From Pseudomonas lini (GTDB taxonomy: Bacteria > Pseudomonadota > Gammaproteobacteria > Pseudomonadales > Pseudomonadaceae), in assembly GCF_964063345.1 (NCBI RefSeq), contig NZ_OZ061318.1, positions 744,001 through 808,000 on the forward strand: a stretch of DNA of 64,000 nt, read 5' to 3'. Positions 1 through 64,000 of the stretch are shown piece after piece. Within the stretch, counting starts at the first letter, position 1. Every line of letters starts with the position of its first letter. A program made the translations under genes and the position numbers. The notes under the pieces are model-generated. The model was given only the letters and a program-made list of their open reading frames with translations. It ran no database searches and was not told the origin of the DNA.

Positions 1-810
1 ATGGGGGTTACCTTTGGCTTCCACGATAGAGGGAGCCAACAATCGCGCCTGGGCATCGTTATTGATGGTGTAGTGGCGCGGCGCAAACTTCAGCGCTGCA
101 TTCTTGTCGAGTTTTTTATCCAGCGCTGCCCTGAAATTCAGCGTCAATGTGCTGCCATGCTTAAGCCGCTTGAGCGGTAACGCCGAAAACGATTCGGCAT
201 AAAAACCGGACTGCAAAAATGCCTGGGTGACCACGCTGTTGGGCGCTATCCAGTATTCAACGTTGAAAGCGCTGTCGTCGGCGTTGATGCCACTCAAGCT
301 TATCCAGTAATACTGCCCATCCGTTATCAGCGGCCAGCCATTTATGCGCAGGGTGAAGTTCGTCAGGAACACAACGTCCAGCACGCTGCCTATGCCATTG
401 TCGAGCGCTTGGGTGATCAGCGGAATGGGCAGAGCGCTTTGGGCAAGTGGGAGAATGGTGACCGTCAACGGTAAGGAAGTCGCGATCGGTGTGGCGCCGT
501 TCATGACGACATAAGTCACCGTCACCACGTTGTCCAAGCTATAAGCCACTATCCAGTTGGGCAGCGGGACTTTCCATGGCGCCGTGCCGCCAACCGGAAA
601 GAAGACGGTCGTGAATGAGGCCTCGCTCGGCGCTCCCGCCACCGCCGTCCATCTCACTTGCAAGCTCTCCCCGGGCTGCATGGGGTGGTCGATGAGAACC
701 GTCAGGTTACTGCCGACCAACGACGGGTCAAGTGGCGGGTTACCTGGATTCTGCTCGAGTTGCGGGGCCGGCGGGATGTTGATAACCGCTGCGGCAGAGG
801 GGCTATTCAT
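1..810 (-). CDS. Ig-like repeat protein, 5' part (3' end outside window)
   Basis: A leftward open frame runs from ATG at 810 (MNSPSAAAV...) to the window edge without a stop, giving 270 residues of an incomplete gene. An AGGGA ribosome-binding sequence lies about 7 bases upstream of the ATG. There is no signal peptide. The protein is rich in Val, Thr, Pro and Asn, with alternating hydrophobic stretches such as NLTVLIDHPMQPGESLQVRW and VVTVTYVVMNG, as in beta-sandwich (Ig-like) repeats of large Pseudomonas hypothetical or surface proteins. The repeat assignment comes from composition and periodicity; I do not recognise a specific family. The function is unknown and the full length cannot be judged. 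Confidence 0.75.
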   Translation of the reverse strand, partial: MNSPSAAAVINIPPAPQLEQNPGNPPLDPSLVGSNLTVLIDHPMQPGESLQVRWTAVAGAPSEASFTTVFFPVGGTAPWKVPLPNWIVAYSLDNVVTVTYVVMNGATPIATSLPLTVTILPLAQSALPIPLITQALDNGIGSVLDVVFLTNFTLRINGWPLITDGQYYWISLSGINADDSAFNVEYWIAPNSVVTQAFLQSGFYAESFSALPLKRLKHGSTLTLNFRAALDKKLDKNAALKFAPRHYTINNDAQARLLAPSIVEAKGNPH

Positions 811-967
811 CACTCATTCCCTGTGCATGATTGAGTTCGCCCCATGGGCACTGACTCATCACACACCGGTTGGCAACATCGCGCTACTGTCAGAAATAAC
901 AGGTCAGGGAAAAAATGGATGAACGGTATGAGCAGAAGCACCTTGTTCGCAGCGGTGTTTTACCTGG

Positions 968-1891
968 TTACACCGCCGGAATATCCAGCGTCACCGACAT
1001 GAACTGACTGATTCGCGATCGCAACCAGCGCTCCGCCGGATCATTGTCGTGCACCCCGCTCCACGCCATCGACAACTGCGCCGCATCGATGGGAAACGGT
1101 GGATCCTCGGCGCGCAATGCACATCCCTCAACCAACGCGCAGGCCGCGTAATCCGGCACTGTCGCGATCATCTCAGTGCCAGCGAGCAACGCGCGTAACC
1201 CACTGAATTGCGGTACACCCAGCACCACCCGGCGGGTGCGCCCGACCTTGGCCAAATCCACATCGATGTTGCCGCTCAGGTCACCGGAAAATGACACCAT
1301 GGCATGGGGCCGCGCACAGTAATCATCCAGGGTCAGCGGTTCTGGCCGGTTGTCGCCGCGCAGTACTTTGCAGGGGATGTCGCGCAGCTTCTTGCGTCTG
1401 GCGTTGGCCGGCAGGTCGGTGGTGTAGCTGACGCCCACCGAGATTTCGCCGGAGGCCAGCAATGCCGGCATCAGCAGGTAATTGGCGCGGCGCACCACGA
1501 CCACGACCCCCGGCGCCTCTTCTTGCAGTTGCCGGAGCAACGGTGGGAACAGACCGAACTCGGCATCGTCCGACAGTCCGATGCGAAACACATCGCAGCT
1601 GGTCGTCGGGTCGAACTCCTTGGCGCGGCTGACTGCCCCCGAGATGGTGTCCATTGCCGGTTGCAGTTCCTTGAGAATCGCCAGCGCCCGTGCCGTCGGC
1701 TCCATCCCGCGACCGTTGCGCAGCAACAACGGATCGTCGAACAAATCACGCAACCGCCCCAGCGCAGCGCTCACTGCCGGTTGGCCCATGAAGAGTTTTT
1801 CGGCGACACGGGTCAGGTTCTTTTCGAACATCAGGGCTTCGAAAATCACCAGCAAGTTCATGTCGACGCGGCGCAGATCGTTACGGTTCAT
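968..1891 (-). CDS. LysR-family transcriptional regulator
   Basis: A 307-residue LysR-type regulator. The N-terminal winged helix-turn-helix is at residues 10-65 (MNLLVIFEAL, LTRVAEKLFMGQPAVSAAL, LRDLFDDPLL); the rest is the periplasmic-binding-protein-like effector domain. The start is placed at the ATG at 1891 (MNRNDLRRVD) because LysR proteins begin just before the helix-turn-helix; the frame stays open upstream to 2020, but that part has no family character. The gene is divergent from the AraC-type gene at 2116. A 20-base sequence 87 bases upstream (1978-1997) recurs at 4164-4183 before another regulator, so it may be the binding site of this protein. The effector ligand cannot be read from the sequence. 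Confidence 0.88.
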   Translation of the reverse strand: MNRNDLRRVDMNLLVIFEALMFEKNLTRVAEKLFMGQPAVSAALGRLRDLFDDPLLLRNGRGMEPTARALAILKELQPAMDTISGAVSRAKEFDPTTSCDVFRIGLSDDAEFGLFPPLLRQLQEEAPGVVVVVRRANYLLMPALLASGEISVGVSYTTDLPANARRKKLRDIPCKVLRGDNRPEPLTLDDYCARPHAMVSFSGDLSGNIDVDLAKVGRTRRVVLGVPQFSGLRALLAGTEMIATVPDYAACALVEGCALRAEDPPFPIDAAQLSMAWSGVHDNDPAERWLRSRISQFMSVTLDIPAV

Positions 1892-1977
1892 AAGCACAAT
1901 CCCATTGTGTTTTCGGCCAGGCACGAGGGTTGACGAGTGTGACTGACTGTACTCGAGACAGCCCGCCCCTTTCGAGG

Positions 1978-1997
1978 AATTAACAACGTTTAACTCG
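1978..1997 (-). promoter_or_regulatory. Putative shared operator, copy 1
   Basis: On the minus strand this reads CGAGTTAAACGTTGTTAATT, identical over 20 bases to 4164-4183 on the plus strand. It ends 87 bases before the LysR start codon and points toward that gene. It contains the palindrome AACGTT flanked by TTAA-type ends, a plausible LysR-type box. That it is a regulatory site is inferred. Confidence 0.45.
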
Positions 1998-2115
1998 CAA
2001 GCCAAAGCTCCCGCGACCAAGAATGAAGCCCTCTGCGCAGACCTTTTTTTCAGAGGGAACGTGCTGACTTACCGTGCAGCGCACCCGCGCGCGCCCTCCG
2101 ACACGGACACTGGCC

Positions 2116-2580
2116 ATGGCTCACTTTCAGCAAAACGCGATCAGCGCGTCCCCCACTGAAACGCGAAAGAAACCCACTGGCGGGCTCAGCCCCTGGCGTG
2201 AAAATCTGGCCAGGCAGTTGATCCTCGATCACCTCGGTGAAACTCTGGAAGTGACCGAACTGGCACGGGCCTGCGCCCTGTCACGCAGTCATTTTTCCCG
2301 TGCATTCAAGTGCAGCACCGGCCTCTCGCCGCAAGACTGGATTCGCCGGCAACGCATCGCCCGGGCCAAGCAGTTGATCCAGAACACCGACCTGACCCTG
2401 ACGCAAATCAGCCTGGAATGCGGCTTCTGCGATCAGGCGCATTTTTCCCATATCTTCACCCGCAGCGAAGGCGTTTCACCGTTTGCCTGGCGCTGTCGAG
2501 CTGTGCGTTCTCTTCCCTCTCTCACAATCAAAAGATCGCAGCCTTCGGCAGCTCCTACAGAGGCTCACTTAACCGTGTAG
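2116..2580 (+). CDS. Short AraC-family regulator (DNA-binding domain only)
   Basis: A 154-residue protein made almost entirely of the AraC/XylS DNA-binding domain. The first helix-turn-helix is LEVTELARACALSRSHFSRA and the second is LTLTQISLECGFCDQAHFSH followed by the conserved FTRSEGVSPFAWR. The ATG at 2116 (MAHFQQN) is preferred over an upstream ATG at 2074, whose extra residues (RTRARPPTRT) look like read-through. No sensor domain is present. The last ~25 residues (from about RSLPSLTIKRSQ) are encoded by the left arm of a REP-type palindrome, so the natural C-terminus has probably been replaced by repeat sequence. The target is unknown; the gene is divergent from the LysR regulator. Confidence 0.8.
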   Translation: MAHFQQNAISASPTETRKKPTGGLSPWRENLARQLILDHLGETLEVTELARACALSRSHFSRAFKCSTGLSPQDWIRRQRIARAKQLIQNTDLTLTQISLECGFCDQAHFSHIFTRSEGVSPFAWRCRAVRSLPSLTIKRSQPSAAPTEAHLTV

Positions 2581-2608
2581 GCGCTGCCGGAGGCTGCGAT
2601 CTTTTGAT
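2527..2608. repeat. REP-type inverted repeat
   Basis: Two 17-base arms, ATCAAAAGATCGCAGCC (2527-2543) and its complement (2592-2608), enclose an imperfectly paired centre. The GATCGCAGCCT...GGCAGC pattern is common in intergenic repeats of Pseudomonas. It overlaps the 3' end of the AraC-type gene and sits just before the convergent hydrolase gene, so it may also act as a bidirectional terminator. Confidence 0.75.
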
Positions 2609-2613
2609 CCTGA

Positions 2614-3438
2614 TCAGCCCTTGATGAACGCCAGCAGATCTTCGTTGAGTTGATCCTTGTGGGTGTCGGTCAGGCCGTGGGGTGCTCCCGGGTAGATTTT
2701 CAATGTGGAGCCCTTGACCAGGTTCGCCGCGGCGATGCCGGCGGCTTCGATCGGCACGACCTGGTCGTCGTCGCCATGCACCACCAGGGTCGGTACATCG
2801 AACTTCTTCAGGTCTTCGGTGAAGTCGGTTTCGGAGAACGCCTTGATGCAGTCATACGCGTTCTTGTGGCCGGACATCATGCCCTGCAACCAGAACCAGT
2901 CGATCATGCCTTGGGACGGCTTGGCCCCCGGGCGATTGAAGCCAAAGAACGGACCGCTGGCCAGATCCTTGTACAACTGCGAACGGTCGACCAGGGACGC
3001 CTGACGAATACCGTCGAACACTTCCAGGGGCAAACCACCGGGGTTGGCCTCGGTCTTGAGCATCAACGGTGGCACCGAGGAAATCAGCCCGGCCTTGGCC
3101 ACGCGACCGGTGCCGTGGCGACCGATGTAGCGCGCCACTTCGCCACCGCCGGTGGAGAAGCCGAACAGCACGGCGTTTTGCAGATCCAGATGCTCGATCA
3201 GCTGCGCCAGGTCATCGGCGTAAGTGTCCATCTCATTGCCGAACCATGGCTGGCTCGAACGACCGTGACCACGGCGATCATGGGCGATGACCCGGTAGCC
3301 TTTGGAGGCCAGGAAAATCATCTGCGATTCCCAGCTGTCGGCATTCAACGGCCAACCGTGGCTGAAGACGATCGGCTGACCGGTGCCCCAATCCTTGTAG
3401 TAAATCTCGGTGCCGTCTCGGGTGGTAAAGGTACTCAT
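2614..3438 (-). CDS. Alpha/beta hydrolase, non-haem chloroperoxidase/esterase type
   Basis: A full-length 274-residue protein closely matching the bacterial cofactor-free haloperoxidase (perhydrolase/arylesterase) family. Visible features are the oxyanion-region motif [10 protein letters not shown] (27-36), the nucleophile elbow GFSTGG with Ser95, the acid Asp225 in HGDDDQVVP and the catalytic His254 in GAPHG. Such enzymes hydrolyse esters and can form peracids in the cytoplasm; the physiological substrate is unknown. The gene lies 34 bases downstream of the flavodoxin-fold oxidoreductase gene on the same strand, so the two probably share a transcript. A REP palindrome lies just beyond the stop. 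Confidence 0.92.
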
Positions 3439-3472
3439 GGTGATGTCTCCTCATGCATGGATTTTGCGTCGG

Positions 3473-4048
3473 TTAATAAGAAGTTCGGGCCATTCGTTCG
3501 GCCAGGCGAGCCACCCGCTCGCCCAGATGCGCGGCAGTGCGGCGGTCTTCGGGCGGCGGTGCAAGGTCGGGGGATTGTTCGACGTTCGATTGGGCCATGG
3601 CTCCCAGCGAACTGCCGAGCCGATTCAACTGCCCATCGAACAGGCCAATGCTGCTGCGCGCCGGCAGCAGGTCGAGGCCGACCCAGATCATCGAGTGCTG
3701 GGCGGCGAACACTGTCATTTGCAATAAGGTGTTGAGCTTGTCGCCGCACAGGCAGCCAGAATTGGTGAACCCGGCTGCGAGTTTGTCGCGCCAGGGTTGG
3801 GCCAGGTAAAACGACGCGGTAGCTTCCATGAACCCCTTGAAGGCCGCCGAGGCACTGCCCATGTAAGTCGGGGCGCCAAAGATAATTGCATCGGCATGGT
3901 GCAAACGTTCCCAGTGCTCATCCACTTCCTCGACCGGAATCAGCCGACAGGTGCTGCCCAGGTGCCGTTCCACACCCTGTCCCACGGCTTCGGCCATGAC
4001 CCGGGTGTGCCCGTAGCCACTGTGATAGACCACCACCACGTTGCTCAT
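3473..4048 (-). CDS. Flavodoxin-fold NAD(P)H:quinone oxidoreductase family protein
   Basis: A 191-residue protein of the flavodoxin/WrbA-like superfamily. The FMN phosphate-binding loop is at the N-terminus (VVVYHSGYGHTRVMAEAV), with a second flavin-contact segment ADAIIFGAPTYMGSASAAF. It is expected to bind FMN and reduce quinones or related electrophiles with NAD(P)H. The ATG at 4048 (MSNVVVVYHS) is chosen because GGAGGA lies 6 bases upstream; an in-frame ATG at 4072 lacks a ribosome-binding site. It is the first gene of a probable two-gene unit with the downstream hydrolase, and its promoter region also contains the 20-base repeat at 4164-4183. Confidence 0.88.
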   Translation of the reverse strand: MSNVVVVYHSGYGHTRVMAEAVGQGVERHLGSTCRLIPVEEVDEHWERLHHADAIIFGAPTYMGSASAAFKGFMEATASFYLAQPWRDKLAAGFTNSGCLCGDKLNTLLQMTVFAAQHSMIWVGLDLLPARSSIGLFDGQLNRLGSSLGAMAQSNVEQSPDLAPPPEDRRTAAHLGERVARLAERMARTSY

Positions 4049-4163
4049 TCCGGTTCCTCCAGAAGTGTTCATCCTTTTTTCGGCACGCTTTTTGTTGCTA
4101 GAAGGTCAGTGCCTTCGGTTGAACTTGAAGGGATGGATTTTTGAGCGTAGACCGGACACAGGA

Positions 4164-4183
4164 CGAGTTAAACGTTGTTAATT
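4164..4183 (+). promoter_or_regulatory. Putative shared operator, copy 2
   Basis: CGAGTTAAACGTTGTTAATT on the plus strand, identical to the minus-strand copy at 1978-1997. It lies in the 334-base divergent region between the oxidoreductase (start 4048) and the ATPase regulator (start 4383), 200 bases before the latter and pointing toward it. The rest of this intergenic region shows no other convincing signal. Confidence 0.45.
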
Positions 4184-4382
4184 TTTAAGGGTGCGCCAAT
4201 GGATCCCGCAGCGCCTTCAGCGGCATCGCGCCCAATAAATACGGGACCGGCCAGCACTGGCTTGAGTACAGTGACCGATACGCACTGCGACCAAGTGCTC
4301 GACGCTGCGTTGCGCTGCCGAAAAAACCTGAGGAATATGCCCGGATACCGCGTGATAGACGGATGCAAGCAGGAGTGACCCG

Positions 4383-7187
4383 TTGACCCTTTCCCCCGAA
4401 CAGGCCATCCGTTTCGGCCCTTACCGGATTTACCCCGGACAACGCCTGGTGATGGAGGCCGACCAGCCCTTACGCCTGGGTCGGCGCGCCATGGACATTC
4501 TGTTGATCCTGCTGGAACACGCCGGGCATGTGGTGAGCAAGCAGCAACTGATCGCTCGGGTCTGGCCCAAAAGCGTGGTGGAAGACATCAACCTGCGGGT
4601 GCACATGGCGGCGCTGCGCAAAGCCCTCGGTGACGGGCAGGCCGGCCAGCGCTACATCGTCACCGTTGCCCAGCGCGGGTACAGTTTTGTCGCGCCGTTC
4701 TCTGTGGAGCACGTCGAGCAAAGCCCGAAAAGCGAAGAAAATGGACCGAGCCGGCATAACCTGCCAATCCGTCGTACCCGCATGATCGGTCGTCAGGCGC
4801 TGGTCGACAGCCTGGTGACGCAACTGGCGCGGCAGCGTTTCATCACCCTCGTGGGCCCCGGAGGAATCGGCAAGACCACGGTGGCACTGCGCGTTGCCGA
4901 ACAATTGATCGGCCGCTACCGAGACGGGATTCGTCTGCTGGACCTGGCACCGATCAACGACCCTATGATGATCACTACACACTTGGCAACGCTGCTGGAT
5001 TTGTCCTTGCACGATGCCGAACCCATGAACGGTCTCGCCACGTTCCTGCGCGAACGGCAGATGCTGCTGGTCATCGACAACTGCGAACACTTGATCGATG
5101 CCATTGCGTTGCTCAGTGAAAGCATCCTGCGCGTGGCGCCCCAGGTGCACATTCTGGCCACCAGCCGCGAAAGCCTGCGGGCCGAAGGCGAGTTCGTGCA
5201 GCGCCTGGAGTCGTTGAACTGTCCGCCGCCCATTGCCGTCCTCGATCGCGCTCAGGCCCTGACGTTTTCGGCGCTGCAGTTATTTGTCGAACGGGCAATG
5301 GCCAGCCACGACAGCTTCGAACTGAGCGAAGACGAATTGCCGTTGGCGATTGAAATCTGCCGGCGTCTGGACGGCATCCCGTTGGCCATCGAACTGGCGG
5401 CGGCGCAAGTGGGCAGCCTGGGATTGAGTGGGTTGCTGTCGCAACTGCAAGGCAGCTTTCGCCTGCTCACCCAAGGCTGCCAAACAACCTTGGGCCGCCA
5501 TCAGACACTGCGCGCGACGCTGGACTGGAGCTTCGAACTACTCAATGCCTGTGAGCAAATCTGCCTGCGTCGACTGGGTATGTTCCGGGGCGCCTTCACC
5601 CTGGAGTCGGCGGCCGCCGTGATCGTCGGTGACCATATCGACCCCGGCGTGGTGTTCGCCTCGATCACCCAATTGGTCGCCAAGTCATTGCTGAATGTGG
5701 AAGTCGGCGACGAAGAGGTGTTCTACCGTTTGCTCGACACCACGCGTGACTATGCATTGGAAAAACTCGCCCAGGCCAAGGAACTGCCGGACACCCGCGA
5801 GCGCCACGCTGAGCGCTGCCTGGCCTTGATGCAGCAAGCCCAGAACGACTGGGAGCAGATCTCGAGCGATCGCTGGACCGAGCGTTACGCTCGCAACCTG
5901 GAAGATATTCGCGCGGCGCTCGATTGGGGCTTGAACGCTCAAGGCCCGCAGGCCTTGGCTATCCGCCTCGCCGCGACTTCGGCACCGCTCTGGCAGGAGC
6001 TGTCGTTGCTTAAGGAACACGGCGTGTACGTGCGCAAAGCCCTGGCGTTGCTCGAAGCAACGCAACAGCCCTGCCCGCGTTTGACCATGACCCTCAAGCT
6101 TGCCCTTGGCAGTTCGTGCTACCACACGTTGGGCAGTAGCGCGGAAGCCGTCGAAGCATTCGTCAGTGCCAAATACCTGGCCGAACATTGCAACGATGTG
6201 GCCGGTCAGCTCAAAGCGATTTCCGGGCACTTGGCGGTTGATCTTAGTGGCGGCCACTACCAACTGGCCCTGGAGCAGAGTCGACAATTCGAGCGGTTGG
6301 GGCTGCAGGGCGATGCGGTGTTGTCCCTGAGCACCCAACGCTTGCGGGTGCTGGCCCTGCACTTTGCCGGGGATCAGGCCTTGGCGCGGGAAAATGTCGA
6401 ACAGGTCATTCAATGCCTGGCCCAGAACGGTCACCTCAACCGCTTCAGCTATTGCTTTGGCGTGCATTACGATCAGAGCGTCGCAGCCCTGACGATTCTG
6501 GCGCGCATTCTCTGGTTACAAGGGCACCCGGAAAAAGCCTGGCGCACCGCGCGGCAAGCGCTCGACATCGCGATGCAGATCAATCATGGCACGTCCATCT
6601 GCTACACCCTGGCGCTGGCCGGTTGCCTGATCGCTCACTACAACGGCGACACCCCGGTCGCCCGCGAGCTTCTGAACCTGCTGCTTGAACAGGCGAAGAA
6701 ACACTCGGTGCTGCTGTTTCACACGTGGGCCAGACATTACGCGCAGGTGATCGAGGGGGGCGATGCGCCCTCGTCACCGCGAGCGGATACCGGGTTGATC
6801 AAGGAAATCATGGTCACACTGGATAGCCGTTTCATCGATGACGCGTTGCTGGAACGGGCTGAAAACGGCGCGGCTGGCTGGAGCACCGCGGAAATTCTGC
6901 GAGCCCGGGCCGACGCGTTGCTGACCGAGGATTGCCCGAGCCGGGTCAATGCGGCCGAGGCAATGCTGCTCAAGGCGTTAGCCATAGCAAAGACCCAGGG
7001 AGCGCTGGCCTGGGAACTGCGCAGCGCCACGTCACTGGTCCAGCTGTGGCAGCGTCAGGGTCACTTGCGGCAAGCCCATGAGTTGCTGGCGCCGATTTAC
7101 CAGCGTTTCACCGAAGGCTTTGCCACACCGGACTTGATGAAAGTCCGTCGGCTACTCGACGAGCTGCAGAGACACCTGCCCGGCTGA
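4383..7187 (+). CDS. Winged-helix / NB-ARC ATPase / TPR-like transcriptional regulator
   Basis: A 934-residue multidomain regulator. Residues 8-105 form an OmpR/CadC-type winged helix (IRFGPYRIYPG... LRVHMAALRKALGD... YIVTVAQRGYSFVAPF). A STAND/NB-ARC-like ATPase follows, with Walker A GPGGIGKT at 158-165 and Walker B LLVIDNCEH at about 228-236. The last ~450 residues are helical and TPR-like. Translation starts at TTG 4383, with AGGAG 7 bases upstream and no better in-frame start. The architecture resembles MalT- or AfsR-like switches that bind DNA after ligand- and ATP-driven oligomerisation; the signal and targets are unknown. The 3' end overlaps that of a related regulator on the other strand by 36 bases. 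Confidence 0.88.
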   Translation: MTLSPEQAIRFGPYRIYPGQRLVMEADQPLRLGRRAMDILLILLEHAGHVVSKQQLIARVWPKSVVEDINLRVHMAALRKALGDGQAGQRYIVTVAQRGYSFVAPFSVEHVEQSPKSEENGPSRHNLPIRRTRMIGRQALVDSLVTQLARQRFITLVGPGGIGKTTVALRVAEQLIGRYRDGIRLLDLAPINDPMMITTHLATLLDLSLHDAEPMNGLATFLRERQMLLVIDNCEHLIDAIALLSESILRVAPQVHILATSRESLRAEGEFVQRLESLNCPPPIAVLDRAQALTFSALQLFVERAMASHDSFELSEDELPLAIEICRRLDGIPLAIELAAAQVGSLGLSGLLSQLQGSFRLLTQGCQTTLGRHQTLRATLDWSFELLNACEQICLRRLGMFRGAFTLESAAAVIVGDHIDPGVVFASITQLVAKSLLNVEVGDEEVFYRLLDTTRDYALEKLAQAKELPDTRERHAERCLALMQQAQNDWEQISSDRWTERYARNLEDIRAALDWGLNAQGPQALAIRLAATSAPLWQELSLLKEHGVYVRKALALLEATQQPCPRLTMTLKLALGSSCYHTLGSSAEAVEAFVSAKYLAEHCNDVAGQLKAISGHLAVDLSGGHYQLALEQSRQFERLGLQGDAVLSLSTQRLRVLALHFAGDQALARENVEQVIQCLAQNGHLNRFSYCFGVHYDQSVAALTILARILWLQGHPEKAWRTARQALDIAMQINHGTSICYTLALAGCLIAHYNGDTPVARELLNLLLEQAKKHSVLLFHTWARHYAQVIEGGDAPSSPRADTGLIKEIMVTLDSRFIDDALLERAENGAAGWSTAEILRARADALLTEDCPSRVNAAEAMLLKALAIAKTQGALAWELRSATSLVQLWQRQGHLRQAHELLAPIYQRFTEGFATPDLMKVRRLLDELQRHLPG

Positions 7188-8627
7188 TGCCCAGCGTGCC
7201 CGGCTGATGTAGCGCTCATAACGCAGTTCATAGGCTCGCAAGTAGCCACTGTGATCGAGTTTCTCCAAGGCGTAGGTGCGCGTGGTGTTGAGGAAACGGT
7301 AACGGGTCTCGCCGCAGCCCTGTTCCACCGACAGCAGTGATTTGCTCGCCAGTCGCTCTATGATTTCGACCAGGCAGGTGGGCCGCAGCACCGCGCAACT
7401 GATCACGCCAATCGCCGATTCCAGCGTAAATGCCATTTTGAACACTGCCAGCTGCTGCAATACGGTTTGCTCCATCGGGCTCAGCTGTTCATAGCTCCAG
7501 TCCAAGGCAGCTTTCAGACTCTGATGCCGTGGCAGAGCGGTGCGCCGGCCTTGAGTCAACAACTGCAAACAGTTGCCGAGTTGCGCTTGCACCCCCACCA
7601 GCGCCAATGCATCGATTTGCGTCGCCGCCAGTTCAATGGCCAGGGGCAGGCCATCCAGGCGCCGACAGATTTCGCGCACAGCCTTAAGATCCTGCTGGCG
7701 CAGGGCAAACCCTTGCTGACGGGCTCGAGCGCGGCTGACCAACAGCTGCACCGCCGAATAATCCATGACCTCGGCCACGCTGTATATCGCTGAGGCCGGC
7801 GGCACCGCCAGGGCCGGTAAACGCAGCAGCGTTTCCCCCGCCGCTTGCAGTGGTTCGCGACTGGTGGCCAGGATCGACAGCCGTGGCGCCGAGGCCAGCA
7901 GATTGTCCACCAGTGCTCGACAGCATTCGAGCAGGTGATCGCAATTGTCGAGCACCACCAAGGCATGCCGTTGCGCCAGCGCTGTCCCGACGTCCATTTC
8001 CAGCGTGCGCGACAGATGCTCGACGAGTTGCGCCGGGTCATCGATGGCTGCCAGATCAACCCTCCAGACACCGTCCTGATAGTGCTGCAACAGCAACTCG
8101 GCCACTCGCAGCGCCACGGTGGTTTTGCCGATACCAGCGGGACCCACCAGGGTCATGAGACGTCGAACCGGCAATTGCCGGACCACGCTGCCGACGATCG
8201 AGTCGCGACCGGTCACCGGAGTGAGCCGCGCAGGCAGGTTGTGCTGAGGCTTGTGCACTGTCTCGACCGGCACCGGCGTGCCTGTCCCGTCGCGGTGTAC
8301 CGGGGCGATGAAACTGTAGCCGCGCTGGGGAATATTGACGATGTAACGCTGCCCGTTCTGGCCATCGCCGAGTGCCCGACGCAGGGCGGCGATGTGCACG
8401 CGCAGGTTGATTTCCTCAACCACCGAGGTCGGCCAGACACGGGCAATCAGGGCATCCTTGCTCACCACTGAACCGGCGCGTTCGACCAGCACCTGCAAGA
8501 TATCCAGGGCTCGCCCGCCCACGCGCAACGGCCGATCACCCTCCAGGATCAATCGCTGATGCAGGTGAAACGCATAGGGCCCGAACCGCAGCACCGCATC
8601 GCTGTTTATATTTCTGAGGCTGTTCAT
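7152..8627 (-). CDS. Winged-helix / NB-ARC ATPase regulator lacking the C-terminal repeat domain
   Basis: A 491-residue paralogue of the regulator at 4383. The N-terminal winged helix aligns closely (LRFGPYAFHLHQRLILEGD, LRVHIAALRRALGDGQNGQR, YIVNIPQRGYSFIAPV). The ATPase domain has Walker A GPAGIGKTT and Walker B ALVVLDNCDHLLE. The protein ends shortly after the motif RFLNTTRTYALEKL, where the paralogue continues for another ~430 residues of TPR-like sequence, so the sensor part is missing. The ends of the two genes overlap by 36 bases, tail to tail, near a 13-base direct repeat (TGCCCGGCTGATG at 7177 and 7197). The start is ATG 8627; no strong ribosome-binding site is visible. It may be a naturally short form or a truncated copy. 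Confidence 0.85.
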   Translation of the reverse strand: MNSLRNINSDAVLRFGPYAFHLHQRLILEGDRPLRVGGRALDILQVLVERAGSVVSKDALIARVWPTSVVEEINLRVHIAALRRALGDGQNGQRYIVNIPQRGYSFIAPVHRDGTGTPVPVETVHKPQHNLPARLTPVTGRDSIVGSVVRQLPVRRLMTLVGPAGIGKTTVALRVAELLLQHYQDGVWRVDLAAIDDPAQLVEHLSRTLEMDVGTALAQRHALVVLDNCDHLLECCRALVDNLLASAPRLSILATSREPLQAAGETLLRLPALAVPPASAIYSVAEVMDYSAVQLLVSRARARQQGFALRQQDLKAVREICRRLDGLPLAIELAATQIDALALVGVQAQLGNCLQLLTQGRRTALPRHQSLKAALDWSYEQLSPMEQTVLQQLAVFKMAFTLESAIGVISCAVLRPTCLVEIIERLASKSLLSVEQGCGETRYRFLNTTRTYALEKLDHSGYLRAYELRYERYISRARWASAGQVSLQLVE

Positions 8628-8810
8628 GCACGTTCATGCGCTGAAAACCTGGCCCGGCAAGGTACCGCAAAATCCATCGCACGAGTCCATCCAGGCTCCC
8701 GCACCTCCATGGCAAAGAGTTCACGGGTATCTTGGCAGGCATGGGTGTCGGTACAACGGCCGCGGGAGGAGCGTCACGGCCATCAAGGTGCGCGTGACGG
8801 ACAACGCACC

Positions 8811-9761
8811 CTAACTGAACTGTTCGCGGTATTGAGTAGGGGTCAGGCCGAGCTTTTCACTGAACAGAAAACGCATATGCCGCACGCTGCCAAAGCCACT
8901 TTTATAGGCCACGGTCTTGAGCGGCAGGTCGCTGGTTTCCAGCAGATTCCTGGCGCAGTCGATGCGCGCGCTTTGCACAAACTCCATCGGCGTCATGTTC
9001 ACTTCCCGGGCGAAAACCCGGGCGAAGTGCCGCGCACTCATGTTCACCAGACTGGCCATGCGTTCGATGCTGAACGCTTCATCCAGGCGTTCGAGTACAT
9101 GGTTCTGTACCCGGGTGATCGGCGTTTCATGGGGGGCCACCGCCGCCATCAACGGACTGAACTGCGCCTGCCCGCCCTGGCGCTTCATCACCACCAGCAA
9201 TACTTTGGCAACGTCCTGGGCGACTTTCTTGCCATGGTCCTGGGCAACGACTGCTAGCGCCATGTCGATGCCTGCGGTGACACCGCCAGAGGTTATGAGA
9301 TTGCGGTCCTGTACGAAAATCTGATCAGTCTCGACGGTGGCCTTGGGGAAGCCCTTGATCAGGCGCTCGGTGTAATGCCAGTGAGTGGTCACGCGATAGC
9401 CGTCCAGCAGCCCGGCATGCCCGAGCACGAACGCGCCGGTGCAGATCGAACCGTATCGGCTCGCACGGCAGACAGCGCCCTGAAGCCACGCTAGCAACGG
9501 TGGATGTTTTTCGTTATAGGCCCCCGGCCCGCCCGGCACCAGCAACAAGTCATAGCGTTCGTTCGCTTGATCGATGTGCAAATCGGCCTGAACGTTGACA
9601 CCGTTTGAGGCTCGCAATGCGCCATGCTCGGTGCCGATGGTTGACAGCTCGTAACGATCGCCTGGTGCCAGATAACGATTGGCGATGGAAAACACCTCCA
9701 TGGGACCGGCCATGTCGAGCAGAAGAAAGTCGGGGAACAGCACCATTGCCACGGTTTTCAT
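8811..9761 (-). CDS. GlxA-family (DJ-1/PfpI plus AraC) transcriptional regulator
   Basis: A full-length 316-residue protein with an N-terminal DJ-1/PfpI-like domain (MKTVAMVLFPDFLLLDMAGP; nucleophile-elbow Cys in SICTGAFVLGHAGLL) and a C-terminal AraC DNA-binding domain (FSIERMASLVNMSARHFARV, LKTVAYKSGFGSVRHMRFLF, LGLTPTQYREQF). Members control catabolic or stress genes in response to small nitrogenous ligands. The gene is divergent from the pirin gene at 10005, with 243 bases between the start codons, so pirin is a possible target (inferred from position only). Confidence 0.92.
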   Translation of the reverse strand: MKTVAMVLFPDFLLLDMAGPMEVFSIANRYLAPGDRYELSTIGTEHGALRASNGVNVQADLHIDQANERYDLLLVPGGPGAYNEKHPPLLAWLQGAVCRASRYGSICTGAFVLGHAGLLDGYRVTTHWHYTERLIKGFPKATVETDQIFVQDRNLITSGGVTAGIDMALAVVAQDHGKKVAQDVAKVLLVVMKRQGGQAQFSPLMAAVAPHETPITRVQNHVLERLDEAFSIERMASLVNMSARHFARVFAREVNMTPMEFVQSARIDCARNLLETSDLPLKTVAYKSGFGSVRHMRFLFSEKLGLTPTQYREQFS

Positions 9762-10004
9762 GGATTCAAAATCACTGAGGTCACTAAAAGGAACTGTTTA
9801 ATACCATTGCACCAAATACCACCCTCCGTGTGGGAGCGCCCGGCATTATGGCCAAGTGTAACAACAAGGATACGTGAATTCGTGTGCATGACTGTCAACC
9901 TGAGTGAGACAGTATTTCAAATTTCATCTACTTATTGCGCTCAATGGTAAACATTAACCTTCTCCTCACTCGGACGAATTCACGTCCTGACAGGAGATTT
10001 CATC

Positions 10005-10727
10005 ATGCTGACCCTTCGTAAAGCTTCGGATCGCGGCGCGGCCAATCACGGTTGGCTGAAGTCATTCCATACCTTCTCCTTCGCCAACTACCGCAACCCG
10101 CGGGAGCAGGGTTTTTCCGACCTGTTGGTGATCAACGACGACCGCGTGGCGGCCGGCAAAGGTTTTGGCCAGCACCCTCACCGCGACATGGAGATTTTTT
10201 CCTATGTGCTCGAAGGTGCCCTGGAACACAAGGACACCTTGGGCACCGGTTCGGTGATCCGTCCCGGTGACGTGCAGTTGATGAGCGCCGGCAGCGGCGT
10301 GGCTCACAGCGAGTTCAACCACTCGGCGAACAAACCGGTGCACTTCCTGCAAATCTGGATCGTGCCAGAGGTTAGCGGCGCCAAACCGCGTTACCAGCAA
10401 GAGCACTTCAGCACGCAGAAAAAACGCGGGCGCTTGCAACTGATCATCTCCCCTGACGGGGCCAACGGTTCGCTGAAAGTCCGGCAGGATGCGCGAGTGT
10501 ATGCAGGCCTGATCGACGGCAAGGAAAGCGCCACGCTGGAACTGGCTGCCAATCGCTACGCCTATGTGCATGTGGCGCGGGGCAGTGTCGAGCTGAACGG
10601 CGTGCAGTTGCAGGAAGGTGATGGTGTGCGGGTGCGTGAGGAGCAAGTGCTGACCTTGAGCAACGGCGTGGATGCCGAGGTACTGGTGTTTGATTTGCGG
10701 CCGCAGGAATTGCCGGAAATGCCGTGA
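10005..10727 (+). CDS. Pirin family protein (YhhW-like cupin)
   Basis: A 240-residue bicupin of the pirin family. The metal ligands match those of YhhW-type pirins: His57 and His59 in GFGQHPHRDME, His101 and Glu103 in GSGVAHSEFN. YhhW can act as a quercetin 2,3-dioxygenase in vitro, but physiological roles of most bacterial pirins are unsettled. It begins with ATG 10005 after AGGAG. The gene stands alone, opposite the GlxA-type regulator. The 3' neighbour is convergent. Confidence 0.92.
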   Translation: MLTLRKASDRGAANHGWLKSFHTFSFANYRNPREQGFSDLLVINDDRVAAGKGFGQHPHRDMEIFSYVLEGALEHKDTLGTGSVIRPGDVQLMSAGSGVAHSEFNHSANKPVHFLQIWIVPEVSGAKPRYQQEHFSTQKKRGRLQLIISPDGANGSLKVRQDARVYAGLIDGKESATLELAANRYAYVHVARGSVELNGVQLQEGDGVRVREEQVLTLSNGVDAEVLVFDLRPQELPEMP

Positions 10728-10811
10728 AGCCCGGGTAGCCTAAAACTCCCGCAGGGGGATTGAGGTGCCTTTGGGATTTACGACAATCTCGTGACTCATG
10801 AGACTTTCAAA

Positions 10812-12623
10812 CTACCGATAACCACGAGCCTGCACGTTGAACAACTGCGCATAGCGCCCGCCCGCCGCGACCAGGCTGTCGTGATCGCCTCGCTCAAGGA
10901 TCGACCCCTGGTCGAGCACGATGATGTGGTCGGCATTACGCACGCTGGAGAAGCGGTGAGAAATCAGCAACGTCATGCGGCCTTCGGTATGTTGACTGAA
11001 ATGCTCGAACACCGCCGCTTCCGCCGCAGGGTCCAGGGCCGAGGTCGGCTCATCCAGAATCAGGATATCGGCATCGCGGCGCATGTAAGCGCGAGACAAG
11101 GCGATCTTTTGCCATTGCCCACCGGACAGCTCCTGCCCACCGGCAAACCACCGGCCCAATTGGGTGGCGTAACCGCGATCCAGACGTTCGATAAAGGGCG
11201 CGGCCATGCCCTCCGCGGCCGCTTGCTGCCAACGCGTTTCATCGTCGAACGCAAGGGTATCGCCCACACCGATGTTCTCGCCCACGGAGAACTGGTAGCG
11301 AATGTAGTCCTGAAAAATCACGCCGATGCGCCGTCTCAGCGCCTCTTCGTCCCAGGACTGCAAATCGCTGCCATCCAGCAAAATACGGCCCTGATCGGGG
11401 CGATACAGCCGAGTCAGCAACTTGATCAGCGTAGTTTTGCCTGAACCGTTTTCCCCCACCAGCGCAATGCTGTGCCCGGGCAGCAGGTGCAGATCGATAC
11501 CCTGCAAAGCGTCGCGGCTCGCCCCCGGATAACGGAAGCCGACGCTCTCGAAACGCAAGCCATCGCCGGGCACGGCGCCCACGGTCAAACTTCCGCTATC
11601 GGCAATAACCGGCTCGGCCAAATACTCATAGAGACTCGACAGGTAAAGGCCATCCTCGTAGAGACCACTGATCGCGCTCAAGCTACTGCTCACCGCAGCC
11701 TGCCCCTGCTTGAACAGCACCAGATACATGGTCATTTGCCCAAGGCTGATGTTGCCGTGAACGGTATCGACCACGACCCAGGCATAGGCCAGATAAAACG
11801 CAGCGGTGCCCAGCAGCCCCAGTACAAAACCCCAGCCATCGCGACGCAGCGTCAGGCGCCGGTCTTCGGCGTAAAGACGCGCAAATGTGTCCCTATAACG
11901 TTGCAACAACAGCGGCGCGAAGCCGAACAACTTAACCTCTTTGATGTAGCCTTCGTGGGAGAGCAACGTCTCGATGTAATTCTGCTGCCGACTCTCCGGC
12001 GCCCGGCGCGTAAACAGGCGAAAGGCATCCCCGGAAAAGTGCGCTTCGGCAAAGAACACTGGCAACGCCCCGACCACCAGCAGCACCAGTGCCCACGGCG
12101 AAAAATGCACCAGCAAGACACCGAAGCTGATCAACACGATCAGGTTCTGGATCAGCCCCAGCGACTTCATCACCAACGCCAGCGGACGGGTCGATGCCTC
12201 GCGCCGCACCCGTACCAGCTTGTCGTAGAACTCGGAATTCTCGAACTGCACCAACGATAACGTCTGAGCCTTCTCCAGAATCATCGTGTTGACCTTCTGC
12301 CCCAACTGCACCCGCAACAGCGATTGCTGAACCGACAGTGCACGCTGCGTCCCGGACAACAACGCGAGCACGCCCGCTTCAAACAGCACATACCGCACAA
12401 CCGGCCATAAAGGCGCACTGCCCTGCTGGGCGTGCAACTGCATGGCGGTGACTACTGCATCGACAATCCTCTGCCCCAACCAGGCAGCCAGTGCCGGCAA
12501 TACACCGGCAATCAGCGTCGCCAGTACCAGCCCCAGAAACAGCCCGCGGGACGTTCCCCAGACCAGCAACAAGGCACGTCTCGCCTGATCGAGCAAAGAG
12601 GCGAAACGGGTAAGGACGGGCAT
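10812..12623 (-). CDS. ABC transporter, fused permease and ATPase (exporter type)
   Basis: A 603-residue half-transporter of the exporter (type IV) fold. The transmembrane domain (residues ~20-310) has hydrophobic helices such as GLFLGLVLATLIAGVLPALA. The nucleotide-binding domain has Walker A GENGSGKTT at 390, Q-loop FQDY at 437, signature ELSGGQ at 498, Walker B ILILDEPTSALD at 520 and the switch His556 in ISHRFSSVR. It should act as a homodimer in the inner membrane. The substrate (peptide, lipid or drug) cannot be deduced. It is monocistronic and convergent with pirin. Confidence 0.92.
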   Translation of the reverse strand: MPVLTRFASLLDQARRALLLVWGTSRGLFLGLVLATLIAGVLPALAAWLGQRIVDAVVTAMQLHAQQGSAPLWPVVRYVLFEAGVLALLSGTQRALSVQQSLLRVQLGQKVNTMILEKAQTLSLVQFENSEFYDKLVRVRREASTRPLALVMKSLGLIQNLIVLISFGVLLVHFSPWALVLLVVGALPVFFAEAHFSGDAFRLFTRRAPESRQQNYIETLLSHEGYIKEVKLFGFAPLLLQRYRDTFARLYAEDRRLTLRRDGWGFVLGLLGTAAFYLAYAWVVVDTVHGNISLGQMTMYLVLFKQGQAAVSSSLSAISGLYEDGLYLSSLYEYLAEPVIADSGSLTVGAVPGDGLRFESVGFRYPGASRDALQGIDLHLLPGHSIALVGENGSGKTTLIKLLTRLYRPDQGRILLDGSDLQSWDEEALRRRIGVIFQDYIRYQFSVGENIGVGDTLAFDDETRWQQAAAEGMAAPFIERLDRGYATQLGRWFAGGQELSGGQWQKIALSRAYMRRDADILILDEPTSALDPAAEAAVFEHFSQHTEGRMTLLISHRFSSVRNADHIIVLDQGSILERGDHDSLVAAGGRYAQLFNVQARGYR

Positions 12624-12861
12624 AGGACGATGGTCTCGGTTGGCGGATGTCGCGGCAGGTTCTACAGTACGTGGGATAAGTCATCGACTCCACGGGGTTA
12701 TGACGCGATAAGGCTGGCCTCACCCATCGTGAAAACATCTAAAAAAACACCTCACTCGCCACGTTTTAGCGCTTTGCTATGGAGAGTCAATGCCCATCGG
12801 GATTCGAGGACGAACCTGAACGTCCAGCCGATGTGCCCTCTCCATAACCGGGAGCAAAAAC

Positions 12862-13275
12862 ATGAAAATCAATCCCTACCTGATCTTCAATGGCGACTGC
12901 AAGGCTGCTTTCACGTTCTACGCCAAAAGCCTGCCAGGGCAGATTGAAGTCATGATGACCTTCGGCGAAACCCCGGCTCGCGATCATGTTCCAGCGGACT
13001 GCCACAACCTGATCATTCATACGCGCCTGCTGGTCGCAGACCAGGCAATCATGGGGTCGGACACCACACCTGATCGCCCCACCACCAAAATGAGCGGTTG
13101 TTCGGTTTCGTTGAATGTCGACAGTGTGGCGGAGGCTGAGCGGGTATTTGCTGCGTTAGCGGAAGGCGGCAGTATCCAAATGCCGCTGGAGGCGACGTTC
13201 TGGGCGGCACGTTTCGGGATGCTGCTCGATCGATTTGGCGTGGCGTGGATGGTGAATTGCGAGAAGGATCAGTAA
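12862..13275 (+). CDS. VOC/PhnB-like glyoxalase-fold protein
   Basis: A 137-residue single-domain protein of the VOC superfamily, PhnB/YjdN type. It has the family pattern NPYLIFNGDCKAAFTFYAK at the N-terminus, ADQAIMGSD in the middle and WAARFGMLLDRFGVAWMVN at the C-terminus. These proteins resemble 3-demethylubiquinone methyltransferase-like sequences in databases but are usually small dimers of unknown function. An ACCGGGAG ribosome-binding region precedes the ATG. No operon partner. Confidence 0.88.
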   Translation: MKINPYLIFNGDCKAAFTFYAKSLPGQIEVMMTFGETPARDHVPADCHNLIIHTRLLVADQAIMGSDTTPDRPTTKMSGCSVSLNVDSVAEAERVFAALAEGGSIQMPLEATFWAARFGMLLDRFGVAWMVNCEKDQ

Positions 13276-13875
13276 CCAATCCCCCCGGTTAGTACATCGA
13301 ACTAATGGCGCTTCAATATCAACTTTAGTGTTTTTTATTCAATAACCAAACAGAATAACTACACGATCACAAATTCAGTTTCCGACATAAAATCTTACAG
13401 ATATAATGCAGAAAGACTCAATTATTATAGCCCCCGCTTCGTTCGCCCTAAAAAGAGGCGGTCGTTACACGCTTCGCCTCCTGAATGCGCACTCCCATCG
13501 CCCTAGAACACAGTGGAATATCCTTATAAATCAACTCCAGTTTTCAAAAATGCAGACATCCGCCCAGTTCATATGCCGAAACGTTTCAGTTGTGCCTCGT
13601 TCTGTCGCCCAGATTAGGGGATCAGTGGTGCATCTGTGTTGTTCATAGAAAAGTCAACCTAAAGAGCCTGAGCTGACTGATAAGGCTGCAGCAACTAAAT
13701 CGATCATCATCAAAACAACTGGTTTAAGCCTTCGCAGTTGCCTTTGCCGTTGAATCAGCTAAAACCTTTGAGGATGGAATGACACGTGTTGACGGCTGGA
13801 AATGTTATAAAAAGTCAGATAATTTCAGTATTTTGTGTATTAAGACTGCAACGCCAGCACATAAGAGTAATTTGC
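13276..13875. other. AT-rich intergenic region, no gene recognised
   Basis: About 600 bases between the VOC gene and the regulator module. An 80-codon frame at 13406-13648 has no family character and no clear ribosome-binding site, so it is not called. The region probably holds the promoter for the module that follows. Nothing else was seen. Confidence 0.5.
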
Positions 13876-14607
13876 ATGATGAGTTCTGAGAGCAAAATCG
13901 AAAATAGCCAGAGAGGTATTCTTGCTATTGGGCGCACTTGGCGCTCGACAGAGAAACTTCGCCAGCTATTTGTACCGAATCTCACGCATGTTTATACATT
14001 AGACTACCCGAACCCAGTAAGCCTTGATATCGAAACTCAAACGCTCGATACCGTTTTAATCGATATTGAAAGCCCTTCCATTCTTGATGACTGCCTGGCA
14101 CTGATCAAGAAGTTACGTTCGTCCCCGACCGAACTGGCCATTATCGTAACCATTAATTATCGCTCTCCGCAAACTAAAATTGAATGCTACCTCGCCGGCG
14201 CTGATCACTGCATCAATGTACCTAATGATCAGGATGAAAAGGCCAGGCTGATTTCAGAGTTGTTCGAAACTCCGGAATGGCAACCCAGCATAAAGTTGAT
14301 ACTGGACCAAACATGCCTGCACTTATACAGCAATGATTGCAAACTGGATCTGGCCTATCAGGAAATGAAAGCCCTGGAGGCACTTATTAACGCAGAAGGC
14401 AATATTCTGCACCATGATTGCATGGCCGAATCCATGGGCTTGAATATAAAACTCTACGACTCACGGGTCTTGGAGAAATCCATAAGCCGGCTTCGAAATA
14501 AAATCAAAAAACACTTTGGTATTAACATCATCCACAGTGTTCGTGGTTATGGCTATCGACTGCTTCGAGGAGTCGTATCAGTCAATCAAGCAAACTTTCA
14601 CTCTTAA
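13876..14607 (+). CDS. OmpR-like regulator with degenerate receiver domain
   Basis: About 243 residues from the ATG at 13876 (MMSSESKIEN); a frame open further upstream to 13786 looks like leader. The N-terminal half has a receiver-like fold pattern (GILAIGRTW, DTVLIDIES with a candidate phospho-acceptor Asp, LAIIVTINYR, GADHCINVP). The usual Lys-Pro pair after the last strand is replaced by Val-Pro preceded by Asn, so normal phosphorylation is doubtful. The C-terminal half is an OmpR/PhoB winged helix (YQEMKALEALINAEG... VLEKSISRLRNKIKKH... SVRGYGYRLL). It lies 8 bases before the degenerate EAL gene and just ahead of the exopolysaccharide genes. Targets are inferred, not shown. Confidence 0.78.
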   Translation: MMSSESKIENSQRGILAIGRTWRSTEKLRQLFVPNLTHVYTLDYPNPVSLDIETQTLDTVLIDIESPSILDDCLALIKKLRSSPTELAIIVTINYRSPQTKIECYLAGADHCINVPNDQDEKARLISELFETPEWQPSIKLILDQTCLHLYSNDCKLDLAYQEMKALEALINAEGNILHHDCMAESMGLNIKLYDSRVLEKSISRLRNKIKKHFGINIIHSVRGYGYRLLRGVVSVNQANFHS

Positions 14608-14615
14608 AGGACTAG

Positions 14616-15368
14616 ATGATGGAGCCCGGCAGGCAACCTATAGTGCACGAAAACTTCGCATTGGTTTTCTTCAGGCAATCGATTCTGAAAAGAAACGATG
14701 AACTGTTCGGCAGCGAAATTTATGCCAAGGCAACCAAACAGGAGACCCCTCTGAACAAGGGGTATCAACAGCTGCATTCCGATCATCCGTTGGCGATTTA
14801 TCATGAAGTCCTGACACGGATCCAATTGAATGCCCTCTCAAAGAGTGAGGCCATCCCGTCCGCACAGACGCCCAATAAACTGTTCGTGAACATGAATCAG
14901 TCTGCTCTATTGGATAAAGCGCTCATTAAGGAGATGAACGATGCTCAAGCTTTACTCAAGAAGCATGAGCAACAACTGATCCCCAGTATTAACAACAGTT
15001 CGCTCCTGTCGTTCAACCTGAAAGAAAAAAGAACCATTATCAATCACATCCACCTATTGAAAGACAATGGGATCGAGATCGCTTTCGATGGCTATGATTT
15101 AAGCGACGATAGCACTGAAAAACTGATCAGCCTGACGCTGTTCGATTATATAAAAGTGGATCTGACCAAATCCAACTTCGACATCATGGTCGAAAACAGC
15201 CAGGATTTTTTCGACAGGTCTTATGACTGCCTGAGCGGCATGATCCATGACAGCAAGATCAAATTCGTGGCGGACCGAGTAGAGCACAAAGCACTACACA
15301 CACTGGCTCGCAGCATGCCCTTCGACTTTTTTCAGGGGAGGTACTACTCACCCACTGAGCTTATTTAA
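14616..15368 (+). CDS. Degenerate EAL-domain protein
   Basis: A 250-residue protein whose pattern follows the cyclic-di-GMP phosphodiesterase (EAL) fold but with the catalytic signatures lost. The start matches the QPIV opening (RQPIVHENFALVFF). The E-A-L position is replaced (GSEIYAK). FVNMNQSAL corresponds to the FIN segment; EIAFDGYDLSDDS to the DDFG loop; LFDYIKVDL to the D-x-IKID strand; FQGRYYSPTELI to the QGYYFSKP end. It is therefore probably not an enzyme, and could bind c-di-GMP or a partner protein. The ATG at 14616 follows AAAGGA. It sits between two OmpR-like genes with short gaps. The assignment is by eye; a structure comparison would settle it. Confidence 0.62.
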   Translation: MMEPGRQPIVHENFALVFFRQSILKRNDELFGSEIYAKATKQETPLNKGYQQLHSDHPLAIYHEVLTRIQLNALSKSEAIPSAQTPNKLFVNMNQSALLDKALIKEMNDAQALLKKHEQQLIPSINNSSLLSFNLKEKRTIINHIHLLKDNGIEIAFDGYDLSDDSTEKLISLTLFDYIKVDLTKSNFDIMVENSQDFFDRSYDCLSGMIHDSKIKFVADRVEHKALHTLARSMPFDFFQGRYYSPTELI

Positions 15369-15406
15369 GTTTTGAAAACTTCACCAGACTAGGAAGGAAC
15401 CTTATT

Positions 15407-16075
15407 GTGAACACGCCGAATAACAGCTTTCTGATTTTCACCCGGGATCAACTGGCACGACAAGCAATCGAATCGCTTCTCGCGCAACGCCTGTATCTAT
15501 CGTTTGAAATAGAGTCAGGTAAACTCAGCAGCGAACGCATCCGAAAGAATCGATTCACGCACATCCTGCTCGACCAGGCGGATATATCGCTGAGCGATGT
15601 CAGTTTCATCCGCAAAAATCAAAAAGATGCGGAAATCATCCTCATAACGCCGAACTCTGAACCTTCGGAACTTCATCACTTTTCGCACTTCGGTATTGAT
15701 GGCTTTCTCAAGAAACCGGTGGCCGACGAAGAGTTCATCTCGGCAGTCAGTCGGGTTAAAGAGTCCCAGGGCAATCCTGACATCTGGTGGTTTAACGCTG
15801 ACGATCGAACACTGGTCAAAGAAGACATTACTATTCCATTGACCGGTACCGAATCGTTAATGCTCACCCAACTGGTACTCAGCGATCGACGTGTGCTCAG
15901 CAAAAACGATCTTATCCTGCGCATCGATAAAGACCCGGAACAATACAGCGGCCTTGAAATGTGCCTGAGCCGATTACAGAAAAAGTTCAAGACGGCGGCC
16001 AATGGAGAACGGCTGATCCGTTCGGTTAGAAACCGTGGTTACTGCCTGGCACAAAGGATAAGAGTCGCTTACTGA
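15407..16075 (+). CDS. OmpR-like response regulator
   Basis: 222 residues beginning at GTG 15407, preceded by AGGAAGGAAC. The receiver-like half has THILLDQADIS with a candidate acceptor Asp, AEIILITPNSEP and GFLKKPVADEEF with the expected Lys-Pro. The C-terminal half is an OmpR winged helix (IPLTGTESLMLTQLVL, RVLSKNDLILRI, LEMCLSRLQKKFK, RSVRNRGYCLA). It lacks the acidic pair near the N-terminus that holds Mg2+ in standard receivers (the opening is NSFLIFTRDQ). It forms a three-gene unit with the two preceding genes and is the last gene before the polysaccharide initiating transferase, so control of that locus is a reasonable inference. Confidence 0.78.
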   Translation: MNTPNNSFLIFTRDQLARQAIESLLAQRLYLSFEIESGKLSSERIRKNRFTHILLDQADISLSDVSFIRKNQKDAEIILITPNSEPSELHHFSHFGIDGFLKKPVADEEFISAVSRVKESQGNPDIWWFNADDRTLVKEDITIPLTGTESLMLTQLVLSDRRVLSKNDLILRIDKDPEQYSGLEMCLSRLQKKFKTAANGERLIRSVRNRGYCLAQRIRVAY

Positions 16076-16567
16076 GCGAGTGATCGCATAAAACAATAAC
16101 AATAAATGCGACTCCCCCGCCCCACCTTACACCCCACACCCATGTTCTGCTGCCTTGCACTGCATTTCCTGACTTACGCCAAACACCCTCCTATGGCTCC
16201 GGCCCCGTTTCATCCCTCGCCTACCCGGCAAACGTTTATCGAATACTGCAATTATATAGACGATTGAGCGATACCCTCCTAACAAAAGAGCACGACCTTT
16301 TATAACAAGGCCTCTGAAAGTACGACCGTTATAATTCGTCAGACACACACATAGATTTAGGTACTAGTATAAAACCCTGACACTGAGACAACCGTATCAG
16401 CTGACTTCAAAACAAAGCCAGGATGGCCGGCCATTAGTTCGCGTTATTCCCTTCTAATAATAAAAACAACTTCTGACTGAACCGCGTTCGCTCAGCCTTT
16501 GTGCGTGGCTGCCATTTATTAACCGTCGACTGATACACAACGTGGCGCAGGCCCGAGGGACACCGCG
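16076..16567 (+). promoter_or_regulatory. 492-base leader/promoter region of the polysaccharide locus
   Basis: No coding sequence recognised. The region is AT-rich near 16250-16400 and probably contains the promoter for the sugar-transferase gene, but no pair of -35/-10 boxes was convincing. A short stretch near 16418 (AAGCCAGG, then CCATTAGTTCGCG) faintly recalls a JUMPstart/ops region; the match is too weak to call. Confidence 0.35.
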
Positions 16568-17962
16568 ATGGTACATAATCGTATTAATCGAAATAACATA
16601 ACCAAAGGACTGACCTTCTGGGGGCAATGGATAATTGCCATCACTTCGGTCAATACATTGTTATTTGGTCTGGCGCTGTACCAGACAGGAGAAATCGAAG
16701 CCCATTATCGCGTGTTGGCGGTACTTACTTTCCTCGGCTCGGTCCCTTCCTACTCCCTGCTGCTGGTCTATCACAAGCAGCATAGTTACCTCAGCGGCTT
16801 GGCGCGCCTGCTACTGGGATGGCTGCTGACGCTGGCCGGACTGACCAGTATTGGTTTTTTCAGCAAGACCAGCGAATTGTTTTCCCGGGAAATCATCGTG
16901 GTCTGGGCCGCGGCCGGTTATTGCATTCAGGCCTTGCTGTACCTGCCATTGCACAGTTTTTCCAAGCACTACCAGCGGCAATTGCACAGCCAGTACAACA
17001 CCCTGATTATCGGCACCGATCAACTGGCGGTGAATCTGGCAGACAAACTGACCAAAACCGAGTACCCGCCGCTGGTGGGCCTGATCAGCTCAAATCCCAA
17101 CGAGCTGTCTACCCAAGTCAATGCCCACCGGGTTCTGGGCCCATTGCAGGAACTGCGTGAGCTAATCCAGGTGCACGACGTCCGGCGGTTGTACATCGCG
17201 CTGCCCTTGAGCGAAGCCAAACAGGTCGAGGCGCTGTACATCGACCTGCTCGACGCCAATGTCGATGTGGTCTGGGTTCCCGACCTGGGCAGCATGACGC
17301 TGCTCAATCACTCCATCAGCGAACTGGACGGCCTGCCTGCCATCCACCTCAATGAAAGCCCGCTGACCAGTTACCCGACAGCGGCGCTGAGCAAGACCTT
17401 GCTGGACAGAAGCCTCGCCGCCCTCGCGCTGATCGGCTTCAGCCCGCTGCTTCTGGTGATCGCCGCCGCCGTGAAGATTTCTTCCCCGGGCCCAATCATC
17501 TTCAAACAGGAACGGCACGGCTGGAATGGCAAGATCATCAAGGTCTGGAAGTTCCGCTCCATGCGCCTGCACGACGACCATCAGGTGCGCCAGGCCGGCC
17601 GTGAAGACCCGCGCATTACTGCAGTCGGCCGCTTCATACGCCGCACCTCCATCGATGAACTGCCGCAGTTCTTCAACGTGCTGCAAGGCCATATGGCGCT
17701 GGTCGGACCGCGGCCCCATGCGATTGCCCATAACGACTACTACACCGGCAAGATCCAGGCTTACATGGCCCGCCATCGAATCAAACCGGGCATCACCGGC
17801 CTGGCCCAGATCAGCGGCTGCCGCGGCGAAACCGAGACCCTCGACAAGATGCAAAAGCGTGTGGAGATCGACCTCAACTACATCAACAACTGGTCGTTGT
17901 GGCTCGATATCAAGATCCTGATCAAGACACCGTTTACACTCTTTTCGAAGGACATTTATTAA
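16568..17962 (+). CDS. Undecaprenyl-phosphate glucose/sugar phosphotransferase (WcaJ/PslA type)
   Basis: A 464-residue polyisoprenyl-phosphate hexose-1-phosphate transferase. N-terminal hydrophobic helices (about residues 17-125) and a Rossmann-like domain precede the bacterial sugar-transferase domain: SPGPIIFKQERHGWNGK, KVWKFRSM, FIRRTSIDELPQFFNVLQG, ALVGPRPHA, KPGITGLAQISGCRGET. The enzyme starts the repeat unit by transferring a hexose-1-phosphate from UDP-sugar (probably UDP-glucose, given galU nearby) to undecaprenyl phosphate in the inner membrane. It is monocistronic, followed by a strong hairpin at 18001. Confidence in the family is high; the exact sugar is inferred. Confidence 0.93.
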   Translation: MVHNRINRNNITKGLTFWGQWIIAITSVNTLLFGLALYQTGEIEAHYRVLAVLTFLGSVPSYSLLLVYHKQHSYLSGLARLLLGWLLTLAGLTSIGFFSKTSELFSREIIVVWAAAGYCIQALLYLPLHSFSKHYQRQLHSQYNTLIIGTDQLAVNLADKLTKTEYPPLVGLISSNPNELSTQVNAHRVLGPLQELRELIQVHDVRRLYIALPLSEAKQVEALYIDLLDANVDVVWVPDLGSMTLLNHSISELDGLPAIHLNESPLTSYPTAALSKTLLDRSLAALALIGFSPLLLVIAAAVKISSPGPIIFKQERHGWNGKIIKVWKFRSMRLHDDHQVRQAGREDPRITAVGRFIRRTSIDELPQFFNVLQGHMALVGPRPHAIAHNDYYTGKIQAYMARHRIKPGITGLAQISGCRGETETLDKMQKRVEIDLNYINNWSLWLDIKILIKTPFTLFSKDIY

Positions 17963-18000
17963 CTGCTGAGACGTTCACCTTCTATTCTTCAGCTTAGCTA

Positions 18001-18030
18001 CCGGGGCAGTCAGGTCTCTGACTGCCCCGG
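18001..18030 (+). terminator. Hairpin after the sugar-transferase gene
   Basis: A perfect 13-bp stem CCGGGGCAGTCAG/CTGACTGCCCCGG around GTCT, 39 bases past the stop. It is followed by a C-rich rather than T-rich stretch, so it may stop transcription inefficiently or protect the 3' end. Confidence 0.65.
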
Positions 18031-18084
18031 AGCCCCCCGCCCCACCGCCTCATCTCATTCCCCCGCGGGAAAACATAACCAAAT

Positions 18085-19236
18085 TCAAATTTTTTGTGAG
18101 GTTGCCTGGGAGAGTGGTGTTCGGCGGCATTGCTGTCGATCGGCAAGTAGCCTTACTCGACATACCGCTCTAGTTTGTTCCAGTTGCTCGCCAGGTAACC
18201 GACGGCTTTGCCCAAGGCCTTCCGAGCTGTGCGACTGCGTCTTTTCCACCCAGCTTTTTATCTGAGCCAGCACCGGCATTCTGAACTCACGGTGATCGGC
18301 CTTGCGATCTTCATCGCAGCCGTCCTTCAGGTCATGCTCGATTCCGAAAAGCTTGTTGATCAGGTTCAGCGCGATATCCGTACGCCCCGTCTTGCCCTTG
18401 GGTTGCACTTTTTGCGCATCGACGAACTTTCGCCGCGCATGCGCTAAACAGCGCAGATGCTCAACGCTTGCCTGTGTGCCCAGCGCGGTGCAGCCGACGT
18501 AATCGTCTTTCATCACGTAGCCGCGATAGCCATCGAGCAAACGCGTCGCCACCTCCTGCACCCGTCTGGTGGTGTAGTCAAAAAGAATCCCGGTCTGTCA
18601 GGCGGGCCGAACTCTGGCGTGGGATATCGATGCCGGGCCCAGCACCTTTTCGAAACGGTGAAGCGGTAGACCATCGACGTATTTGGTCGTCAGCAACATG
18701 GCCAGCACGCTCGGACCGGCTATGCTTTTTTCAATCAGTTGGGCAGGTTTATCCGCCCTCACCAGTGCTGACTCACAATCGCGGCAGCCATAGATCTTGC
18801 GAAAATGCTTGATGACGCGGATCTGCATCGGGACGATTTCAAGCTGTTCGCTGACCTCCTCGCCGATGGCGTGTTTATGGCAAGCCGCAGGCACACGTCA
18901 GCTCATGCTCGGGAGTTCGCGGATGACTTCGATTCGGGGCAGGCCCGCGGGGAGCGGCTTACGTTTGCCGCGACGCTGGTCGGCACGATGACCTCTTCTT
19001 CGCAGGCTTCATCGACAGGATCTGCAACGCTTTCTGCTTCATTGAAGAGAGCCCGCTGCGGTGGCGTTGCCGGATCAGTCGTTTGTCCGGACTTATGCCC
19101 GAATAATCTCTGGCGCAACAGCGCGTTCTCTTTTTCAGATGAACAATCTTACCTTTGTCAGACGCGTGCTCACTGAGCATTTGCTCAAGCAATTGCCTGA
19201 GCAAAACAGGATCATCAGGAAGGTCTTTGAGACATC
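18085..19236 (-). pseudogene. Decayed IS66-family transposase (TnpC) remnant
   Basis: Pieces of an IS66 TnpC appear in order on the minus strand but in different frames. The N-terminal part is near 19100-19230 (DDPVLLRQLLEQMLSEHASD) and 18903-19118 (MRQRLFGHKSGQTTDPATP). The zinc-binding and following part is at 18603-18894 (EEVSEQLEIVPMQIRVIKHF, SVLAMLLTTKYVDGLPLHRF). A piece of the catalytic region is at about 18130-18580 (RLLDGYRGYVMKDDY, CLAHARRKFVDAQKV). The segment that should hold the first catalytic Asp is deleted and the C-terminus is frameshifted. No intact inverted ends or partner tnpA/tnpB were found. It marks an old insertion at the border between the sugar-transferase gene and the AT-rich block. 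Confidence 0.85.
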
Positions 19237-19300
19237 ACCCCACCTCGTCACACAAACCAGATTGACAATGAAGCGACTACCAACATACCCAAACGCCAAA

Positions 19301-20065
19301 TTAATCACGCACTGAGGAAGCTGCCTGCTGATACAAAAAAAATAAACGTTTAGCATATAAGCTATGCCCGTAATCATTCGGATGCCAGCGCACCCCATCA
19401 GATGAACCAGCACCATGGGCTAGTGGAAGAGCCGCGATATCGGCTACTGAAGAGTAAGGCACATGCTCTTCAGAGGAGACCGACGCCATAACTTTATCGA
19501 TATCCCCGGACCAACCATTGTAATGCCCCAAGCCATCTTGACTAGACAAGGACCATGGGCCTACAGCAATGATACTCGGACGACTGTCGAGTCGACGGAG
19601 AGCAGAAATTAGCCTTCTGTAATTTTTTTCTAAAATACCGATTCCGCTTCTAATATCCTCGTGCTCACCTAGCTGAATAACCACAAGATTTGGGCGCATA
19701 TTAATTACAGAGCCCAATGCTCGAAGCCGCTGGTCAACTGTGCCACTTCCTCCCGCTGTGTGATAACAAACCACCGTCGACTGCTCGCGGGCATCACTAA
19801 TTTCTCGACTTAAAATACTTACATAATCAGACTGCCTGGAGGATGCAGCCATACCACTTATATGACTCCATCCTAGATTCTTCCTTGTAGTCTCGTCGAA
19901 GCCATGCAAAGTAATGCTGTCACCGACAAACAATATCCGGTAAGCCTTGATATTTTCAGTATTACACGGCATCACGGCATCTAGCTGTGACAACGGTGCA
20001 GCAGCCAAAAAGGAGTAACCAAGAGCTAGGACACTCCCTACCAACACCTTCATTAGACCTTTCAT
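19301..20065 (-). CDS. Secreted SGNH/GDSL hydrolase
   Basis: 254 residues with an N-terminal signal peptide (MKGLMKVLVGSVLALGYSFLAAA). SGNH blocks are visible: block I FVGDSITLHG with the nucleophile Ser, a Gly block (HTAGGSGTVD), block III-like QLGEHED, where the usual Asn is replaced, and block V GVRWHPNDYGH with the Asp-His pair. Such enzymes add or remove acyl (usually acetyl) groups on periplasmic glycans. The start overlaps the stop of the upstream acyltransferase gene by ATGA (20062-20065), so the two are coupled and probably modify the same polymer. Substrate inferred. Confidence 0.85.
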   Translation of the reverse strand: MKGLMKVLVGSVLALGYSFLAAAPLSQLDAVMPCNTENIKAYRILFVGDSITLHGFDETTRKNLGWSHISGMAASSRQSDYVSILSREISDAREQSTVVCYHTAGGSGTVDQRLRALGSVINMRPNLVVIQLGEHEDIRSGIGILEKNYRRLISALRRLDSRPSIIAVGPWSLSSQDGLGHYNGWSGDIDKVMASVSSEEHVPYSSVADIAALPLAHGAGSSDGVRWHPNDYGHSLYAKRLFFLYQQAASSVRD

Positions 20066-21159
20066 TCAAAACTTTTCGCCCTCGCTCTAAAATCAGTCAA
20101 ACTACTAAAATATTGTTTAACATAGCGATTGAGTTTATCCGTCAGTGGACACTCTACAAAACGATACATGAAAGCCCCAACGCAAAGGGCGACAAGGATA
20201 CTGCCAATCACCGACGGAACAGAATAGATAATGCCAAGTCTCTTGAACACCTCAGGTACCACTGGGGCAGTTAGAGGATGAAACAAATAAATAGAGTAAG
20301 ACGCCGCCCCCAAAAACACCAAACCCCGTGGCATTGTAAAATTTACCGTCTTTTCAAGGCTAGCACAGCAATAAACCACCAAAAAAGAAGCCAGACCATA
20401 AGTTATGGTATTTCCATACTCAGGGAAGCGCGGAAAAAACAAGTAGCCAAGGGAAAGCAGAAGAATGACAACAGCAGTATTTCGCTCAACGAGCACACTT
20501 CGCTGCATTAGCCTAGCCGTTAACATCCCCCACAAAAAATTAAGAACTATTGGATCAGCATAAAAAGCCAAAGCCACATTCCATGCATCCGTTTTAAAAA
20601 CTGACGCAATTGCGAGAGCAACCAATAGCGGCGCTGTAAATTTCACCGCACTCACCCGAACCAACAATGCCAGTGTAAAAACAGCATAGAAGAACATTTC
20701 AAATAGCAACGTCCAACCGACCGCCAGCAGTGGTTTGGTTTCGTTATCCACATTGATAGCTGGCACAAAAAAATAGGACTTCACTGTGTACAACCAATCA
20801 ACCTGTGCATGCAATACCAGACCGGTAGCCGCCAGAAGGGTGAATAGCTTCACCGAAGTAGCGAACCAGTAAAGCGGAACAATCCTAACAATTCTGCGTA
20901 TAGCAAAAAGCTTCCAGGCACCATCCGCATTGTGCATTTTCTCAGCAGCTATCATCATCACAAAGCCGCTAATAACAAAAAAGAGAGGCACCCCATTAGC
21001 ACCAAGGTTATAACTAATAGTCTCTGAATCCAGCCTTTCCTTTGAGTAAAACGCAGAGTGGCAGACAACTACAGCCAACGCAGCAATGAATCGCAATACC
21101 TGGATCAATTCGAACTTACCCGCCGTCGCACCTCCGGCGTGCTTTTTTGCTGCCAACAT
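20062..21159 (-). CDS. Membrane acyltransferase, AT3 family
   Basis: A 365-residue polytopic protein of the acyltransferase-3 family. The N-terminus has the family opening FELIQVLRFIAALAVVVCHS with the likely catalytic His, then GANGVPLFFVISGFVMM, and the C-terminus has the motif FLGAASYSIYLFHPLTAPVV. About ten hydrophobic segments are seen. It should transfer acetyl or another acyl group across the inner membrane to a polysaccharide; the coupled SGNH hydrolase would act outside. AT-rich sequence suggests acquisition with the neighbouring block. Confidence 0.9.
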   Translation of the reverse strand: MLAAKKHAGGATAGKFELIQVLRFIAALAVVVCHSAFYSKERLDSETISYNLGANGVPLFFVISGFVMMIAAEKMHNADGAWKLFAIRRIVRIVPLYWFATSVKLFTLLAATGLVLHAQVDWLYTVKSYFFVPAINVDNETKPLLAVGWTLLFEMFFYAVFTLALLVRVSAVKFTAPLLVALAIASVFKTDAWNVALAFYADPIVLNFLWGMLTARLMQRSVLVERNTAVVILLLSLGYLFFPRFPEYGNTITYGLASFLVVYCCASLEKTVNFTMPRGLVFLGAASYSIYLFHPLTAPVVPEVFKRLGIIYSVPSVIGSILVALCVGAFMYRFVECPLTDKLNRYVKQYFSSLTDFRARAKSFE

Positions 21160-21460
21160 AGTCTATAACCTCCAAGTATTTATTAATGGCCAAAATGCTG
21201 CAGCCCCAAGAAAAGCGTTGACCAAAAAAGCAGCATGAACTCAGGTTCTCTTCTTGTCGCCACCTGATATCCGACAATTTCTAACACAAGGAGCGCACAA
21301 ATGGTTTCGTTATTTTTCGTCCAAATAAAACAATATAGAAAAGGGCAAAAACATGTTAAAAAATCAAATATTTTTTACACCCCCCCCCCACTAGAGCCTA
21401 AGCACTACTCCCACTCGGGAGATCAATGCACCGTAAGCACTCGACCTAAGGCCCCAACAT
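21160..21460. other. Divergent AT-rich intergenic region
   Basis: 301 bases between the leftward acyltransferase and the rightward polymerase-like gene. It should contain both promoters, but no clear motif was recognised. It holds a run of 10 C near 21380. A rightward frame at 21301 has no family features. Confidence 0.4.
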
Positions 21461-22855
21461 ATGATTTTTATTCTGGCCGCCCTCGGCACACTGGCAATGA
21501 CTTTGTCATTTCGCAGGAGCGTACTGCTCATCCCAGTCTGGACGGTACTGACGCCCAAAGCCTTGCTTCTGCTTGATACACCTTCACTGCCAGCCTTCAG
21601 TCTTTACAAATACCTTTGCCTTGTAATGATAGGTATGTACCTGACAAAGAATTTATTCAAAAAAAGACAACATACCCCTCAAAAGCCTTTCAGTCGTGCG
21701 TTCTATCTAATCCTCATCTCCTCGGCAGCTTCAGCCATATTAAACATAAGCTCTAGCAATTCTGGCTTGCTGACGCTAACAAGCATGGTCATTGAAGTAA
21801 TCATGCCAGTGACTATCTACTGCGAATACCTTGGCAGGCAAACCCCTCAAAAGCTCAATTCACTTATGAGCAAATATATAATTTGCTACTGCGCCCTAGC
21901 AGTATACGGAACCCTCTGCTACTTAATAAACTACAACCCTTATATTGAATTCATTAACTCTACCACTCATACAGGCCGCATCATTGCTCAAACCTATGCA
22001 GAAACCTTACGCGGTATCCGGGCACAAGGCACAATTTCGCACCCCATCACCTATGGCGCACTTATTGTAATGATGCTGCTCACTTACTACACAGTGAAGC
22101 TCAAAAAAGCGAAGCTCAGCCTCAAAGATTATCTAAAAATCGGCTTGGCCACGACTATAATTATTGGAGGAGCGCTATTCACAAACTCTAGAACCCCACT
22201 TATTTTATTCGCGGTTCCGCTTATAATACTTGCACTCAGCCAAAGTGCAGCAAAATCCTTAAAATACACACTAACCTTTTCCTTGATTTTCGTTACTCTT
22301 TTTTCCACCTCCGAGCTATTTAGAGATAAAGTACTATCCGTTGCAAACATCTTTGATTCCAATCTCGGCGAAGACATGAATGGCTCCGACTTAACCATGC
22401 GCGGCGCACAGTTTGCAGCTTCCGCCCGTCATTTTTTTAATTCTCCACTTGTCGGAGGCGGCCTTGATGCAACTCGCAACATTGTATCCTCAGGCCTCGA
22501 TCCAGATCTTTTCAATACTGAAAGCATCGTATTCCGCTTGATGATTGACCAGGGCACTCTTGGCCTCATTAGTTATGCTGCATTCTTCTTTTTACTTTAT
22601 ATCAAGGTCGCTCGAAACATCCAACGAGAGTCTGCTCGGCGCATGTATCTAGGAATGGTGATTGGCTATATTACATTTACAATATCCACCGGCCTCATTG
22701 ACACATTACAGAATGCGCTATTCATGATTTGCGCACTCTATTATATATTTAAGTTTGAACCCAATAAAAATCACTCTATCAAACCGAGACCTACCCTGCT
22801 CCAGGGTGACCATCTTGGAATAATTTCGCCAAAAAACCACGTAATGGCTTCCTAA
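21461..22855 (+). CDS. O-antigen ligase/Wzy-like polysaccharide polymerase
   Basis: A 464-residue protein with about ten to twelve hydrophobic segments and a large loop in its second half, the layout of Wzy polymerases and WaaL ligases. The loop contains GSDLTMRGAQFAASARHFF and GGGLDATRNIVSSGLD, followed by FRLMIDQGTLGLISYAAFF, similar to the Wzy_C pattern. In this locus (Wzx, Wzc, Wza present) a polymerase role is the most likely. Codon use is AT-rich. It is followed after 12 bases by an acyltransferase gene. Confidence 0.82.
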   Translation: MIFILAALGTLAMTLSFRRSVLLIPVWTVLTPKALLLLDTPSLPAFSLYKYLCLVMIGMYLTKNLFKKRQHTPQKPFSRAFYLILISSAASAILNISSSNSGLLTLTSMVIEVIMPVTIYCEYLGRQTPQKLNSLMSKYIICYCALAVYGTLCYLINYNPYIEFINSTTHTGRIIAQTYAETLRGIRAQGTISHPITYGALIVMMLLTYYTVKLKKAKLSLKDYLKIGLATTIIIGGALFTNSRTPLILFAVPLIILALSQSAAKSLKYTLTFSLIFVTLFSTSELFRDKVLSVANIFDSNLGEDMNGSDLTMRGAQFAASARHFFNSPLVGGGLDATRNIVSSGLDPDLFNTESIVFRLMIDQGTLGLISYAAFFFLLYIKVARNIQRESARRMYLGMVIGYITFTISTGLIDTLQNALFMICALYYIFKFEPNKNHSIKPRPTLLQGDHLGIISPKNHVMAS

Positions 22856-22867
22856 TAGGCTTCCAAA

Positions 22868-24040
22868 ATGACAGTTATCGCAGCGCTACTACTGCTATAC
22901 ACACTATCAATAGCATTATTAAACAAGCTATTCAGCTACTCCACATTACTTACTCAACAAACGCTAGAGCGCTCCTCACCATTAGATGCGCTTCGAGGAA
23001 TCCTTGCAACATCAGTAGTGTGCCACCACTTCATCACCACCTACTATTGGAAAACAACTGGAATTTGGACACGCCCTGATAGCGATCTATTAAACAACCT
23101 AGGCGCTGTCCCCGTTTCATTATTCTTCATGATCACCGGATTTCTTTTTCTAGGGAAAACTTATGAGTCATCGCCAAACTGGACCAAATTATTCAGTTCC
23201 CGCGTGCGCCGTATCATGCCGCTTTATTTATTTGTGCTCGCGGCACTTATCCTTACCAGCCTTATCAAAACAGAATTCCAAATGGTTCACTTCAGCGTAT
23301 TAGCAAAAGAGACACTGAAATGGCTAATTTTCTTTGGGGCATCATTTAATGGATTCCAGGATAGCATCCGAATGACTGCTGGAGCTCACTGGACCTTAGG
23401 TTACGAGTGGATTTTCTATCTAACACTTCCACTAATAGCTATCTTATTCCGAAAAAAAAGCCCAATAACCTACTTAATACTGTCATTATCCACCCTAGCA
23501 TTAGTGGCGCTCGGGCTTCATAACAACCTCATTAAACCTGGTCTTTTCCAGCTATTTTTTTTCGGATTCATTCCGATTCTAATCAAAAATCATCTGCCTC
23601 ACGCAGTCCCTTTGTTGCAAGGAAAATGTGCAGCATTTATTGCCACAATATTAATTGCAGCCGCACTCTTTCAACATGAAGAATATTCAACATTCCAAAT
23701 GCTATTGCTCGCAGTTCCATTCGCTATCATCAGCCTTGGAAACGACCTATTTGGCTTACTGAAACATCACGGACTTAAATCTCTCGGAGAAGTAAGCTAT
23801 AGCATTTATCTTACTCACGGATTAATACTTTATTGGGCATTTTCGACATTCAACATTTTTGATTTTTCAAAAACCGGGATTCTGACATTTGTCGCACTTC
23901 TCCCTATCGCACTAGTCGTAGTGTCAGGCACATCTGTCGTCACTTACTTATTCATCGAAAAGCCATTTATAGCACCAAATAAAAACAAGAAAAAACCCAT
24001 CTCCCAGTCACTGAGCACTGCTGAACCCACTAACACCTAG
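22868..24040 (+). CDS. Membrane acyltransferase, AT3 family (second)
   Basis: A 390-residue acyltransferase-3 protein. A hydrophobic leader helix precedes the family core SSPLDALRGILATSVVCHHF with the conserved His, GAVPVSLFFMITGFLFLGK, SRVRRIMPLYLFVL, HWTLGYEWIFYL and GEVSYSIYLTHGLILYW near the C-terminus. It differs from the gene at 20062, so the polymer could carry two acyl substituents. It lies between the polymerase-like and the GH99-like genes on the plus strand, probably in one transcript. Confidence 0.9.
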   Translation: MTVIAALLLLYTLSIALLNKLFSYSTLLTQQTLERSSPLDALRGILATSVVCHHFITTYYWKTTGIWTRPDSDLLNNLGAVPVSLFFMITGFLFLGKTYESSPNWTKLFSSRVRRIMPLYLFVLAALILTSLIKTEFQMVHFSVLAKETLKWLIFFGASFNGFQDSIRMTAGAHWTLGYEWIFYLTLPLIAILFRKKSPITYLILSLSTLALVALGLHNNLIKPGLFQLFFFGFIPILIKNHLPHAVPLLQGKCAAFIATILIAAALFQHEEYSTFQMLLLAVPFAIISLGNDLFGLLKHHGLKSLGEVSYSIYLTHGLILYWAFSTFNIFDFSKTGILTFVALLPIALVVVSGTSVVTYLFIEKPFIAPNKNKKKPISQSLSTAEPTNT

Positions 24041-24056
24041 GACTTACGGTGCCATT

Positions 24057-25103
24057 TTGAAAAAGCTACTAGTTGCTTCATTTCTATCCCTGATATCTTC
24101 CACCAGCTATGCTATTGACGTCGGAGTCTACTATTACCCCGGCTGGAAAAGGCCTGATGTAGATGGCTGGGCGAAAATCAGAGCGCACCCCGAACGAGAA
24201 CCGCTTCTAGGATGGTATACGGAAGGGTCGGATGAGGTGACGAGAAGTCACCTACAATGGATGGAAAAATACGGGATAAACTTCATTGCCTACGATTGGT
24301 ATTGGGATCAAGGAACAGGCGTAAAAAACCGCACTTACGCTATAGACTCATACATAAGAAATGCTAAGGACTACAACGTAGAATTTGCTCTATTATGGGC
24401 AAACCATACGAACACTCCGGAAAGCCTGTCACAGTTTGATGAAATAGTTAATTACTGGATATCCAACTACTTCAAAAACCCGAAATACAAAAAAATCGAC
24501 GACAAGCCTGTAGTTTATATATTCTCTTCAGACATGCTAAGCAAAGATTCAGAGAAATTTGGTTCATCCTCAAAAAAACTACTAACGAGAGCGCGTAAGC
24601 TAGCAAAAAAATCTGGACTTAACGGAATCTTTTTCATTGGGGCGTCAGGTTCAAAAAAAGACTCACTAACACTTGAGCTACCAAATCAAATGTATGATGC
24701 AGTTAGCGCCTATAACTATCAGTACGGACCGTCAAAAACTCCAGCGATTCGCACTCTATCCAAAAGCTATTCGGAGCTGATGGATGGCTACTCCCAATCT
24801 TGGAACTTTACGTTGAAAACAAGCCCCTTACCTTACGTCATCCCCGTGACTTCGGGGTGGGATAGAAGTCCTTGGGGTGGTAGCAGCGATCCAGCGCACG
24901 ACAACTCCTACAGCACCCCCGAGGAGTTTTCAGAGCATTTATCCAGGGCAAAATCAGAACTTCTTGGCAACCCCAAAAAAACGCTAAACACAATAATTGT
25001 TTGTTGCTGGAATGAGTTCGGGGAAGGCTCTTATATTGAACCCACTAAGAAATTTGGATTTGACTATCTTGAGCAAATACATAAAGTCCTAAAAACCCAA
25101 TAG
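24057..25103 (+). CDS. Secreted GH99-like (WbsX-type) glycoside hydrolase family protein
   Basis: 348 residues starting at TTG 24057, with a clear signal peptide (KKLLVASFLSLISSTSYA). The mature part has the GH99-like/WbsX pattern: VGVYYYPGWKRPDVDGW at the start, WMEKYGINFIAYDWYW, KPVVYIFSSDM, and near the end VCCWNEFGEGSYIEPT with a candidate catalytic Glu. GH99 enzymes are endo-acting on mannose-containing glycans; WbsX-like members occur in polysaccharide loci, where they may trim or edit the polymer in the periplasm. That role is inferred. A weak hairpin (AACTGT...ACAGTT, 25114-25131) follows. Confidence 0.8.
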   Translation: MKKLLVASFLSLISSTSYAIDVGVYYYPGWKRPDVDGWAKIRAHPEREPLLGWYTEGSDEVTRSHLQWMEKYGINFIAYDWYWDQGTGVKNRTYAIDSYIRNAKDYNVEFALLWANHTNTPESLSQFDEIVNYWISNYFKNPKYKKIDDKPVVYIFSSDMLSKDSEKFGSSSKKLLTRARKLAKKSGLNGIFFIGASGSKKDSLTLELPNQMYDAVSAYNYQYGPSKTPAIRTLSKSYSELMDGYSQSWNFTLKTSPLPYVIPVTSGWDRSPWGGSSDPAHDNSYSTPEEFSEHLSRAKSELLGNPKKTLNTIIVCCWNEFGEGSYIEPTKKFGFDYLEQIHKVLKTQ

Positions 25104-25146
25104 CCTTTAAAGCAAACTGTTTTTTCACAGTTATTTATACAGTCTT

Positions 25147-25370
25147 TCACAGGCCAACCATTCTGGCTCGGTCATACGCTGCCGCCAGCTCTGGGTCCGC
25201 TAACGGCAAGATAAACTCCTGGTATGAAATTGAACGGCCGGATGGTCCTCGACGCCGAATACATCAAGCGGGTCGAGGGTGTTTGTGCCATCGGCAAGAG
25301 AGGTATTGCTGGAGGGGGATAGAGAGGGATCTACGGTTGCAACATTCCGGCAAGCTGATTGGTATGTCCT
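25147..25370 (-). pseudogene. Unrecognised decayed coding fragment
   Basis: Two overlapping minus-strand frames look coding but neither has a start. One, about 25200-25370, contains TNTLDPLDVFGVEDHPAVQF. The other, about 25147-25258, contains SYQEFILPLADPELAAAYD and ends at TGA 25147. A single frameshift near 25220 would join them. I do not recognise the family; the piece may be a relic of a rearrangement at the end of the YjbH/VanZ operon. Confidence 0.3.
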
Positions 25371-25376
25371 GCCTGT

Positions 25377-25736
25377 TCAGCGCAACCAGTACCTAGAAAT
25401 TAATAACCCCATCAGCACGCCGATCGTATTGGCCAGCATGTCATAAGGTGAAGCTGTGCGCATCGGCATCAAACCTTGCGCGACCTCGATGAGCACGCCG
25501 GTGAGAAGACACCCCAAGGCTATCCAGAAAAACTTCACATTGGGAAACGCCAGGCGGCAGCTGCACGCAAATACCAGGAAACCAATCCAGTGATGGAGCT
25601 TGTCCTCTTCGACGAACAGCTCCGGGATCGGCTGAGCGCGCAAACCTGCGAACAGCAGAATTACGGTCACCGTGACAAAGAGCAGGCCCCGGAGCCAGAA
25701 CGGTAATTCGATCAAGCCCTTGAGCCTCGTAATCAT
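25377..25736 (-). CDS. VanZ-like membrane protein
   Basis: A 119-residue protein with three to four hydrophobic helices and the VanZ-family pattern DKLHHWIGFLVFA, GVLIEVAQGLMPMRTASPYDMLANTIGVLMG. VanZ-like proteins are common as the last gene of exopolysaccharide operons; their biochemical role is not established. Its ATG overlaps the yjbH stop by ATGA, so it is the last, coupled cistron of this operon. Confidence 0.88.
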   Translation of the reverse strand: MITRLKGLIELPFWLRGLLFVTVTVILLFAGLRAQPIPELFVEEDKLHHWIGFLVFACSCRLAFPNVKFFWIALGCLLTGVLIEVAQGLMPMRTASPYDMLANTIGVLMGLLISRYWLR

Positions 25737-27835
25737 TCGGTAATTTTCTCGAAGTTGTTGTAGAACAGATCGCTGTCACGTCCATCGGTCATGGTTTGCA
25801 GCGAGTAGGCACGACTCAGGCGTGCGCCACCATCGCGAGTCAGCGGTGCCCAGACGATATTGGCCCGACGCATGGTGGAGGTACTCATCAGTTCGTCGAA
25901 CGGGATGGAAATATAGATCCCTTTGTCGAAACTGCCCTCGCCATACTCTTCCTTCGACGCGCTGGTCAGAGTGACCCAGCCGCCAAACTTCACGCCGTTC
26001 TTGAACTCCCGCGACAAGTCGATGGTGGTGCCCCAGTCCCGCGCCAGATAACGCCCGACACTGACCGCTGCAAGCATGTCATTGGGCAGCTCAGTATAGC
26101 TGGTGACATGGCCCGTCACGGTCTGGTAATCACGCAGGCCGAAGCCCTGATCAAAGTCCCGCTGACGCACGAAGTTCAGGTCTGCGCCCACCGACCAGCG
26201 TTTCCCCGTGGGTCGATACAGCACTTCGCTGCCGACGCCGGCGAACATGGATTCCAGGTAGCCGCCGTAGACCATGCCGTATAAATCCCGATCCAGCTGC
26301 GCCGCATGGTTGAACTGGAACGTTGGCATCGTCACATCGGAGGTGGTCACGTATTGGCGCAGATCGGTGCGCACGCGCGGTAGCCCGCTCGGCGCGTCGT
26401 AGGTGAACTTGTCATAGTTGTTGAGCAAGTTTGCACTGAGCAAGCCGCTCCACCAGGTATTGCGGGTGAAGCGGTACTCCGCGTCGACATCGGCGGTGAA
26501 CTGATAGAGCAGTCCGTCGGGACCGCCGATGTTCTGTTTGTAGCCCAGACCGAGGCCGTAACTGAACGGTTCCAGTGCCTGGGTGTAGAGCGTGGTTTCC
26601 CGGTGCGCCGTTGCCGGATTGACCTCGGTCGTACGGTGCAGATCCTTCAGCGGCTGGTCGTTGTTCACGACCGCACGGAACGTTTCTCGCGGCACGCTGG
26701 TTTCTTCGATGGACATGTCGTAACGCTGGTTCACCAAGGTGAACCAGTCGATGTCCTGATTGACGCTGTTATCGAGAATCCGGCTGGCTCGCCCGACGGC
26801 TTTGGCCGAATAGAAATAACGAGACTGCTCGCCATACACCATCAGCTCAGAACCACGCTGGGTGATGCGTTTCACCTTGTAGCCAGCATTTTGTTGCAGT
26901 CGGTTGGAGACATCAGCCCAGTTGACCTGGTCAGCCGGGGTCGAGGGTTCCTGCGCCGGCAATGGTTCGGCGGGCGGATCATACGTCTTGACCGGTGTCT
27001 TGCGGCTGACAAAGTTGGTGTGCAACGTGATGCCGAACATCGCCGTATTGCCACGCTCCCAGCCAGCACTCAAATCGACGCTGTCGGCCAGCTTGTAGAC
27101 CACGCCGATGTTGATCGGCAGGTCTTGCTTGATCGAGTTGTCCAGCGGCTCATTCTTGTAATCGTTGCCCTCGTACTCGAGCTTCAGGCTCAGCGGTGCC
27201 CACGGCGTTTGATAGGCAACCCCGCCAAACAACGAAGGGTGACCCCTGAAGTAAGCATTGGTGTTCACGTCCCCTGCCCTCGCGACAGCCGCCGAGCTCT
27301 CTGGCCGGTCGTTGAACTTGCTGCCGAAGACCGCCAGCGGGTTACTGAAATCCCCCCGGTTACCCAGATAGCCCCAGGCAATGCCGAGGCTGAAATCCAG
27401 CTCGCCATAACGCTTGTTGGCGACGAAATATTCGCTGGAAAACAACCCGGTACCGCCGATGTCCCGAGCGCCGATGGCGACTTGCGGCGCCCAGCGAGTT
27501 TCTTCCCAAAGCCGCGCCTTGATGTCAATGGCCTTGTCTTTGAAGCTCTGGTCGCCGCTAAAATCCTCGGGACCGTAATTGCGGTTGGTGATCGCCGTGT
27601 ACCGAAACGAGCCCTCCAGCCAATCGAGCGGCTGCAAGGAAAAACTGTAGCGCGAATAAGGGTCAGTACGACTGGCCGTGGCGCTCAACTCGCCCGCGGG
27701 CGCCATGCGTGCGGTGGGGGTCTGCAACAGACCGACGCCACCGAAATCACTTTGGGTGTAACGTGGTTCGCCGTGAGCCCATCCGCAGGGCAAGAGCAAA
27801 ACAGCAGCAAAACGAAACTTTAACAGGCACTTCAA
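25733..27835 (-). CDS. yjbH: YjbH-like outer-membrane polysaccharide export protein
   Basis: 700 residues with a signal peptide (FRFAAVLLLPCGWAHG). The N-terminal YjbH pattern is QSDFGGVGLLQTPTARMAPA followed by SRYSFSLQPLDWLEGSFRY. The protein is rich in amphipathic strands with aromatic residues and ends in a strand-like LFYNNFEKITE, consistent with an outer-membrane barrel. YjbH belongs to the YjbEFGH/Gfc systems that assist export of group-4-like capsules. The start is TTG 27835, overlapping the yjbG stop as TTGA, so translation is coupled. It is the largest protein of this operon. Confidence 0.9.
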   Translation of the reverse strand: MKCLLKFRFAAVLLLPCGWAHGEPRYTQSDFGGVGLLQTPTARMAPAGELSATASRTDPYSRYSFSLQPLDWLEGSFRYTAITNRNYGPEDFSGDQSFKDKAIDIKARLWEETRWAPQVAIGARDIGGTGLFSSEYFVANKRYGELDFSLGIAWGYLGNRGDFSNPLAVFGSKFNDRPESSAAVARAGDVNTNAYFRGHPSLFGGVAYQTPWAPLSLKLEYEGNDYKNEPLDNSIKQDLPINIGVVYKLADSVDLSAGWERGNTAMFGITLHTNFVSRKTPVKTYDPPAEPLPAQEPSTPADQVNWADVSNRLQQNAGYKVKRITQRGSELMVYGEQSRYFYSAKAVGRASRILDNSVNQDIDWFTLVNQRYDMSIEETSVPRETFRAVVNNDQPLKDLHRTTEVNPATAHRETTLYTQALEPFSYGLGLGYKQNIGGPDGLLYQFTADVDAEYRFTRNTWWSGLLSANLLNNYDKFTYDAPSGLPRVRTDLRQYVTTSDVTMPTFQFNHAAQLDRDLYGMVYGGYLESMFAGVGSEVLYRPTGKRWSVGADLNFVRQRDFDQGFGLRDYQTVTGHVTSYTELPNDMLAAVSVGRYLARDWGTTIDLSREFKNGVKFGGWVTLTSASKEEYGEGSFDKGIYISIPFDELMSTSTMRRANIVWAPLTRDGGARLSRAYSLQTMTDGRDSDLFYNNFEKITE

Positions 27836-28599
27836 GGGGCCACCTCAGCCAGCGGTTGAGTGGCGAGAAACTCGGCCAGTTGTTGATTGAGCTCGGGGGT
27901 CGGCACCTCAAGATCGTCGTTCCTGATCGGCACCAGGATCCTGCTGCCGGGAGCCACCACGACGCCGTCCTGACGATTCCATGCCGCCACGCCCACGCGC
28001 CGCACCTGGCCGTCGGGCTGGATCAGCCACAGATAATCGCGCTCGGCGTCGTCGAGGATGGCGCATTGCCGGGCATAGGCGCGGACTTCCTGCATGGCGC
28101 TATAAGGCACATGACAAGGCTGAGCAACCGCCCCGAGGATTTCCACGGTGGACGGCCGCGCGGGATATATCAGACGGTCGCCATCCTCCAACAGAGCGTT
28201 GCTGGCGAACCCCACTTCCACAGCAATCGGGTCGAGCACCGCGACTTGGCGTCCGGTGACCGGCAGCCCCTCGATTTGCTCATACAGGCGCGAGCTCAAA
28301 TCCGCTCGCGTGCCCTTGCCATCCAGCAAGGCACCCCGCTGCAGCAGTTTCAGATCAAACAGGACGCCCGCCTTCAATCGCGCTTGTTGATTCTCCAATG
28401 AGCGATGTAGCCACGCCGCACCCAGCCAGTAACTTTCGGCGTTGGGTTGGGCGTCGCGAATGACGTCCATCAAGCGTGCACCGGGTTTGACATCGAAGTG
28501 GCCGGGGCTGCGCACGTCACCGCTGACCGTGACGGCCGCCTGGCTCACGCCCGGGCCGATCAAGAGCAAGCCAAGCAACATAAGGTTCGAACACTTCAC
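27832..28599 (-). CDS. yjbG: YjbG/GfcC-like periplasmic capsule protein
   Basis: 255 residues with a signal peptide (LMLLGLLLIGPGVSQA). It contains VTVSGDVRSPGHFDVKPGAR, an SLBB-like beta-grasp start, and VEILGAVAQPCHVPYSAMQE, as in the GfcC/YjbG family with two beta-grasp domains. GfcC is thought to work in the periplasm with the Wza-type channel and YjbH. It begins at GTG 28599, overlapping the yjbF stop (GTGA). Confidence 0.87.
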   Translation of the reverse strand: MKCSNLMLLGLLLIGPGVSQAAVTVSGDVRSPGHFDVKPGARLMDVIRDAQPNAESYWLGAAWLHRSLENQQARLKAGVLFDLKLLQRGALLDGKGTRADLSSRLYEQIEGLPVTGRQVAVLDPIAVEVGFASNALLEDGDRLIYPARPSTVEILGAVAQPCHVPYSAMQEVRAYARQCAILDDAERDYLWLIQPDGQVRRVGVAAWNRQDGVVVAPGSRILVPIRNDDLEVPTPELNQQLAEFLATQPLAEVAP

Positions 28600-29255
28600 C
28601 GGGCAGCCCCCCGGTCAGGGCGCACCTGCACGATTTTCAAGAACAGCTGCGGCGTCAGATGCTGCTCGCTGCGCAGGATGAAACCGTCCTGAGGGTCGAC
28701 CCAGTAACGGTTGGTGGCACGGAAATTCAAGGTGGGTGCATCCACCTGCTCGTCGATACGCAGCAAGGCGTAATCCTTGTCCAAAATGCTGATGGTCTCG
28801 ATGCCGTGGGGGCTGAAACGGCTGTTGACCGCGATACCGATTCGGTTGCCGTCGTAGATGTCGATCCAGCGCGTGCTGGTGTAACCGTCGGGCAACTGCT
28901 GAAGGCCGCGCTTGAAGGGCGACTCATCATTGAAGTGAGTGCCATCCAGTGAAACGCCCAGCCCGACGGTGCGCACCACCAGGCCATCGCGCATCATCAA
29001 CACTTGCTTGCCGGAAGCGACCCAGAACTGCAGATCGCCCCGTCGGCGAGCCATCGCCATCACCCCCTCGCTGGAGGGTGTGGTGACCAGGATCTGCGGA
29101 TACGGCACGGCATCGACCTGAGCGCGGGTCAAATTGATGGAGGCAGGCCCCGCGACGGACGCTTCAAGCGTGTCCCAGGAAGCCCTCATCAACGGGTTAC
29201 ACCCGCACAACAAGAGCGCCATCGTCAGACCGGCGCAGGTACGCAAAATTTTCAC
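28596..29255 (-). CDS. yjbF: YjbF/GfcB-like lipoprotein
   Basis: 219 residues with a lipoprotein signal (GLTMALLLCGC, lipobox LLCG/C). The mature part fits the GfcB/YjbF family: YPQILVTTPSSEGVMAMARR, LQFWVASGKQVLMMRDGLVV, GYTSTRWIDIYDG, and a basic C-terminus. It is expected to be an outer-membrane lipoprotein of the export system. GTG 29255 is used as start, 14 bases after the Wza-like stop; an in-frame ATG at 29222 would remove most of the signal's n-region and is less likely. Confidence 0.87.
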   Translation of the reverse strand: MKILRTCAGLTMALLLCGCNPLMRASWDTLEASVAGPASINLTRAQVDAVPYPQILVTTPSSEGVMAMARRRGDLQFWVASGKQVLMMRDGLVVRTVGLGVSLDGTHFNDESPFKRGLQQLPDGYTSTRWIDIYDGNRIGIAVNSRFSPHGIETISILDKDYALLRIDEQVDAPTLNFRATNRYWVDPQDGFILRSEQHLTPQLFLKIVQVRPDRGAAR

Positions 29256-29269
29256 GGAGGGATAGAGCC

Positions 29270-30382
29270 TTATCTGCTGTTGGCTTCGCTGAGATCGTTA
29301 ACTGAGCTGGCACCGGTCCCGAGGACACTGGCGGTAGGCAGAAGCTGGGTAATCAAACGGTTCCAGCGCGTTACGCCGGCCGGGCCGACATAGACGATGT
29401 CTTGCGGCTGCAAGTCGAAACGGGTGGCCAGCACCAAAGCGGAAGGCGATTCGGCATCGAGCTGGAACACCTTGGCCGGTTCGGTTTCCAGGTTGTCCGC
29501 GCCGCGAATCACGTACACCGCGTTGCCATTGGAGGTGGTCTGGTTCAAGCCTCCTACAGTGCCCAGAGCATCGGTCAGGTTGATCGATTTGCTCTTGAAG
29601 CTCAGCGCGCGAGGCTGGTTCACCTCACCCATGACATAGATTCGCTTCTGGTCGTTATAAGGCAAGTACAACCGGTCGCCACCCTTGAGGTAGACGCCCT
29701 GCAGCTGTGAGTCCTGGCGATTGAGCGTGTCCAGATCCAGCTTGTATTCGCGCCCGTCGCGGGTCAGCGTCAGGCCGGACAGGTCTGCGTTCAAAGGATC
29801 CACACCGGCCGCACCAACGGCCTCCACTACGCTCAGCGGGGTGGTCGTGATCGGCTGCTGGCCAGCTTTGAGCACCGCACCAGAAATCACCACGGTCTGG
29901 CTGGCGAAGCGCAATACGCTGACGTCGACCTGAGGGCTTTCGACAAATTGCGACAAGCGCTCGGCGATAAATGCTCGCAACTCTTCGATGGTTTTCCCGG
30001 CGGCCTGAATATTGCCGATGTAGGGATAAAACAGCGTGCCGTCCGGACGAACCAGGCGACCGTTGGCATCGATTTGCTGCTGCGGGCCAGAAGGCGCCGT
30101 CAACTCGGGATGATCCCAGACCGTAATAAACAACAGGTCATTGGCACCCACGCGATAACCGCCCGGAACATAGGACAACAACGCCGAGGGAACCGATTCG
30201 CGAACTTGCGTGGCGGCATCCATGGCAATCAATTTAGGCGTGATGGGAATAAGCTCCACCCGGCTACTTTCCCCAGAGCCGTCACTGACCATTTGACTGG
30301 TGTCCATGTGTTGACCAGGCGAAAACATACAGCCGTGCAAGCTGATACTTGCCAGCATAACAACAGATAATCTACGGATCAT
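29270..30382 (-). CDS. Wza-type polysaccharide export lipoprotein
   Basis: 370 residues with lipoprotein signal MIRRLSVVMLASISLHGC (lipobox LHG/C). It contains the polysaccharide export sequence domain (YRVGANDLLFITVWDHPEL, LFYPYIGNIQAAGKTIEELR), two SLBB domains (VVISGAVLKAGQQPI; IYVMGEVNQPRALSF) and a C-terminal amphipathic segment (TRWNRLITQLLPTASVL), the Wza/OPX layout. It should form the octameric outer-membrane channel that works with the Wzc-type kinase at 40131. It is the second gene of the leftward yjb-like operon, separated from the small yjbE-like gene by a hairpin. Confidence 0.93.
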   Translation of the reverse strand: MIRRLSVVMLASISLHGCMFSPGQHMDTSQMVSDGSGESSRVELIPITPKLIAMDAATQVRESVPSALLSYVPGGYRVGANDLLFITVWDHPELTAPSGPQQQIDANGRLVRPDGTLFYPYIGNIQAAGKTIEELRAFIAERLSQFVESPQVDVSVLRFASQTVVISGAVLKAGQQPITTTPLSVVEAVGAAGVDPLNADLSGLTLTRDGREYKLDLDTLNRQDSQLQGVYLKGGDRLYLPYNDQKRIYVMGEVNQPRALSFKSKSINLTDALGTVGGLNQTTSNGNAVYVIRGADNLETEPAKVFQLDAESPSALVLATRFDLQPQDIVYVGPAGVTRWNRLITQLLPTASVLGTGASSVNDLSEANSR

Positions 30383-30417
30383 AATGGCACTACGCTAGTC
30401 GAGGGCAAATCTAAAAC

Positions 30418-30447
30418 AAGATCACCCAGAAAGTTCTGAGTGATCTT
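30418..30447 (-). terminator. Intra-operon hairpin (possible attenuator)
   Basis: An 8-bp stem AAGATCAC/GTGATCTT extended by an inner CAGAA/TTCTG pair, between the small yjbE-like gene and the wza-like gene. On the minus strand it is followed by GTTTTAG, a weak T-run. It may cause partial termination so that the small protein is made in excess. Confidence 0.5.
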
Positions 30448-30469
30448 GAACAACATACTTCGCGGGGTA

Positions 30470-30742
30470 TTAGTTGGTACCAGTAGTTCCGGTAGTGCCG
30501 GTAGTACCGCCCGTTCCGGAGGTACCGCCATTGGAACTGCCACCGGAGTTTGAAGCAGCCGCCGCAGCACCGAGAATGGCCGCGCCGACCACCATGGTTT
30601 CGGCGACCGTCACGCCCCCGACCAGCGGGGTGTTCAACGACAGTGGCTCGCTTTCGCTCACCGTCTTGCTCACTGGTTCATCCGCTGCCAACGCCGCGGT
30701 ACTCATGACAGCCAGCAAGCCAGCCGTAAGTAGTTTCTTCAT
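30470..30742 (-). CDS. Small secreted YjbE/GfcA-like Gly/Thr-rich protein
   Basis: 90 residues: a signal peptide (KKLLTAGLLAVMSTAALA/A), a short polar part, a hydrophobic alanine-rich segment (ETMVVGAAILGAAAAA) and a low-complexity tail of Ser, Gly, Asn and Thr (repeats of GTTGT). This is the layout of YjbE/GfcA, the small first protein of yjbEFGH/gfcABCDE operons. AAGGAG precedes the ATG by about 7 bases. Function within the family is not established. Confidence 0.82.
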   Translation of the reverse strand: MKKLLTAGLLAVMSTAALAADEPVSKTVSESEPLSLNTPLVGGVTVAETMVVGAAILGAAAAASNSGGSSNGGTSGTGGTTGTTGTTGTN

Positions 30743-31171
30743 ATCAGACTCCTTCTCGACATCAACTTTGCATTAGATTTGATACTAGGGACCGGGAATG
30801 GGACAGCAGGTGATAGAACTGACACCCGTAAATTGAACGAGACAGTCCATGCACATTGCCTCCTTTGGAGAATGTCATTTATAGGCAGTGCATGCCATAT
30901 GCAGAGCCTTGTCACCTCATCCGAAAAAACGTTTGCGCGGGGCAGGACGCACCGTCAAAAAAGGAGATTTTCCAAGAAGTTCACGGCGAAACAAGACATT
31001 TTCGGCACGAACTACTGCCTGTGAATAACTCACCCCTCGTGCCGATTGTTATTATTAGTCAGGATTTTCCCGAATCCTTATCCCGCAAGGTTCTACTGTG
31101 ATTGAAGGTTCAAGGAAAAATAACATCGGGTCACAAATAGTTAATATTAACTATAGACCATTATTAATCGA
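30743..31171 (-). promoter_or_regulatory. Leader/promoter region of the yjb-like operon
   Basis: 429 bases without a gene. On the minus strand it contains GGCAGTAGTTCG (31019 down to 31008), matching 8 of 12 bases of the ops element GGCGGTAGCGTG, 266 bases before the first start codon. This is only a weak candidate. An 18-base palindrome is listed separately. Short frames here have no family character. Confidence 0.35.
31137..31154. promoter_or_regulatory. 18-base perfect AT palindrome
   Basis: ATAGTTAATATTAACTAT, a perfect two-fold palindrome, 18 bases past the rfbC stop and about 395 bases upstream of the yjbE-like gene. It could be an operator or a nucleoid-protein site; no matching regulator can be named. 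Confidence 0.4.
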
Positions 31172-31711
31172 TCATTCCCCACTCAACACAGCTCGCAAGC
31201 GTGGATTACGCAGGTCTTTTTCCGAGAGTTGAGGCGACTCCAACGGCCAGGCAATGCCCAGCTCCGGGTCATTCCAGAGCAGACCTCCCTCGTCTTCGGG
31301 ATAATACAGATCGGTGCATTTGTATTGAAAATCGGCGATATCACTGAGCACACAGAAACCGTGGGCATAACCCGGCGGCACCCATAGCTGAAGATGGTTG
31401 TCAGCCGTCAACTTGACGCCCACATGTTCACCACAAGTGGGGGATTCTGGATTGATGTCCACCACCACGTCGTACACCGCACCTTGAGTGACCCGCACCA
31501 ACTTGCCCTGGGGCCGGGTCTTTTGGAAGTGCAAACCACGCAGCACGCCATACTGCGAGCGCGAGTGATTGTCCTGGACGAAAGGCAATTCGATGCCGGC
31601 GTCGCGATAACGCTCCTGGTGATAACTCTCGAGAAAAAACCCGCGGGCATCGCCGAAGATTTTAGGCTCGATGATCAGTACACCGGGCAACCGGGTATTG
31701 ATGACATTCAT
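31172..31711 (-). CDS. rfbC: dTDP-4-dehydrorhamnose 3,5-epimerase
   Basis: 179 residues, the normal length for RmlC. Family motifs are [40 protein letters not shown] with the catalytic His, and [15 protein letters not shown]. It epimerises dTDP-4-keto-6-deoxyglucose at C3 and C5 on the way to dTDP-L-rhamnose. Its ATG overlaps the rfbA stop by ATGA. It is the last gene of the long leftward operon. Confidence 0.96.
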
Positions 31712-32586
31712 TTCGCGGGCTCCGTATTCAGCACCCGCGCCAGATATTGGCCGTAACCGGTTTTGTGTAACGCGGTGGCTTGTTTATCGAGTTCCGCGGC
31801 CGACAACCAACCCTGGTGGTACGCCACCTCCTCCAGACATGCCACTTTCAAGCCCTGACGCGCTTCGATGGTCTGGACGAAATGCCCGGCCTCCATCAAC
31901 GAATCATGGGTCCCGGTGTCCAGCCAGGCAAAACCACGCCCCAGCACGCTGACGTGCAGATCTCCGCGCTCCAGGTAGGCGTTGTTCACGTCCGTGATTT
32001 CGAGCTCGCCACGGATCGAAGGTTTGACTTGCTTTGCAATGCGCACCACGTCTTTATCGTAGAAATACAAGCCGGTGACAGCATGGTCGGACTTCGGATG
32101 TTTTGGCTTCTCTTCAATCGAGATCGCCTTGCCGTTATCGTCGAACTCGACAACGCCAAAACGCTCCGGATCACTGACTCGATAACCGAAAACGGTGGCA
32201 CCAGTCTGTCGTTGCGACGCTTCACGCAGCAAGGCGCTGAAGCCGTAACCGTAGAAGATGTTGTCGCCCAGAATCAGCGCCACATTACTGTCGCCGATAA
32301 AATCCTCGCCGATCAGGAAGGCTTGGGCCAGACCATCGGGAGAAGGTTGTTCGGCATAACTGAGTTCAATGCCGAAAGAAGAGCCATCACCCAACAAGTT
32401 CTGGAAGTTGGGCAAGTCCTGCGGCGTGGAAATAATCAATATCTCGCGAATGCCCGCCAGCATTAATACCGACAGCGGATAATAAATCATCGGCTTGTCG
32501 TAGACCGGCAGCAGCTGTTTGGATACACCACGGGTAATAGGATGCAAGCGAGTGCCGGAGCCTCCCGCCAGAATGATGCCTTTCAT
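31708..32586 (-). CDS. rfbA: Glucose-1-phosphate thymidylyltransferase
   Basis: 292 residues with the nucleotidyltransferase signature [40 protein letters not shown], the GDNIFYG segment and [20 protein letters not shown]. It makes dTDP-glucose from dTTP and glucose-1-phosphate, the first step to dTDP-rhamnose. AAGGGAA lies upstream of the ATG. It is 45 bases downstream of rfbB and coupled to rfbC. Confidence 0.97.
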
Positions 32587-32631
32587 ATGAGGATTCCCTT
32601 CAGAGTTGAATAGAGACAGGGTTTGAATGGT

Positions 32632-33699
32632 TCAACCGATATGGCCAAGACGCTCAGACCGGTACTGTCCGTTGAGTATCCGTTGCCACCACCCTTGATG
32701 ATCCAGATACCACTGAACCGTTTTGCGTAGGCCGCTTTCAAAGGTTTCCTGTGGACGCCAACCGAGTTCACGCTCGATCTTGCTCGCATCGATGGCGTAA
32801 CGAAGATCGTGCCCGGGGCGGTCGGTGACAAAGGTGATCAGTTCCTTGTAAGAGCCCAGCTCTTCATCGCGGGGGCGCAGCTCATCGAGTAGCTCGCAGA
32901 TGGTTTCCACTACTTGCAGATTGCGCTTCTCGTTGTGCCCGCCGATGTTGTAGGTTTCGCCCACGGTGCCGCGCGACACCACTTCGAACAGCGCTCGGGC
33001 ATGGTCCTCGACAAACAGCCAGTCGCGGATCTGCGAGCCATCGCCATACACCGGCAGCGGCTTGCCGTGGATGGCATTGAGAATCACGTGGGGGATCAGC
33101 TTCTCGGGGAAGTGGAAGGGCCCATAGTTGTTCGAGCAGTTGGTAACTAACACCGGCAGACCATATGTGCGGTGCCAGGCGCGCACCAAGTGGTCGGAGC
33201 CGGCCTTGGACGCCGAGTACGGTGAGCTTGGCTCGTAAGGCGTGGTCTCGGTGAACAGATCGTCGGTGCCTTCCAGGTCGCCATATACTTCATCGGTGGA
33301 GATATGGTGGAAGCGAAAGCCCTGTTTCCGTTCCGCTGCCAGTCCCGACCAATAGCGGCGGCTGGCCTCCAACATGCTGTAGGTACCAACGATGTTGGTC
33401 TGGATGAAATCCGACGGGCTATCGATGGAACGGTCCACATGGGACTCGGCCGCAAGGTGCATCACCGCATCGGGCTGGAAACGCGCGAACAGTTCGTGCA
33501 GCGCTTCGGTGTCGCAGATATCCACCTGCTGGAATTCATACCGGGGACTGCCCGCCACCGACGCCAGGGATTCGGTATTGCCGGCGTAGGTGAGTTTGTC
33601 AATATTGAGCACACTCACATCGGTGTTGTCGATCAGATGGCGAATGACGGCAGAGCCGATAAAACCGGCACCGCCGGTGACAATAATACGTTGGGTCAC
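32632..33699 (-). CDS. rfbB: dTDP-glucose 4,6-dehydratase
   Basis: 355 residues of the short-chain dehydrogenase family. The NAD-binding motif is [12 protein letters not shown], the catalytic region is [11 protein letters not shown], and the YxxxK pair is in [11 protein letters not shown]. The start is placed at GTG 33699: AAGGAG lies 9 bases upstream and the GTG overlaps the stop of the upstream glycosyltransferase (GTGA). An in-frame ATG at 33723 lies inside the upstream gene and is less likely. It is the second step of dTDP-rhamnose synthesis. Confidence 0.96.
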
Positions 33700-34817
33700 T
33701 TGCTGTACTCCTTCGGGTACCACTGGATCAGTAATTTTTCATATTGGGAAAGGATGTTTTCCCAGGTGAACTTTTCGTTGAAGCGGCGGGTGCTTTCAGC
33801 CTTCATCGCCGCGATCAAATGGTTGTGGTCATCGCGCAGGTACTTCTCGAACAACTTCGCACAGTCGTGCTCGTCGTCGAAGTACACCGCTGCATCACCG
33901 GCAACCCAACGGTTGAAATGGTTGTTATGGGCAATCACCGAGCAGCCAGCGCCCAATGCCTCCACCAGCGAAGGGTTGGTGCCCCCTACTTGATGGCCAT
34001 GGATGTAAAAGCGGCTGAAAAACCGCAGCGCCCGGACCACCGCCTCCTCATAGATAGCGCCGGGGAAGATCACTTCCTCGCCGGCCGCGTCCATCACCCG
34101 CTTGTGGTACTCGTTCTTCTCTGGCGTGAAGTTGCCCAGCACCACCAACTTATGGTTACGGCGCTTGCTGCTGAAGGCCTTGACGACCTGCAGAAAGGAG
34201 TTCTCCGGCTCCGGCCGGGCAATAACCACCGAGAAGCCGTGGGGCTCCAGGCCATAACCGGCCAGGGCGACCGGGTCTGCCTCGTGTACCCGGTCCCCGC
34301 CATAGGGGATCATGGTGACCTTCGAATCCTTGACCCGGGTAGCCAGGTGATCCCTGATTTTCGGGTGGTCGGCCACCAAGTGGTTGCCGATCCAGCAACC
34401 CGCCCGCTCGTTCAGCCAGAACCAGGTTTTCGCCACCAGTCCCCACTTCTCCCGCCGCCATTCGATGCCATCCATATTGATGACATTGGTCTGGCCCTTG
34501 ATCCGCTGCAGAATATTGAACGCCGCCGTGTTGTAGCCGAGGGTCAGAAACAATCCCTTCTGGCCCAGCGCATGGACGGTGGCCTTCCAGTCGAAAAACA
34601 CCGTGCCCGCCACGCCGGTATTGGCGATCGGGATATGAATTCGATGAACACCCTTCCATTCACTGGTCGATATACCGCCGGAACCCTCTTCCTGGCAGTA
34701 GACAGTGACTTTCCAGCCCTGCTTGACCAAGTAGAGAGAGAGCTTTTCGGCGAAGGTTTCAAAACCGCCATGTTTGGCGGGGACGCCGCGGATGCCGAGG
34801 ATATAGAGGTTTTTCAT
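33696..34817 (-). CDS. Glycosyltransferase (DUF1972/GT4, rhamnosyltransferase-like)
   Basis: 373 residues from ATG 34817 ([20 protein letters not shown]). The opening [19 protein letters not shown] is typical of DUF1972-type GT4 enzymes found next to rml genes, and the C-terminal half has the GT-B donor region [20 protein letters not shown] and [20 protein letters not shown]. It is expected to transfer a sugar, plausibly rhamnose because rfbBAC follow, to the lipid-linked repeat at the cytoplasmic face. Just upstream lies a nine-base tandem repeat (34912-34990) in the gap to the preceding gene. Confidence 0.9.
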
Positions 34818-34911
34818 AGAGGCGCTTTTTGGTTCTTTCAATGTAATGGGTTCTCAGAGTTACCTGAAATTTTTAACGTGCTTTTGATCTATTCTAAATA
34901 TTGAAAAAAAA

Positions 34912-34990
34912 GAAACACATGAAACATGTGAAACACATGAAACACATGAAACACATGAAACACATGAAACACATGAAACACATGAAACAT
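34912..34990. repeat. 9-base tandem repeat (GAAACACAT)
   Basis: Eight full units and one partial unit of GAAACACAT, with one variant unit (GAAACATGT at 34921). It lies in the 216-base gap between two glycosyltransferase genes of the leftward operon, 95 bases before the start codon at 34817. It is not in a recognised reading frame. Copy number could vary by slipped-strand replication. Confidence 0.9.
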
Positions 34991-35033
34991 GATAGGTCTC
35001 ATGGTATTCCCATGGCGTGACTTGACCTGGTTT

Positions 35034-36137
35034 TTAATATGAATTTTCTAGCGTTGAATTTATGTGTTCTTTATAGCTTTTTAATGAAAATTTCTTGTAA
35101 TAAGTATCCAGTGCACACTTGCTCAGCTTTTCGTACAGTGGGCTGCTAGGCGGAGGAAGTTTTAGCAGGACATCCTCAAGGCTGCGGTGGTTGGCAGGGA
35201 TGAAGAGAAAACCATCTCGTTCGTGGTTAACGATCTCCACCAGACCACCATGGCCTGCAGCTATCACTGGTTTTCCGACGGAGTACGCTTCGATCGCCAC
35301 TCGACCGAACGGCTCCGGCTTCGTGGAGGGGACAACAACATAACTTGCCCATTGAAAGTGCTCGGTTGGATCCGAGCAAAAAGGGAAAAACTCGACGTTG
35401 TCAGAGATCCCATATGAGTTTACTTTTTCGATTAAATCCTTTTCCAGGTATTCGTATCCCTCGAAAGGGCTACCCACTATCCTTATGTGAAGGTCATCTC
35501 CGGCGTTATTGGCTATCTTTCCAATTACATCAATGAAAAAGTCTTGCCCTTTCCATGTGTTTATCCTACCGATCAAAAGTAGATTCTTGGAGTCTCTTTC
35601 AACACGCACCGACGGGACGCTGTAAAGAGGGGCTACACCATTATAAATCACTGTTCCCGGAAGATTAAAAGCGGCTTTAGTAGCCTCGGAATTGAATATT
35701 AATTTTGCACCTGAGAACCGTAAAAGCAAACGGAAGATCACAATGAGTTTTTTGTCTGGAATTTCTCGAATGTGGCAAAAGAAACTTTTCTTCGAAAATC
35801 TATAAAATCCAGCAGCAAGCAGTGCGGATACCATAACGGTCGTGTTTATGTATACCGCACTAAACTCCTTATATTTTTTTGCGTAATACAAGGTTGCCTT
35901 AATTAGTTCTATGCCATAGCTGACTGGGGTTTTCAGCTTCTGTTTTCTCAGTATTCCGTAGGGGTAATACTCTATTTCGGCACCTATATTTTTAACTAGA
36001 GCAGAGAGTTCCCCAAGAAAAGGCAGGATGCAATAGATCTTCTTTTTAGCGGAAATCGATTCAATCGCCGTAAGGAAACTTCGATCTGAACCGTACAGTT
36101 CGGAGCTTTGATGAAGACAAAGTATTTCATCTCGCAT
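35034..36137 (-). CDS. Glycosyltransferase family 4
   Basis: 367 residues of GT-B fold, GT4 type. The donor-binding half contains NLLLIGRINTWKGQDFFIDV, VEFFPFCSDPTEHFQWASYV and the signature EPFGRVAIEAYSVGKPVIAA followed by GHGGLVEIV. The acceptor half is more variable. An AAGGAAA site precedes ATG 36137, which lies inside the 3' end of the GT2 gene (11-base overlap). Codon use is AT-rich compared with rfbBAC, fitting a horizontally acquired, polymer-specific block. The sugar transferred is unknown. Confidence 0.9.
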   Translation of the reverse strand: MRDEILCLHQSSELYGSDRSFLTAIESISAKKKIYCILPFLGELSALVKNIGAEIEYYPYGILRKQKLKTPVSYGIELIKATLYYAKKYKEFSAVYINTTVMVSALLAAGFYRFSKKSFFCHIREIPDKKLIVIFRLLLRFSGAKLIFNSEATKAAFNLPGTVIYNGVAPLYSVPSVRVERDSKNLLLIGRINTWKGQDFFIDVIGKIANNAGDDLHIRIVGSPFEGYEYLEKDLIEKVNSYGISDNVEFFPFCSDPTEHFQWASYVVVPSTKPEPFGRVAIEAYSVGKPVIAAGHGGLVEIVNHERDGFLFIPANHRSLEDVLLKLPPPSSPLYEKLSKCALDTYYKKFSLKSYKEHINSTLENSY

Positions 36138-37005
36138 AGGATTTCCTTGGGATCAGTATGTGCAATGAAAGTAACATCAGGGATAAGTACCTGATGTTTT
36201 TTTCCTTAAGGCATGTGTTTAGGCTAAACAACAGCACATATAATGATATTTTAAGTTTGTGATGCTTGACATAATCGAAAACCAGCGGCCGCGACAGTAG
36301 TAGATTCCGGAAGCGCTGAACCTTTTTGGTATAAGCTTGTCCGCTCTCTCGGAGTGCCGAGCTATGAGGAATTGATGTTTTGAGAATGAATATTTCTCTG
36401 TATATATTTGCGTAATCGATGAAAAATCGTGTATCAACACCATAGAAATTCAAGCGCTCGTCAAACTTCAGCCCCCGCGACAACGCTTCTTTAGATATGA
36501 CAGTCCCACTCATCATTGCCACTATTTTTTTGGACGGGACGGGACCTGTCGCCAGGCTTTGCAAGTTCAACGCTCTTCCGCGAACACCCTTTATGGTTCC
36601 AGGTGATATAAGGCTGTTATTGAACAAAATTTGAGGCACTGCTACTGGCACATTACTTCTGAAAAACACATCCAAACTGGATATATAATCATTAGTTATG
36701 CTGGAGTCGTCGTCCAAAACTATAAAGTAGTCCGAATCTGCATTTCGGGAGATTAGTGCGTTGTATATCTTTGAAAGGGGCTCGTTATTTCCACTGTGGT
36801 GATACGTTACTTCACCAGGCAGCGTGGGGATTGATGCCTCCCCAAACCCCTGTTCAGAGTTATCCCAAATTGAAAACTTTGGAAGAATTCTTGCCGTTTG
36901 AAAATCCAGGGTGGCTAGGGACTTGAGCGTAGTGGTTAAACCAGGACTGGTAGAATAAACCACAACAAGGAAGTTAACCTGTACTTGGCTCTGTGTGTGC
37001 GTCAT
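36127..37005 (-). CDS. Glycosyltransferase family 2
   Basis: 292 residues of GT-A fold. Family features are VNFLVVVYSTSPGLTTTLKS at the N-terminus, NEPLSKIYNALISRN and the metal-binding DxD region FIVLDDDSS. The middle contains MMSGTVISKEALSRGLKFDE, as in GT2 enzymes that add rhamnose or related sugars. It overlaps the following GT4 gene by 11 bases and follows the flippase gene by 19 bases. The exact linkage is unknown. Confidence 0.88.
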   Translation of the reverse strand: MTHTQSQVQVNFLVVVYSTSPGLTTTLKSLATLDFQTARILPKFSIWDNSEQGFGEASIPTLPGEVTYHHSGNNEPLSKIYNALISRNADSDYFIVLDDDSSITNDYISSLDVFFRSNVPVAVPQILFNNSLISPGTIKGVRGRALNLQSLATGPVPSKKIVAMMSGTVISKEALSRGLKFDERLNFYGVDTRFFIDYANIYREIFILKTSIPHSSALRESGQAYTKKVQRFRNLLLSRPLVFDYVKHHKLKISLYVLLFSLNTCLKEKNIRYLSLMLLSLHILIPRKSYAR

Positions 37006-37024
37006 GACGAACCTGATAGTTTAG

Positions 37025-38326
37025 CTACGATTGAATTGAACTAATGGCCATTGTCGATGTGCGCCGATTAAGGTCTATTGTGGCTAGAGGAAATAGAATT
37101 GCATTAATGCACGCAATGGTACTCCCGATGGCAACTGCAGCACCCAATACACCCCAGCCCCCTAAAAGCCAATAAGTCACGAAGGGAGACAGTGCGACAG
37201 TCAGATACAGTGCTACGTTAAGATGGTAGATATTTGAGGCATTCTGGTAATAATATCCGCATACCGACGTAGAGCAATTTACAAAATAGCCCAACAATAC
37301 GATGTAGCATGCAACGTGGAAATTTTCCGGTATTTGCCCACTAAACCTTACTAAGGCCAGCAAAAAAACCAGATAAATACAGGAGAAGGAAGTTAATTTC
37401 TTTGTGTTGGACCAGAATATTTTTTTTATGGCTTGATAATTGGATCGACTAGAAAACTCTGAAAACTGAGGCGCTGATATAGAATTTATTGATACTGAAA
37501 TAAAGGTTGAAAGCATGGCCAGTCTTTGAAGTATGTTAAAGACCGAAGCAAATGAAGCACCTAAAAACAAGGAGGCTAATAGAAAAGGTAACCAGCCCAC
37601 TAACTGGGTTCCTATCGTTGCGGATGCAAACTTCAGTTGTGAGGCTAGAATTTTATTCAGTGGCTTCTTAGATAGCGCAGATATCGGAGCCCAAGTCATG
37701 CCTGCTTTTTTTGCAAGCACAACAGAGACAATCATGTAAATTAAAATGGAGGCATAGAACGAGACTACAATGGTTGTGTCGGAAGCTAACGATAGAAAAT
37801 CAAAGTGAGTGGCGAGTTTAATCGATAGATAAAAAGCCAAAAAAACCCAGGGCTGAATGACATTGATGCCGAGGATTTGAATGATGGTCTTATGCCTGGC
37901 TTGATATATAAAAAAAATCGTATTGGCGGCAGAAAACAGAGGGATCAATAAAAATATAAGAAGTATAGTCGAGTGGTCACTGCTCGCGCTTGAGATGCTA
38001 CTCCAGTGTTGGACGTAGAAACCTCCAATAAAGTATGTAATCGGGATCAGTATTGAACCCATCAGAAGGCTAACTACTACAGATTGATTGAAGCAATCCT
38101 GCACTTCCTCGCTTGACTGTTTATAATAATTTCTTACCAAATGGATGTCCGATCCGAAGCGCGCCATAACTGCGGAGATCTGAAATATAGTGTACGCAAC
38201 AAGAAATAGCCCTGCCAAATCACTGCTTTCTATTTTTAGAATAACAATATTTGCAAGCAGCACTGCTATGGCACCGACAATTCGAATGCATAGCAAGTGA
38301 AGTGATTTCGATTTTAGTATGTTCAT
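37025..38326 (-). CDS. Wzx-type flippase (oligosaccharide translocase)
   Basis: 433 residues with about twelve hydrophobic helices spread over the whole length (for example IVGAIAVLLANIVILKI near the N-terminus and VALYLTVALSPFVTYWLLG near the C-terminus), the layout of the MATE/PST superfamily. It sits between ugd and two glycosyltransferase genes, where a Wzx is expected. It should move the lipid-linked repeat across the inner membrane. AT-rich. The sequence has little motif conservation, so the call rests on topology and context. Confidence 0.83.
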   Translation of the reverse strand: MNILKSKSLHLLCIRIVGAIAVLLANIVILKIESSDLAGLFLVAYTIFQISAVMARFGSDIHLVRNYYKQSSEEVQDCFNQSVVVSLLMGSILIPITYFIGGFYVQHWSSISSASSDHSTILLIFLLIPLFSAANTIFFIYQARHKTIIQILGINVIQPWVFLAFYLSIKLATHFDFLSLASDTTIVVSFYASILIYMIVSVVLAKKAGMTWAPISALSKKPLNKILASQLKFASATIGTQLVGWLPFLLASLFLGASFASVFNILQRLAMLSTFISVSINSISAPQFSEFSSRSNYQAIKKIFWSNTKKLTSFSCIYLVFLLALVRFSGQIPENFHVACYIVLLGYFVNCSTSVCGYYYQNASNIYHLNVALYLTVALSPFVTYWLLGGWGVLGAAVAIGSTIACINAILFPLATIDLNRRTSTMAISSIQS

Positions 38327-38496
38327 TGTGTCTTGGTAGCCAAATTTTTAAGTGGTTGACGACTACAAGAGCGGCAACCATTGCGCTTAATATGAACATG
38401 ACGACTTGAATCATTGGCTGCTGGTCTATGCCTGGAATATCATCAGGAGAACCTGTTTGAAGTTGGGGGCTAAAGCCCCCGCTTCACTTTGCAAAA

Positions 38497-39822
38497 CTAC
38501 TGGCGGCCTATGGAGTAGTACTTAATACCTTTGTCTTTAAGCTTTTGAGGGTTGAAAAGGTTTCTTCCGTCAAATATTACAGGCTCACGAAGTTGGCTTT
38601 TAATTTGATCCAGATCGGGCGCCTTGAAAGCCTGCCATTCGGTAATAATGATTAAGGCATCGCTTTCTTTTAAGGTCTCTTCTTTGGTTCCGCACAGACT
38701 CAAGTCATCACGATTACTGTAAATTCGTTGAGTTTCTTCCATTGCCTCCGGATCATACGCTCTAACCTTGGCGCCGTTTTTCCATAGAGCCTCAATCAGT
38801 ACGCGACTGGGTGCTTCACGCATATCATCAGTATTCGGTTTAAAACTTAAGCCCCAAAGAGCGAATGTTTTTCCTGCAATATTTCCACCGTAGTGGTTAA
38901 TTATTTTTCTAAAAATCACACTTTTCTGGTCGTTATTTCTTGCTTCTACCGACTTCAGCAGTGTTGCGTCAAAGTCTAGCTGCTCGGAAGTTTTAATGAG
39001 GGCTTTTACATCCTTGGGAAAACACGATCCACCATAGCCGGATCCCGCATAGATGAAGTGATAGCCAATTCTTGGATCTGAACCTATGCCTTTTCGTACC
39101 ATCTCGATATCAGCTCCGAGCATTTCTGACAAACTAGAAATCTCATTCATAAAGCTGATTTTTGTTGCAAGCATGCAGTTAGCTGCATACTTCGTCAGCT
39201 CAGCGCTGCGAATATCCATGACAATTATTTTTTCGTGATTTCGGTTGAACGGAGCATAGAGGTCGCGTATGACTGCTTCTGTGCTAGCCTGCTCTGTTCC
39301 GACAATTATCCGATCCGGACGCATGCAGTCAGATACTGCAGAACCTTCTTTTAAGAATTCCGGATTCGATGCGACGTCAAATGAGAGATCCGTGCGGCCA
39401 CGTTGAGAAAGTACGCTCGCAACTCGGTCCCTCACTTTATCGGCCGTCCCAACAGGAACGGTAGATTTGTTAATGATAATACAATCGCTTTCAATGTTAC
39501 TTGCTATCGTTTCGGCAACCGCCAGCACATATTTCAGGTCCGCAGATCCGTCCTCATCAGGAGGTGTCCCTACCGCAATGAATTGAACCTCTCCATGTTT
39601 CACTGCAGCTATAGCATCTGTAGTGAATTTCAATCTTCCAGCGCTGTAGTTCTCTTTGACTAAGACTTCCAGCCCAGGCTCATAGATTGGAATAATCCCC
39701 TGCTCCAGGTTTCTAACTTTTTGCTCATCTATGTCCACACAAATTACATCGTGGCCAATCTCGGCTAGAACCGCCCCTTGAACAAGACCTACGTAGCCAA
39801 TTCCGAATACAGTGACTTTCAT
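38497..39822 (-). CDS. ugd: UDP-glucose 6-dehydrogenase
   Basis: 441 residues from ATG 39822 ([20 protein letters not shown]), chosen over upstream ATG 39870 because it matches the family start and follows AGGTAA. NAD-binding GIGYVG is at the N-terminus; [17 protein letters not shown] and the catalytic Cys in [16 protein letters not shown] follow, with the C-terminal UDP-binding domain [17 protein letters not shown]. It oxidises UDP-glucose to UDP-glucuronate, so the polymer probably contains glucuronic acid. It is the first gene of the long leftward operon, whose leader carries an ops element. Confidence 0.96.
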
Positions 39823-39955
39823 GATGATTACCTGTGATACAAACGTTAGTTTTTGGCTCACTCCGTCCACTTGGAAACCTAAGAAATCCTAGGTTCCTTA
39901 ATAACCTTAAAGTTCGACGGCAAGAATGATCGATGAGGAAAGAGGCTGCACAAGA

Positions 39956-39967
39956 CACGCTACCGCC
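39956..39967 (-). promoter_or_regulatory. ops element (RfaH recruitment site)
   Basis: The minus strand reads GGCGGTAGCGTG, a perfect match to the 12-base ops core known from E. coli, preceded by CCTGG as in JUMPstart sequences. It lies 134 bases upstream of the ugd start within a 308-base intergenic region, in the correct orientation. In known systems RNA polymerase pauses here and RfaH binds the exposed non-template strand, preventing termination in long polysaccharide operons. An rfaH gene lies at 44840. Confidence 0.88.
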
Positions 39968-40130
39968 CCAGGATTTTTCGTCATCTTCCTCAGGACGTGG
40001 TGTTTCCATGAAATATCGGGATCATGCCTATTGGCTAATGATCCGGCGCAGCAATAAACGATAAGAACTCAAGAACAACAATAACGCCGTCAAAAACCTA
40101 AACTTATGACGCGACCTTGTTCAATGCTCA

Positions 40131-42356
40131 TCAATTTTTGTCGGAGGCGTAGTCATAGTGGTAATAACCATAATCACTGTAGCCATATTTATTGGAGGCC
40201 TTTTTCTCCACACCGTTAAAAATCGCACCTTTAATGGCAACGCCATTCTGGGAAAACCGGCGGACCGTCAACTCGATTTCTTTCGCCGGGTTCAGGCCAT
40301 AGCGCGTCACAATCAGATTGGTTCCAGACTGGCGTCCGACGATCGCCGCGTCTGTCACCGCCAATAGTGGCGGCGTATCGAGAATCACCAGATCGTATTG
40401 CTTACTCACCTGCTCCAATAACGCGCTGAAATTGGCGTGCATCAGCAATTCGGAAGGATTGGGCGGGATTTGGCCTCGACTGACAAAATCGAAGTTGTCG
40501 ATTCCGGTCTTATGGATAGCGGTGGCCACATCGCAGCGCCGGGCCAGGATATCGGAAAGCCCATTGTCTGAAGAAGTACCTAACACTTTGTGCAGATAGC
40601 CTTTGCGCATGTCGACGTCGATCAACAATACCCGCAACCCGGTTTGTGCTATCACCACCGCGAGGTTGACCGACACGAACGTTTTACCTACCTGAGGGCT
40701 CGGCCCGGAAATCATCAGGCGATTGTTGTCGGCCTCATGCATGGCGAAGTGCAGACTGGTCCGCAAACTGCGCAATGCCTCAATTGCCAGATCGGTGGGA
40801 TGACTGATGGCCAGCAAAGTAGAACCTGCGGAACGCCCTCGTCCGCGGGAGACTTTGTCTTCTTCGGTTTTCTGCAGAGTGCTATAAGGAATCGAAGCGT
40901 AGACCGGCAACCCAAGTTGCTCGATGGCTTCCGGGCTTTCCAGCCCCCGGTTCAACGCCTTGCGTACCAGCACCAGGGCCACCGCCAGGAAGCCGCCAAG
41001 AATTGTGGCGATCAGCACGATCATGGCTTTTTTCGGTTTGACCGGCTTGAGAAAATTGACGTCCGCAGTGTCGATCAGACGCACGTTACCGACGGTGCCC
41101 GCGCGCATCACATCCAGTTCCTGAGACTTGTTCAGCAACTGGGTATAAATAGCCGTACCGACTTCTACATCCCGGGTAAGGTTCAGCAATTCTTGTTGGG
41201 TGGAGGGAAGGCTCTCCACCTTGGACGCCAAACTTTTCTGCTTGCTGCTCAACTCACCAATCTGGGTCAACAATGCACGATAGGCGGGATGTTGGCGGGT
41301 GAATTTTCGGTCCATCTCGGCTTGCTGCAATTTCAACTCTGAGATGCTGGTATCAAGCCCGACAATCTGATCGAGAATGGCTTTGGTTTCGAGCGTGATG
41401 TCCACGGACTTGCTGCGCGTCTGGTATTCATTCAAGGCATTCCCGGCTTTTTCCAGGTCCTTCTTGACCACCGGAAGTTGTTCTTTGAGAAACGCCAGGC
41501 TCTGCGCTGCCTCAGCTGAAGTGCGCTCTACGTTTTGCCGCACATAAATAGCGGCAATCTCATTGAGTGTTTTTATGGCCTGGTCCGGATCTGTACTTTC
41601 CAGCGCCAGCCCGATCATGCCAGACTCTTTTCCGCGCTCGGCTATATCCAAATCCTCTTGGTAGTCGAGGATGCTGGTCAGGCGAGAATTGCGGATGATT
41701 CTGAAACGAGTTCCAGGATTGGCGTGCATTTCTTCTATCTGAAACGCAACGCCATTTTGTTCGAAAAGTTGTCCAGCCTGGCTGGCTGCCAATACGTTGT
41801 CGTCTTCGTCCACCAGGGTGTAATGACCATTTTCACCCGTGGTCAGGGTCAACTTCTTGCCCAATTGCGAGTCGGGAAGATCCAGTTTGAATATCTTCAG
41901 CGACTCCCCTCCCCAGGCGAAACTGTTCAACCCCAACAAAGGGTCGGCTATTTCACCGGGATTTTTATTTTGGAATCGACGCGCCAGGAACTCACCGACC
42001 ACCGGGAGGTACATCGGTTGTATGACGATATCAAGCTTCAGGTTATCGACCGTCTTGCCGATCACCGCACGAGACTTGATCAGCTCGATCTCAGTCGCAG
42101 AAGGCGACTCTTTTCCCAACATGCTGCTGACATCGGAGAAGCCCAACAAATCGTTCTTCTTCGCCTCAACCTGCAACAACGCAGTCGCCTGGTATACCGG
42201 CGTCGCCAGCACCGCGAACGCTACACCAGCCACCATAAATGCGCCGGTAACCGCGGCAATCAGCCATTTATGGTCGATAAGTGTTCCAAACAAGCCGAGA
42301 AGATCAATCTCGTCATTGTCGTCGTCCCGCACATTAACTACCGGTGCTTGCTGCAT
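40131..42356 (-). CDS. Wzc-type tyrosine autokinase / polysaccharide co-polymerase
   Basis: 741 residues, the full Wzc layout. There is a Wzz domain with a first transmembrane helix (about 31-52), a periplasmic coiled-coil region (280-400), a second helix (444-464) and the BY-kinase domain: Walker A SGPSPQVGKTF at 550, Walker A' VLLIDVDMRKG at 577, Walker B VILDTPP at 657. The C-terminal tyrosine cluster YGYSDYGYYHYDY (724-736) is the autophosphorylation tail. It controls chain length and export with the Wza-like channel. It lies 45 bases downstream of the phosphatase gene. Confidence 0.96.
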   Translation of the reverse strand: MQQAPVVNVRDDDNDEIDLLGLFGTLIDHKWLIAAVTGAFMVAGVAFAVLATPVYQATALLQVEAKKNDLLGFSDVSSMLGKESPSATEIELIKSRAVIGKTVDNLKLDIVIQPMYLPVVGEFLARRFQNKNPGEIADPLLGLNSFAWGGESLKIFKLDLPDSQLGKKLTLTTGENGHYTLVDEDDNVLAASQAGQLFEQNGVAFQIEEMHANPGTRFRIIRNSRLTSILDYQEDLDIAERGKESGMIGLALESTDPDQAIKTLNEIAAIYVRQNVERTSAEAAQSLAFLKEQLPVVKKDLEKAGNALNEYQTRSKSVDITLETKAILDQIVGLDTSISELKLQQAEMDRKFTRQHPAYRALLTQIGELSSKQKSLASKVESLPSTQQELLNLTRDVEVGTAIYTQLLNKSQELDVMRAGTVGNVRLIDTADVNFLKPVKPKKAMIVLIATILGGFLAVALVLVRKALNRGLESPEAIEQLGLPVYASIPYSTLQKTEEDKVSRGRGRSAGSTLLAISHPTDLAIEALRSLRTSLHFAMHEADNNRLMISGPSPQVGKTFVSVNLAVVIAQTGLRVLLIDVDMRKGYLHKVLGTSSDNGLSDILARRCDVATAIHKTGIDNFDFVSRGQIPPNPSELLMHANFSALLEQVSKQYDLVILDTPPLLAVTDAAIVGRQSGTNLIVTRYGLNPAKEIELTVRRFSQNGVAIKGAIFNGVEKKASNKYGYSDYGYYHYDYASDKN

Positions 42357-42401
42357 AAGTCGGATTCTTTGCCTGTATTACGATTCAAAAAGGAGTGGCC
42401 A

Positions 42402-42842
42402 TCAGCGCGCCAGGCGCTGTGCCCATGCGAGTACGGCTTCTTCGATCAACGCATAAGCGTGCACAAAAGCAGGTTTGCCTTGACGGTAGGGGTCGCTGAT
42501 TTCGCGATCGTCTTGCCATTTGCCCAGTAGCAACACTTTGCCTCGCGCTTCGGGGGCAATGTTGAGTACTCCGCTGACATGCCGTCGCTCCATCACCAGT
42601 ATCAAGTCCGCCTCGCTGACGGCTTGAGATGTGAGTTGAACGGCTTCGTGCTCATGGGGCAGATGACCGTGCTCCGTGAGTACGGCGTGTGCCGTCGACT
42701 CGATGGGTTTGCCCGCGAGGGCGGCAAGGCCCGCCGAGCTGACCTCGATATCGGAATGAACGAGTGCCCCGCGCAGCAGATGCTCCGCGGTGGGGCTGCG
42801 GCAAATATTGCCGACGCAGACAATCAAAACCCTTTTAAGCAA
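42402..42842 (-). CDS. Low-molecular-weight protein-tyrosine phosphatase (Wzb type)
   Basis: 146 residues from TTG 42842 (start followed by LKRVLIVCVG), with GGGGAA upstream; the frame is open to an ATG at 42896 but that would add ~18 residues unlike the family. The phosphate loop CVGNICRS has the catalytic Cys and Arg, and the general acid Asp is in DPYRQG. Wzb-type enzymes dephosphorylate the tyrosine tail of Wzc, allowing cycles of polymerisation. It is the first gene of a wzb-wzc unit. Confidence 0.9.
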   Translation of the reverse strand: MLKRVLIVCVGNICRSPTAEHLLRGALVHSDIEVSSAGLAALAGKPIESTAHAVLTEHGHLPHEHEAVQLTSQAVSEADLILVMERRHVSGVLNIAPEARGKVLLLGKWQDDREISDPYRQGKPAFVHAYALIEEAVLAWAQRLAR

Positions 42843-43103
42843 GATAACATTCCCCGTCTTGTCAACATTGGCGGTGACATAGCACTTGCCGAACATAAGA
42901 GCTTTAAACTACGAATGAGGCCGGGCATTGATCAACCCGGTAAATGCAGCTGCAATTTTAAAAACAATCAGTGCGTATTTATTACCATGACACTTGAACA
43001 GCCCCCAACTTTTTCTTCAGACAAAAAATAACATTTCACTCTTTGAACGCTGAAAATAACAGTTCAAAAATTTATCCAGACGATTTATAACAATTACCGT
43101 TTT

Positions 43104-43115
43104 CCCGCTACCGTT
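43104..43115 (-). promoter_or_regulatory. Possible ops-like site in the wzb-wzc leader
   Basis: The minus strand reads AACGGTAGCGGG, 9 of 12 matches to GGCGGTAGCGTG including the GGTAGCG core, 262 bases before the wzb start. A second ACGGTA lies just downstream. The 659-base region 42843-43501 has no recognisable gene and should also hold the galU promoter. The site is a candidate only. Confidence 0.35.
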
Positions 43116-43501
43116 CAATCTAAATTACACCAAAATAGAGAGCAGCTAATATATAGCTGTTCCGTTAGTGCATTGCCAGGGCGTCAGACATTCGGTTAGA
43201 AGTTGGGTATAGAGATGCCTTGGGCAATAACTTTGTTTACAGCGGGTTACGTCAAGAGCATGCCGTGGAATAACCAGGGATGCTCGCCGGCCAACCGACC
43301 GCACGATATTTCTCTCTGCCCTCGCCTTGCGCGAAACATGGCGTACAGGCCTTTCGCTGCCCCCGCAGCGTTGCCAACATTTTTCACGAGTGATCGAGCC
43401 ATTTAGAGCCCGCACTCTCCAGCGTGCCGGTTCCGACAGCCTAGTCGAACCTTTCCTACTGCCATTAGCCATTCCATCTGTCTACTTTCAAGGACGTTTC
43501 C

Positions 43502-44335
43502 ATGATTCGTAAATGCCTATTCCCCGCTGCCGGCTATGGGACCCGCTTTTTGCCCGCCACCAAGGCCATGCCGAAGGAGATGCTGCCGATCGTCAATAAG
43601 CCGCTGATCCAGTACGCCGTCGAGGAAGCGCGCGACGCCGGCCTGCAACATATGGCCATCGTCACCGGCCGGGGCAAGCGAGCGCTGGAGGATCATTTCG
43701 ATGTCAGCTTCGAGCTGGAACACCAGATTCGTGGCACCGATAAGGAGCGATTCCTGGAAGGCACTCGTGAGCTGATCGATAACTGCACTTTCTCCTACAC
43801 CCGTCAGGTGGAGATGAAGGGCCTGGGGCACGCCATTCTCAGCGGTCGTTCGTTGATCGGTGATGAGCCATTCGCCGTGGTGCTGGCCGATGACCTGTGT
43901 CTGAATCTGGAAGGCGATGGCGTACTGGCGCAAATGCTCAAGCTCTATGAGCAGTTCCGTTGTTCGATTGTGGCGATTCAGGAAGTACCCCGTGAGCAAA
44001 CTCAGAAGTACGGCGTGATTGCCGGCGAGCTGATTCGCGAGGGTATTTACCGGGTCAACAGCATGGTCGAAAAGCCCCGCCCGGAAGACGCCCCGTCCAA
44101 CCTGGCCATTATCGGTCGCTACATTCTGACCCCCGATATCTTTGACCTGATCGCTGACACCGAGCCTGGCAAGGGCGGTGAAATCCAGATCACCGACGCA
44201 TTGATGAAGCAGGCCCAGAACGGCTGCGTACTGGCTTATCAGTTCAAGGGCCGACGTTTCGATTGCGGTGGCGCCGAAGGTTACATCGAAGCCACCAACT
44301 TCTGTTTCGAGCACCTGCATCAGAACACCTTGTGA
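43502..44335 (+). CDS. galU: UTP-glucose-1-phosphate uridylyltransferase
   Basis: 277 residues with the GalU signature LFPAAGYGTRFLPATKAMPK, EMLPIVNKPLIQYAVEEA, VVLADDLCLN, MVEKPRPEDAPSNLAIIGRY and GRRFDCGGAEGYIEA. It makes UDP-glucose, the substrate of both the initiating transferase at 16568 and ugd. AAGGAC precedes the ATG. It heads a rightward unit with the phosphomannomutase relic and rfaH. Confidence 0.97.
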   Translation: MIRKCLFPAAGYGTRFLPATKAMPKEMLPIVNKPLIQYAVEEARDAGLQHMAIVTGRGKRALEDHFDVSFELEHQIRGTDKERFLEGTRELIDNCTFSYTRQVEMKGLGHAILSGRSLIGDEPFAVVLADDLCLNLEGDGVLAQMLKLYEQFRCSIVAIQEVPREQTQKYGVIAGELIREGIYRVNSMVEKPRPEDAPSNLAIIGRYILTPDIFDLIADTEPGKGGEIQITDALMKQAQNGCVLAYQFKGRRFDCGGAEGYIEATNFCFEHLHQNTL

Positions 44336-44411
44336 CAGCGTTGACCCCAGACAAGCGCGTGCGTTATCGAATCGATTTTTCGGTCTTTATTTCCCTATGG
44401 ACGAAGCCTCT

Positions 44412-44843
44412 ATGAAGACATTGAGCGGTTTCAAGGCAGGTGACAGTCGCCGCCCGTATGGCGCTGACCTTAAGAACAATCTCGCGTACCGCATCGTGCG
44501 CGCCTATGCGTCGGAACTGATCTTTTCCCGTGTGCAGAAACCACCGGTGCTGTTAGTGGAGCGCATCGGTGCGTTCCCCTCCTCCGGGGAAATCCAGCGT
44601 CACGTCAAGGATGGCCCGACGTTGCTGGCGAGCATCAGGCAGCGTTACGCCGCCGACGCCCTCGACATCGACGAGAGCGATGGGCTGAGCCTGGTCTTTG
44701 CCGACTGGCGTCTCAGCTTGCGTCTTCTGGACGATGGTTGCGTGATTTGCCTGACCGTGGAAAGTCGTGGCGACAGCTCGCTCATGCAGCACAAAACCGC
44801 CGAACTACTGGGGCAAATCGATGCAGGGAGGGAATTTGAATGA
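44412..44843 (+). CDS. Internally deleted phosphomannomutase relic
   Basis: 143 residues. The first ~40 follow the N-terminus of ManB/CpsG phosphomannomutases (family: CFKAYDIRG...LNEDIAWRIGRAY; here GFKAGDSRR...LKNNLAYRIVRAY). From about residue 55 the protein follows the C-terminal domain (RIGAFPSSGEI, DGLSLVFADWR, LTVESRGDSSLM). About 300 central residues, including the catalytic phosphoserine and metal-binding loops, are absent. The C-terminal phosphate-binding SNTEP is also replaced (LLDDGC). It cannot be a mutase, yet the frame is open and its stop overlaps the rfaH start (ATGA). ATG 44412 is preferred over 44397. It may persist as a translational coupler or have a new role. Confidence 0.75.
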   Translation: MKTLSGFKAGDSRRPYGADLKNNLAYRIVRAYASELIFSRVQKPPVLLVERIGAFPSSGEIQRHVKDGPTLLASIRQRYAADALDIDESDGLSLVFADWRLSLRLLDDGCVICLTVESRGDSSLMQHKTAELLGQIDAGREFE

Positions 44844-45346
44844 ACGCGATTGCAGAACACGCCGACAAAGCCTGGTACCTGCTTCAGTGCAAACCCAAAC
44901 AGGATGAGCGCGCCGAAGAACATTTACAGCGCCAGGGCTATGCCTGTTTTCGCTCGACCTACCGGCGTGAGCGCGTTTTGCGCGGGCAGCGTCGAGTGAT
45001 CAGTGAGTCTCTGTTTCCGGGTTATCTGTTTATTCAACTGAGCCTTCAGGACAGTTGGGGCCCGCTACGCTCGACCCGCGGCGTTTCGCGCGTCGTCGGG
45101 TTCGGCGGCCAGCCACTGCCGATCCGCGATGCGCTGATCGACGAGCTCCAGGAACGAGACAGCCAGGCGATCGTGACAACGTTGTTGAGACATGGAGATA
45201 CGGTGCGCATCACTGAAGGCCCGTTCTCCGATCTCGAGGCGGTGTTCCTGGCCATGGACGGCGAGGAACGGGTGCTGCTGATGATGAATTTCCTGCAGCG
45301 TGAACAGCACATCAGCCTGCCACTGGCTGGGGTTAACAAGATTTAG
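44840..45346 (+). CDS. rfaH: Transcription antiterminator RfaH (NusG paralogue)
   Basis: 168 residues with an N-terminal NGN domain (AWYLLQCKPKQDERAEEHLQ, RVISESLFPGYLFIQL, STRGVSRVVGFGG) and a C-terminal KOW domain (HGDTVRITEGPFSDLEAVF, VLLMMNFLQRE). The close match in pattern to E. coli RfaH (for example FPxYLF, TRGVS, ITEGxF) favours RfaH over NusG. It binds RNA polymerase at ops sites and suppresses termination. A perfect ops lies in the ugd leader (39956). It is coupled to the preceding gene by ATGA and followed by a strong terminator. Confidence 0.92.
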   Translation: MNAIAEHADKAWYLLQCKPKQDERAEEHLQRQGYACFRSTYRRERVLRGQRRVISESLFPGYLFIQLSLQDSWGPLRSTRGVSRVVGFGGQPLPIRDALIDELQERDSQAIVTTLLRHGDTVRITEGPFSDLEAVFLAMDGEERVLLMMNFLQREQHISLPLAGVNKI

Positions 45347-45365
45347 TACGCCTTCAAACCCATAT

Positions 45366-45397
45366 AAAAACGCCGCTCAAAACGCGGCGTTTTTTTA
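45366..45397 (+). terminator. Rho-independent terminator after rfaH
   Basis: Stem AACGCCGC/GCGGCGTT with loop TCAAAAC, followed by seven T, 20 bases past the rfaH stop. Preceding A-run makes it usable from the convergent uppP side too. Confidence 0.92.
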
Positions 45398-45412
45398 TGA
45401 ATAGAGGAAAAC

Positions 45413-46249
45413 CTACGCCCCTTCCGAGAGATGATTCCAATCGACCCAACCCAAAAACCACGTCGCCAGGATCAGCAAACCGAACGCGATCCGGTACCAG
45501 GCGAACACCGCATAACTATGGTTGGCGATGAACTTGAGTAAACCGCGCACAGCAATCATCGCAAAGAGAAATGCGGCAACAAACCCCAAGGCAAACACCG
45601 GCAAGTCTGCGGACTGGAACAGGTCGCGGTATTTATAGCCCGAGTACACCGCGGCCCCCACCATCGTCGGCATCGCCAGGAAGAATGAAAACTCGGTAGC
45701 CGTCTTGCGTGACAGGCCGAACAGCAACCCACCGATAATCGTCGAACCCGAGCGCGAAGTGCCGGGGATCATCGCCAGGCACTGTGCGCAACCGACTTTC
45801 AAGGCATCGGTCCAGCGCATTTCGTCCACGTGATCGATAACCACCACATGCTCACGTTGCTCCGCCCACAACATGATGATTCCACCTATCACCAGCGCCA
45901 CGGCCACGGTGATCGGGTTGAACAGATACTCATGGATTTTGTCGGCGAACATCACACCCAGGACAACCGCCGGCAAGAATCCGATCAATAAATTCAGTGT
46001 GAAACGTTGCGCATTACGCTGGGTCGGCAAGCCGCTGGTGATCTCCAGAATCTTGTGACGAAACTCCCAGACGACCGCCAGAATAGCGCCCAACTGAATG
46101 ATGATATTGAACGCCATGGCTCGCTCACCGCCGAAGTCGAGCAAGTCCGCGGCAATAATCTGGTGTCCCGTACTGGAGATGGGCAAGAACTCTGTGAGCC
46201 CTTCAACCAACCCTAGAATCGATACCTGCGTGGTGGTCCAGAAGTCCAT
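45413..46249 (-). CDS. uppP: Undecaprenyl-diphosphatase (UppP/BacA)
   Basis: 278 residues, polytopic, with both family motifs: [20 protein letters not shown] near the N-terminus and the [10 protein letters not shown] active-site segment in the middle. It dephosphorylates undecaprenyl diphosphate released by Wzy polymerisation and peptidoglycan synthesis, recycling the lipid carrier. Its place next to rfaH and the polysaccharide locus fits that role. It is convergent with rfaH. The 324 bases upstream (46250-46573) hold no recognisable gene or site. Confidence 0.95.
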
Positions 46250-46573
46250 TAATCCCCCGTTAAACCCTCTCGGCTGAAAGGTCTGTTGATGATGCCGAGC
46301 ATTTGATCCTGATCACGATTAAACCTGTCGGACCAGCGGAGAATTAAAGCGCACTCTCTGCCTGCTTTAGCCAAACGTTATAAAACGTCCATGTCGGAGT
46401 GCCGGGTCAGGTCTCCTGAAAATGGCCTACGCCTGATAATGAAATTGTTTTACAGGACTGATACTTGTGAGCGGCAAATCTAGCGATGCCACTCATCGTC
46501 GGATCGTTGACGTTTTGACGTTGGGCGCGCGCAATGTCCTACCCAAAAATGATCGCCCAAGAGAAAACTCCAT

Positions 46574-46990
46574 ATGGCAAAGATCACAGTACTCGCCGGT
46601 GACTTCCCGCAGGGCGACGGGGAATATCACCTTGGAACCATCACCCTCAAAACGTCCCTCAAACCCCGGGTTGGAACCAGCTTCCCGGTCTCTGAATTTA
46701 AAGATCTAACCATTCAGAACACCGATTCCAATAAGAATATAAAGTCCGCCATAGGCTTGGGGCTCGCGGGTGCCATGTTGCTCGGTCCCGTTGGGGCCAT
46801 TGCCGGTTATCTACTCGCCGGAAAAAACACCGAGGTGACCTTTATGGCCACACTGAAGGACGGTGGAAAGCTGCTCGCGGCGACCGATAGTGACACCTAC
46901 CGGGATATCTCGGCACGCGCCCTGAAAAAATCCCGAGCCGGCCGCCGAAGCCCTCTTTCCAGTTCACTTAATAACGGATCCATTCATTGA
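46574..46990 (+). CDS. Hypothetical protein with glycine-rich membrane segment
   Basis: 138 residues of unknown function. The first half is a polar beta-rich part (MAKITVLAGDFPQGDGEYHL). A hydrophobic glycine-zipper-like hairpin follows (IGLGLAGAMLLGPVGAIAGYLLAG), then TEVTFMATLKDGGKLLAATD and a basic tail. Similar small proteins occur widely in Gammaproteobacteria without assigned roles. Its 3' end overlaps that of the convergent stress-protein gene by 7 bases. No signal peptide. Confidence 0.75.
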   Translation: MAKITVLAGDFPQGDGEYHLGTITLKTSLKPRVGTSFPVSEFKDLTIQNTDSNKNIKSAIGLGLAGAMLLGPVGAIAGYLLAGKNTEVTFMATLKDGGKLLAATDSDTYRDISARALKKSRAGRRSPLSSSLNNGSIH

Positions 46991-47886
46991 TCCGCTTGCC
47001 CGGCGACGGCGAGAATGTTGCAGGGTACCCGATACAAAACATGCTCCGTGGTACTGCCCACCCACTTCTCCAGCCCCTTGCGATGCGCATTGCCCATGAC
47101 TATCACGTCGGCCCTGTGATGCGCTGCAAAGTCGGCCAGTGCTTTACCTGGCGGCCCTGCAACGAAGTGTTGCCGTTCGGTGGGCACGCCGTAGCGATCG
47201 GCCAATGCGATGAATGCCTTGTGCAAAGATTTGCGCACGTCGCTGTTGAAGCCAGGCATCGTGACTGCACCCGCGCCCGCATCGGAGATATGCGTCTGCG
47301 ATAGATCGTAGGCATACAGCAGGTGCATTTCTGCATGGCATTGCGTTGCCAGGTCGTTTGCAGCCTGGATGATCAAATCGTTGATTCCAATGATCTGAGT
47401 CTCTGGGTGCGACGGATCGACTGCCGCCACGATCACCCGCGGAAGTGGGCAACTGACTTCGCTGACCAGATGGACAGGCACCGGACACTCGCGCAGTAGA
47501 TGCCAATCCAGAGGCGTGATGAAAACGCGTTTGAGCGCCGACTCATGCTGCACGTCCTTGATAACCAGATCCGCCTGCGTTGTTGCCACGTGCTGAAGGA
47601 TCTCTTGCAGAGCGTCGCGCGTGAAAAGCACCTCGGTACTCAAGTTGATTCCGCGCCCGCGAATTATATCGGCCTCATCCTTGAGCCATTTTTCGTTCTC
47701 TTGCTGACATGCTTCACGAAACCGTGCACTGGCGTGGATCAAACCCAAGATGTTGAAGTCTTCGATAAGCACCGTGATATGCAGCGCCGCGCCAGTCGCT
47801 TCGGCAATGGCGACGGCCCGCTGCAGCGCCGGCGTGTGACGCATGGTGGGACCGGCGATTAGAAAGAGTCGTTGATATTGGCTCAT
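46984..47886 (-). CDS. Universal stress protein, tandem (UspE type)
   Basis: 300 residues with two UspA domains. The first starts YQRLFLIAGPTMRHTPALQR; the second ends with the ATP-type motif ADVIVMGNAHRKGLEKWVGSTTEHVLYRVPCNILAV. This tandem form resembles UspE. It is expected to be cytoplasmic and induced by starvation or oxygen limitation. GGAGGTGTGAC precedes the ATG, a strong ribosome-binding site. Monocistronic. Confidence 0.92.
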   Translation of the reverse strand: MSQYQRLFLIAGPTMRHTPALQRAVAIAEATGAALHITVLIEDFNILGLIHASARFREACQQENEKWLKDEADIIRGRGINLSTEVLFTRDALQEILQHVATTQADLVIKDVQHESALKRVFITPLDWHLLRECPVPVHLVSEVSCPLPRVIVAAVDPSHPETQIIGINDLIIQAANDLATQCHAEMHLLYAYDLSQTHISDAGAGAVTMPGFNSDVRKSLHKAFIALADRYGVPTERQHFVAGPPGKALADFAAHHRADVIVMGNAHRKGLEKWVGSTTEHVLYRVPCNILAVAGQADQ

Positions 47887-48009
47887 GTCACACCTCCAAA
47901 CGTTCTGGGATATCTGCTAGCCCCCCAGCCTCTCGTCTGTCACACCGTCAGCGATCTGCTATCGCCTCAATGATCTGGATCGACACAATCAATATACGCC
48001 TGGATTCAA

Positions 48010-48087
48010 CTAACCAGCCAAGATGTAGCTCATCGTGCCCAATACGATGATCCACACCCCGGCGGCTAATTGATTGACGATGCGAAG
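48010..48087 (-). pseudogene. Membrane-protein tail remnant
   Basis: Directly after the protease stop, in the same frame, 25 codons read as a hydrophobic tail (NQLAAGVWIIVLGTMSYILA) ending at TAG 48010. No start codon or ribosome-binding site is seen. It may be the last helix of a deleted gene, or chance. Confidence 0.25.
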
Positions 48088-48753
48088 TTACTTCTTCGCG
48101 TACTTCGCGCCATGCGGATCGTTAAGTTTCACCTGCATCAACGCCCATTCACGCTGAATGATCGAGTAAGGGATAAAGATGCTGACTCTCTCAGCCCCCT
48201 TCAATCCGGGGTGAAAACTAACATCGTGGAGTGTGGTGGAGAAAAAACCGACATTGATACCGACAATGCTGCCGTCATTGCCGATGACGGGACCACCCGA
48301 CATCCCCTTGATCATCGGGGCATCATGGATGGCATAGCGTTCGCCGCTGCCTTCCTCGCTATTGATGAAAGGCGCCGGGTACACTTTGCCTTGCCCGGTG
48401 ACAGTCGTCATGTAGGGGCTCGCCCCCACGGCAGTGATGTGTTCACCCACACGCGGTGCGCGCCAAGACGGGTAGCGGCCGTCGGCCTTGTGCTGGATGA
48501 AAACAAGGTCGCAGCCTGTGCTGCAGCTGTATTCCACGTGGCGGATGAGGGGGGTGTGGCGGGTGGTGACGGCATAGTCTTCGTTCCATTGCACGGCCGA
48601 GGCCATGTACAGATAGGGCAAGGGAAAGCCCGAGAAGACGGAAAAGTATGAATCATTGGCAGGCCCCGACAAGTCGGGTTTTACCATACCGTTGCATCCT
48701 GCAAGAACAGCTCCTGTTAAAAAGTAGGTCATGATTTTAATCATGATAATCAC
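48088..48753 (-). CDS. Trypsin-like serine protease lipoprotein
   Basis: 221 residues with a lipoprotein signal (MTYFLTGAVLAGC, lipobox LAG/C). The mature part has a chymotrypsin-fold triad: His66 in TTRHTP, Asp82 in CDLVFIQ and Ser152 in GMSGGPVIGNDG. An IVGINVGF strand follows the Ser, as in HtrA/S1C proteases, but there is no PDZ domain. It is probably anchored in the periplasm. Start is GTG 48753 or ATG 48744; neither has a strong ribosome-binding site. The 271 bases upstream hold no recognisable gene. Confidence 0.8.
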   Translation of the reverse strand: MIIMIKIMTYFLTGAVLAGCNGMVKPDLSGPANDSYFSVFSGFPLPYLYMASAVQWNEDYAVTTRHTPLIRHVEYSCSTGCDLVFIQHKADGRYPSWRAPRVGEHITAVGASPYMTTVTGQGKVYPAPFINSEEGSGERYAIHDAPMIKGMSGGPVIGNDGSIVGINVGFFSTTLHDVSFHPGLKGAERVSIFIPYSIIQREWALMQVKLNDPHGAKYAKK

Positions 48754-49024
48754 CGACTTATAAGAGGATTCGATTTTTATTGTGGCGAAACTTTTAGTTG
48801 TCAGGTTCTTGTAGTTTTCCTTGCAGCGGCCGGGTGCGTTTATTTATGGCTGAAGCTGTAACAAATGCGTACAAATAAATTGTGCTAAGACCAATTGCTT
48901 TTCGATACATACAACAAACTTCAACCATTTGACGCCTGAAAAATGGCACGCGCATGAATAACCTACTAGAAATCAAACTTTCATAGTTTAAGTAAAGCGC
49001 GTGAAACAGCCGCTTTCAGGGCAT

Positions 49025-50245
49025 TTAACGCACTTCGGCATGCCTTGGTAACGCCACGGAGATCAATGCCGCGAAAATAACAAACAGGCTGGATATCCAT
49101 AGACACGCCTCCAGCCCGAAAGCCTGATAAACCCAGCCGGAGAGCACGGTGCCGATCAGCCGGCCCATGGCGTTGGACATGTAGTAGAAACCCACGTCCA
49201 GCGACACGCCGTCTTCCTTGGCATAGGACACGATCAGATAGCTGTGCAGCGAGGAGTTCACCGCGAACAGCGCGCCAAAGACCATTAAGCCGCCCAATAA
49301 CACCACCTGTTGCGATAACCCGGTGTTCAGCCCCAGCGCGATTGCCGCGGGCAGGCCTGCCAGAGCAAGCGCCCATAGAAACGCAGCCCGGCCATCAGGA
49401 ACATGCCCTCGTTGCTTGCCAGTAATGCGCGGCGCGAACGACTGCACGATGCCGTAGCCGATCACCCAGGCCGCCAGAAACCCGCCGACCTTCCAGAAGT
49501 CCCAGCCAAAGACGCTGCTCAGGTACACCGGCAACGCCACGACAAACCAGACATCGCGAGCACCGAACAGAAACATCCGCGCCGCTGACAGAATGTTGAT
49601 GGCCCGGCTCTTGGACAGGATGTCGCGAAACCTGGGCTTGGCTTTGGCCTTGCCCAGATCCTTTTTTAACAGAATCAAGCTGCTGACCCAGATCAGCGCC
49701 AGAACACCCGCCATGGCCAGCAGTGCTCCCTTGAACCCGATCAGGGCAAGTAATGCCCCACCGAGAAAGAAACCGACACCCTTGAGTGCGTTCTTCGAGC
49801 CGGTGAGGATGGCTATCCATTGGTAAAGCTTGCCCTGCTGCCCATCGGGCACTAACAGCTTGATCGAGCTTTTGGCGCTCATTTTGTTCAGGTCTTTGGC
49901 AATCCCCGACAACGCCTGCGCGCCCATCACCCAAGGAATCGTCAGCCAGGCCACTGGCACCGTCAGCATCAACAGCGCCACAACCTGCATCCCCAGCCCG
50001 ATGTTCATGGTCCGGTTCAAGCCCAGTCGAGCACCAAGATAACCGCCCACCAGGTTGGTGATAACACCAAACAGTTCGTAGAACAGAAACAACGCCGCGA
50101 TTTGCAGCGGGCTGTAGCCCTGCGCGTGAAAGTGCAGCACCACCAACATGCGCAAAGCACCGTCGGTGAGGGTGAAGGCCCAGTAATTGCCCGTCACGAG
50201 CAGGTACTGCCGCACTGACGGAGCGAGGGCTGACAACGCTTTCAT
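49025..50245 (-). CDS. arsJ: Organoarsenical efflux MFS transporter ArsJ
   Basis: 406 residues with about twelve transmembrane helices, MFS type. The family start RQYLLVTGNYWAFTLTDGAL and the position directly after arsR and a GAPDH gene identify it as ArsJ. In known systems the GAPDH forms 1-arseno-3-phosphoglycerate from arsenate and ArsJ exports it, giving arsenate resistance without reduction. It begins 9 bases after the GAPDH stop; last gene of the operon. Confidence 0.92.
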   Translation of the reverse strand: MKALSALAPSVRQYLLVTGNYWAFTLTDGALRMLVVLHFHAQGYSPLQIAALFLFYELFGVITNLVGGYLGARLGLNRTMNIGLGMQVVALLMLTVPVAWLTIPWVMGAQALSGIAKDLNKMSAKSSIKLLVPDGQQGKLYQWIAILTGSKNALKGVGFFLGGALLALIGFKGALLAMAGVLALIWVSSLILLKKDLGKAKAKPRFRDILSKSRAINILSAARMFLFGARDVWFVVALPVYLSSVFGWDFWKVGGFLAAWVIGYGIVQSFAPRITGKQRGHVPDGRAAFLWALALAGLPAAIALGLNTGLSQQVVLLGGLMVFGALFAVNSSLHSYLIVSYAKEDGVSLDVGFYYMSNAMGRLIGTVLSGWVYQAFGLEACLWISSLFVIFAALISVALPRHAEVR

Positions 50246-50254
50246 TACCGCTCC

Positions 50255-51259
50255 TTAAACCGCCAGGCCGACCATTCTGGCCAGTTCGACGGTGCGGTTC
50301 GCGTAACCCCATTCATTGTCGTACCAAGCATAGAGTTTGACCTGGGTGCCGTTGATGACCATCGTGGACAGCGCATCGATGATCGATGAACGCGGGTCGG
50401 TGCGGTAGTCGATGGACACCAACGGACGCTCCTCGAAACCGAGGATGTCTTTCAGTTCATTCTCGGAGGCGTCCTTGAGGAACTGATTCACTTCTTCAAC
50501 CGTGGTGACGCGCTCGACTTCAAAGACACAATCGGTCAGCGAAGCGTTGGCCAACGGTACGCGCACGGCATGGCCATTCAGACGCCCGCGCAGTTCCGGG
50601 AAGATTTCGGCAATGGCGGTGGCCGAGCCGGTGCTGGTCGGGATCAAACTCATGCCCGAAGCTCGCGCTCGACGCAGATCCTTGTGGGGTTGGTCGAGGA
50701 TGCTTTGAGTGTTGGTCAGGTCGTGGATGGTGGTAATCGAGCCGTGGCGAATGCCCAGCTTTTCATGAATCACTTTGACCACTGGAGCGAGGCAATTGGT
50801 GGTGCACGACGCAGCGGTGACGATGCGATGTTCCGCCGGGTTGAACAGCTGATGGTTGACGCCCATGACGATGTTCAGCGCGCCCTGCTCCTTCACCGGC
50901 GCACTGACCACCACACGTTTAACGCCCTGATCGAGGTAAGCCTGAAGCACCGCGACGGTCTTCATCTTGCCGCTGGCTTCAATCACCAGATCGCAGCCCG
51001 ACCAATCAGTGTCGGCAATCGCCTTGTTGGCAGTGACTTTGATTCGTTTGCCGTCGATGACGATGCTGTCGCCCTCGGAGTCGGCCTGGTAACTCCAACG
51101 GCCATGCACCGAGTCGAAGTTCAGCAGATGCGCATGCGTGGCTGCGTCGCCTGCTGGATCGTTGATCTGCACGAACTCGAATTCTGGCCAGCTCCAGGCT
51201 GCGCGCAGAGCCAGACGACCGATGCGGCCAAAACCATTGATGCCCACTTTGATAGTCAT
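50255..51259 (-). CDS. Glyceraldehyde-3-phosphate dehydrogenase, ars-operon type
   Basis: 334 residues, complete type-I GAPDH. NAD-binding [15 protein letters not shown] is at the N-terminus; the catalytic Cys152 is in [11 protein letters not shown]; the C-terminus has [19 protein letters not shown]. Between arsR and arsJ it is expected to use arsenate in place of phosphate to make the exported 1-arseno-3-phosphoglycerate. It is likely distinct from the housekeeping GAPDH. It starts 24 bases after the arsR stop. Confidence 0.94.
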
Positions 51260-51283
51260 TTTGTTGTGCTCTGTCTTTGTTGT

Positions 51284-51649
51284 TCATCGAACCGGGCAGC
51301 AGGCCGCTGCCCGTTCAGGACGGTCACCCATTTCTTCAAGGCGCTTGGCATCCGGGTCCAACCAATGCCCGTTGGATTCGAGCACCACGGTCAGCACCTG
51401 ATGCACCCAGCCCGGAAGATTGGGGTGCAGTCGGTAGTAAACCCATTGGCCCTGCCGACGGTCCGAGAGCAATCCGCATGTGCGCAACTGTGCCAGGTGC
51501 CTGGAGACTTTGGGCTGGCTCTCATTCAATGCACAGGTCAGTTCGCAGACGCACAGCTCTCCCTCCCGGGCGATGAGCAGCATCATGCGGACCCGGTTGT
51601 CGTCAGCCAGGCATTTGAAAACGGTGGTCGGCGTCAGTTGGTCAGCCAT
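51284..51649 (-). CDS. arsR: ArsR-family arsenic-responsive repressor
   Basis: 121 residues with a winged helix (FKCLADDNRVRMMLLIAREG, QPKVSRHLAQLRTCGLLSDR). The ELCVCEL motif (Cys33, Cys35) at the start of the recognition region is the classical As(III) site; Cys39 is nearby, and a Cys pair near the C-terminus (AACCPVR) could contribute. It should repress the operon until As(III) binds. It is the first gene of arsR-GAPDH-arsJ. Confidence 0.93.
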   Translation of the reverse strand: MADQLTPTTVFKCLADDNRVRMMLLIAREGELCVCELTCALNESQPKVSRHLAQLRTCGLLSDRRQGQWVYYRLHPNLPGWVHQVLTVVLESNGHWLDPDAKRLEEMGDRPERAAACCPVR

Positions 51650-51694
51650 TGGGTTTCTCAGCGTTGGGTGTTCACGGATCTAAGGTGAATACAG

Positions 51695-51734
51695 GTATAT
51701 GCGCTTTTCCGAATATACGTTTTCTCGCATATAC
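51695..51734. promoter_or_regulatory. Putative ArsR operator region
   Basis: A 9-base inverted repeat GTATATGCG (51695-51703) and CGCATATAC (51726-51734), with a third related GAATATACG between them, 46-85 bases upstream of the arsR start. Position and symmetry suggest the autoregulatory site. Inferred. Confidence 0.55.
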
Positions 51735-51762
51735 GGGTCAACGGCGAATGTGCCCCGGATAA

Positions 51763-51936
51763 CCAAGTGGTTATGCCCGCTTACACCACACCACCGTGGA
51801 CGCGGCGTTGCTCTACAACTTGCCGAAATGGGACATGGCGCTACGTTTGCGTAACATCTTCGACAAGGACTATTACGCCTCGGCCCATGGCTCGGTGGAC
51901 CTGATCCCCCCGGAGCACCACGAACTCTGGAGTTGA
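51763..51936 (+). pseudogene. 3' fragment of a TonB-dependent siderophore receptor
   Basis: 58 codons in one frame up to TGA 51936 encode the end of a TonB-dependent receptor barrel: VDAALLYNLPKWDMALRLRN, then IFDKDYYASAHGSV, a very typical penultimate-strand motif. The last strand is altered (ends EHHELWS rather than an aromatic end) and everything upstream is missing, replaced by the ars promoter. It is a relic left when the ars operon or a deletion came in. Confidence 0.75.
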
Positions 51937-51969
51937 GCACCAACTATCGGTTCTGAGTCATGCCTACCT

Positions 51970-52084
51970 TTGTGGCGAGCGAGCTTGCTCGCGCTGGGCT
52001 GCGTAGCGGCCCCAAAAATCTGACAACAATCGTCGATTTTTGTGAGTGCTACGCACTCAAGCGGGAGCAAGCTCCCTCGCCACA
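51970..52084. repeat. REP/BIME-like element
   Basis: Two facing palindromic units: TGTGGCGAGCGAGCTTGCTC at the left end and GGGAGCAAGCTCCCTCGCCA at the right, around a variable core that contains the short inverted pair GTGCTACGCAC. Related to the element at 63738. Confidence 0.85.
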
Positions 52085-52222
52085 GGTGTCTGTGACTCAA
52101 GACTCTCTTCAGTGAATAGCAACATCGTGACAGCGATCAAAAGCTCAACTACCCTTCAGCGCGCGAGACTGATTGAGAATCTCTCGCGTTGTCGGACAAC
52201 AACAATATTTCGAGGAAAACCC

Positions 52223-52486
52223 ATGCGTAAACTTCTGTTGCTCTCCCTTCTTGCCGCCTCCCCCCTGGCTTTCGCCGGGACTCAATGCACCACAACCGAC
52301 AAAGCTCAATGGCAAGACCAGGCCAAGTTTCAAGAAGACCTGAAGGCCAAGGGCTACAACATCAAGAAGTTCAAAGTCACGAGCGGCAATTGCTACGAGA
52401 TCTACGGCTGGGACAAAGACAAGCGCAAAGTCGAGATCTACTTTGATCCGGTCACCGGCAAGGTCGTGAAAGAAGAAATCGAATAA
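52223..52486 (+). CDS. Periplasmic PepSY-domain protein
   Basis: 87 residues from ATG 52223 with a signal peptide (MRKLLLLSLLAASPLAFA). The mature part is a single PepSY domain (KFQEDLKAKGYNIKKFKVT, CYEIYGWDKDKRKVEIYFDP, GKVVKEEIE) with two Cys. It lies 7 bases before a cytochrome b561 gene; this pair is common and may serve electron transfer or a sensory role. An open frame upstream from 52046 reads through REP sequence and is not used. Confidence 0.88.
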   Translation: MRKLLLLSLLAASPLAFAGTQCTTTDKAQWQDQAKFQEDLKAKGYNIKKFKVTSGNCYEIYGWDKDKRKVEIYFDPVTGKVVKEEIE

Positions 52487-52493
52487 GCCCCCT

Positions 52494-53021
52494 GTGAAAG
52501 CTGAAACCCTGCGCCTCTGGGACCCTCTCGTACGCGTTTGTCATTGGTCCCTGGCGGTTGTCTTCATCAGCGACTACTTCCTCAACGAGGAAGGAGACGG
52601 CTGGCATCGCTGGCTCGGCTATTACGCCGTGGCTGTCGTGCTGGTGCGTGTGGTGTGGGGGTTCATCGGCCCGCCATCGGCGCGTTGGTCAGACTTCTGG
52701 CCGACCCCGACCCGGGTCGTTCAGCATGGCCGGGCGCTGTTTTCCGGCAAGGGCTATCACCGCATGGGGCACTCGCCCATCGGAGCACTGGTGATGGTCC
52801 TCATGCTGCTGTTGATGACCGGCCTCGGTATCAGCGGTTTTTTGATGGAAGAAGTGGACTATTTCTGGGGCGAAGACTGGCTACGTGATGTGCATGAGGT
52901 TATGGCCAACGTGCTGCTCGCGCTGGTTTGCGTGCATATCGTCGCGGCGCTGGTGGAAAGCCTGCGCTTGCGTGAAAACCTGCCTCTGTCGATGATCACG
53001 GGCCATCGTCGCAAGCGCTAA
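52494..53021 (+). CDS. Cytochrome b561 family protein
   Basis: 175 residues from GTG 52494 with four hydrophobic helices. Candidate haem ligands are His17 (RVCHWSLAV), His38 (GWHRWLGYY), and two His near the end (DVHEVMANV, VCVHIVAAL). It is an inner-membrane di-haem b-type cytochrome. With the coupled PepSY protein it probably moves electrons between quinol and a periplasmic acceptor; acceptor unknown. Followed by a convergent transporter gene. Confidence 0.9.
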   Translation: MKAETLRLWDPLVRVCHWSLAVVFISDYFLNEEGDGWHRWLGYYAVAVVLVRVVWGFIGPPSARWSDFWPTPTRVVQHGRALFSGKGYHRMGHSPIGALVMVLMLLLMTGLGISGFLMEEVDYFWGEDWLRDVHEVMANVLLALVCVHIVAALVESLRLRENLPLSMITGHRRKR

Positions 53022-53087
53022 CGCTCAAGCATGTCCCCGCCACGAAGGTTCTTGCCCTCTCCCCCACGGGAAAGGGCATGTCCAACC

Positions 53088-54764
53088 TTATGTGTGATGA
53101 ATTTCCCGATCCTTGGTTTCCGGCAGGAAGAACGTGCCAAGTATGGCCGTCATCACCGCGATGACGATGGGGTACCACAGCCCGTAGTAGATATCCCCCG
53201 TGGCCGCGACCATGGCGAATGCCACCGTGGGCAGAAAGCCGCCGAACCAGCCATTGCCGATGTGATACGGCAGCGACATCGAGGTGTAGCGAATGCGCGC
53301 CGGGAAGAGTTCCACCAGCCAGGCGGCGATCGGGCCGTAGACCATGGTGACGTAGATCACCAGGATGGTCAGGAGCAACAACACCATCGGGTAATTGGTC
53401 TTGGCCGGGTCGGCCTTCTCGGGGTAACCGGCCTCCTTGAGGGCGGTGCCGAGGGTAGCAACGAAGGCGTCGTTACGGGCCTTGAAGTCGGCGGCCGGCA
53501 TACCGGTACCCTCGAAGCTCGGGATCACCTTATCGCCGATGCGCACTTGCGCTACAGCGCCCGGTTCGGCCTTTTCGTTTTTGTAGGGAATAGCCTTCTT
53601 CGCCAGCAGGGTCTTGGCAAGGTCGCAGGAGCTGGTGAATTTGGCCTTGCCCACCGGGTCGAACTGGAACGAGCACTTACTCTGATCGGCGATCACCGTG
53701 ACCGGGTTCTTCTCCTGCGCAGCGAATACGTCGGGATTACCGTATTGGGTCAACGCATGGAAAATCGGGAAGTAGGTCAGCGCCGCGATAATGCAACCGG
53801 CCATGATGATCCCTTTGCGGCCGATGCGGTCGGACAGGCTGCCGAATATGACGAAGAACGGTGTGCCTATCAGCAGCGAGCCGGCAATCAACAGGTTGGC
53901 AGTCTGCGGGTCGATCTTCAACGTCTGCAGCAGGAAGAACAGCGCATAGAACTGCCCGGTGTACCAGACCACCGCCTGGCCGGCAGTGCCGCCAAGCAAT
54001 GCCATGATCACTATCTTGAGGTTTTCCCAGCGGGCGAAGGATTCGGTCAGCGGCGCCTTGGACGACTTGCCTTCTTCCTTCATCTTCAAGAACACCGGTG
54101 ACTCGCTGAGTTGCAAGCGGATGTACACCGAGACGATCAGCAGCAGGATCGACAGCAGGAACGGAATCCGCCAGCCCCAGGCCTCGAAGGCTTCGGTGCC
54201 GAGGATGGTTCGGCAGGCGAGGATCACCAGCAGCGAAAGGAACAGGCCGAGGGTCGCGGTGGTCTGGATCCACGAGGTGAAGTAACCACGCTTGCCTTTG
54301 GGCGCATGTTCGGCCACGTAGGTCGCCGCACCGCCGTACTCACCGCCCAGAGCCAAGCCTTGCAACAGGCGCAAGCTGATCAGAATGATCGGCGCCGCCA
54401 CGCCGATGGTCGCATAGCCGGGCAAAAAGCCCACGACGGCGGTGGAGATACCCATGATGACAATGGTGATGAGGAACGTGTGCTTGCGCCCGATCATGTC
54501 GCCCAGTCGGCCGAACACAATGGCGCCGAAGGGACGTACAGCGAAGCCGGCGGCGAACGCGAGCAGTGCGAAGATGAAGGACGTTGTCTCATTGACGCCG
54601 GCGAAGAAGTGCTTGGCGATGATCGCGGCGAGGGAGCCGTAAAGGTAGAAGTCGTACCACTCGAACACGGTGCCCAGGGACGAGGCGAAAATGACCTTGC
54701 GCTCCTCCTTGGTGATCCCGTGGTGGGGCGCGCTGCCAGTGGAGGTGTTGTCGATTGCGGCCAT
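53088..54764 (-). CDS. MHS-family metabolite:H+ symporter
   Basis: 558 residues, MFS type, MHS (ProP/KgtP-like) subfamily. Signatures are ASSLGTVFEWYDFYLYGSL at the first helix, RPFGAIVFGRLGDMIGRKHT between helices 2 and 3 and LFPARIRYTSMSLPYHIGNG near the C-terminus. About 110 residues between helices in the second half (from about NPDVFAAQEKNP to PAKTNYP) form a soluble insert containing two Cys, which makes the protein longer than usual. It lies next to the hydroxyproline genes but on the other strand, so it may import hydroxyproline or a related compound (inferred). Confidence 0.9.
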   Translation of the reverse strand: MAAIDNTSTGSAPHHGITKEERKVIFASSLGTVFEWYDFYLYGSLAAIIAKHFFAGVNETTSFIFALLAFAAGFAVRPFGAIVFGRLGDMIGRKHTFLITIVIMGISTAVVGFLPGYATIGVAAPIILISLRLLQGLALGGEYGGAATYVAEHAPKGKRGYFTSWIQTTATLGLFLSLLVILACRTILGTEAFEAWGWRIPFLLSILLLIVSVYIRLQLSESPVFLKMKEEGKSSKAPLTESFARWENLKIVIMALLGGTAGQAVVWYTGQFYALFFLLQTLKIDPQTANLLIAGSLLIGTPFFVIFGSLSDRIGRKGIIMAGCIIAALTYFPIFHALTQYGNPDVFAAQEKNPVTVIADQSKCSFQFDPVGKAKFTSSCDLAKTLLAKKAIPYKNEKAEPGAVAQVRIGDKVIPSFEGTGMPAADFKARNDAFVATLGTALKEAGYPEKADPAKTNYPMVLLLLTILVIYVTMVYGPIAAWLVELFPARIRYTSMSLPYHIGNGWFGGFLPTVAFAMVAATGDIYYGLWYPIVIAVMTAILGTFFLPETKDREIHHT

Positions 54765-55127
54765 GAGTCTTCTCCGTCTTGCTCTTGTTGTAGGCCGGAG
54801 TACCCCACTCTCTTTTTACCGCACCCAGGCCCTAGGGCTATGTCATCGGATTACGGATTGCGCAAAGCATGCAAACAGGCTGACGGCCTCGCATCGCTGC
54901 AAGGTTTCTTGAAGCATAATCGGCTTCACGCAGATATCCACTCGGCCATCCCGCTCAATCCCGGGCTGACGGGCTGTCGAATGACTACTCAGGCCTGTGA
55001 GATCTCACGTGAAGCGTCTGGGTAGCGCCCCGCCGATGCCTATTCTTCGGGGCGGCCATCGCCTGGAACTTCGCAGCGAAAGAATTTCGTATACCCTATC
55101 GCCATCTCACTCCAAACGACCGCTGCC
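54765..55127. other. Divergent intergenic region
   Basis: 363 bases between the MHS transporter and the GntR regulator. It should hold both promoters and a GntR operator, but I found no clear palindrome of the TGGTnnACCA type. No gene recognised. Confidence 0.4.
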
Positions 55128-55799
55128 GTGAACCTACCCAAACTCAACGCTCCCGACCTTGGCAACACACCTTCGACCTCGGAAATCATCACCCGTCATC
55201 TGCGGGATGCGATCGTCGCCGGGCATTTCGCCGAAGATGAGCCGATTCGCCAGGACGACATTGCCCGCCAGTTCAACGTCAGCAAGATTCCGGTGCGCGA
55301 GGCCCTCAAGCGGTTGGAGGCCGAAGGGCTGGTGATGTTCCAGCGCAATCGCGGGGCGATGGTCACGCGGGTGTCCGATGCCGAGCTGGCGCAGATGTTC
55401 GAAGTGCGGATGTTGCTCGAGGACAAAATACTGCGCCTGGCCATTCCCAACATGACCGAAGAAACCTTCGCCCGTGCCGAGCGTATCTGTCAGGAATTCA
55501 TTGGCGAGGACGATGTGGGCCGCTGGGCCGAGCTCAATTGGGAGCTGCACGCTTGCCTTTACGAGCCGGCGCAACGGCCGTTTCTGGTCAGCCTGATTCG
55601 TTCGGTCAATGACAAACTGGAGCGCTACCTGCGCATGCAGATGAGCCTTTCGGCCGGCAAGGAGCGGGCTGATCACGAGCACCGTGAAATCCTCGCGGCC
55701 TGTCGTGCCGGGGATGTGGATCTGGCGGTGAAGCTGCTGGACGAGCACATTGCCGGGGTCTGCAAGACCCTGTTCGAGCACCTGCCTCACGCTCACTGA
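55128..55799 (+). CDS. GntR-family (FadR/FCD) regulator
   Basis: 223 residues starting at GTG 55128. The winged helix is PIRQDDIARQFNVSKIPVRE followed by ALKRLEAEGLV; the C-terminal FCD effector domain has the usual metal-site His residues (ELHACLY, DHEHREI, DEHIAG). It probably controls the hydroxyproline genes that follow and the divergent transporter, with a catabolic intermediate as signal. A hairpin follows its stop. Confidence 0.92.
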   Translation: MNLPKLNAPDLGNTPSTSEIITRHLRDAIVAGHFAEDEPIRQDDIARQFNVSKIPVREALKRLEAEGLVMFQRNRGAMVTRVSDAELAQMFEVRMLLEDKILRLAIPNMTEETFARAERICQEFIGEDDVGRWAELNWELHACLYEPAQRPFLVSLIRSVNDKLERYLRMQMSLSAGKERADHEHREILAACRAGDVDLAVKLLDEHIAGVCKTLFEHLPHAH

Positions 55800-55811
55800 C
55801 CCTTCAGGACG

Positions 55812-55837
55812 CTGTGCCGATTTCGTCATCGGCACAG
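55812..55837 (+). terminator. Hairpin after the gntR gene
   Basis: Stem CTGTGCCGAT/ATCGGCACAG with loop TTCGTC, 13 bases past the stop, without a T-run. May separate the regulator from the catabolic operon. Confidence 0.6.
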
Positions 55838-55913
55838 GATAAATCCATCAAGCCGACACCCCGCCGCACAGGCCACTCTTTCGTTCACTCAACCGAACGG
55901 ACGTGGCCCTCCC

Positions 55914-56846
55914 ATGAAACGCATCACCGTGATCGACTCCCATACCGGCGGCGAACCGACCCGCCTGGTGACTGCCGGCTTTCCTGACTTGGGCACCGGC
56001 AGCATGGCTGAACGCCGCAAGCTGCTCGCCGAACATCACGATCAATGGCGCGCCGCTTGTGTGCTGGAACCCCGCGGCAGCGACGTGCTGGTGGGTGCCC
56101 TGCTCTGCACACCGGTGGACCCGAGCGCTTGTGCCGGGGTGATTTTCTTCAACAACACCGGTTACCTGGGCATGTGCGGCCACGGCACCATCGGCCTCGT
56201 GGCGTCGTTGGCGCATCTGGGCAAGATCAGCCCCGGCGTGCACAGCATCGAGACCCCGGTGGGTACGGTGCAGGCGACCCTGCACGAAGATCATTCGGTA
56301 AGCGTGCGCAATGTGCCGGCCTACCGTTATCGCAAGGCGTTGATGTTGCAGGTGCCAGATGTCGGTCAGGTGGTCGGCGATATCGCTTGGGGCGGCAACT
56401 GGTTTTTCCTGATCGCCGAGCATGGCCTGCGGGTAGCCGGCGACAACCTCGACGCGCTGACCGCTTATACCTACGCCGTGCAGCAGGCACTGGAGGCCCA
56501 GGGTATTCGTGGCGAAGACGGCGGGTTGATCGACCATGTCGAGCTGTTCGCCGAGGATGATCACGCCGACAGCCGCAACTTTGTCCTCTGCCCCGGCAAG
56601 GCTTATGACCGCTCACCGTGCGGCACTGGCACCAGCGCCAAACTGGCGTGCCTGGCCGCGGACGACAAGTTGCAACCGGGACAGATCTGGCGCCAGGCCA
56701 GTGTCATCGGCAGCGAGTTCGAAGGCTCTTACGAATGGCAGGGCGAGCGCGTTGTGCCGACCATTCGCGGCCGGGCCTTTATCAGCGCCGAAGCCAGTTT
56801 GATCATCGAACAAGATGACCCGTTCGCCTGGGGCATTCGCCCATGA
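55914..56846 (+). CDS. 4-hydroxyproline 2-epimerase
   Basis: 310 residues of the proline racemase family. Both catalytic cysteines are present: Cys88 in [12 protein letters not shown] and Cys236 in [11 protein letters not shown]. The presence of Cys (not Thr) at the second site and the context indicate the 4-hydroxyproline epimerase, which converts trans-4-hydroxy-L-proline to cis-4-hydroxy-D-proline. It is the first gene of a four-gene operon and overlaps the next by ATGA. Confidence 0.95.
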
Positions 56847-57958
56847 ACGAGGGCCTTGTGGCCGATGTGATCGTGATCGGCGCCGGCATCATCGGCGCCG
56901 CTTGCGCCCAGGCGCTGGCCCGTCGCGGTTTGCAGGTATTGGTGCTGGACGCCGGCCTGCACGGTGCGACGGCAGCGGGCATGGGCCACTTGCTGGTGCT
57001 CGACGACAACCCGGCCGAACTGGCCCTGAGTCAATACTCCCTGCAACGCTGGCGCGAGCTGGCGCCGGACCTGCCCGACGGCTGCGCTTACCGCAACAAC
57101 GGCACGCTGTGGCTGGCGGCCAATGCCGAGGAGATGGCAGTCGCCCATGGCAAATACTTGAACCTGCAAGCCCAGGGCGTGGCGTGCGAATTGATTAGTG
57201 CCAGTGCTTTGCGCCAGCGTGAACCGGAACTGCGCGAAGGCCTGGAAGGCGGTTTGTTGATCACTGGCGACGGCATTCTTTATGCGCCGGCGACGGCCAG
57301 CTGGATGCTCGATACGCCGAACATTCGTCAACGCCGGGCGCGGGTCAGCGCGGTCGATGGCAATCGTGTATGCCTCGATGACGGTCACTGGTTGAGTGCC
57401 GAAGCGGTGGTGTTGGCCAACGGTATTCAGGCCAACGAACTGTGCCCGGAGTTGCCCATCGAGCCGAAAAAAGGTCACCTGCTGATTACCGACCGCTACC
57501 CCCGCACCGTCACCCACACCCTGGTCGAGCTGGGTTACGTGACCAGCGCCCACAACGCCACGGGACCGTCGACCGCCTGCAATATTCAGCCGCGCCCCAC
57601 CGGGCAATTGTTCATCGGTGCCTCGCGCCAATTCGGCACCACCGACCCGCAGGTCGAAGGCTGGATGCTGGCGAAAATGCTCAAGCGCGCCGCCGAGTAC
57701 ATGCCGGGGCTGGCCCGGCTCAACGGCATCCGCGCCTGGACCGGCTTTCGCGCCGCCAGCCCCGACGGCCTGCCGCTGGTTGGCCAACACCCGCAGCGCC
57801 AGGGTTTGTGGCTGGCCGTCGGTCACGAAGGGTTGGGCGTCACCACGGCCCCCGGCACCGCCGACTTGCTGGTGGCGCAACTGTTCAACGAAACCCCGCC
57901 ACTGGCCGCGCAACCCTATCTGCCCCAGCGCTTCCTCGGAGAACCTGTCTATGCCTGA
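56843..57958 (+). CDS. FAD-dependent D-hydroxyproline dehydrogenase, DAO-type subunit
   Basis: 371 residues. The FAD-binding motif [20 protein letters not shown] is at the N-terminus, GTLWLAAN and the DAO-family C-terminal [18 protein letters not shown] follow. With the two next genes it matches the three-subunit flavoprotein dehydrogenases (hcnABC-like layout) that oxidise cis-4-hydroxy-D-proline to the pyrroline. This subunit carries the substrate site. It overlaps the ferredoxin-like gene by 8 bases. Confidence 0.92.
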
Positions 57959-58187
57959 ATTGCTGCTGGACGGCCGCGCCTTGAAGGTGGCCGAGGGCAC
58001 CAGCGTCGCCGCTGCCTTGGCGTTGGGCAGCGATGGCTGCACGCGCACCTCGGTCAGTGGTCAGCGTCGCGCACCACTGTGCGGCATGGGCATTTGCCAG
58101 GAGTGCCGGGTGACCATCGACGGCCGGCGACGCCTCGCCTGCCAGACTTTGTGCCGAGACGGCATGCAGGTGGAGACACGCCCATGA
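57951..58187 (+). CDS. (2Fe-2S) small subunit of D-hydroxyproline dehydrogenase
   Basis: 78 residues from ATG 57951. A ferredoxin-like fold with cluster cysteines in CGMGICQECRVTI and CQTLC. It passes electrons between the two flavin subunits, as the HcnA-like subunit does. Overlaps its upstream gene by 8 bases and its downstream gene by ATGA, so all three subunits are coupled. Confidence 0.9.
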   Translation: MPELLLDGRALKVAEGTSVAAALALGSDGCTRTSVSGQRRAPLCGMGICQECRVTIDGRRRLACQTLCRDGMQVETRP

Positions 58188-59440
58188 ACGAATACGCCGA
58201 TCTGCTGATCGTCGGTGCCGGCCCCGCTGGCATGGCCGCCGCCCTTGCCGCCGCACCCAGCGGCGCACGCATCGTCATGCTCGACGACAACCCACTACCG
58301 GGCGGGCAAATCTGGCGTGACGGCCCTCAAGCCAGCGTGCCCGATCAGGCGCGTCGCCTGCGTGAGCGTTTGCAGGCTTGCAGCAACATCCGTCATCACG
58401 CCGGCACCCGGGTGATCGCCAGTCCCGGGCCGAAACAATTGCTGGTCGAAGATGATGAGGACGGCTGGTTGATCAGTTACGACAAACTGATTCTGTGCAC
58501 CGGCGCCCGCGAGTTGCTGCTGCCCTTCCCCGGCTGGACGTTGCCGGGCGTGACCGGGGCCGGTGGCTTGCAGGCGCTCATCAAGGCGGGTGTGCCGGTG
58601 CAAGGTGAGCGCGTGGTGATCGCCGGCAGCGGCCCGCTATTACTGGCGAGTGCCGCCACCGCGAAAAAACATGGCGCGCAAGTACAACGCATCGCCGAGC
58701 AAGCCTCGCGCATTGCCGTCGCCGGTTTCGCCGCGCAACTGCCCCGCTGGCCTGCCAAATGGTTGCAATCGTTCAGCTTGCTCGACCGCCATTACCGCAC
58801 CGCAACTCATGTGCTGGCCGCTCTTGGCACTGAGCGACTGGAAGGCGTGCGCCTGCAACAGCAAGGCAAAATCGTCGAACTGGAATGTGATCGGCTGGCC
58901 TGTGGTTTCGGCTTGATCCCGAACATTCAATTGGGCCAGGCACTGGGTTACGCCATCGAAGGTCAGGCGTTGGCGGTGGATGCCTGGCAGGCCAGCAACC
59001 GTGCCGATCATTATGCGGCGGGTGAATGCACGGGGTTTGGTGGCAGTGAACTGGCGTTGGTCGAAGGTGAAATTGCTGGCCACGCGGCGGTCGGTAACCT
59101 TGAAGCAGCCCGTCAATTGTGGCCACGCCGGGCACGCTGGCAGGGGTTTGCCAAGGCACTGAATCAGGCATTCGCCCTCGACCCGCAACTCAAGTCCTTG
59201 TCTCAATCCGACACCCTGGTCTGCCGCTGCGAAGACGTGCCCTACGCCGCATTGGCCGGGCACACTGACTGGCGCGAAGCCAAGCTGGCCAGTCGCTGCG
59301 GCATGGGTGCCTGTCAGGGCCGAGTGTGTGGCGGTGCGGTGCAGCACCTGTTCGGCTGGCAACCTTCGGCGCCTCGCCCGCCCTTCAGCCCGGCGCGAAT
59401 CGAGACCTTGATGTGCCTGGACGCCCCCCCTCCAGCCTGA
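58184..59440 (+). CDS. FAD/NAD-type large subunit of D-hydroxyproline dehydrogenase
   Basis: 418 residues from ATG 58184. FAD-binding LLIVGAGPAGMAAALAA is at the N-terminus, a second dinucleotide motif VVIAGSGPLLLASAATAKK is in the middle, and a BFD-like (2Fe-2S) region near the C-terminus has cysteines in LVCRCEDV and CGMGACQGRVC. This is the HcnB-like subunit of the three-part dehydrogenase. A longer upstream frame exists but the ATGA overlap fixes the start. A terminator-like hairpin overlaps its stop. Confidence 0.92.
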   Translation: MNEYADLLIVGAGPAGMAAALAAAPSGARIVMLDDNPLPGGQIWRDGPQASVPDQARRLRERLQACSNIRHHAGTRVIASPGPKQLLVEDDEDGWLISYDKLILCTGARELLLPFPGWTLPGVTGAGGLQALIKAGVPVQGERVVIAGSGPLLLASAATAKKHGAQVQRIAEQASRIAVAGFAAQLPRWPAKWLQSFSLLDRHYRTATHVLAALGTERLEGVRLQQQGKIVELECDRLACGFGLIPNIQLGQALGYAIEGQALAVDAWQASNRADHYAAGECTGFGGSELALVEGEIAGHAAVGNLEAARQLWPRRARWQGFAKALNQAFALDPQLKSLSQSDTLVCRCEDVPYAALAGHTDWREAKLASRCGMGACQGRVCGGAVQHLFGWQPSAPRPPFSPARIETLMCLDAPPPA

Positions 59441-59458
59441 AACCCCCTCGGGGGTTTC
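59439..59458 (+). terminator. Hairpin at the end of the dehydrogenase operon
   Basis: GAAACCCC/GGGGTTTC stem with loop CTCG, covering part of the stop codon. A short T-run is inside the stem only, so it may act with Rho. Confidence 0.6.
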
Positions 59459-59511
59459 GGCCACGCTGTCGAGCCTCTATGATCCCGGGGTCGCCATCAG
59501 ACCCCAGCGCC

Positions 59512-60261
59512 ATGTATCCCTCGCTCAGCACCTTCAAACCCTGCGACCTGCCAACGCTGCTCAACAGCCTGCAGCCGATTGCGCCGCTGCTCGATACCCT
59601 GGCGGACGTGGTGTTTTTCATCAAGGACCGCGAAGCCCGCTACGCCTTCGTCAACCAGACCCTGGCCCGGCGTTGCGGTTTCAAACATCGCGAGGAGCTG
59701 CTGGGGCTCACCGCCGAAATGGTCTTCCCGGAACGCTTCGGCCCGCTGTACACCGAACAGGATCGGCGGGTACTGTCCAGCGGCCGCGAACTGTCCGATC
59801 AACTGGAACTGCACTTGTATTACGGCAATCAGCCGATCTGGTGCCTGACCCACAAACTCGCCTTGCAGGATGAACAGGGTCACATCGTTGGCCTGGCCGG
59901 GATCTCCCGCGACCTGCAATCACCCCAGTCCAACCACCCCGCCTTCCAGAAACTCGCCGCCGTGGATGCGCATATCCGCAACCACTTCGCCCGCGCCATC
60001 AGCCTCGCCGAACTGACCGCCATCGCCGGCTATTCCGTGGCGCAACTGGAGCGTCACTGCAAACGGGTTTTCCAGCTCACCCCACGGCAGATGATTCACA
60101 AGGCGCGCCTGGAAGAAGGTTCGCGGCTGTTACTGCACACCGACCTGCCGATCACCGAAATCGCCTTGCGCTGCGGTTACACCGACCATAGTGCTTTTAG
60201 CCGGCAGTTTCGGGCGTTGACTAGTTTGTCACCGAGCCAGTTTCGGGATAATCAGCGTTAG
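59512..60261 (+). CDS. PAS-sensor AraC-family regulator
   Basis: 249 residues from ATG 59512 (MYPSLSTFKP). An N-terminal PAS domain (LDTLADVVFFIKDREARYAF, GLAGISRDLQ) is joined to a C-terminal AraC DNA-binding domain (ISLAELTAIAGYSVAQLERH, LPITEIALRCGYTDHSAFSR, LTSLSPSQF). It lies 71 bases after the dehydrogenase operon on the same strand and may be its activator, with a small ligand bound in the PAS pocket. Role inferred. REP sequence follows. Confidence 0.9.
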   Translation: MYPSLSTFKPCDLPTLLNSLQPIAPLLDTLADVVFFIKDREARYAFVNQTLARRCGFKHREELLGLTAEMVFPERFGPLYTEQDRRVLSSGRELSDQLELHLYYGNQPIWCLTHKLALQDEQGHIVGLAGISRDLQSPQSNHPAFQKLAAVDAHIRNHFARAISLAELTAIAGYSVAQLERHCKRVFQLTPRQMIHKARLEEGSRLLLHTDLPITEIALRCGYTDHSAFSRQFRALTSLSPSQFRDNQR

Positions 60262-60313
60262 GTGGATGTGCGCGATTTGATCCTTGGTTTGAGGGTGTTC
60301 TTTCGGGCCTCAT

Positions 60314-60450
60314 CGCGGGCAAGCCCGCTCCCACAGGTATCTGCTTTGATCACAGGATTTGTGAACGACACCGATCACTGTGGTAGGTATCTGTTTTGAC
60401 CACAGGATTTGTGAACGACACCGATCACTGTGGGAGCGGGCTTGCCCGCG
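60314..60450. repeat. REP element with an internal 50-base tandem duplication
   Basis: Outer arms CGCGGGCAAGCCCGCTCCCA (plus CA) at 60314-60335 and the complement at 60429-60450. Between them a 50-base unit is repeated exactly once (60335-60384 and 60385-60434) with only a few mismatches. The element occupies most of the 312-base gap before the WG-repeat gene. Confidence 0.9.
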
Positions 60451-60573
60451 AAGAGGCCCTGAAGACCAGCACATAACTCAACATCAATATGACTGCCGCA
60501 CACAGCTGGTGAAAAAAGGTATGGCTGCGCTTTGAGCACCAAGGTCCATTCCATGCCATTCAGAGGCGTACCC

Positions 60574-62727
60574 TTATTCTTCTTTCTGCACGAGATTGCC
60601 ATCGGCGTCATAGACCAGAGACTCGTCAGGGTTGCTCGGATCCTCCACGTAGTAACGGGCTTCGTTGCCGTTATCAGGGACTTTCAGGCTGGTGTAGGAA
60701 CCGAGTTTCTTGACCTGTTGGTTGTTTTGACTGATCAACACCAGTCCACTACTACTGCCGACCGGGACGGCGGCTGCGTAGCGGGTTTGAAATGAGTTGA
60801 TCCGATTGTATTCCAGCGGAATCTGCAACCTGCCGGCCAGGTCGATGGCACCATAGCTGCGATCACGCCCGACCACTGCCATACCGTTGGAAAACGGCTC
60901 CACCTCGTCATACGGTAACTTGATGGGCAGCAGCGCCCCCTGGCGGTTAATAAAAGCAAATTTCCTGCTTTTAGCGTCCTGTACCAGCAGTGGCTGCTCG
61001 CCAAAAAACCGACCTATCACGTTGTAACCCTGGAGGTTGATCCGTTTACCTTCCAGGTCGAAAACGTCCTGACGACTCCGATCGGCAGAGAGGGTGTAGA
61101 GGTAACCACCGCTTTGCTCGATCTCGGAGAACTGCGGCGGTAGAACCTCCTTGCCGGCCAAGGTATAGGCGCCGTAGTGGCCCTCCGTGGCGTACGTTTT
61201 GTTGCCGAGACGGGCGATGAACAGGTTGCCGCTCACGGTGGGGTTGACGAACTTCATCGGCAGCGTGAAACGGTAATTCCTGGAGTCGTAGAGCCCGTAG
61301 GGGCCGTTGGTTTCACGCTCCACCAGCAGCAGGCCATCGTCCATTGTCTGCGTTATATATTCGAACGGCAGGTCTACGAGTTTATTGCTGCCAGCGGGGA
61401 AATAGGCGAGTTGGTCCCGCATTTCCTGCCTGTCCGATTGAGGGTCGCTGGACTTTTTCAGCGTAAACAACGTGTAGACATCCGCCACCACGCTATCTTG
61501 CACCTGTACCCAACGTGGTTTGATCAACCACTGTCCAGCCGGATCGATGAAGCCGTAGCGATCGGATTTCCGGTCAAGGGCGATGTAACGCGTTTGCTCC
61601 GCAAGGACGTTGTGTACCTCGGTGATAACGGCGGTGTTGTCTTCCATCGGATCAAGCACATGAATGACGATACGTTGCGGGGTAGCCTCGAAGCGGTAGT
61701 CGGCCTCGGTGTTTTTCAGCAGCCCTCCCCGGGTGGCAAGATCCTTGGTCAAATGCTCCAGCTGTTGTTGTACAGCCTGACTGGTCTTGAACTGCTGGAG
61801 ATCATCCTTGGTCTGCAGCAGGGCTTTGTGAAAGTCACGCAACGCTGCAATATCGCCCTCTGAGGGGAAGGAACGGGTGTTGTTACCGTTGCTGTATAGC
61901 GCCTTGCCCGCATCGGTCAAACCCTGCACCACGAAGGTCGACTTTTTGGGCGTACTCAGCCGCAGCGAGGCGCTTGAGTCACCGAGGGCTGTGAGCTGAA
62001 AATATTGGCCGTCGTCCAGGGTCACCTTAGGGTGGTCCTTGTCCAAGACCACTTTTTTGAACGCCGGGTAGCTGCGGTAAGCAATCGTCAGGCCGAGACT
62101 GGCCAAGGGTTTGTTGACCGATAGTGCGATGGGTTCAGGGGACGGCACACTATCGTCCGGCTCGATCTTGGACTGCACCTTGATATCGGCGAAGTTTTTC
62201 TCGCTGCCATCTCGAAAACGCAAGCGCTCCGGACGGTACTGGTGGGCCACAGACTCATCCGGCGTGGCGGCGCGCTTCCAGAGAGGATCAAGGCTGCTGG
62301 TGTCAAACCTCAATTCGGAACCATCGGCAAACAGCTTCTGAGCAAATCGCAGGTCCTGGATCGACGCCAGCGCAGTTTTCACCTGCGCACTGGTGAAAGG
62401 GACAAACAGCTCCTCGTATTGCAGCTCCTGCTCGCTGGCAGGCTTGGCTCCGTCAACGGTCAGGCTAAATTCCGATTCAATGAGCAGCTCCAAAGAGCTG
62501 AGGGTTTCACCCGTGTCATGGATCAAGTAATTCAGACGCTTTTCCACGTCAGGCAGTGCCAGCGTGCCGATGTCCTCTACGCCGCCTTCGTTCATGTCCT
62601 CGGCGGTGAAGTTGTCACTTACCGACGCACTGCTCTGGCGAAACAGGTAGTAGGACGTACAGCCCACCACTAACAGGGTCACGGCCAGTATCGACAGCAA
62701 TCTCAAACGAGGCTGGGTAAAGTTCAT
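60574..62727 (-). CDS. WG-repeat containing lipoprotein
   Basis: 717 residues from ATG 62727 (MNFTQPRLRL); a TTG at 62745 is also possible. The N-terminal signal LLSILAVTLLVVGC ends in a lipobox. The C-terminal third has WG-type beta repeats (DRYGFIDPAGQWLIKPRW, GPYGLYDSRNYRFTLP, KFAFINRQGALLPIKL, SYGAIDLAGRLQIPLEYN). The middle contains a helical stretch and a conserved-looking ALPDVEKRLNYLIHDTGE. It is probably anchored to a membrane on the periplasmic side. Function unknown; no operon partner. Confidence 0.82.
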   Translation of the reverse strand: MNFTQPRLRLLSILAVTLLVVGCTSYYLFRQSSASVSDNFTAEDMNEGGVEDIGTLALPDVEKRLNYLIHDTGETLSSLELLIESEFSLTVDGAKPASEQELQYEELFVPFTSAQVKTALASIQDLRFAQKLFADGSELRFDTSSLDPLWKRAATPDESVAHQYRPERLRFRDGSEKNFADIKVQSKIEPDDSVPSPEPIALSVNKPLASLGLTIAYRSYPAFKKVVLDKDHPKVTLDDGQYFQLTALGDSSASLRLSTPKKSTFVVQGLTDAGKALYSNGNNTRSFPSEGDIAALRDFHKALLQTKDDLQQFKTSQAVQQQLEHLTKDLATRGGLLKNTEADYRFEATPQRIVIHVLDPMEDNTAVITEVHNVLAEQTRYIALDRKSDRYGFIDPAGQWLIKPRWVQVQDSVVADVYTLFTLKKSSDPQSDRQEMRDQLAYFPAGSNKLVDLPFEYITQTMDDGLLLVERETNGPYGLYDSRNYRFTLPMKFVNPTVSGNLFIARLGNKTYATEGHYGAYTLAGKEVLPPQFSEIEQSGGYLYTLSADRSRQDVFDLEGKRINLQGYNVIGRFFGEQPLLVQDAKSRKFAFINRQGALLPIKLPYDEVEPFSNGMAVVGRDRSYGAIDLAGRLQIPLEYNRINSFQTRYAAAVPVGSSSGLVLISQNNQQVKKLGSYTSLKVPDNGNEARYYVEDPSNPDESLVYDADGNLVQKEE

Positions 62728-62859
62728 TATGGCTTCGGTAGTCAAAGGGCTGGGGAGTGCCGGCAGCTAACCACACGGCATTGCGGACTGCAAATCGCCT
62801 GGACGGCTCTATGCCGGGGCGTGGAAGGGCTGAGGACGTTCGGCGTCTGTGAGTCAGTC

Positions 62860-62956
62860 TTCGCGGGCAAGCCTCGCTCCTACGGGTTGGGTATCGATCA
62901 CATGCCTCGTATGCGACACCAATACCTGTGGGAGCAGGCTTGCCCGCGATGAGGCC
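62860..62956. repeat. REP-type inverted repeat pair
   Basis: CGCGGGCAAGCCTCGCTCCT at the left and TGTGGGAGCAGGCTTGCCCG (CG) at the right, facing each other, between the WG-repeat gene and the DUF6124-like gene. Same family as 60314. Confidence 0.85.
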
Positions 62957-63351
62957 GGTACAGTCACCACAAGGCTCGGTGTCAGACTGCTAAACAGGCA
63001 CTGTTTAAATGACACTTCCAGACACTCACCCGGGCTACACATCCTTGCGCCGTTGCCTACGACTACGCCAGAATCCGCCGGCTTGTGCGCCTTGAGGCCG
63101 GGCTCTATCGTTTCCGGGTCGCTGAAAAACAGCGATCGGGTTTCGCAGCCCGGCTCAATCAAGGCGTACAGCGCCACCGTTCCTTTTCAGATGACGTTTT
63201 CGTTCGCTGAATTGCATTATGGCGGCTGTGCGCGGGAGATCTTCGGGTCTGCCGGGTTCCTTGATTCCCGGTCTGCGAACCTGCGTACAGCTGCCACCTA
63301 TCTTCGTTTCGCAGCGAACCGTGGCGGCTCCACTAATCAAGGAGCATTACT
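62957..63351. other. Intergenic region with structured, coding-like stretches
   Basis: About 395 bases upstream of the DUF6124-like gene. Two minus-strand frames here look less random than usual (one contains CETRSLFFSDPETIEPGLKA), but neither has a good start or family match. Near 63240-63330 inverted segments around TCTGCGAAC and TTTCGCAGCGAACCG could fold. It may be a leader RNA or relic. Confidence 0.25.
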
Positions 63352-63711
63352 ATGTTCAAAGCCACACCCAACCCACCGGAAACCGATCCAACATCCCCGT
63401 ACGAATCCCTCGATTCCAAAAAGCTCAACGAAGCCGCCGACCGCGCCCTCGATCACTACCTCAAACCACCCATCCCCAAAGACACCAAGCGCAAACCCAG
63501 CACCATTTACCATGTCGGCACCCAGGTCGATAACGAAACCCTGCTGGTCAATGCCTGCGAATCCCTGGCGTCAGCGAGCATGATGCTCACTGAGTTCGCC
63601 GGGTTGATGGACATGCCACATCGCAACATGATGTTGGGGATTCAATCGGTGGTCATGCTCGGGGAATTGGCGGTGAATCGGGTGCTGGATAATCTTGATC
63701 CGCCGTCCTGA
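63352..63711 (+). CDS. DUF6124-like small cytoplasmic protein
   Basis: 119 residues with the opening MFKATPNPPETDP that is typical of a Pseudomonas family I know as DUF6124/DUF3077-like, then DSKKLNEAADRALDHYL and a helical C-terminal half (ETLLVNACESLASASMMLTE, MMLGIQSVVMLGELAVNRVL). No signal peptide. Family members are often found in several copies; function unknown. AAGGAG precedes the ATG. Confidence 0.82.
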   Translation: MFKATPNPPETDPTSPYESLDSKKLNEAADRALDHYLKPPIPKDTKRKPSTIYHVGTQVDNETLLVNACESLASASMMLTEFAGLMDMPHRNMMLGIQSVVMLGELAVNRVLDNLDPPS

Positions 63712-63737
63712 CCATTGATCTGAGGCCACAGACCTTT

Positions 63738-63870
63738 TGTGGCGAGGGAGCTTGCTCCCGCTCGGCTGCGCAGCAGTCGCAAAGCCTGAGCATGCGGTAT
63801 GTCTGAAAAACCGTGATTGCCGGGATTGGGGCCGCTTCGCAACCCAACAGGAGCAAGCTCCCTCGCCACA
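63738..63870. repeat. REP element, perfect 21-base arms
   Basis: Left arm TGTGGCGAGGGAGCTTGCTC (plus C) at 63738-63758 and its exact complement at 63850-63870, enclosing a core that includes a GC-rich inner hairpin. It lies past the DUF6124-like gene and before a leftward gene end. Confidence 0.9.
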
Positions 63871-63924
63871 TGGGGTGAATCCGGGCAAAGGTTGGTCGAT
63901 CAAAAGATCGCAGGCCGGTGTTCC

Positions 63925-64000
63925 TTAAAGGGGCGCCCCGCACAACCATTGCTCCCATCTGTAACACCTGCCAATGCGGGCCCAAGCCTTCACGGCATCC
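63925..64000 (-). CDS. 3' end of an unidentified gene entering from the right
   Basis: 25 codons on the minus strand, open to the window edge, ending at TAA 63925: AWARIGRCYRWEQWLCGAPL. The composition (Trp, Arg, Cys) looks coding rather than random, but too little is present to name a family. Confidence 0.35.
   Translation of the reverse strand, partial: DAVKAWARIGRCYRWEQWLCGAPL

Follow-up and report, generated by a model that had tools for sequence, protein, structure and literature searches.

The ops element and its locus

The question raised by this locus is whether a Pseudomonas polysaccharide operon is controlled, through an ops element in its leader, by an RfaH encoded beside it. In the window (the whole stretch analysed, 64,000 nt of Pseudomonas lini DNA), the initial annotation placed the 12-base ops sequence GGCGGTAGCGTG, preceded by CCTGG, 134 bases ahead of ugd. 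All of this is borne out. The 12-mer is exact, at 39967–39956 on the minus strand, it is the only exact copy in the window, CCTGG is present, and 134 bases separate it from the ugd ATG (39822–39820). It is a predicted RNA polymerase pause and RfaH loading site. When up to two mismatches are allowed the window has eight sites, with 6.3 expected; near-matches are therefore at about the chance count, and only the exact 12-mer and its context are informative. With wzc on one side of the element and ugd on the other, a wzb-wzc-ugd transcript may run through it, judging from gene spacing. A promoter scan of the minus strand of the wzc-ugd gap found no promoter-like site; promoter and terminator scans both gave results at the level of shuffles.

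Upstream of ops on the minus strand are wzb, encoding a low-molecular-weight tyrosine phosphatase (42402–42896), and the conserved wzc, encoding a BY-kinase (40131–42356). Downstream, eight co-directional genes had been annotated over 8.6 kb, and eight minus-strand ORFs do run from 39822 to 31172 (8.65 kb). The first gene of this cassette is ugd (UDP-glucose dehydrogenase, 38497–39822, with the frame also open from a GTG at 39870), followed by a 433-aa ORF (37025–38326) with no family match, a wzx/wzy candidate by position only. Three glycosyltransferase-like ORFs come next: a weak rhamnosyltransferase-like one (36127–37005), a GT4-like one (35034–36137), and a DUF1972 one (33696–34841), Cps2T-like with a score below the cut-off. 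The last of these can be aligned, at 68–71%, in three relatives with unrelated earlier cassette genes. The conserved right side of the cassette is formed by rmlB-rmlA-rmlC (31172–33723; rmlB 32632–33723, rmlA 31708–32586, rmlC 31172–31711). On the plus strand are galU (43502–44335), a short ORF, pmmC (44268–44843, start uncertain), which matches only the C-terminal part of the phosphomannomutase CpsG and whose stop overlaps the rfaH start, and rfaH itself (44840–45346), the RfaH1 of the host genome.

The identification of this last gene as an RfaH orthologue holds, with 173.2 bits against TIGR01955 (cut-off 144.5, the curated equivalog level) and 141.4 bits against PRK09014 (cut-off 124). RfaH contacts ops through the side chains K10, H20, R23, and R73 (PMC5995543), and E48, I93, and F130 are autoinhibition residues (PMC7593976). 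RfaH1 keeps all four contact residues, and is identical to E. coli RfaH at K10, R16, H20, R23, Q24, E48, F56, R73, I93, F130, and R138. The autoinhibition set is unchanged throughout, including R138, the partner of E48. The NusG loop that contacts Rho (I164-F165-G166) is lost in RfaH, which has L145-I146-N147 (PMC7593976); RfaH1 has F-L-Q at this position, not I-F-G, so the loop is lost here as well.

The hairpin upstream of ops

Directly upstream of ops is a JUMPstart-like hairpin (39969–39991, minus strand), with a 5′ arm GAGGA at 39991–39987, a 13-base loop, a 3′ arm TCCTG at 39973–39969, and a single spacer base (39968). It ends one base before ops, the same distance as in the E. coli galF-rfbB JUMPstart leader. 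In the clade of the window the outermost pair is a G.G mismatch, which leaves four of five pairs in the window copy. All five pairs are formed by 58 of 66 distinct leaders (88%) and by 8% of shuffles, selection of the leaders having used a pattern in which the 3′ arm is partly fixed; L068 is outside that pattern, and is absent from the 66 and from the GC table. Changes on both sides of a pair fill 18 cells against a shuffled mean of 5.8, cell counts that are inflated by related sequences, and three pairs are changed on both sides, a count reached by 72 of 500 shuffles. Covariation support for the hairpin is moderate. The layouts described below differ in their arm sequences and keep the pairing at one spacing, the layout D hairpin being weak (four pairs at spacing 5 in 54%, against 20% of shuffled sequences). 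In folding, the window leader does not surpass its shuffles (z −0.73), and among four leaders folded L040 alone was beyond 2 sd. The Rfam JUMPstart model RF01707 had no match in the window leader up to E = 10 and none at gathering in six related loci, with the E. coli positive control at 61.1 bits; wider Rfam scans gave no meaningful match in 10 kb or in the leader.

Conservation and the cassette edge

Conservation of the site in orthologous leaders had been proposed as a check, and the outcome does not refute the interpretation. Of the 14 close orthologous loci, with an RfaH at least 86% identical, 13 have the exact 12-mer; in the remaining one, L185, the contig stops short of the site. Identity among 14 sequences is 1.00 across ops and 0.41 across the next four bases, and homology between the window and G083 stops at the final ops base. 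This collapse puts the left edge of a GC-poor polysaccharide cassette, swapped between strains, at ops. Within the window, GC is 0.41–0.46 at 35–40 kb, against 0.52–0.58 in the adjoining 31–35 and 40–47 kb.

RfaH and ops-type elements across the genus

RfaH-like genes were found in 72 of 199 Pseudomonas genomes, at 77 places. The initial annotation considered the linkage of ops and rfaH notable and suggested looking for it in related genomes. The linkage itself is confirmed, with an ops-type element (NGCGGTAGCNTN at a layout-specific offset) at 73 of the 77 places; being so widespread in the genus, it is not special to this locus. On both strands of the 77 loci NGCGGTAGCNTN occurs 100 times, and its reversed control 27 times. 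Four RfaH places have no intact element (L061, L108, L113, and L114), nor do 5 of 80 loci in a named set, overlapping the 199 genomes, within the locus sequence examined. Element searches required the core GCGGTAGC, and the 80-locus listing took only cores followed by a triplet from a set of six, all with T at ops position 11, which makes variants lacking this T invisible there.

Four layouts (A–D), named after inspection of the data, follow the RfaH tree. Over 73 of the 77 proteins (leaving out L061 and L111, shorter than 150 aa, and L113 and L114, with no layout) the layout changes four times, which is the fewest that could occur; shuffling gives a mean of 39.1. Layouts C and D have rfaH downstream of its own element, within the operon predicted as its target, and tandem elements are usual in one of these two. 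For layout D the claim is based on the fixed place of the element in 17 of 17 leaders, not on genome-wide counts of its pattern. As a marker by itself the pattern was rejected: of its 28 places, spread over 27 of the 199 genomes, 17 are in rfaH leaders and 11 elsewhere, and the reversed control is, by eye, at least as frequent. Changes in DNA-contact residues were also discarded as the cause of element variants; Asn20 occurs with both GGCGGTAGCGTG and TGCGGTAGCTTTG, and R23Q is seen in only part of layout D.

Searching the 199 genomes with model R1 (E ≤ 0.01) gave 40 places in 38 of them, 33 at rfaH, one behind a wzc-size ORF, and six weak ones elsewhere. Filters were strict and 31 candidates were scored per genome, a procedure that may overlook weak sites elsewhere. 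The match is strong in 31 genomes, every one with an rfaH-like gene near it; the chance of all 31 falling among the 72 RfaH genomes, 10^-15.9, is descriptive only, because rfaH-linked sites went into the making of R1 and the genomes share ancestry. With the shorter pattern CYTGGGGCGGTAGCGTG, matches came from 25 of the 199 genomes (26 places in all), and 24 of these genomes have RfaH; in the other, G139, the leader is without the 5′ arm. Within the search filters, then, strong matches sit at rfaH with one likely exception, and by this distribution Pseudomonas RfaHs are locus-linked rather than one regulator of scattered operons.

Proposed mechanism and alternatives

Taken together, the locus is very probably a locus-linked RfaH-ops module, predicted to act by antitermination. 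The element, the protein and its residues, the conservation, linkage, hairpin spacing, cassette edge, and GC step are all read from the DNA. By analogy with E. coli work, from which pausing, binding, and RfaH dependence are carried over, RNA polymerase arriving through wzb-wzc, or initiating within the short gap between wzc and ugd, would pause at ops. RfaH supplied by the divergent galU-pmmC-rfaH genes would bind the hairpin that ops forms in the non-template strand, open, and remain on the polymerase, where it would exclude NusG and Rho and couple the polymerase to ribosomes, so that the GC-poor ugd-rmlC genes would be read to the end. Because ops belongs to the conserved flank, any incoming cassette would come under the same control.

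The host genome also encodes a second RfaH above the RfaH cut-off, RfaH2 (6153757), with its own variant element TGCGGTAGCTTTG in the rfaH2 leader. A tentative extension, conceivable though we would not favour it, is that the two paralogues load at different ops forms, RfaH1 at GGCGGTAGCGTG and RfaH2 at TGCGGTAGCTTTG, without cross-action. Each locus would then have a private switch, self-sustaining in layouts C and D, with ops doubling as a fixed cassette-exchange edge that keeps control. RfaH2 might instead act at the window ops, in place of or along with RfaH1: RfaHs that share Asn20 with RfaH2 adjoin the canonical GGCGGTAGCGTG in layout B, and layout C carries both ops forms ahead of one operon. 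Against this, RfaH2 has an element in its own leader and 7 of 10 layout A genomes have no second RfaH-like match, and we think it improbable.

Still less likely in our estimation is that the ops block persists chiefly because it offers a short stretch of homology for cassette recombination, with its role in elongation secondary or lost. The end of window-G083 homology at the last ops base and the drop in identity beyond it would fit, as would the moderate covariation and the retention of GGCGGTAGCATG in L111 despite an incomplete rfaH. Homology alone, however, does not need pairing, which is kept at one spacing despite differing arms; an rfaH-like gene is near all 31 strong R1 matches; and in L061, where rfaH has an in-frame stop, ops base 11 is altered. 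A chance occurrence of the 12-mer could be argued from its three other exact copies in the host genome (four in all), which lie under open frames of 528–1004 codons. The window copy is under frames of at most 98 codons, and conserved position, context, and linkage across the genus refute this explanation, to which we give practically no weight.

Relation to known systems

The preferred reading, a locus-linked RfaH-ops module, has its closest counterpart in E. coli, with an identical ops 12-mer, the same hairpin-to-ops spacing, polysaccharide targets, and conserved contact and autoinhibition residues. E. coli RfaH has further targets with JUMPstart/ops leaders beyond galF-rfbB, and its gene lies apart from them; the window rfaH is near its site, with few other strong ones. 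A stem-loop in JUMPstart has been reported (PMC2864571). The leader here is too divergent for an RF01707 match. Shewanella CL7 RfaHs, Bacteroides UpxY, and Myxococcus TaA are described as NusG paralogues encoded within their target operons (PMC7593976). They resemble RfaH1 as resident regulators of long operons, polysaccharide ones among them, and layouts C and D share the position of rfaH inside its predicted target; the window rfaH, by contrast, is divergent and outside its predicted target, and its locus retains the ops 12-mer of E. coli. In the same bacterial group rfaH also adjoins polysaccharide genes, at LPS loci of Azotobacter (PMC4465626) and at EPS273-M of Pseudomonas stutzeri 273 (PMC5532660), although the available text of these two reports describes no ops/JUMPstart element.

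According to PMC7593976, E. coli is the only organism in which the mode of RfaH recruitment has been worked out in detail. Pseudomonas genomes offer a large natural RfaH series, most members with an evident candidate target adjacent. The series takes in variant elements, tandem elements, and layouts from which positive feedback would be expected. RfaH recognition, insulation of paralogues, and self-activation become directly testable in it, and the exchanged surface-polysaccharide genes are seen to have their edge exactly at the ops site.

Gene neighborhood of the ops element

The exact ops 12-mer GGCGGTAGCGTG is found once in the window, at 39967–39956 on the minus strand, and as the initial annotation had described, it is directly preceded by CCTGG, lies 134 bases 5' of the ugd ATG, and heads eight co-directional ORFs, the last of them rmlC at 31172. 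Upstream on the same strand are wzc and wzb, and beyond these, in divergent orientation, galU, a short phosphomannomutase-like ORF (44268–44843, plus strand; called "pmmC" here), and rfaH (RfaH1, 44840–45346, plus strand). Four exact copies of the 12-mer are present in the host genome, but only the window copy has leader context and, unlike the other three, no long open frame over the site. The similarity of "pmmC" to phosphomannomutase is confined to the C-terminal part of that enzyme; ORFs equally short (81–89% identical) occur in the RfaH-linked loci L039–L041, and a similar piece (43–57%) near rfaH in L042–L046 and L050. A terminator-like stem of 14 pairs with a T-run (30448–30417, minus strand) is located just before wza, between the rml and export genes, in a terminator scan which as a whole was at the level of shuffled sequence.

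Three genes of the host genome belong to the NusG family; they encode NusG, RfaH1, and a further RfaH (RfaH2, at 6153757). Assignment of RfaH1 as an RfaH orthologue was upheld by both curated RfaH cut-offs, and RfaH2 is also above cut-off. RfaH1 matches E. coli RfaH chains across residues 10–157 of 168, with identity at K10, H20, R23, and R73, described as contacting ops (PMC5995543), and at E48, I93, and F130, described as holding the protein closed (PMC7593976). Five loci (L074, L079, L108, L109, and L112) encode RfaH-like proteins with Q, G, or T in place of E48, and GGCGGTAGCGTA lies beside two of these, L074 and L079.

Linkage of rfaH and ops in the genus

The initial annotation had suggested looking in related Pseudomonas for conservation of the site and for its linkage to rfaH, and both are evident. 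Among 14 close orthologous loci (RfaH sharing 86% identity or more with the window protein), including strains of P. farris, P. lini, P. mandelii, P. frederiksbergensis, and P. brassicacearum, the 12-mer is unchanged in 13, lying on the strand opposite rfaH and 3.9–4.9 kb away from it; in the fourteenth, L185, the contig ends short of the position. A search of 199 genomes of the genus for RfaH-like proteins (E below 1e-18) gave 77 places in 72 genomes, and surroundings of up to 20 kb were taken for each. In 73 of the 77, NGCGGTAGCNTN is found at a layout-specific place; on both strands together it occurs 100 times in these loci, vs. 27 for a reversed control. In a second collection, which overlaps the first and consists of the best 80 of 134 named loci encoding relatives, the 14 above among them, 75 have an element within the DNA examined.

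Four arrangements can be distinguished. In layout A, that of the window, rfaH is divergent and the element is on the opposite strand, 3.0–4.9 kb off, behind a wzc-size ORF (10 of 10 loci, each with a wzc match). In layout B it is downstream of rfaH on the same strand, mostly about 0.1 kb behind (20 of 21). In the exception, L061 (genome G060), rfaH is interrupted by an in-frame stop and the adjacent ops is changed at base 11, reported to be among the bases whose change is most harmful to RfaH function in E. coli (PMC5995543). In L111 rfaH is incomplete, yet GGCGGTAGCATG is kept. Layout C has one or two elements upstream on the same strand, at 2.5–8.2 kb (25 of 26); 19 loci have tandem elements of the pattern, 56–119 bases apart, while in L104 a second element is present but departs from it. 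In tandems (L066, L072, L073, and others) the first element is usually GGCGGTAGCTTT and the second usually GGCGGTAGCGTG. In L073, the one layout C locus read for gene order, the tandem is inside the operon, upstream of rfaH, and the order is an unassigned ORF, aminotransferase, flippase-like, glycosyltransferase, wzb, wzc, wbqC-like, rfaH, and more glycosyltransferases. In layout D, TGCGGTAGCTTT is in the leader of rfaH itself, 225–332 bases ahead (17 of 17, RfaH2 included); as read in L057, the RfaH2 locus, rfaH is followed by genes for a beta-barrel protein, wza-like and wzc-like proteins, and sugar transferases. The variant there, TGCGGTAGCTTTG, is about 310 bases before rfaH2 and heads another row of polysaccharide genes.

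Outside these layouts, the element of L047 is 6.4 kb downstream of rfaH. Three of the 77 loci, L108, L113, and L114, lack an element; in the latter two the RfaH gene is incomplete. A second JUMPstart element lies 1.4–6.4 kb past the first, on the same strand, in L052, L208, L209, L214, and L225; in L052 (genome G187) a piece of a second rfaH lies ahead of one of the two. In a phylogeny of 73 of the 77 RfaH-like proteins, layouts C and D each form one clade; layout B alone requires three changes and all layouts together four, the minimum possible.

No published work on ops sites in Pseudomonas was found, judging by titles and the beginnings of abstracts, with subscription papers mostly outside reach. 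For Azotobacter (PMC4465626) and P. stutzeri 273 (PMC5532660), rfaH has been described as linked to polysaccharide loci, and envelope genes are reported as overrepresented neighbors in RfaH clusters CL2 to CL8 (PMC7593976).

A hairpin upstream of ops

A stem-loop in JUMPstart has been reported previously (PMC2864571). Layout A and B leaders were aligned (66 distinct sequences, chosen by a YYYSGK-before-core pattern that partly fixes the 3' arm), and a five-pair stem, CAGGA/TCCTG, is complete in 58 of them, allowing a loop of 12 or 13. Taking the alignment as it stands, 91.5% of cells are paired, vs. 87.7% in shuffles, and sliding it by one to three columns lowers this to 21–66%. Cells changed on both sides number 18, vs. 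5.8 in shuffles and reached by none of them, and pairs changed on both sides three, attained by 72 of 500 shuffles, all covariation figures being inflated by related sequences. In the window clade the outer pair is a G.G mismatch, and single-leader fold z values (-0.73 for the window, -2.21, -1.76, and 0.12) are not striking.

When spacings from 0 to 11 were scanned, the five-pair stem fell two bases before GCGGTAGC in 88% of A/B leaders (shuffles 8%). The second layout C element has its stem at that spacing too (80% of 20 cases, vs. 10% of shuffles), with arms of unrelated sequence; for the first C element the optimum is two to three bases (76–80% of 25 cases, vs. 12% of shuffles), and the layout D signal is weak. 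The E. coli galF-rfbB leader, a positive control matched by the Rfam JUMPstart model, has the same hairpin-ops spacing; the model matched neither the window leader nor six related loci. E. coli RNA polymerase is reported to pause at U11 of ops (PMC5995543). Counted to U11, the stem ends 12 bases from the RNA 3' end, and we infer that this distance would suit a hairpin-assisted pause, in contrast to E. coli ops, described as a backtracked pause (PMC6391919).

Predicted linked and distant targets

A covariance model built from these leaders (R1) was run on the 199 genomes under strict filtering, with scoring of 31 candidates in each. It matched 40 places in 38 genomes at E up to 0.01. The matches at E up to 1e-7 (32 places in 31 genomes, including sites used to build the model) all have an rfaH-like gene no more than 6.5 kb away, and one further match adjoins the rfaH of G164. 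The match in G132 (L290, near 3326) is JUMPstart-like and behind a wzc-size ORF, far from that genome's sole RfaH-like match; it is likely a trans target. Six weak matches lie away from rfaH (G008, G113, G191, G144, G050, and G139).

The cassette edge

Alignment of the window with genome G083 (92% identity over 6.9 kb) stops with the final base of ops. The last glycosyltransferase gene is 71% identical, and strong homology (86%) returns just inside rmlB. With G114 and G183, homology of 82–85% stops near the wzc stop and is back at rmlB (87–88%). Over the window and the 13 orthologues of its locus, identity averages 0.97 across the ten bases preceding ops, 1.00 within ops, and 0.41 across the four bases that follow. 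GC in the window goes from about 0.52 to 0.41–0.46 across 35–40 kb, and in all 10 layout A and 15 of 20 layout B loci GC is lower in the 3 kb following ops than in the 2 kb preceding it. Another GC-poor stretch (0.41–0.44) is at 20000–25000, beyond gfc-like export genes.

Overall, the organization of the window locus suggests that it works as E. coli ops operons do, except that the regulator is near the site and the site is fixed in a conserved flank, so that any incoming cassette would be read under RfaH control. On possible insulation between RfaH1 and RfaH2, layout C loci, which carry both ops forms before one operon, suggest that one RfaH may use both. Positive feedback would be expected in layouts C and D but not in A and B.
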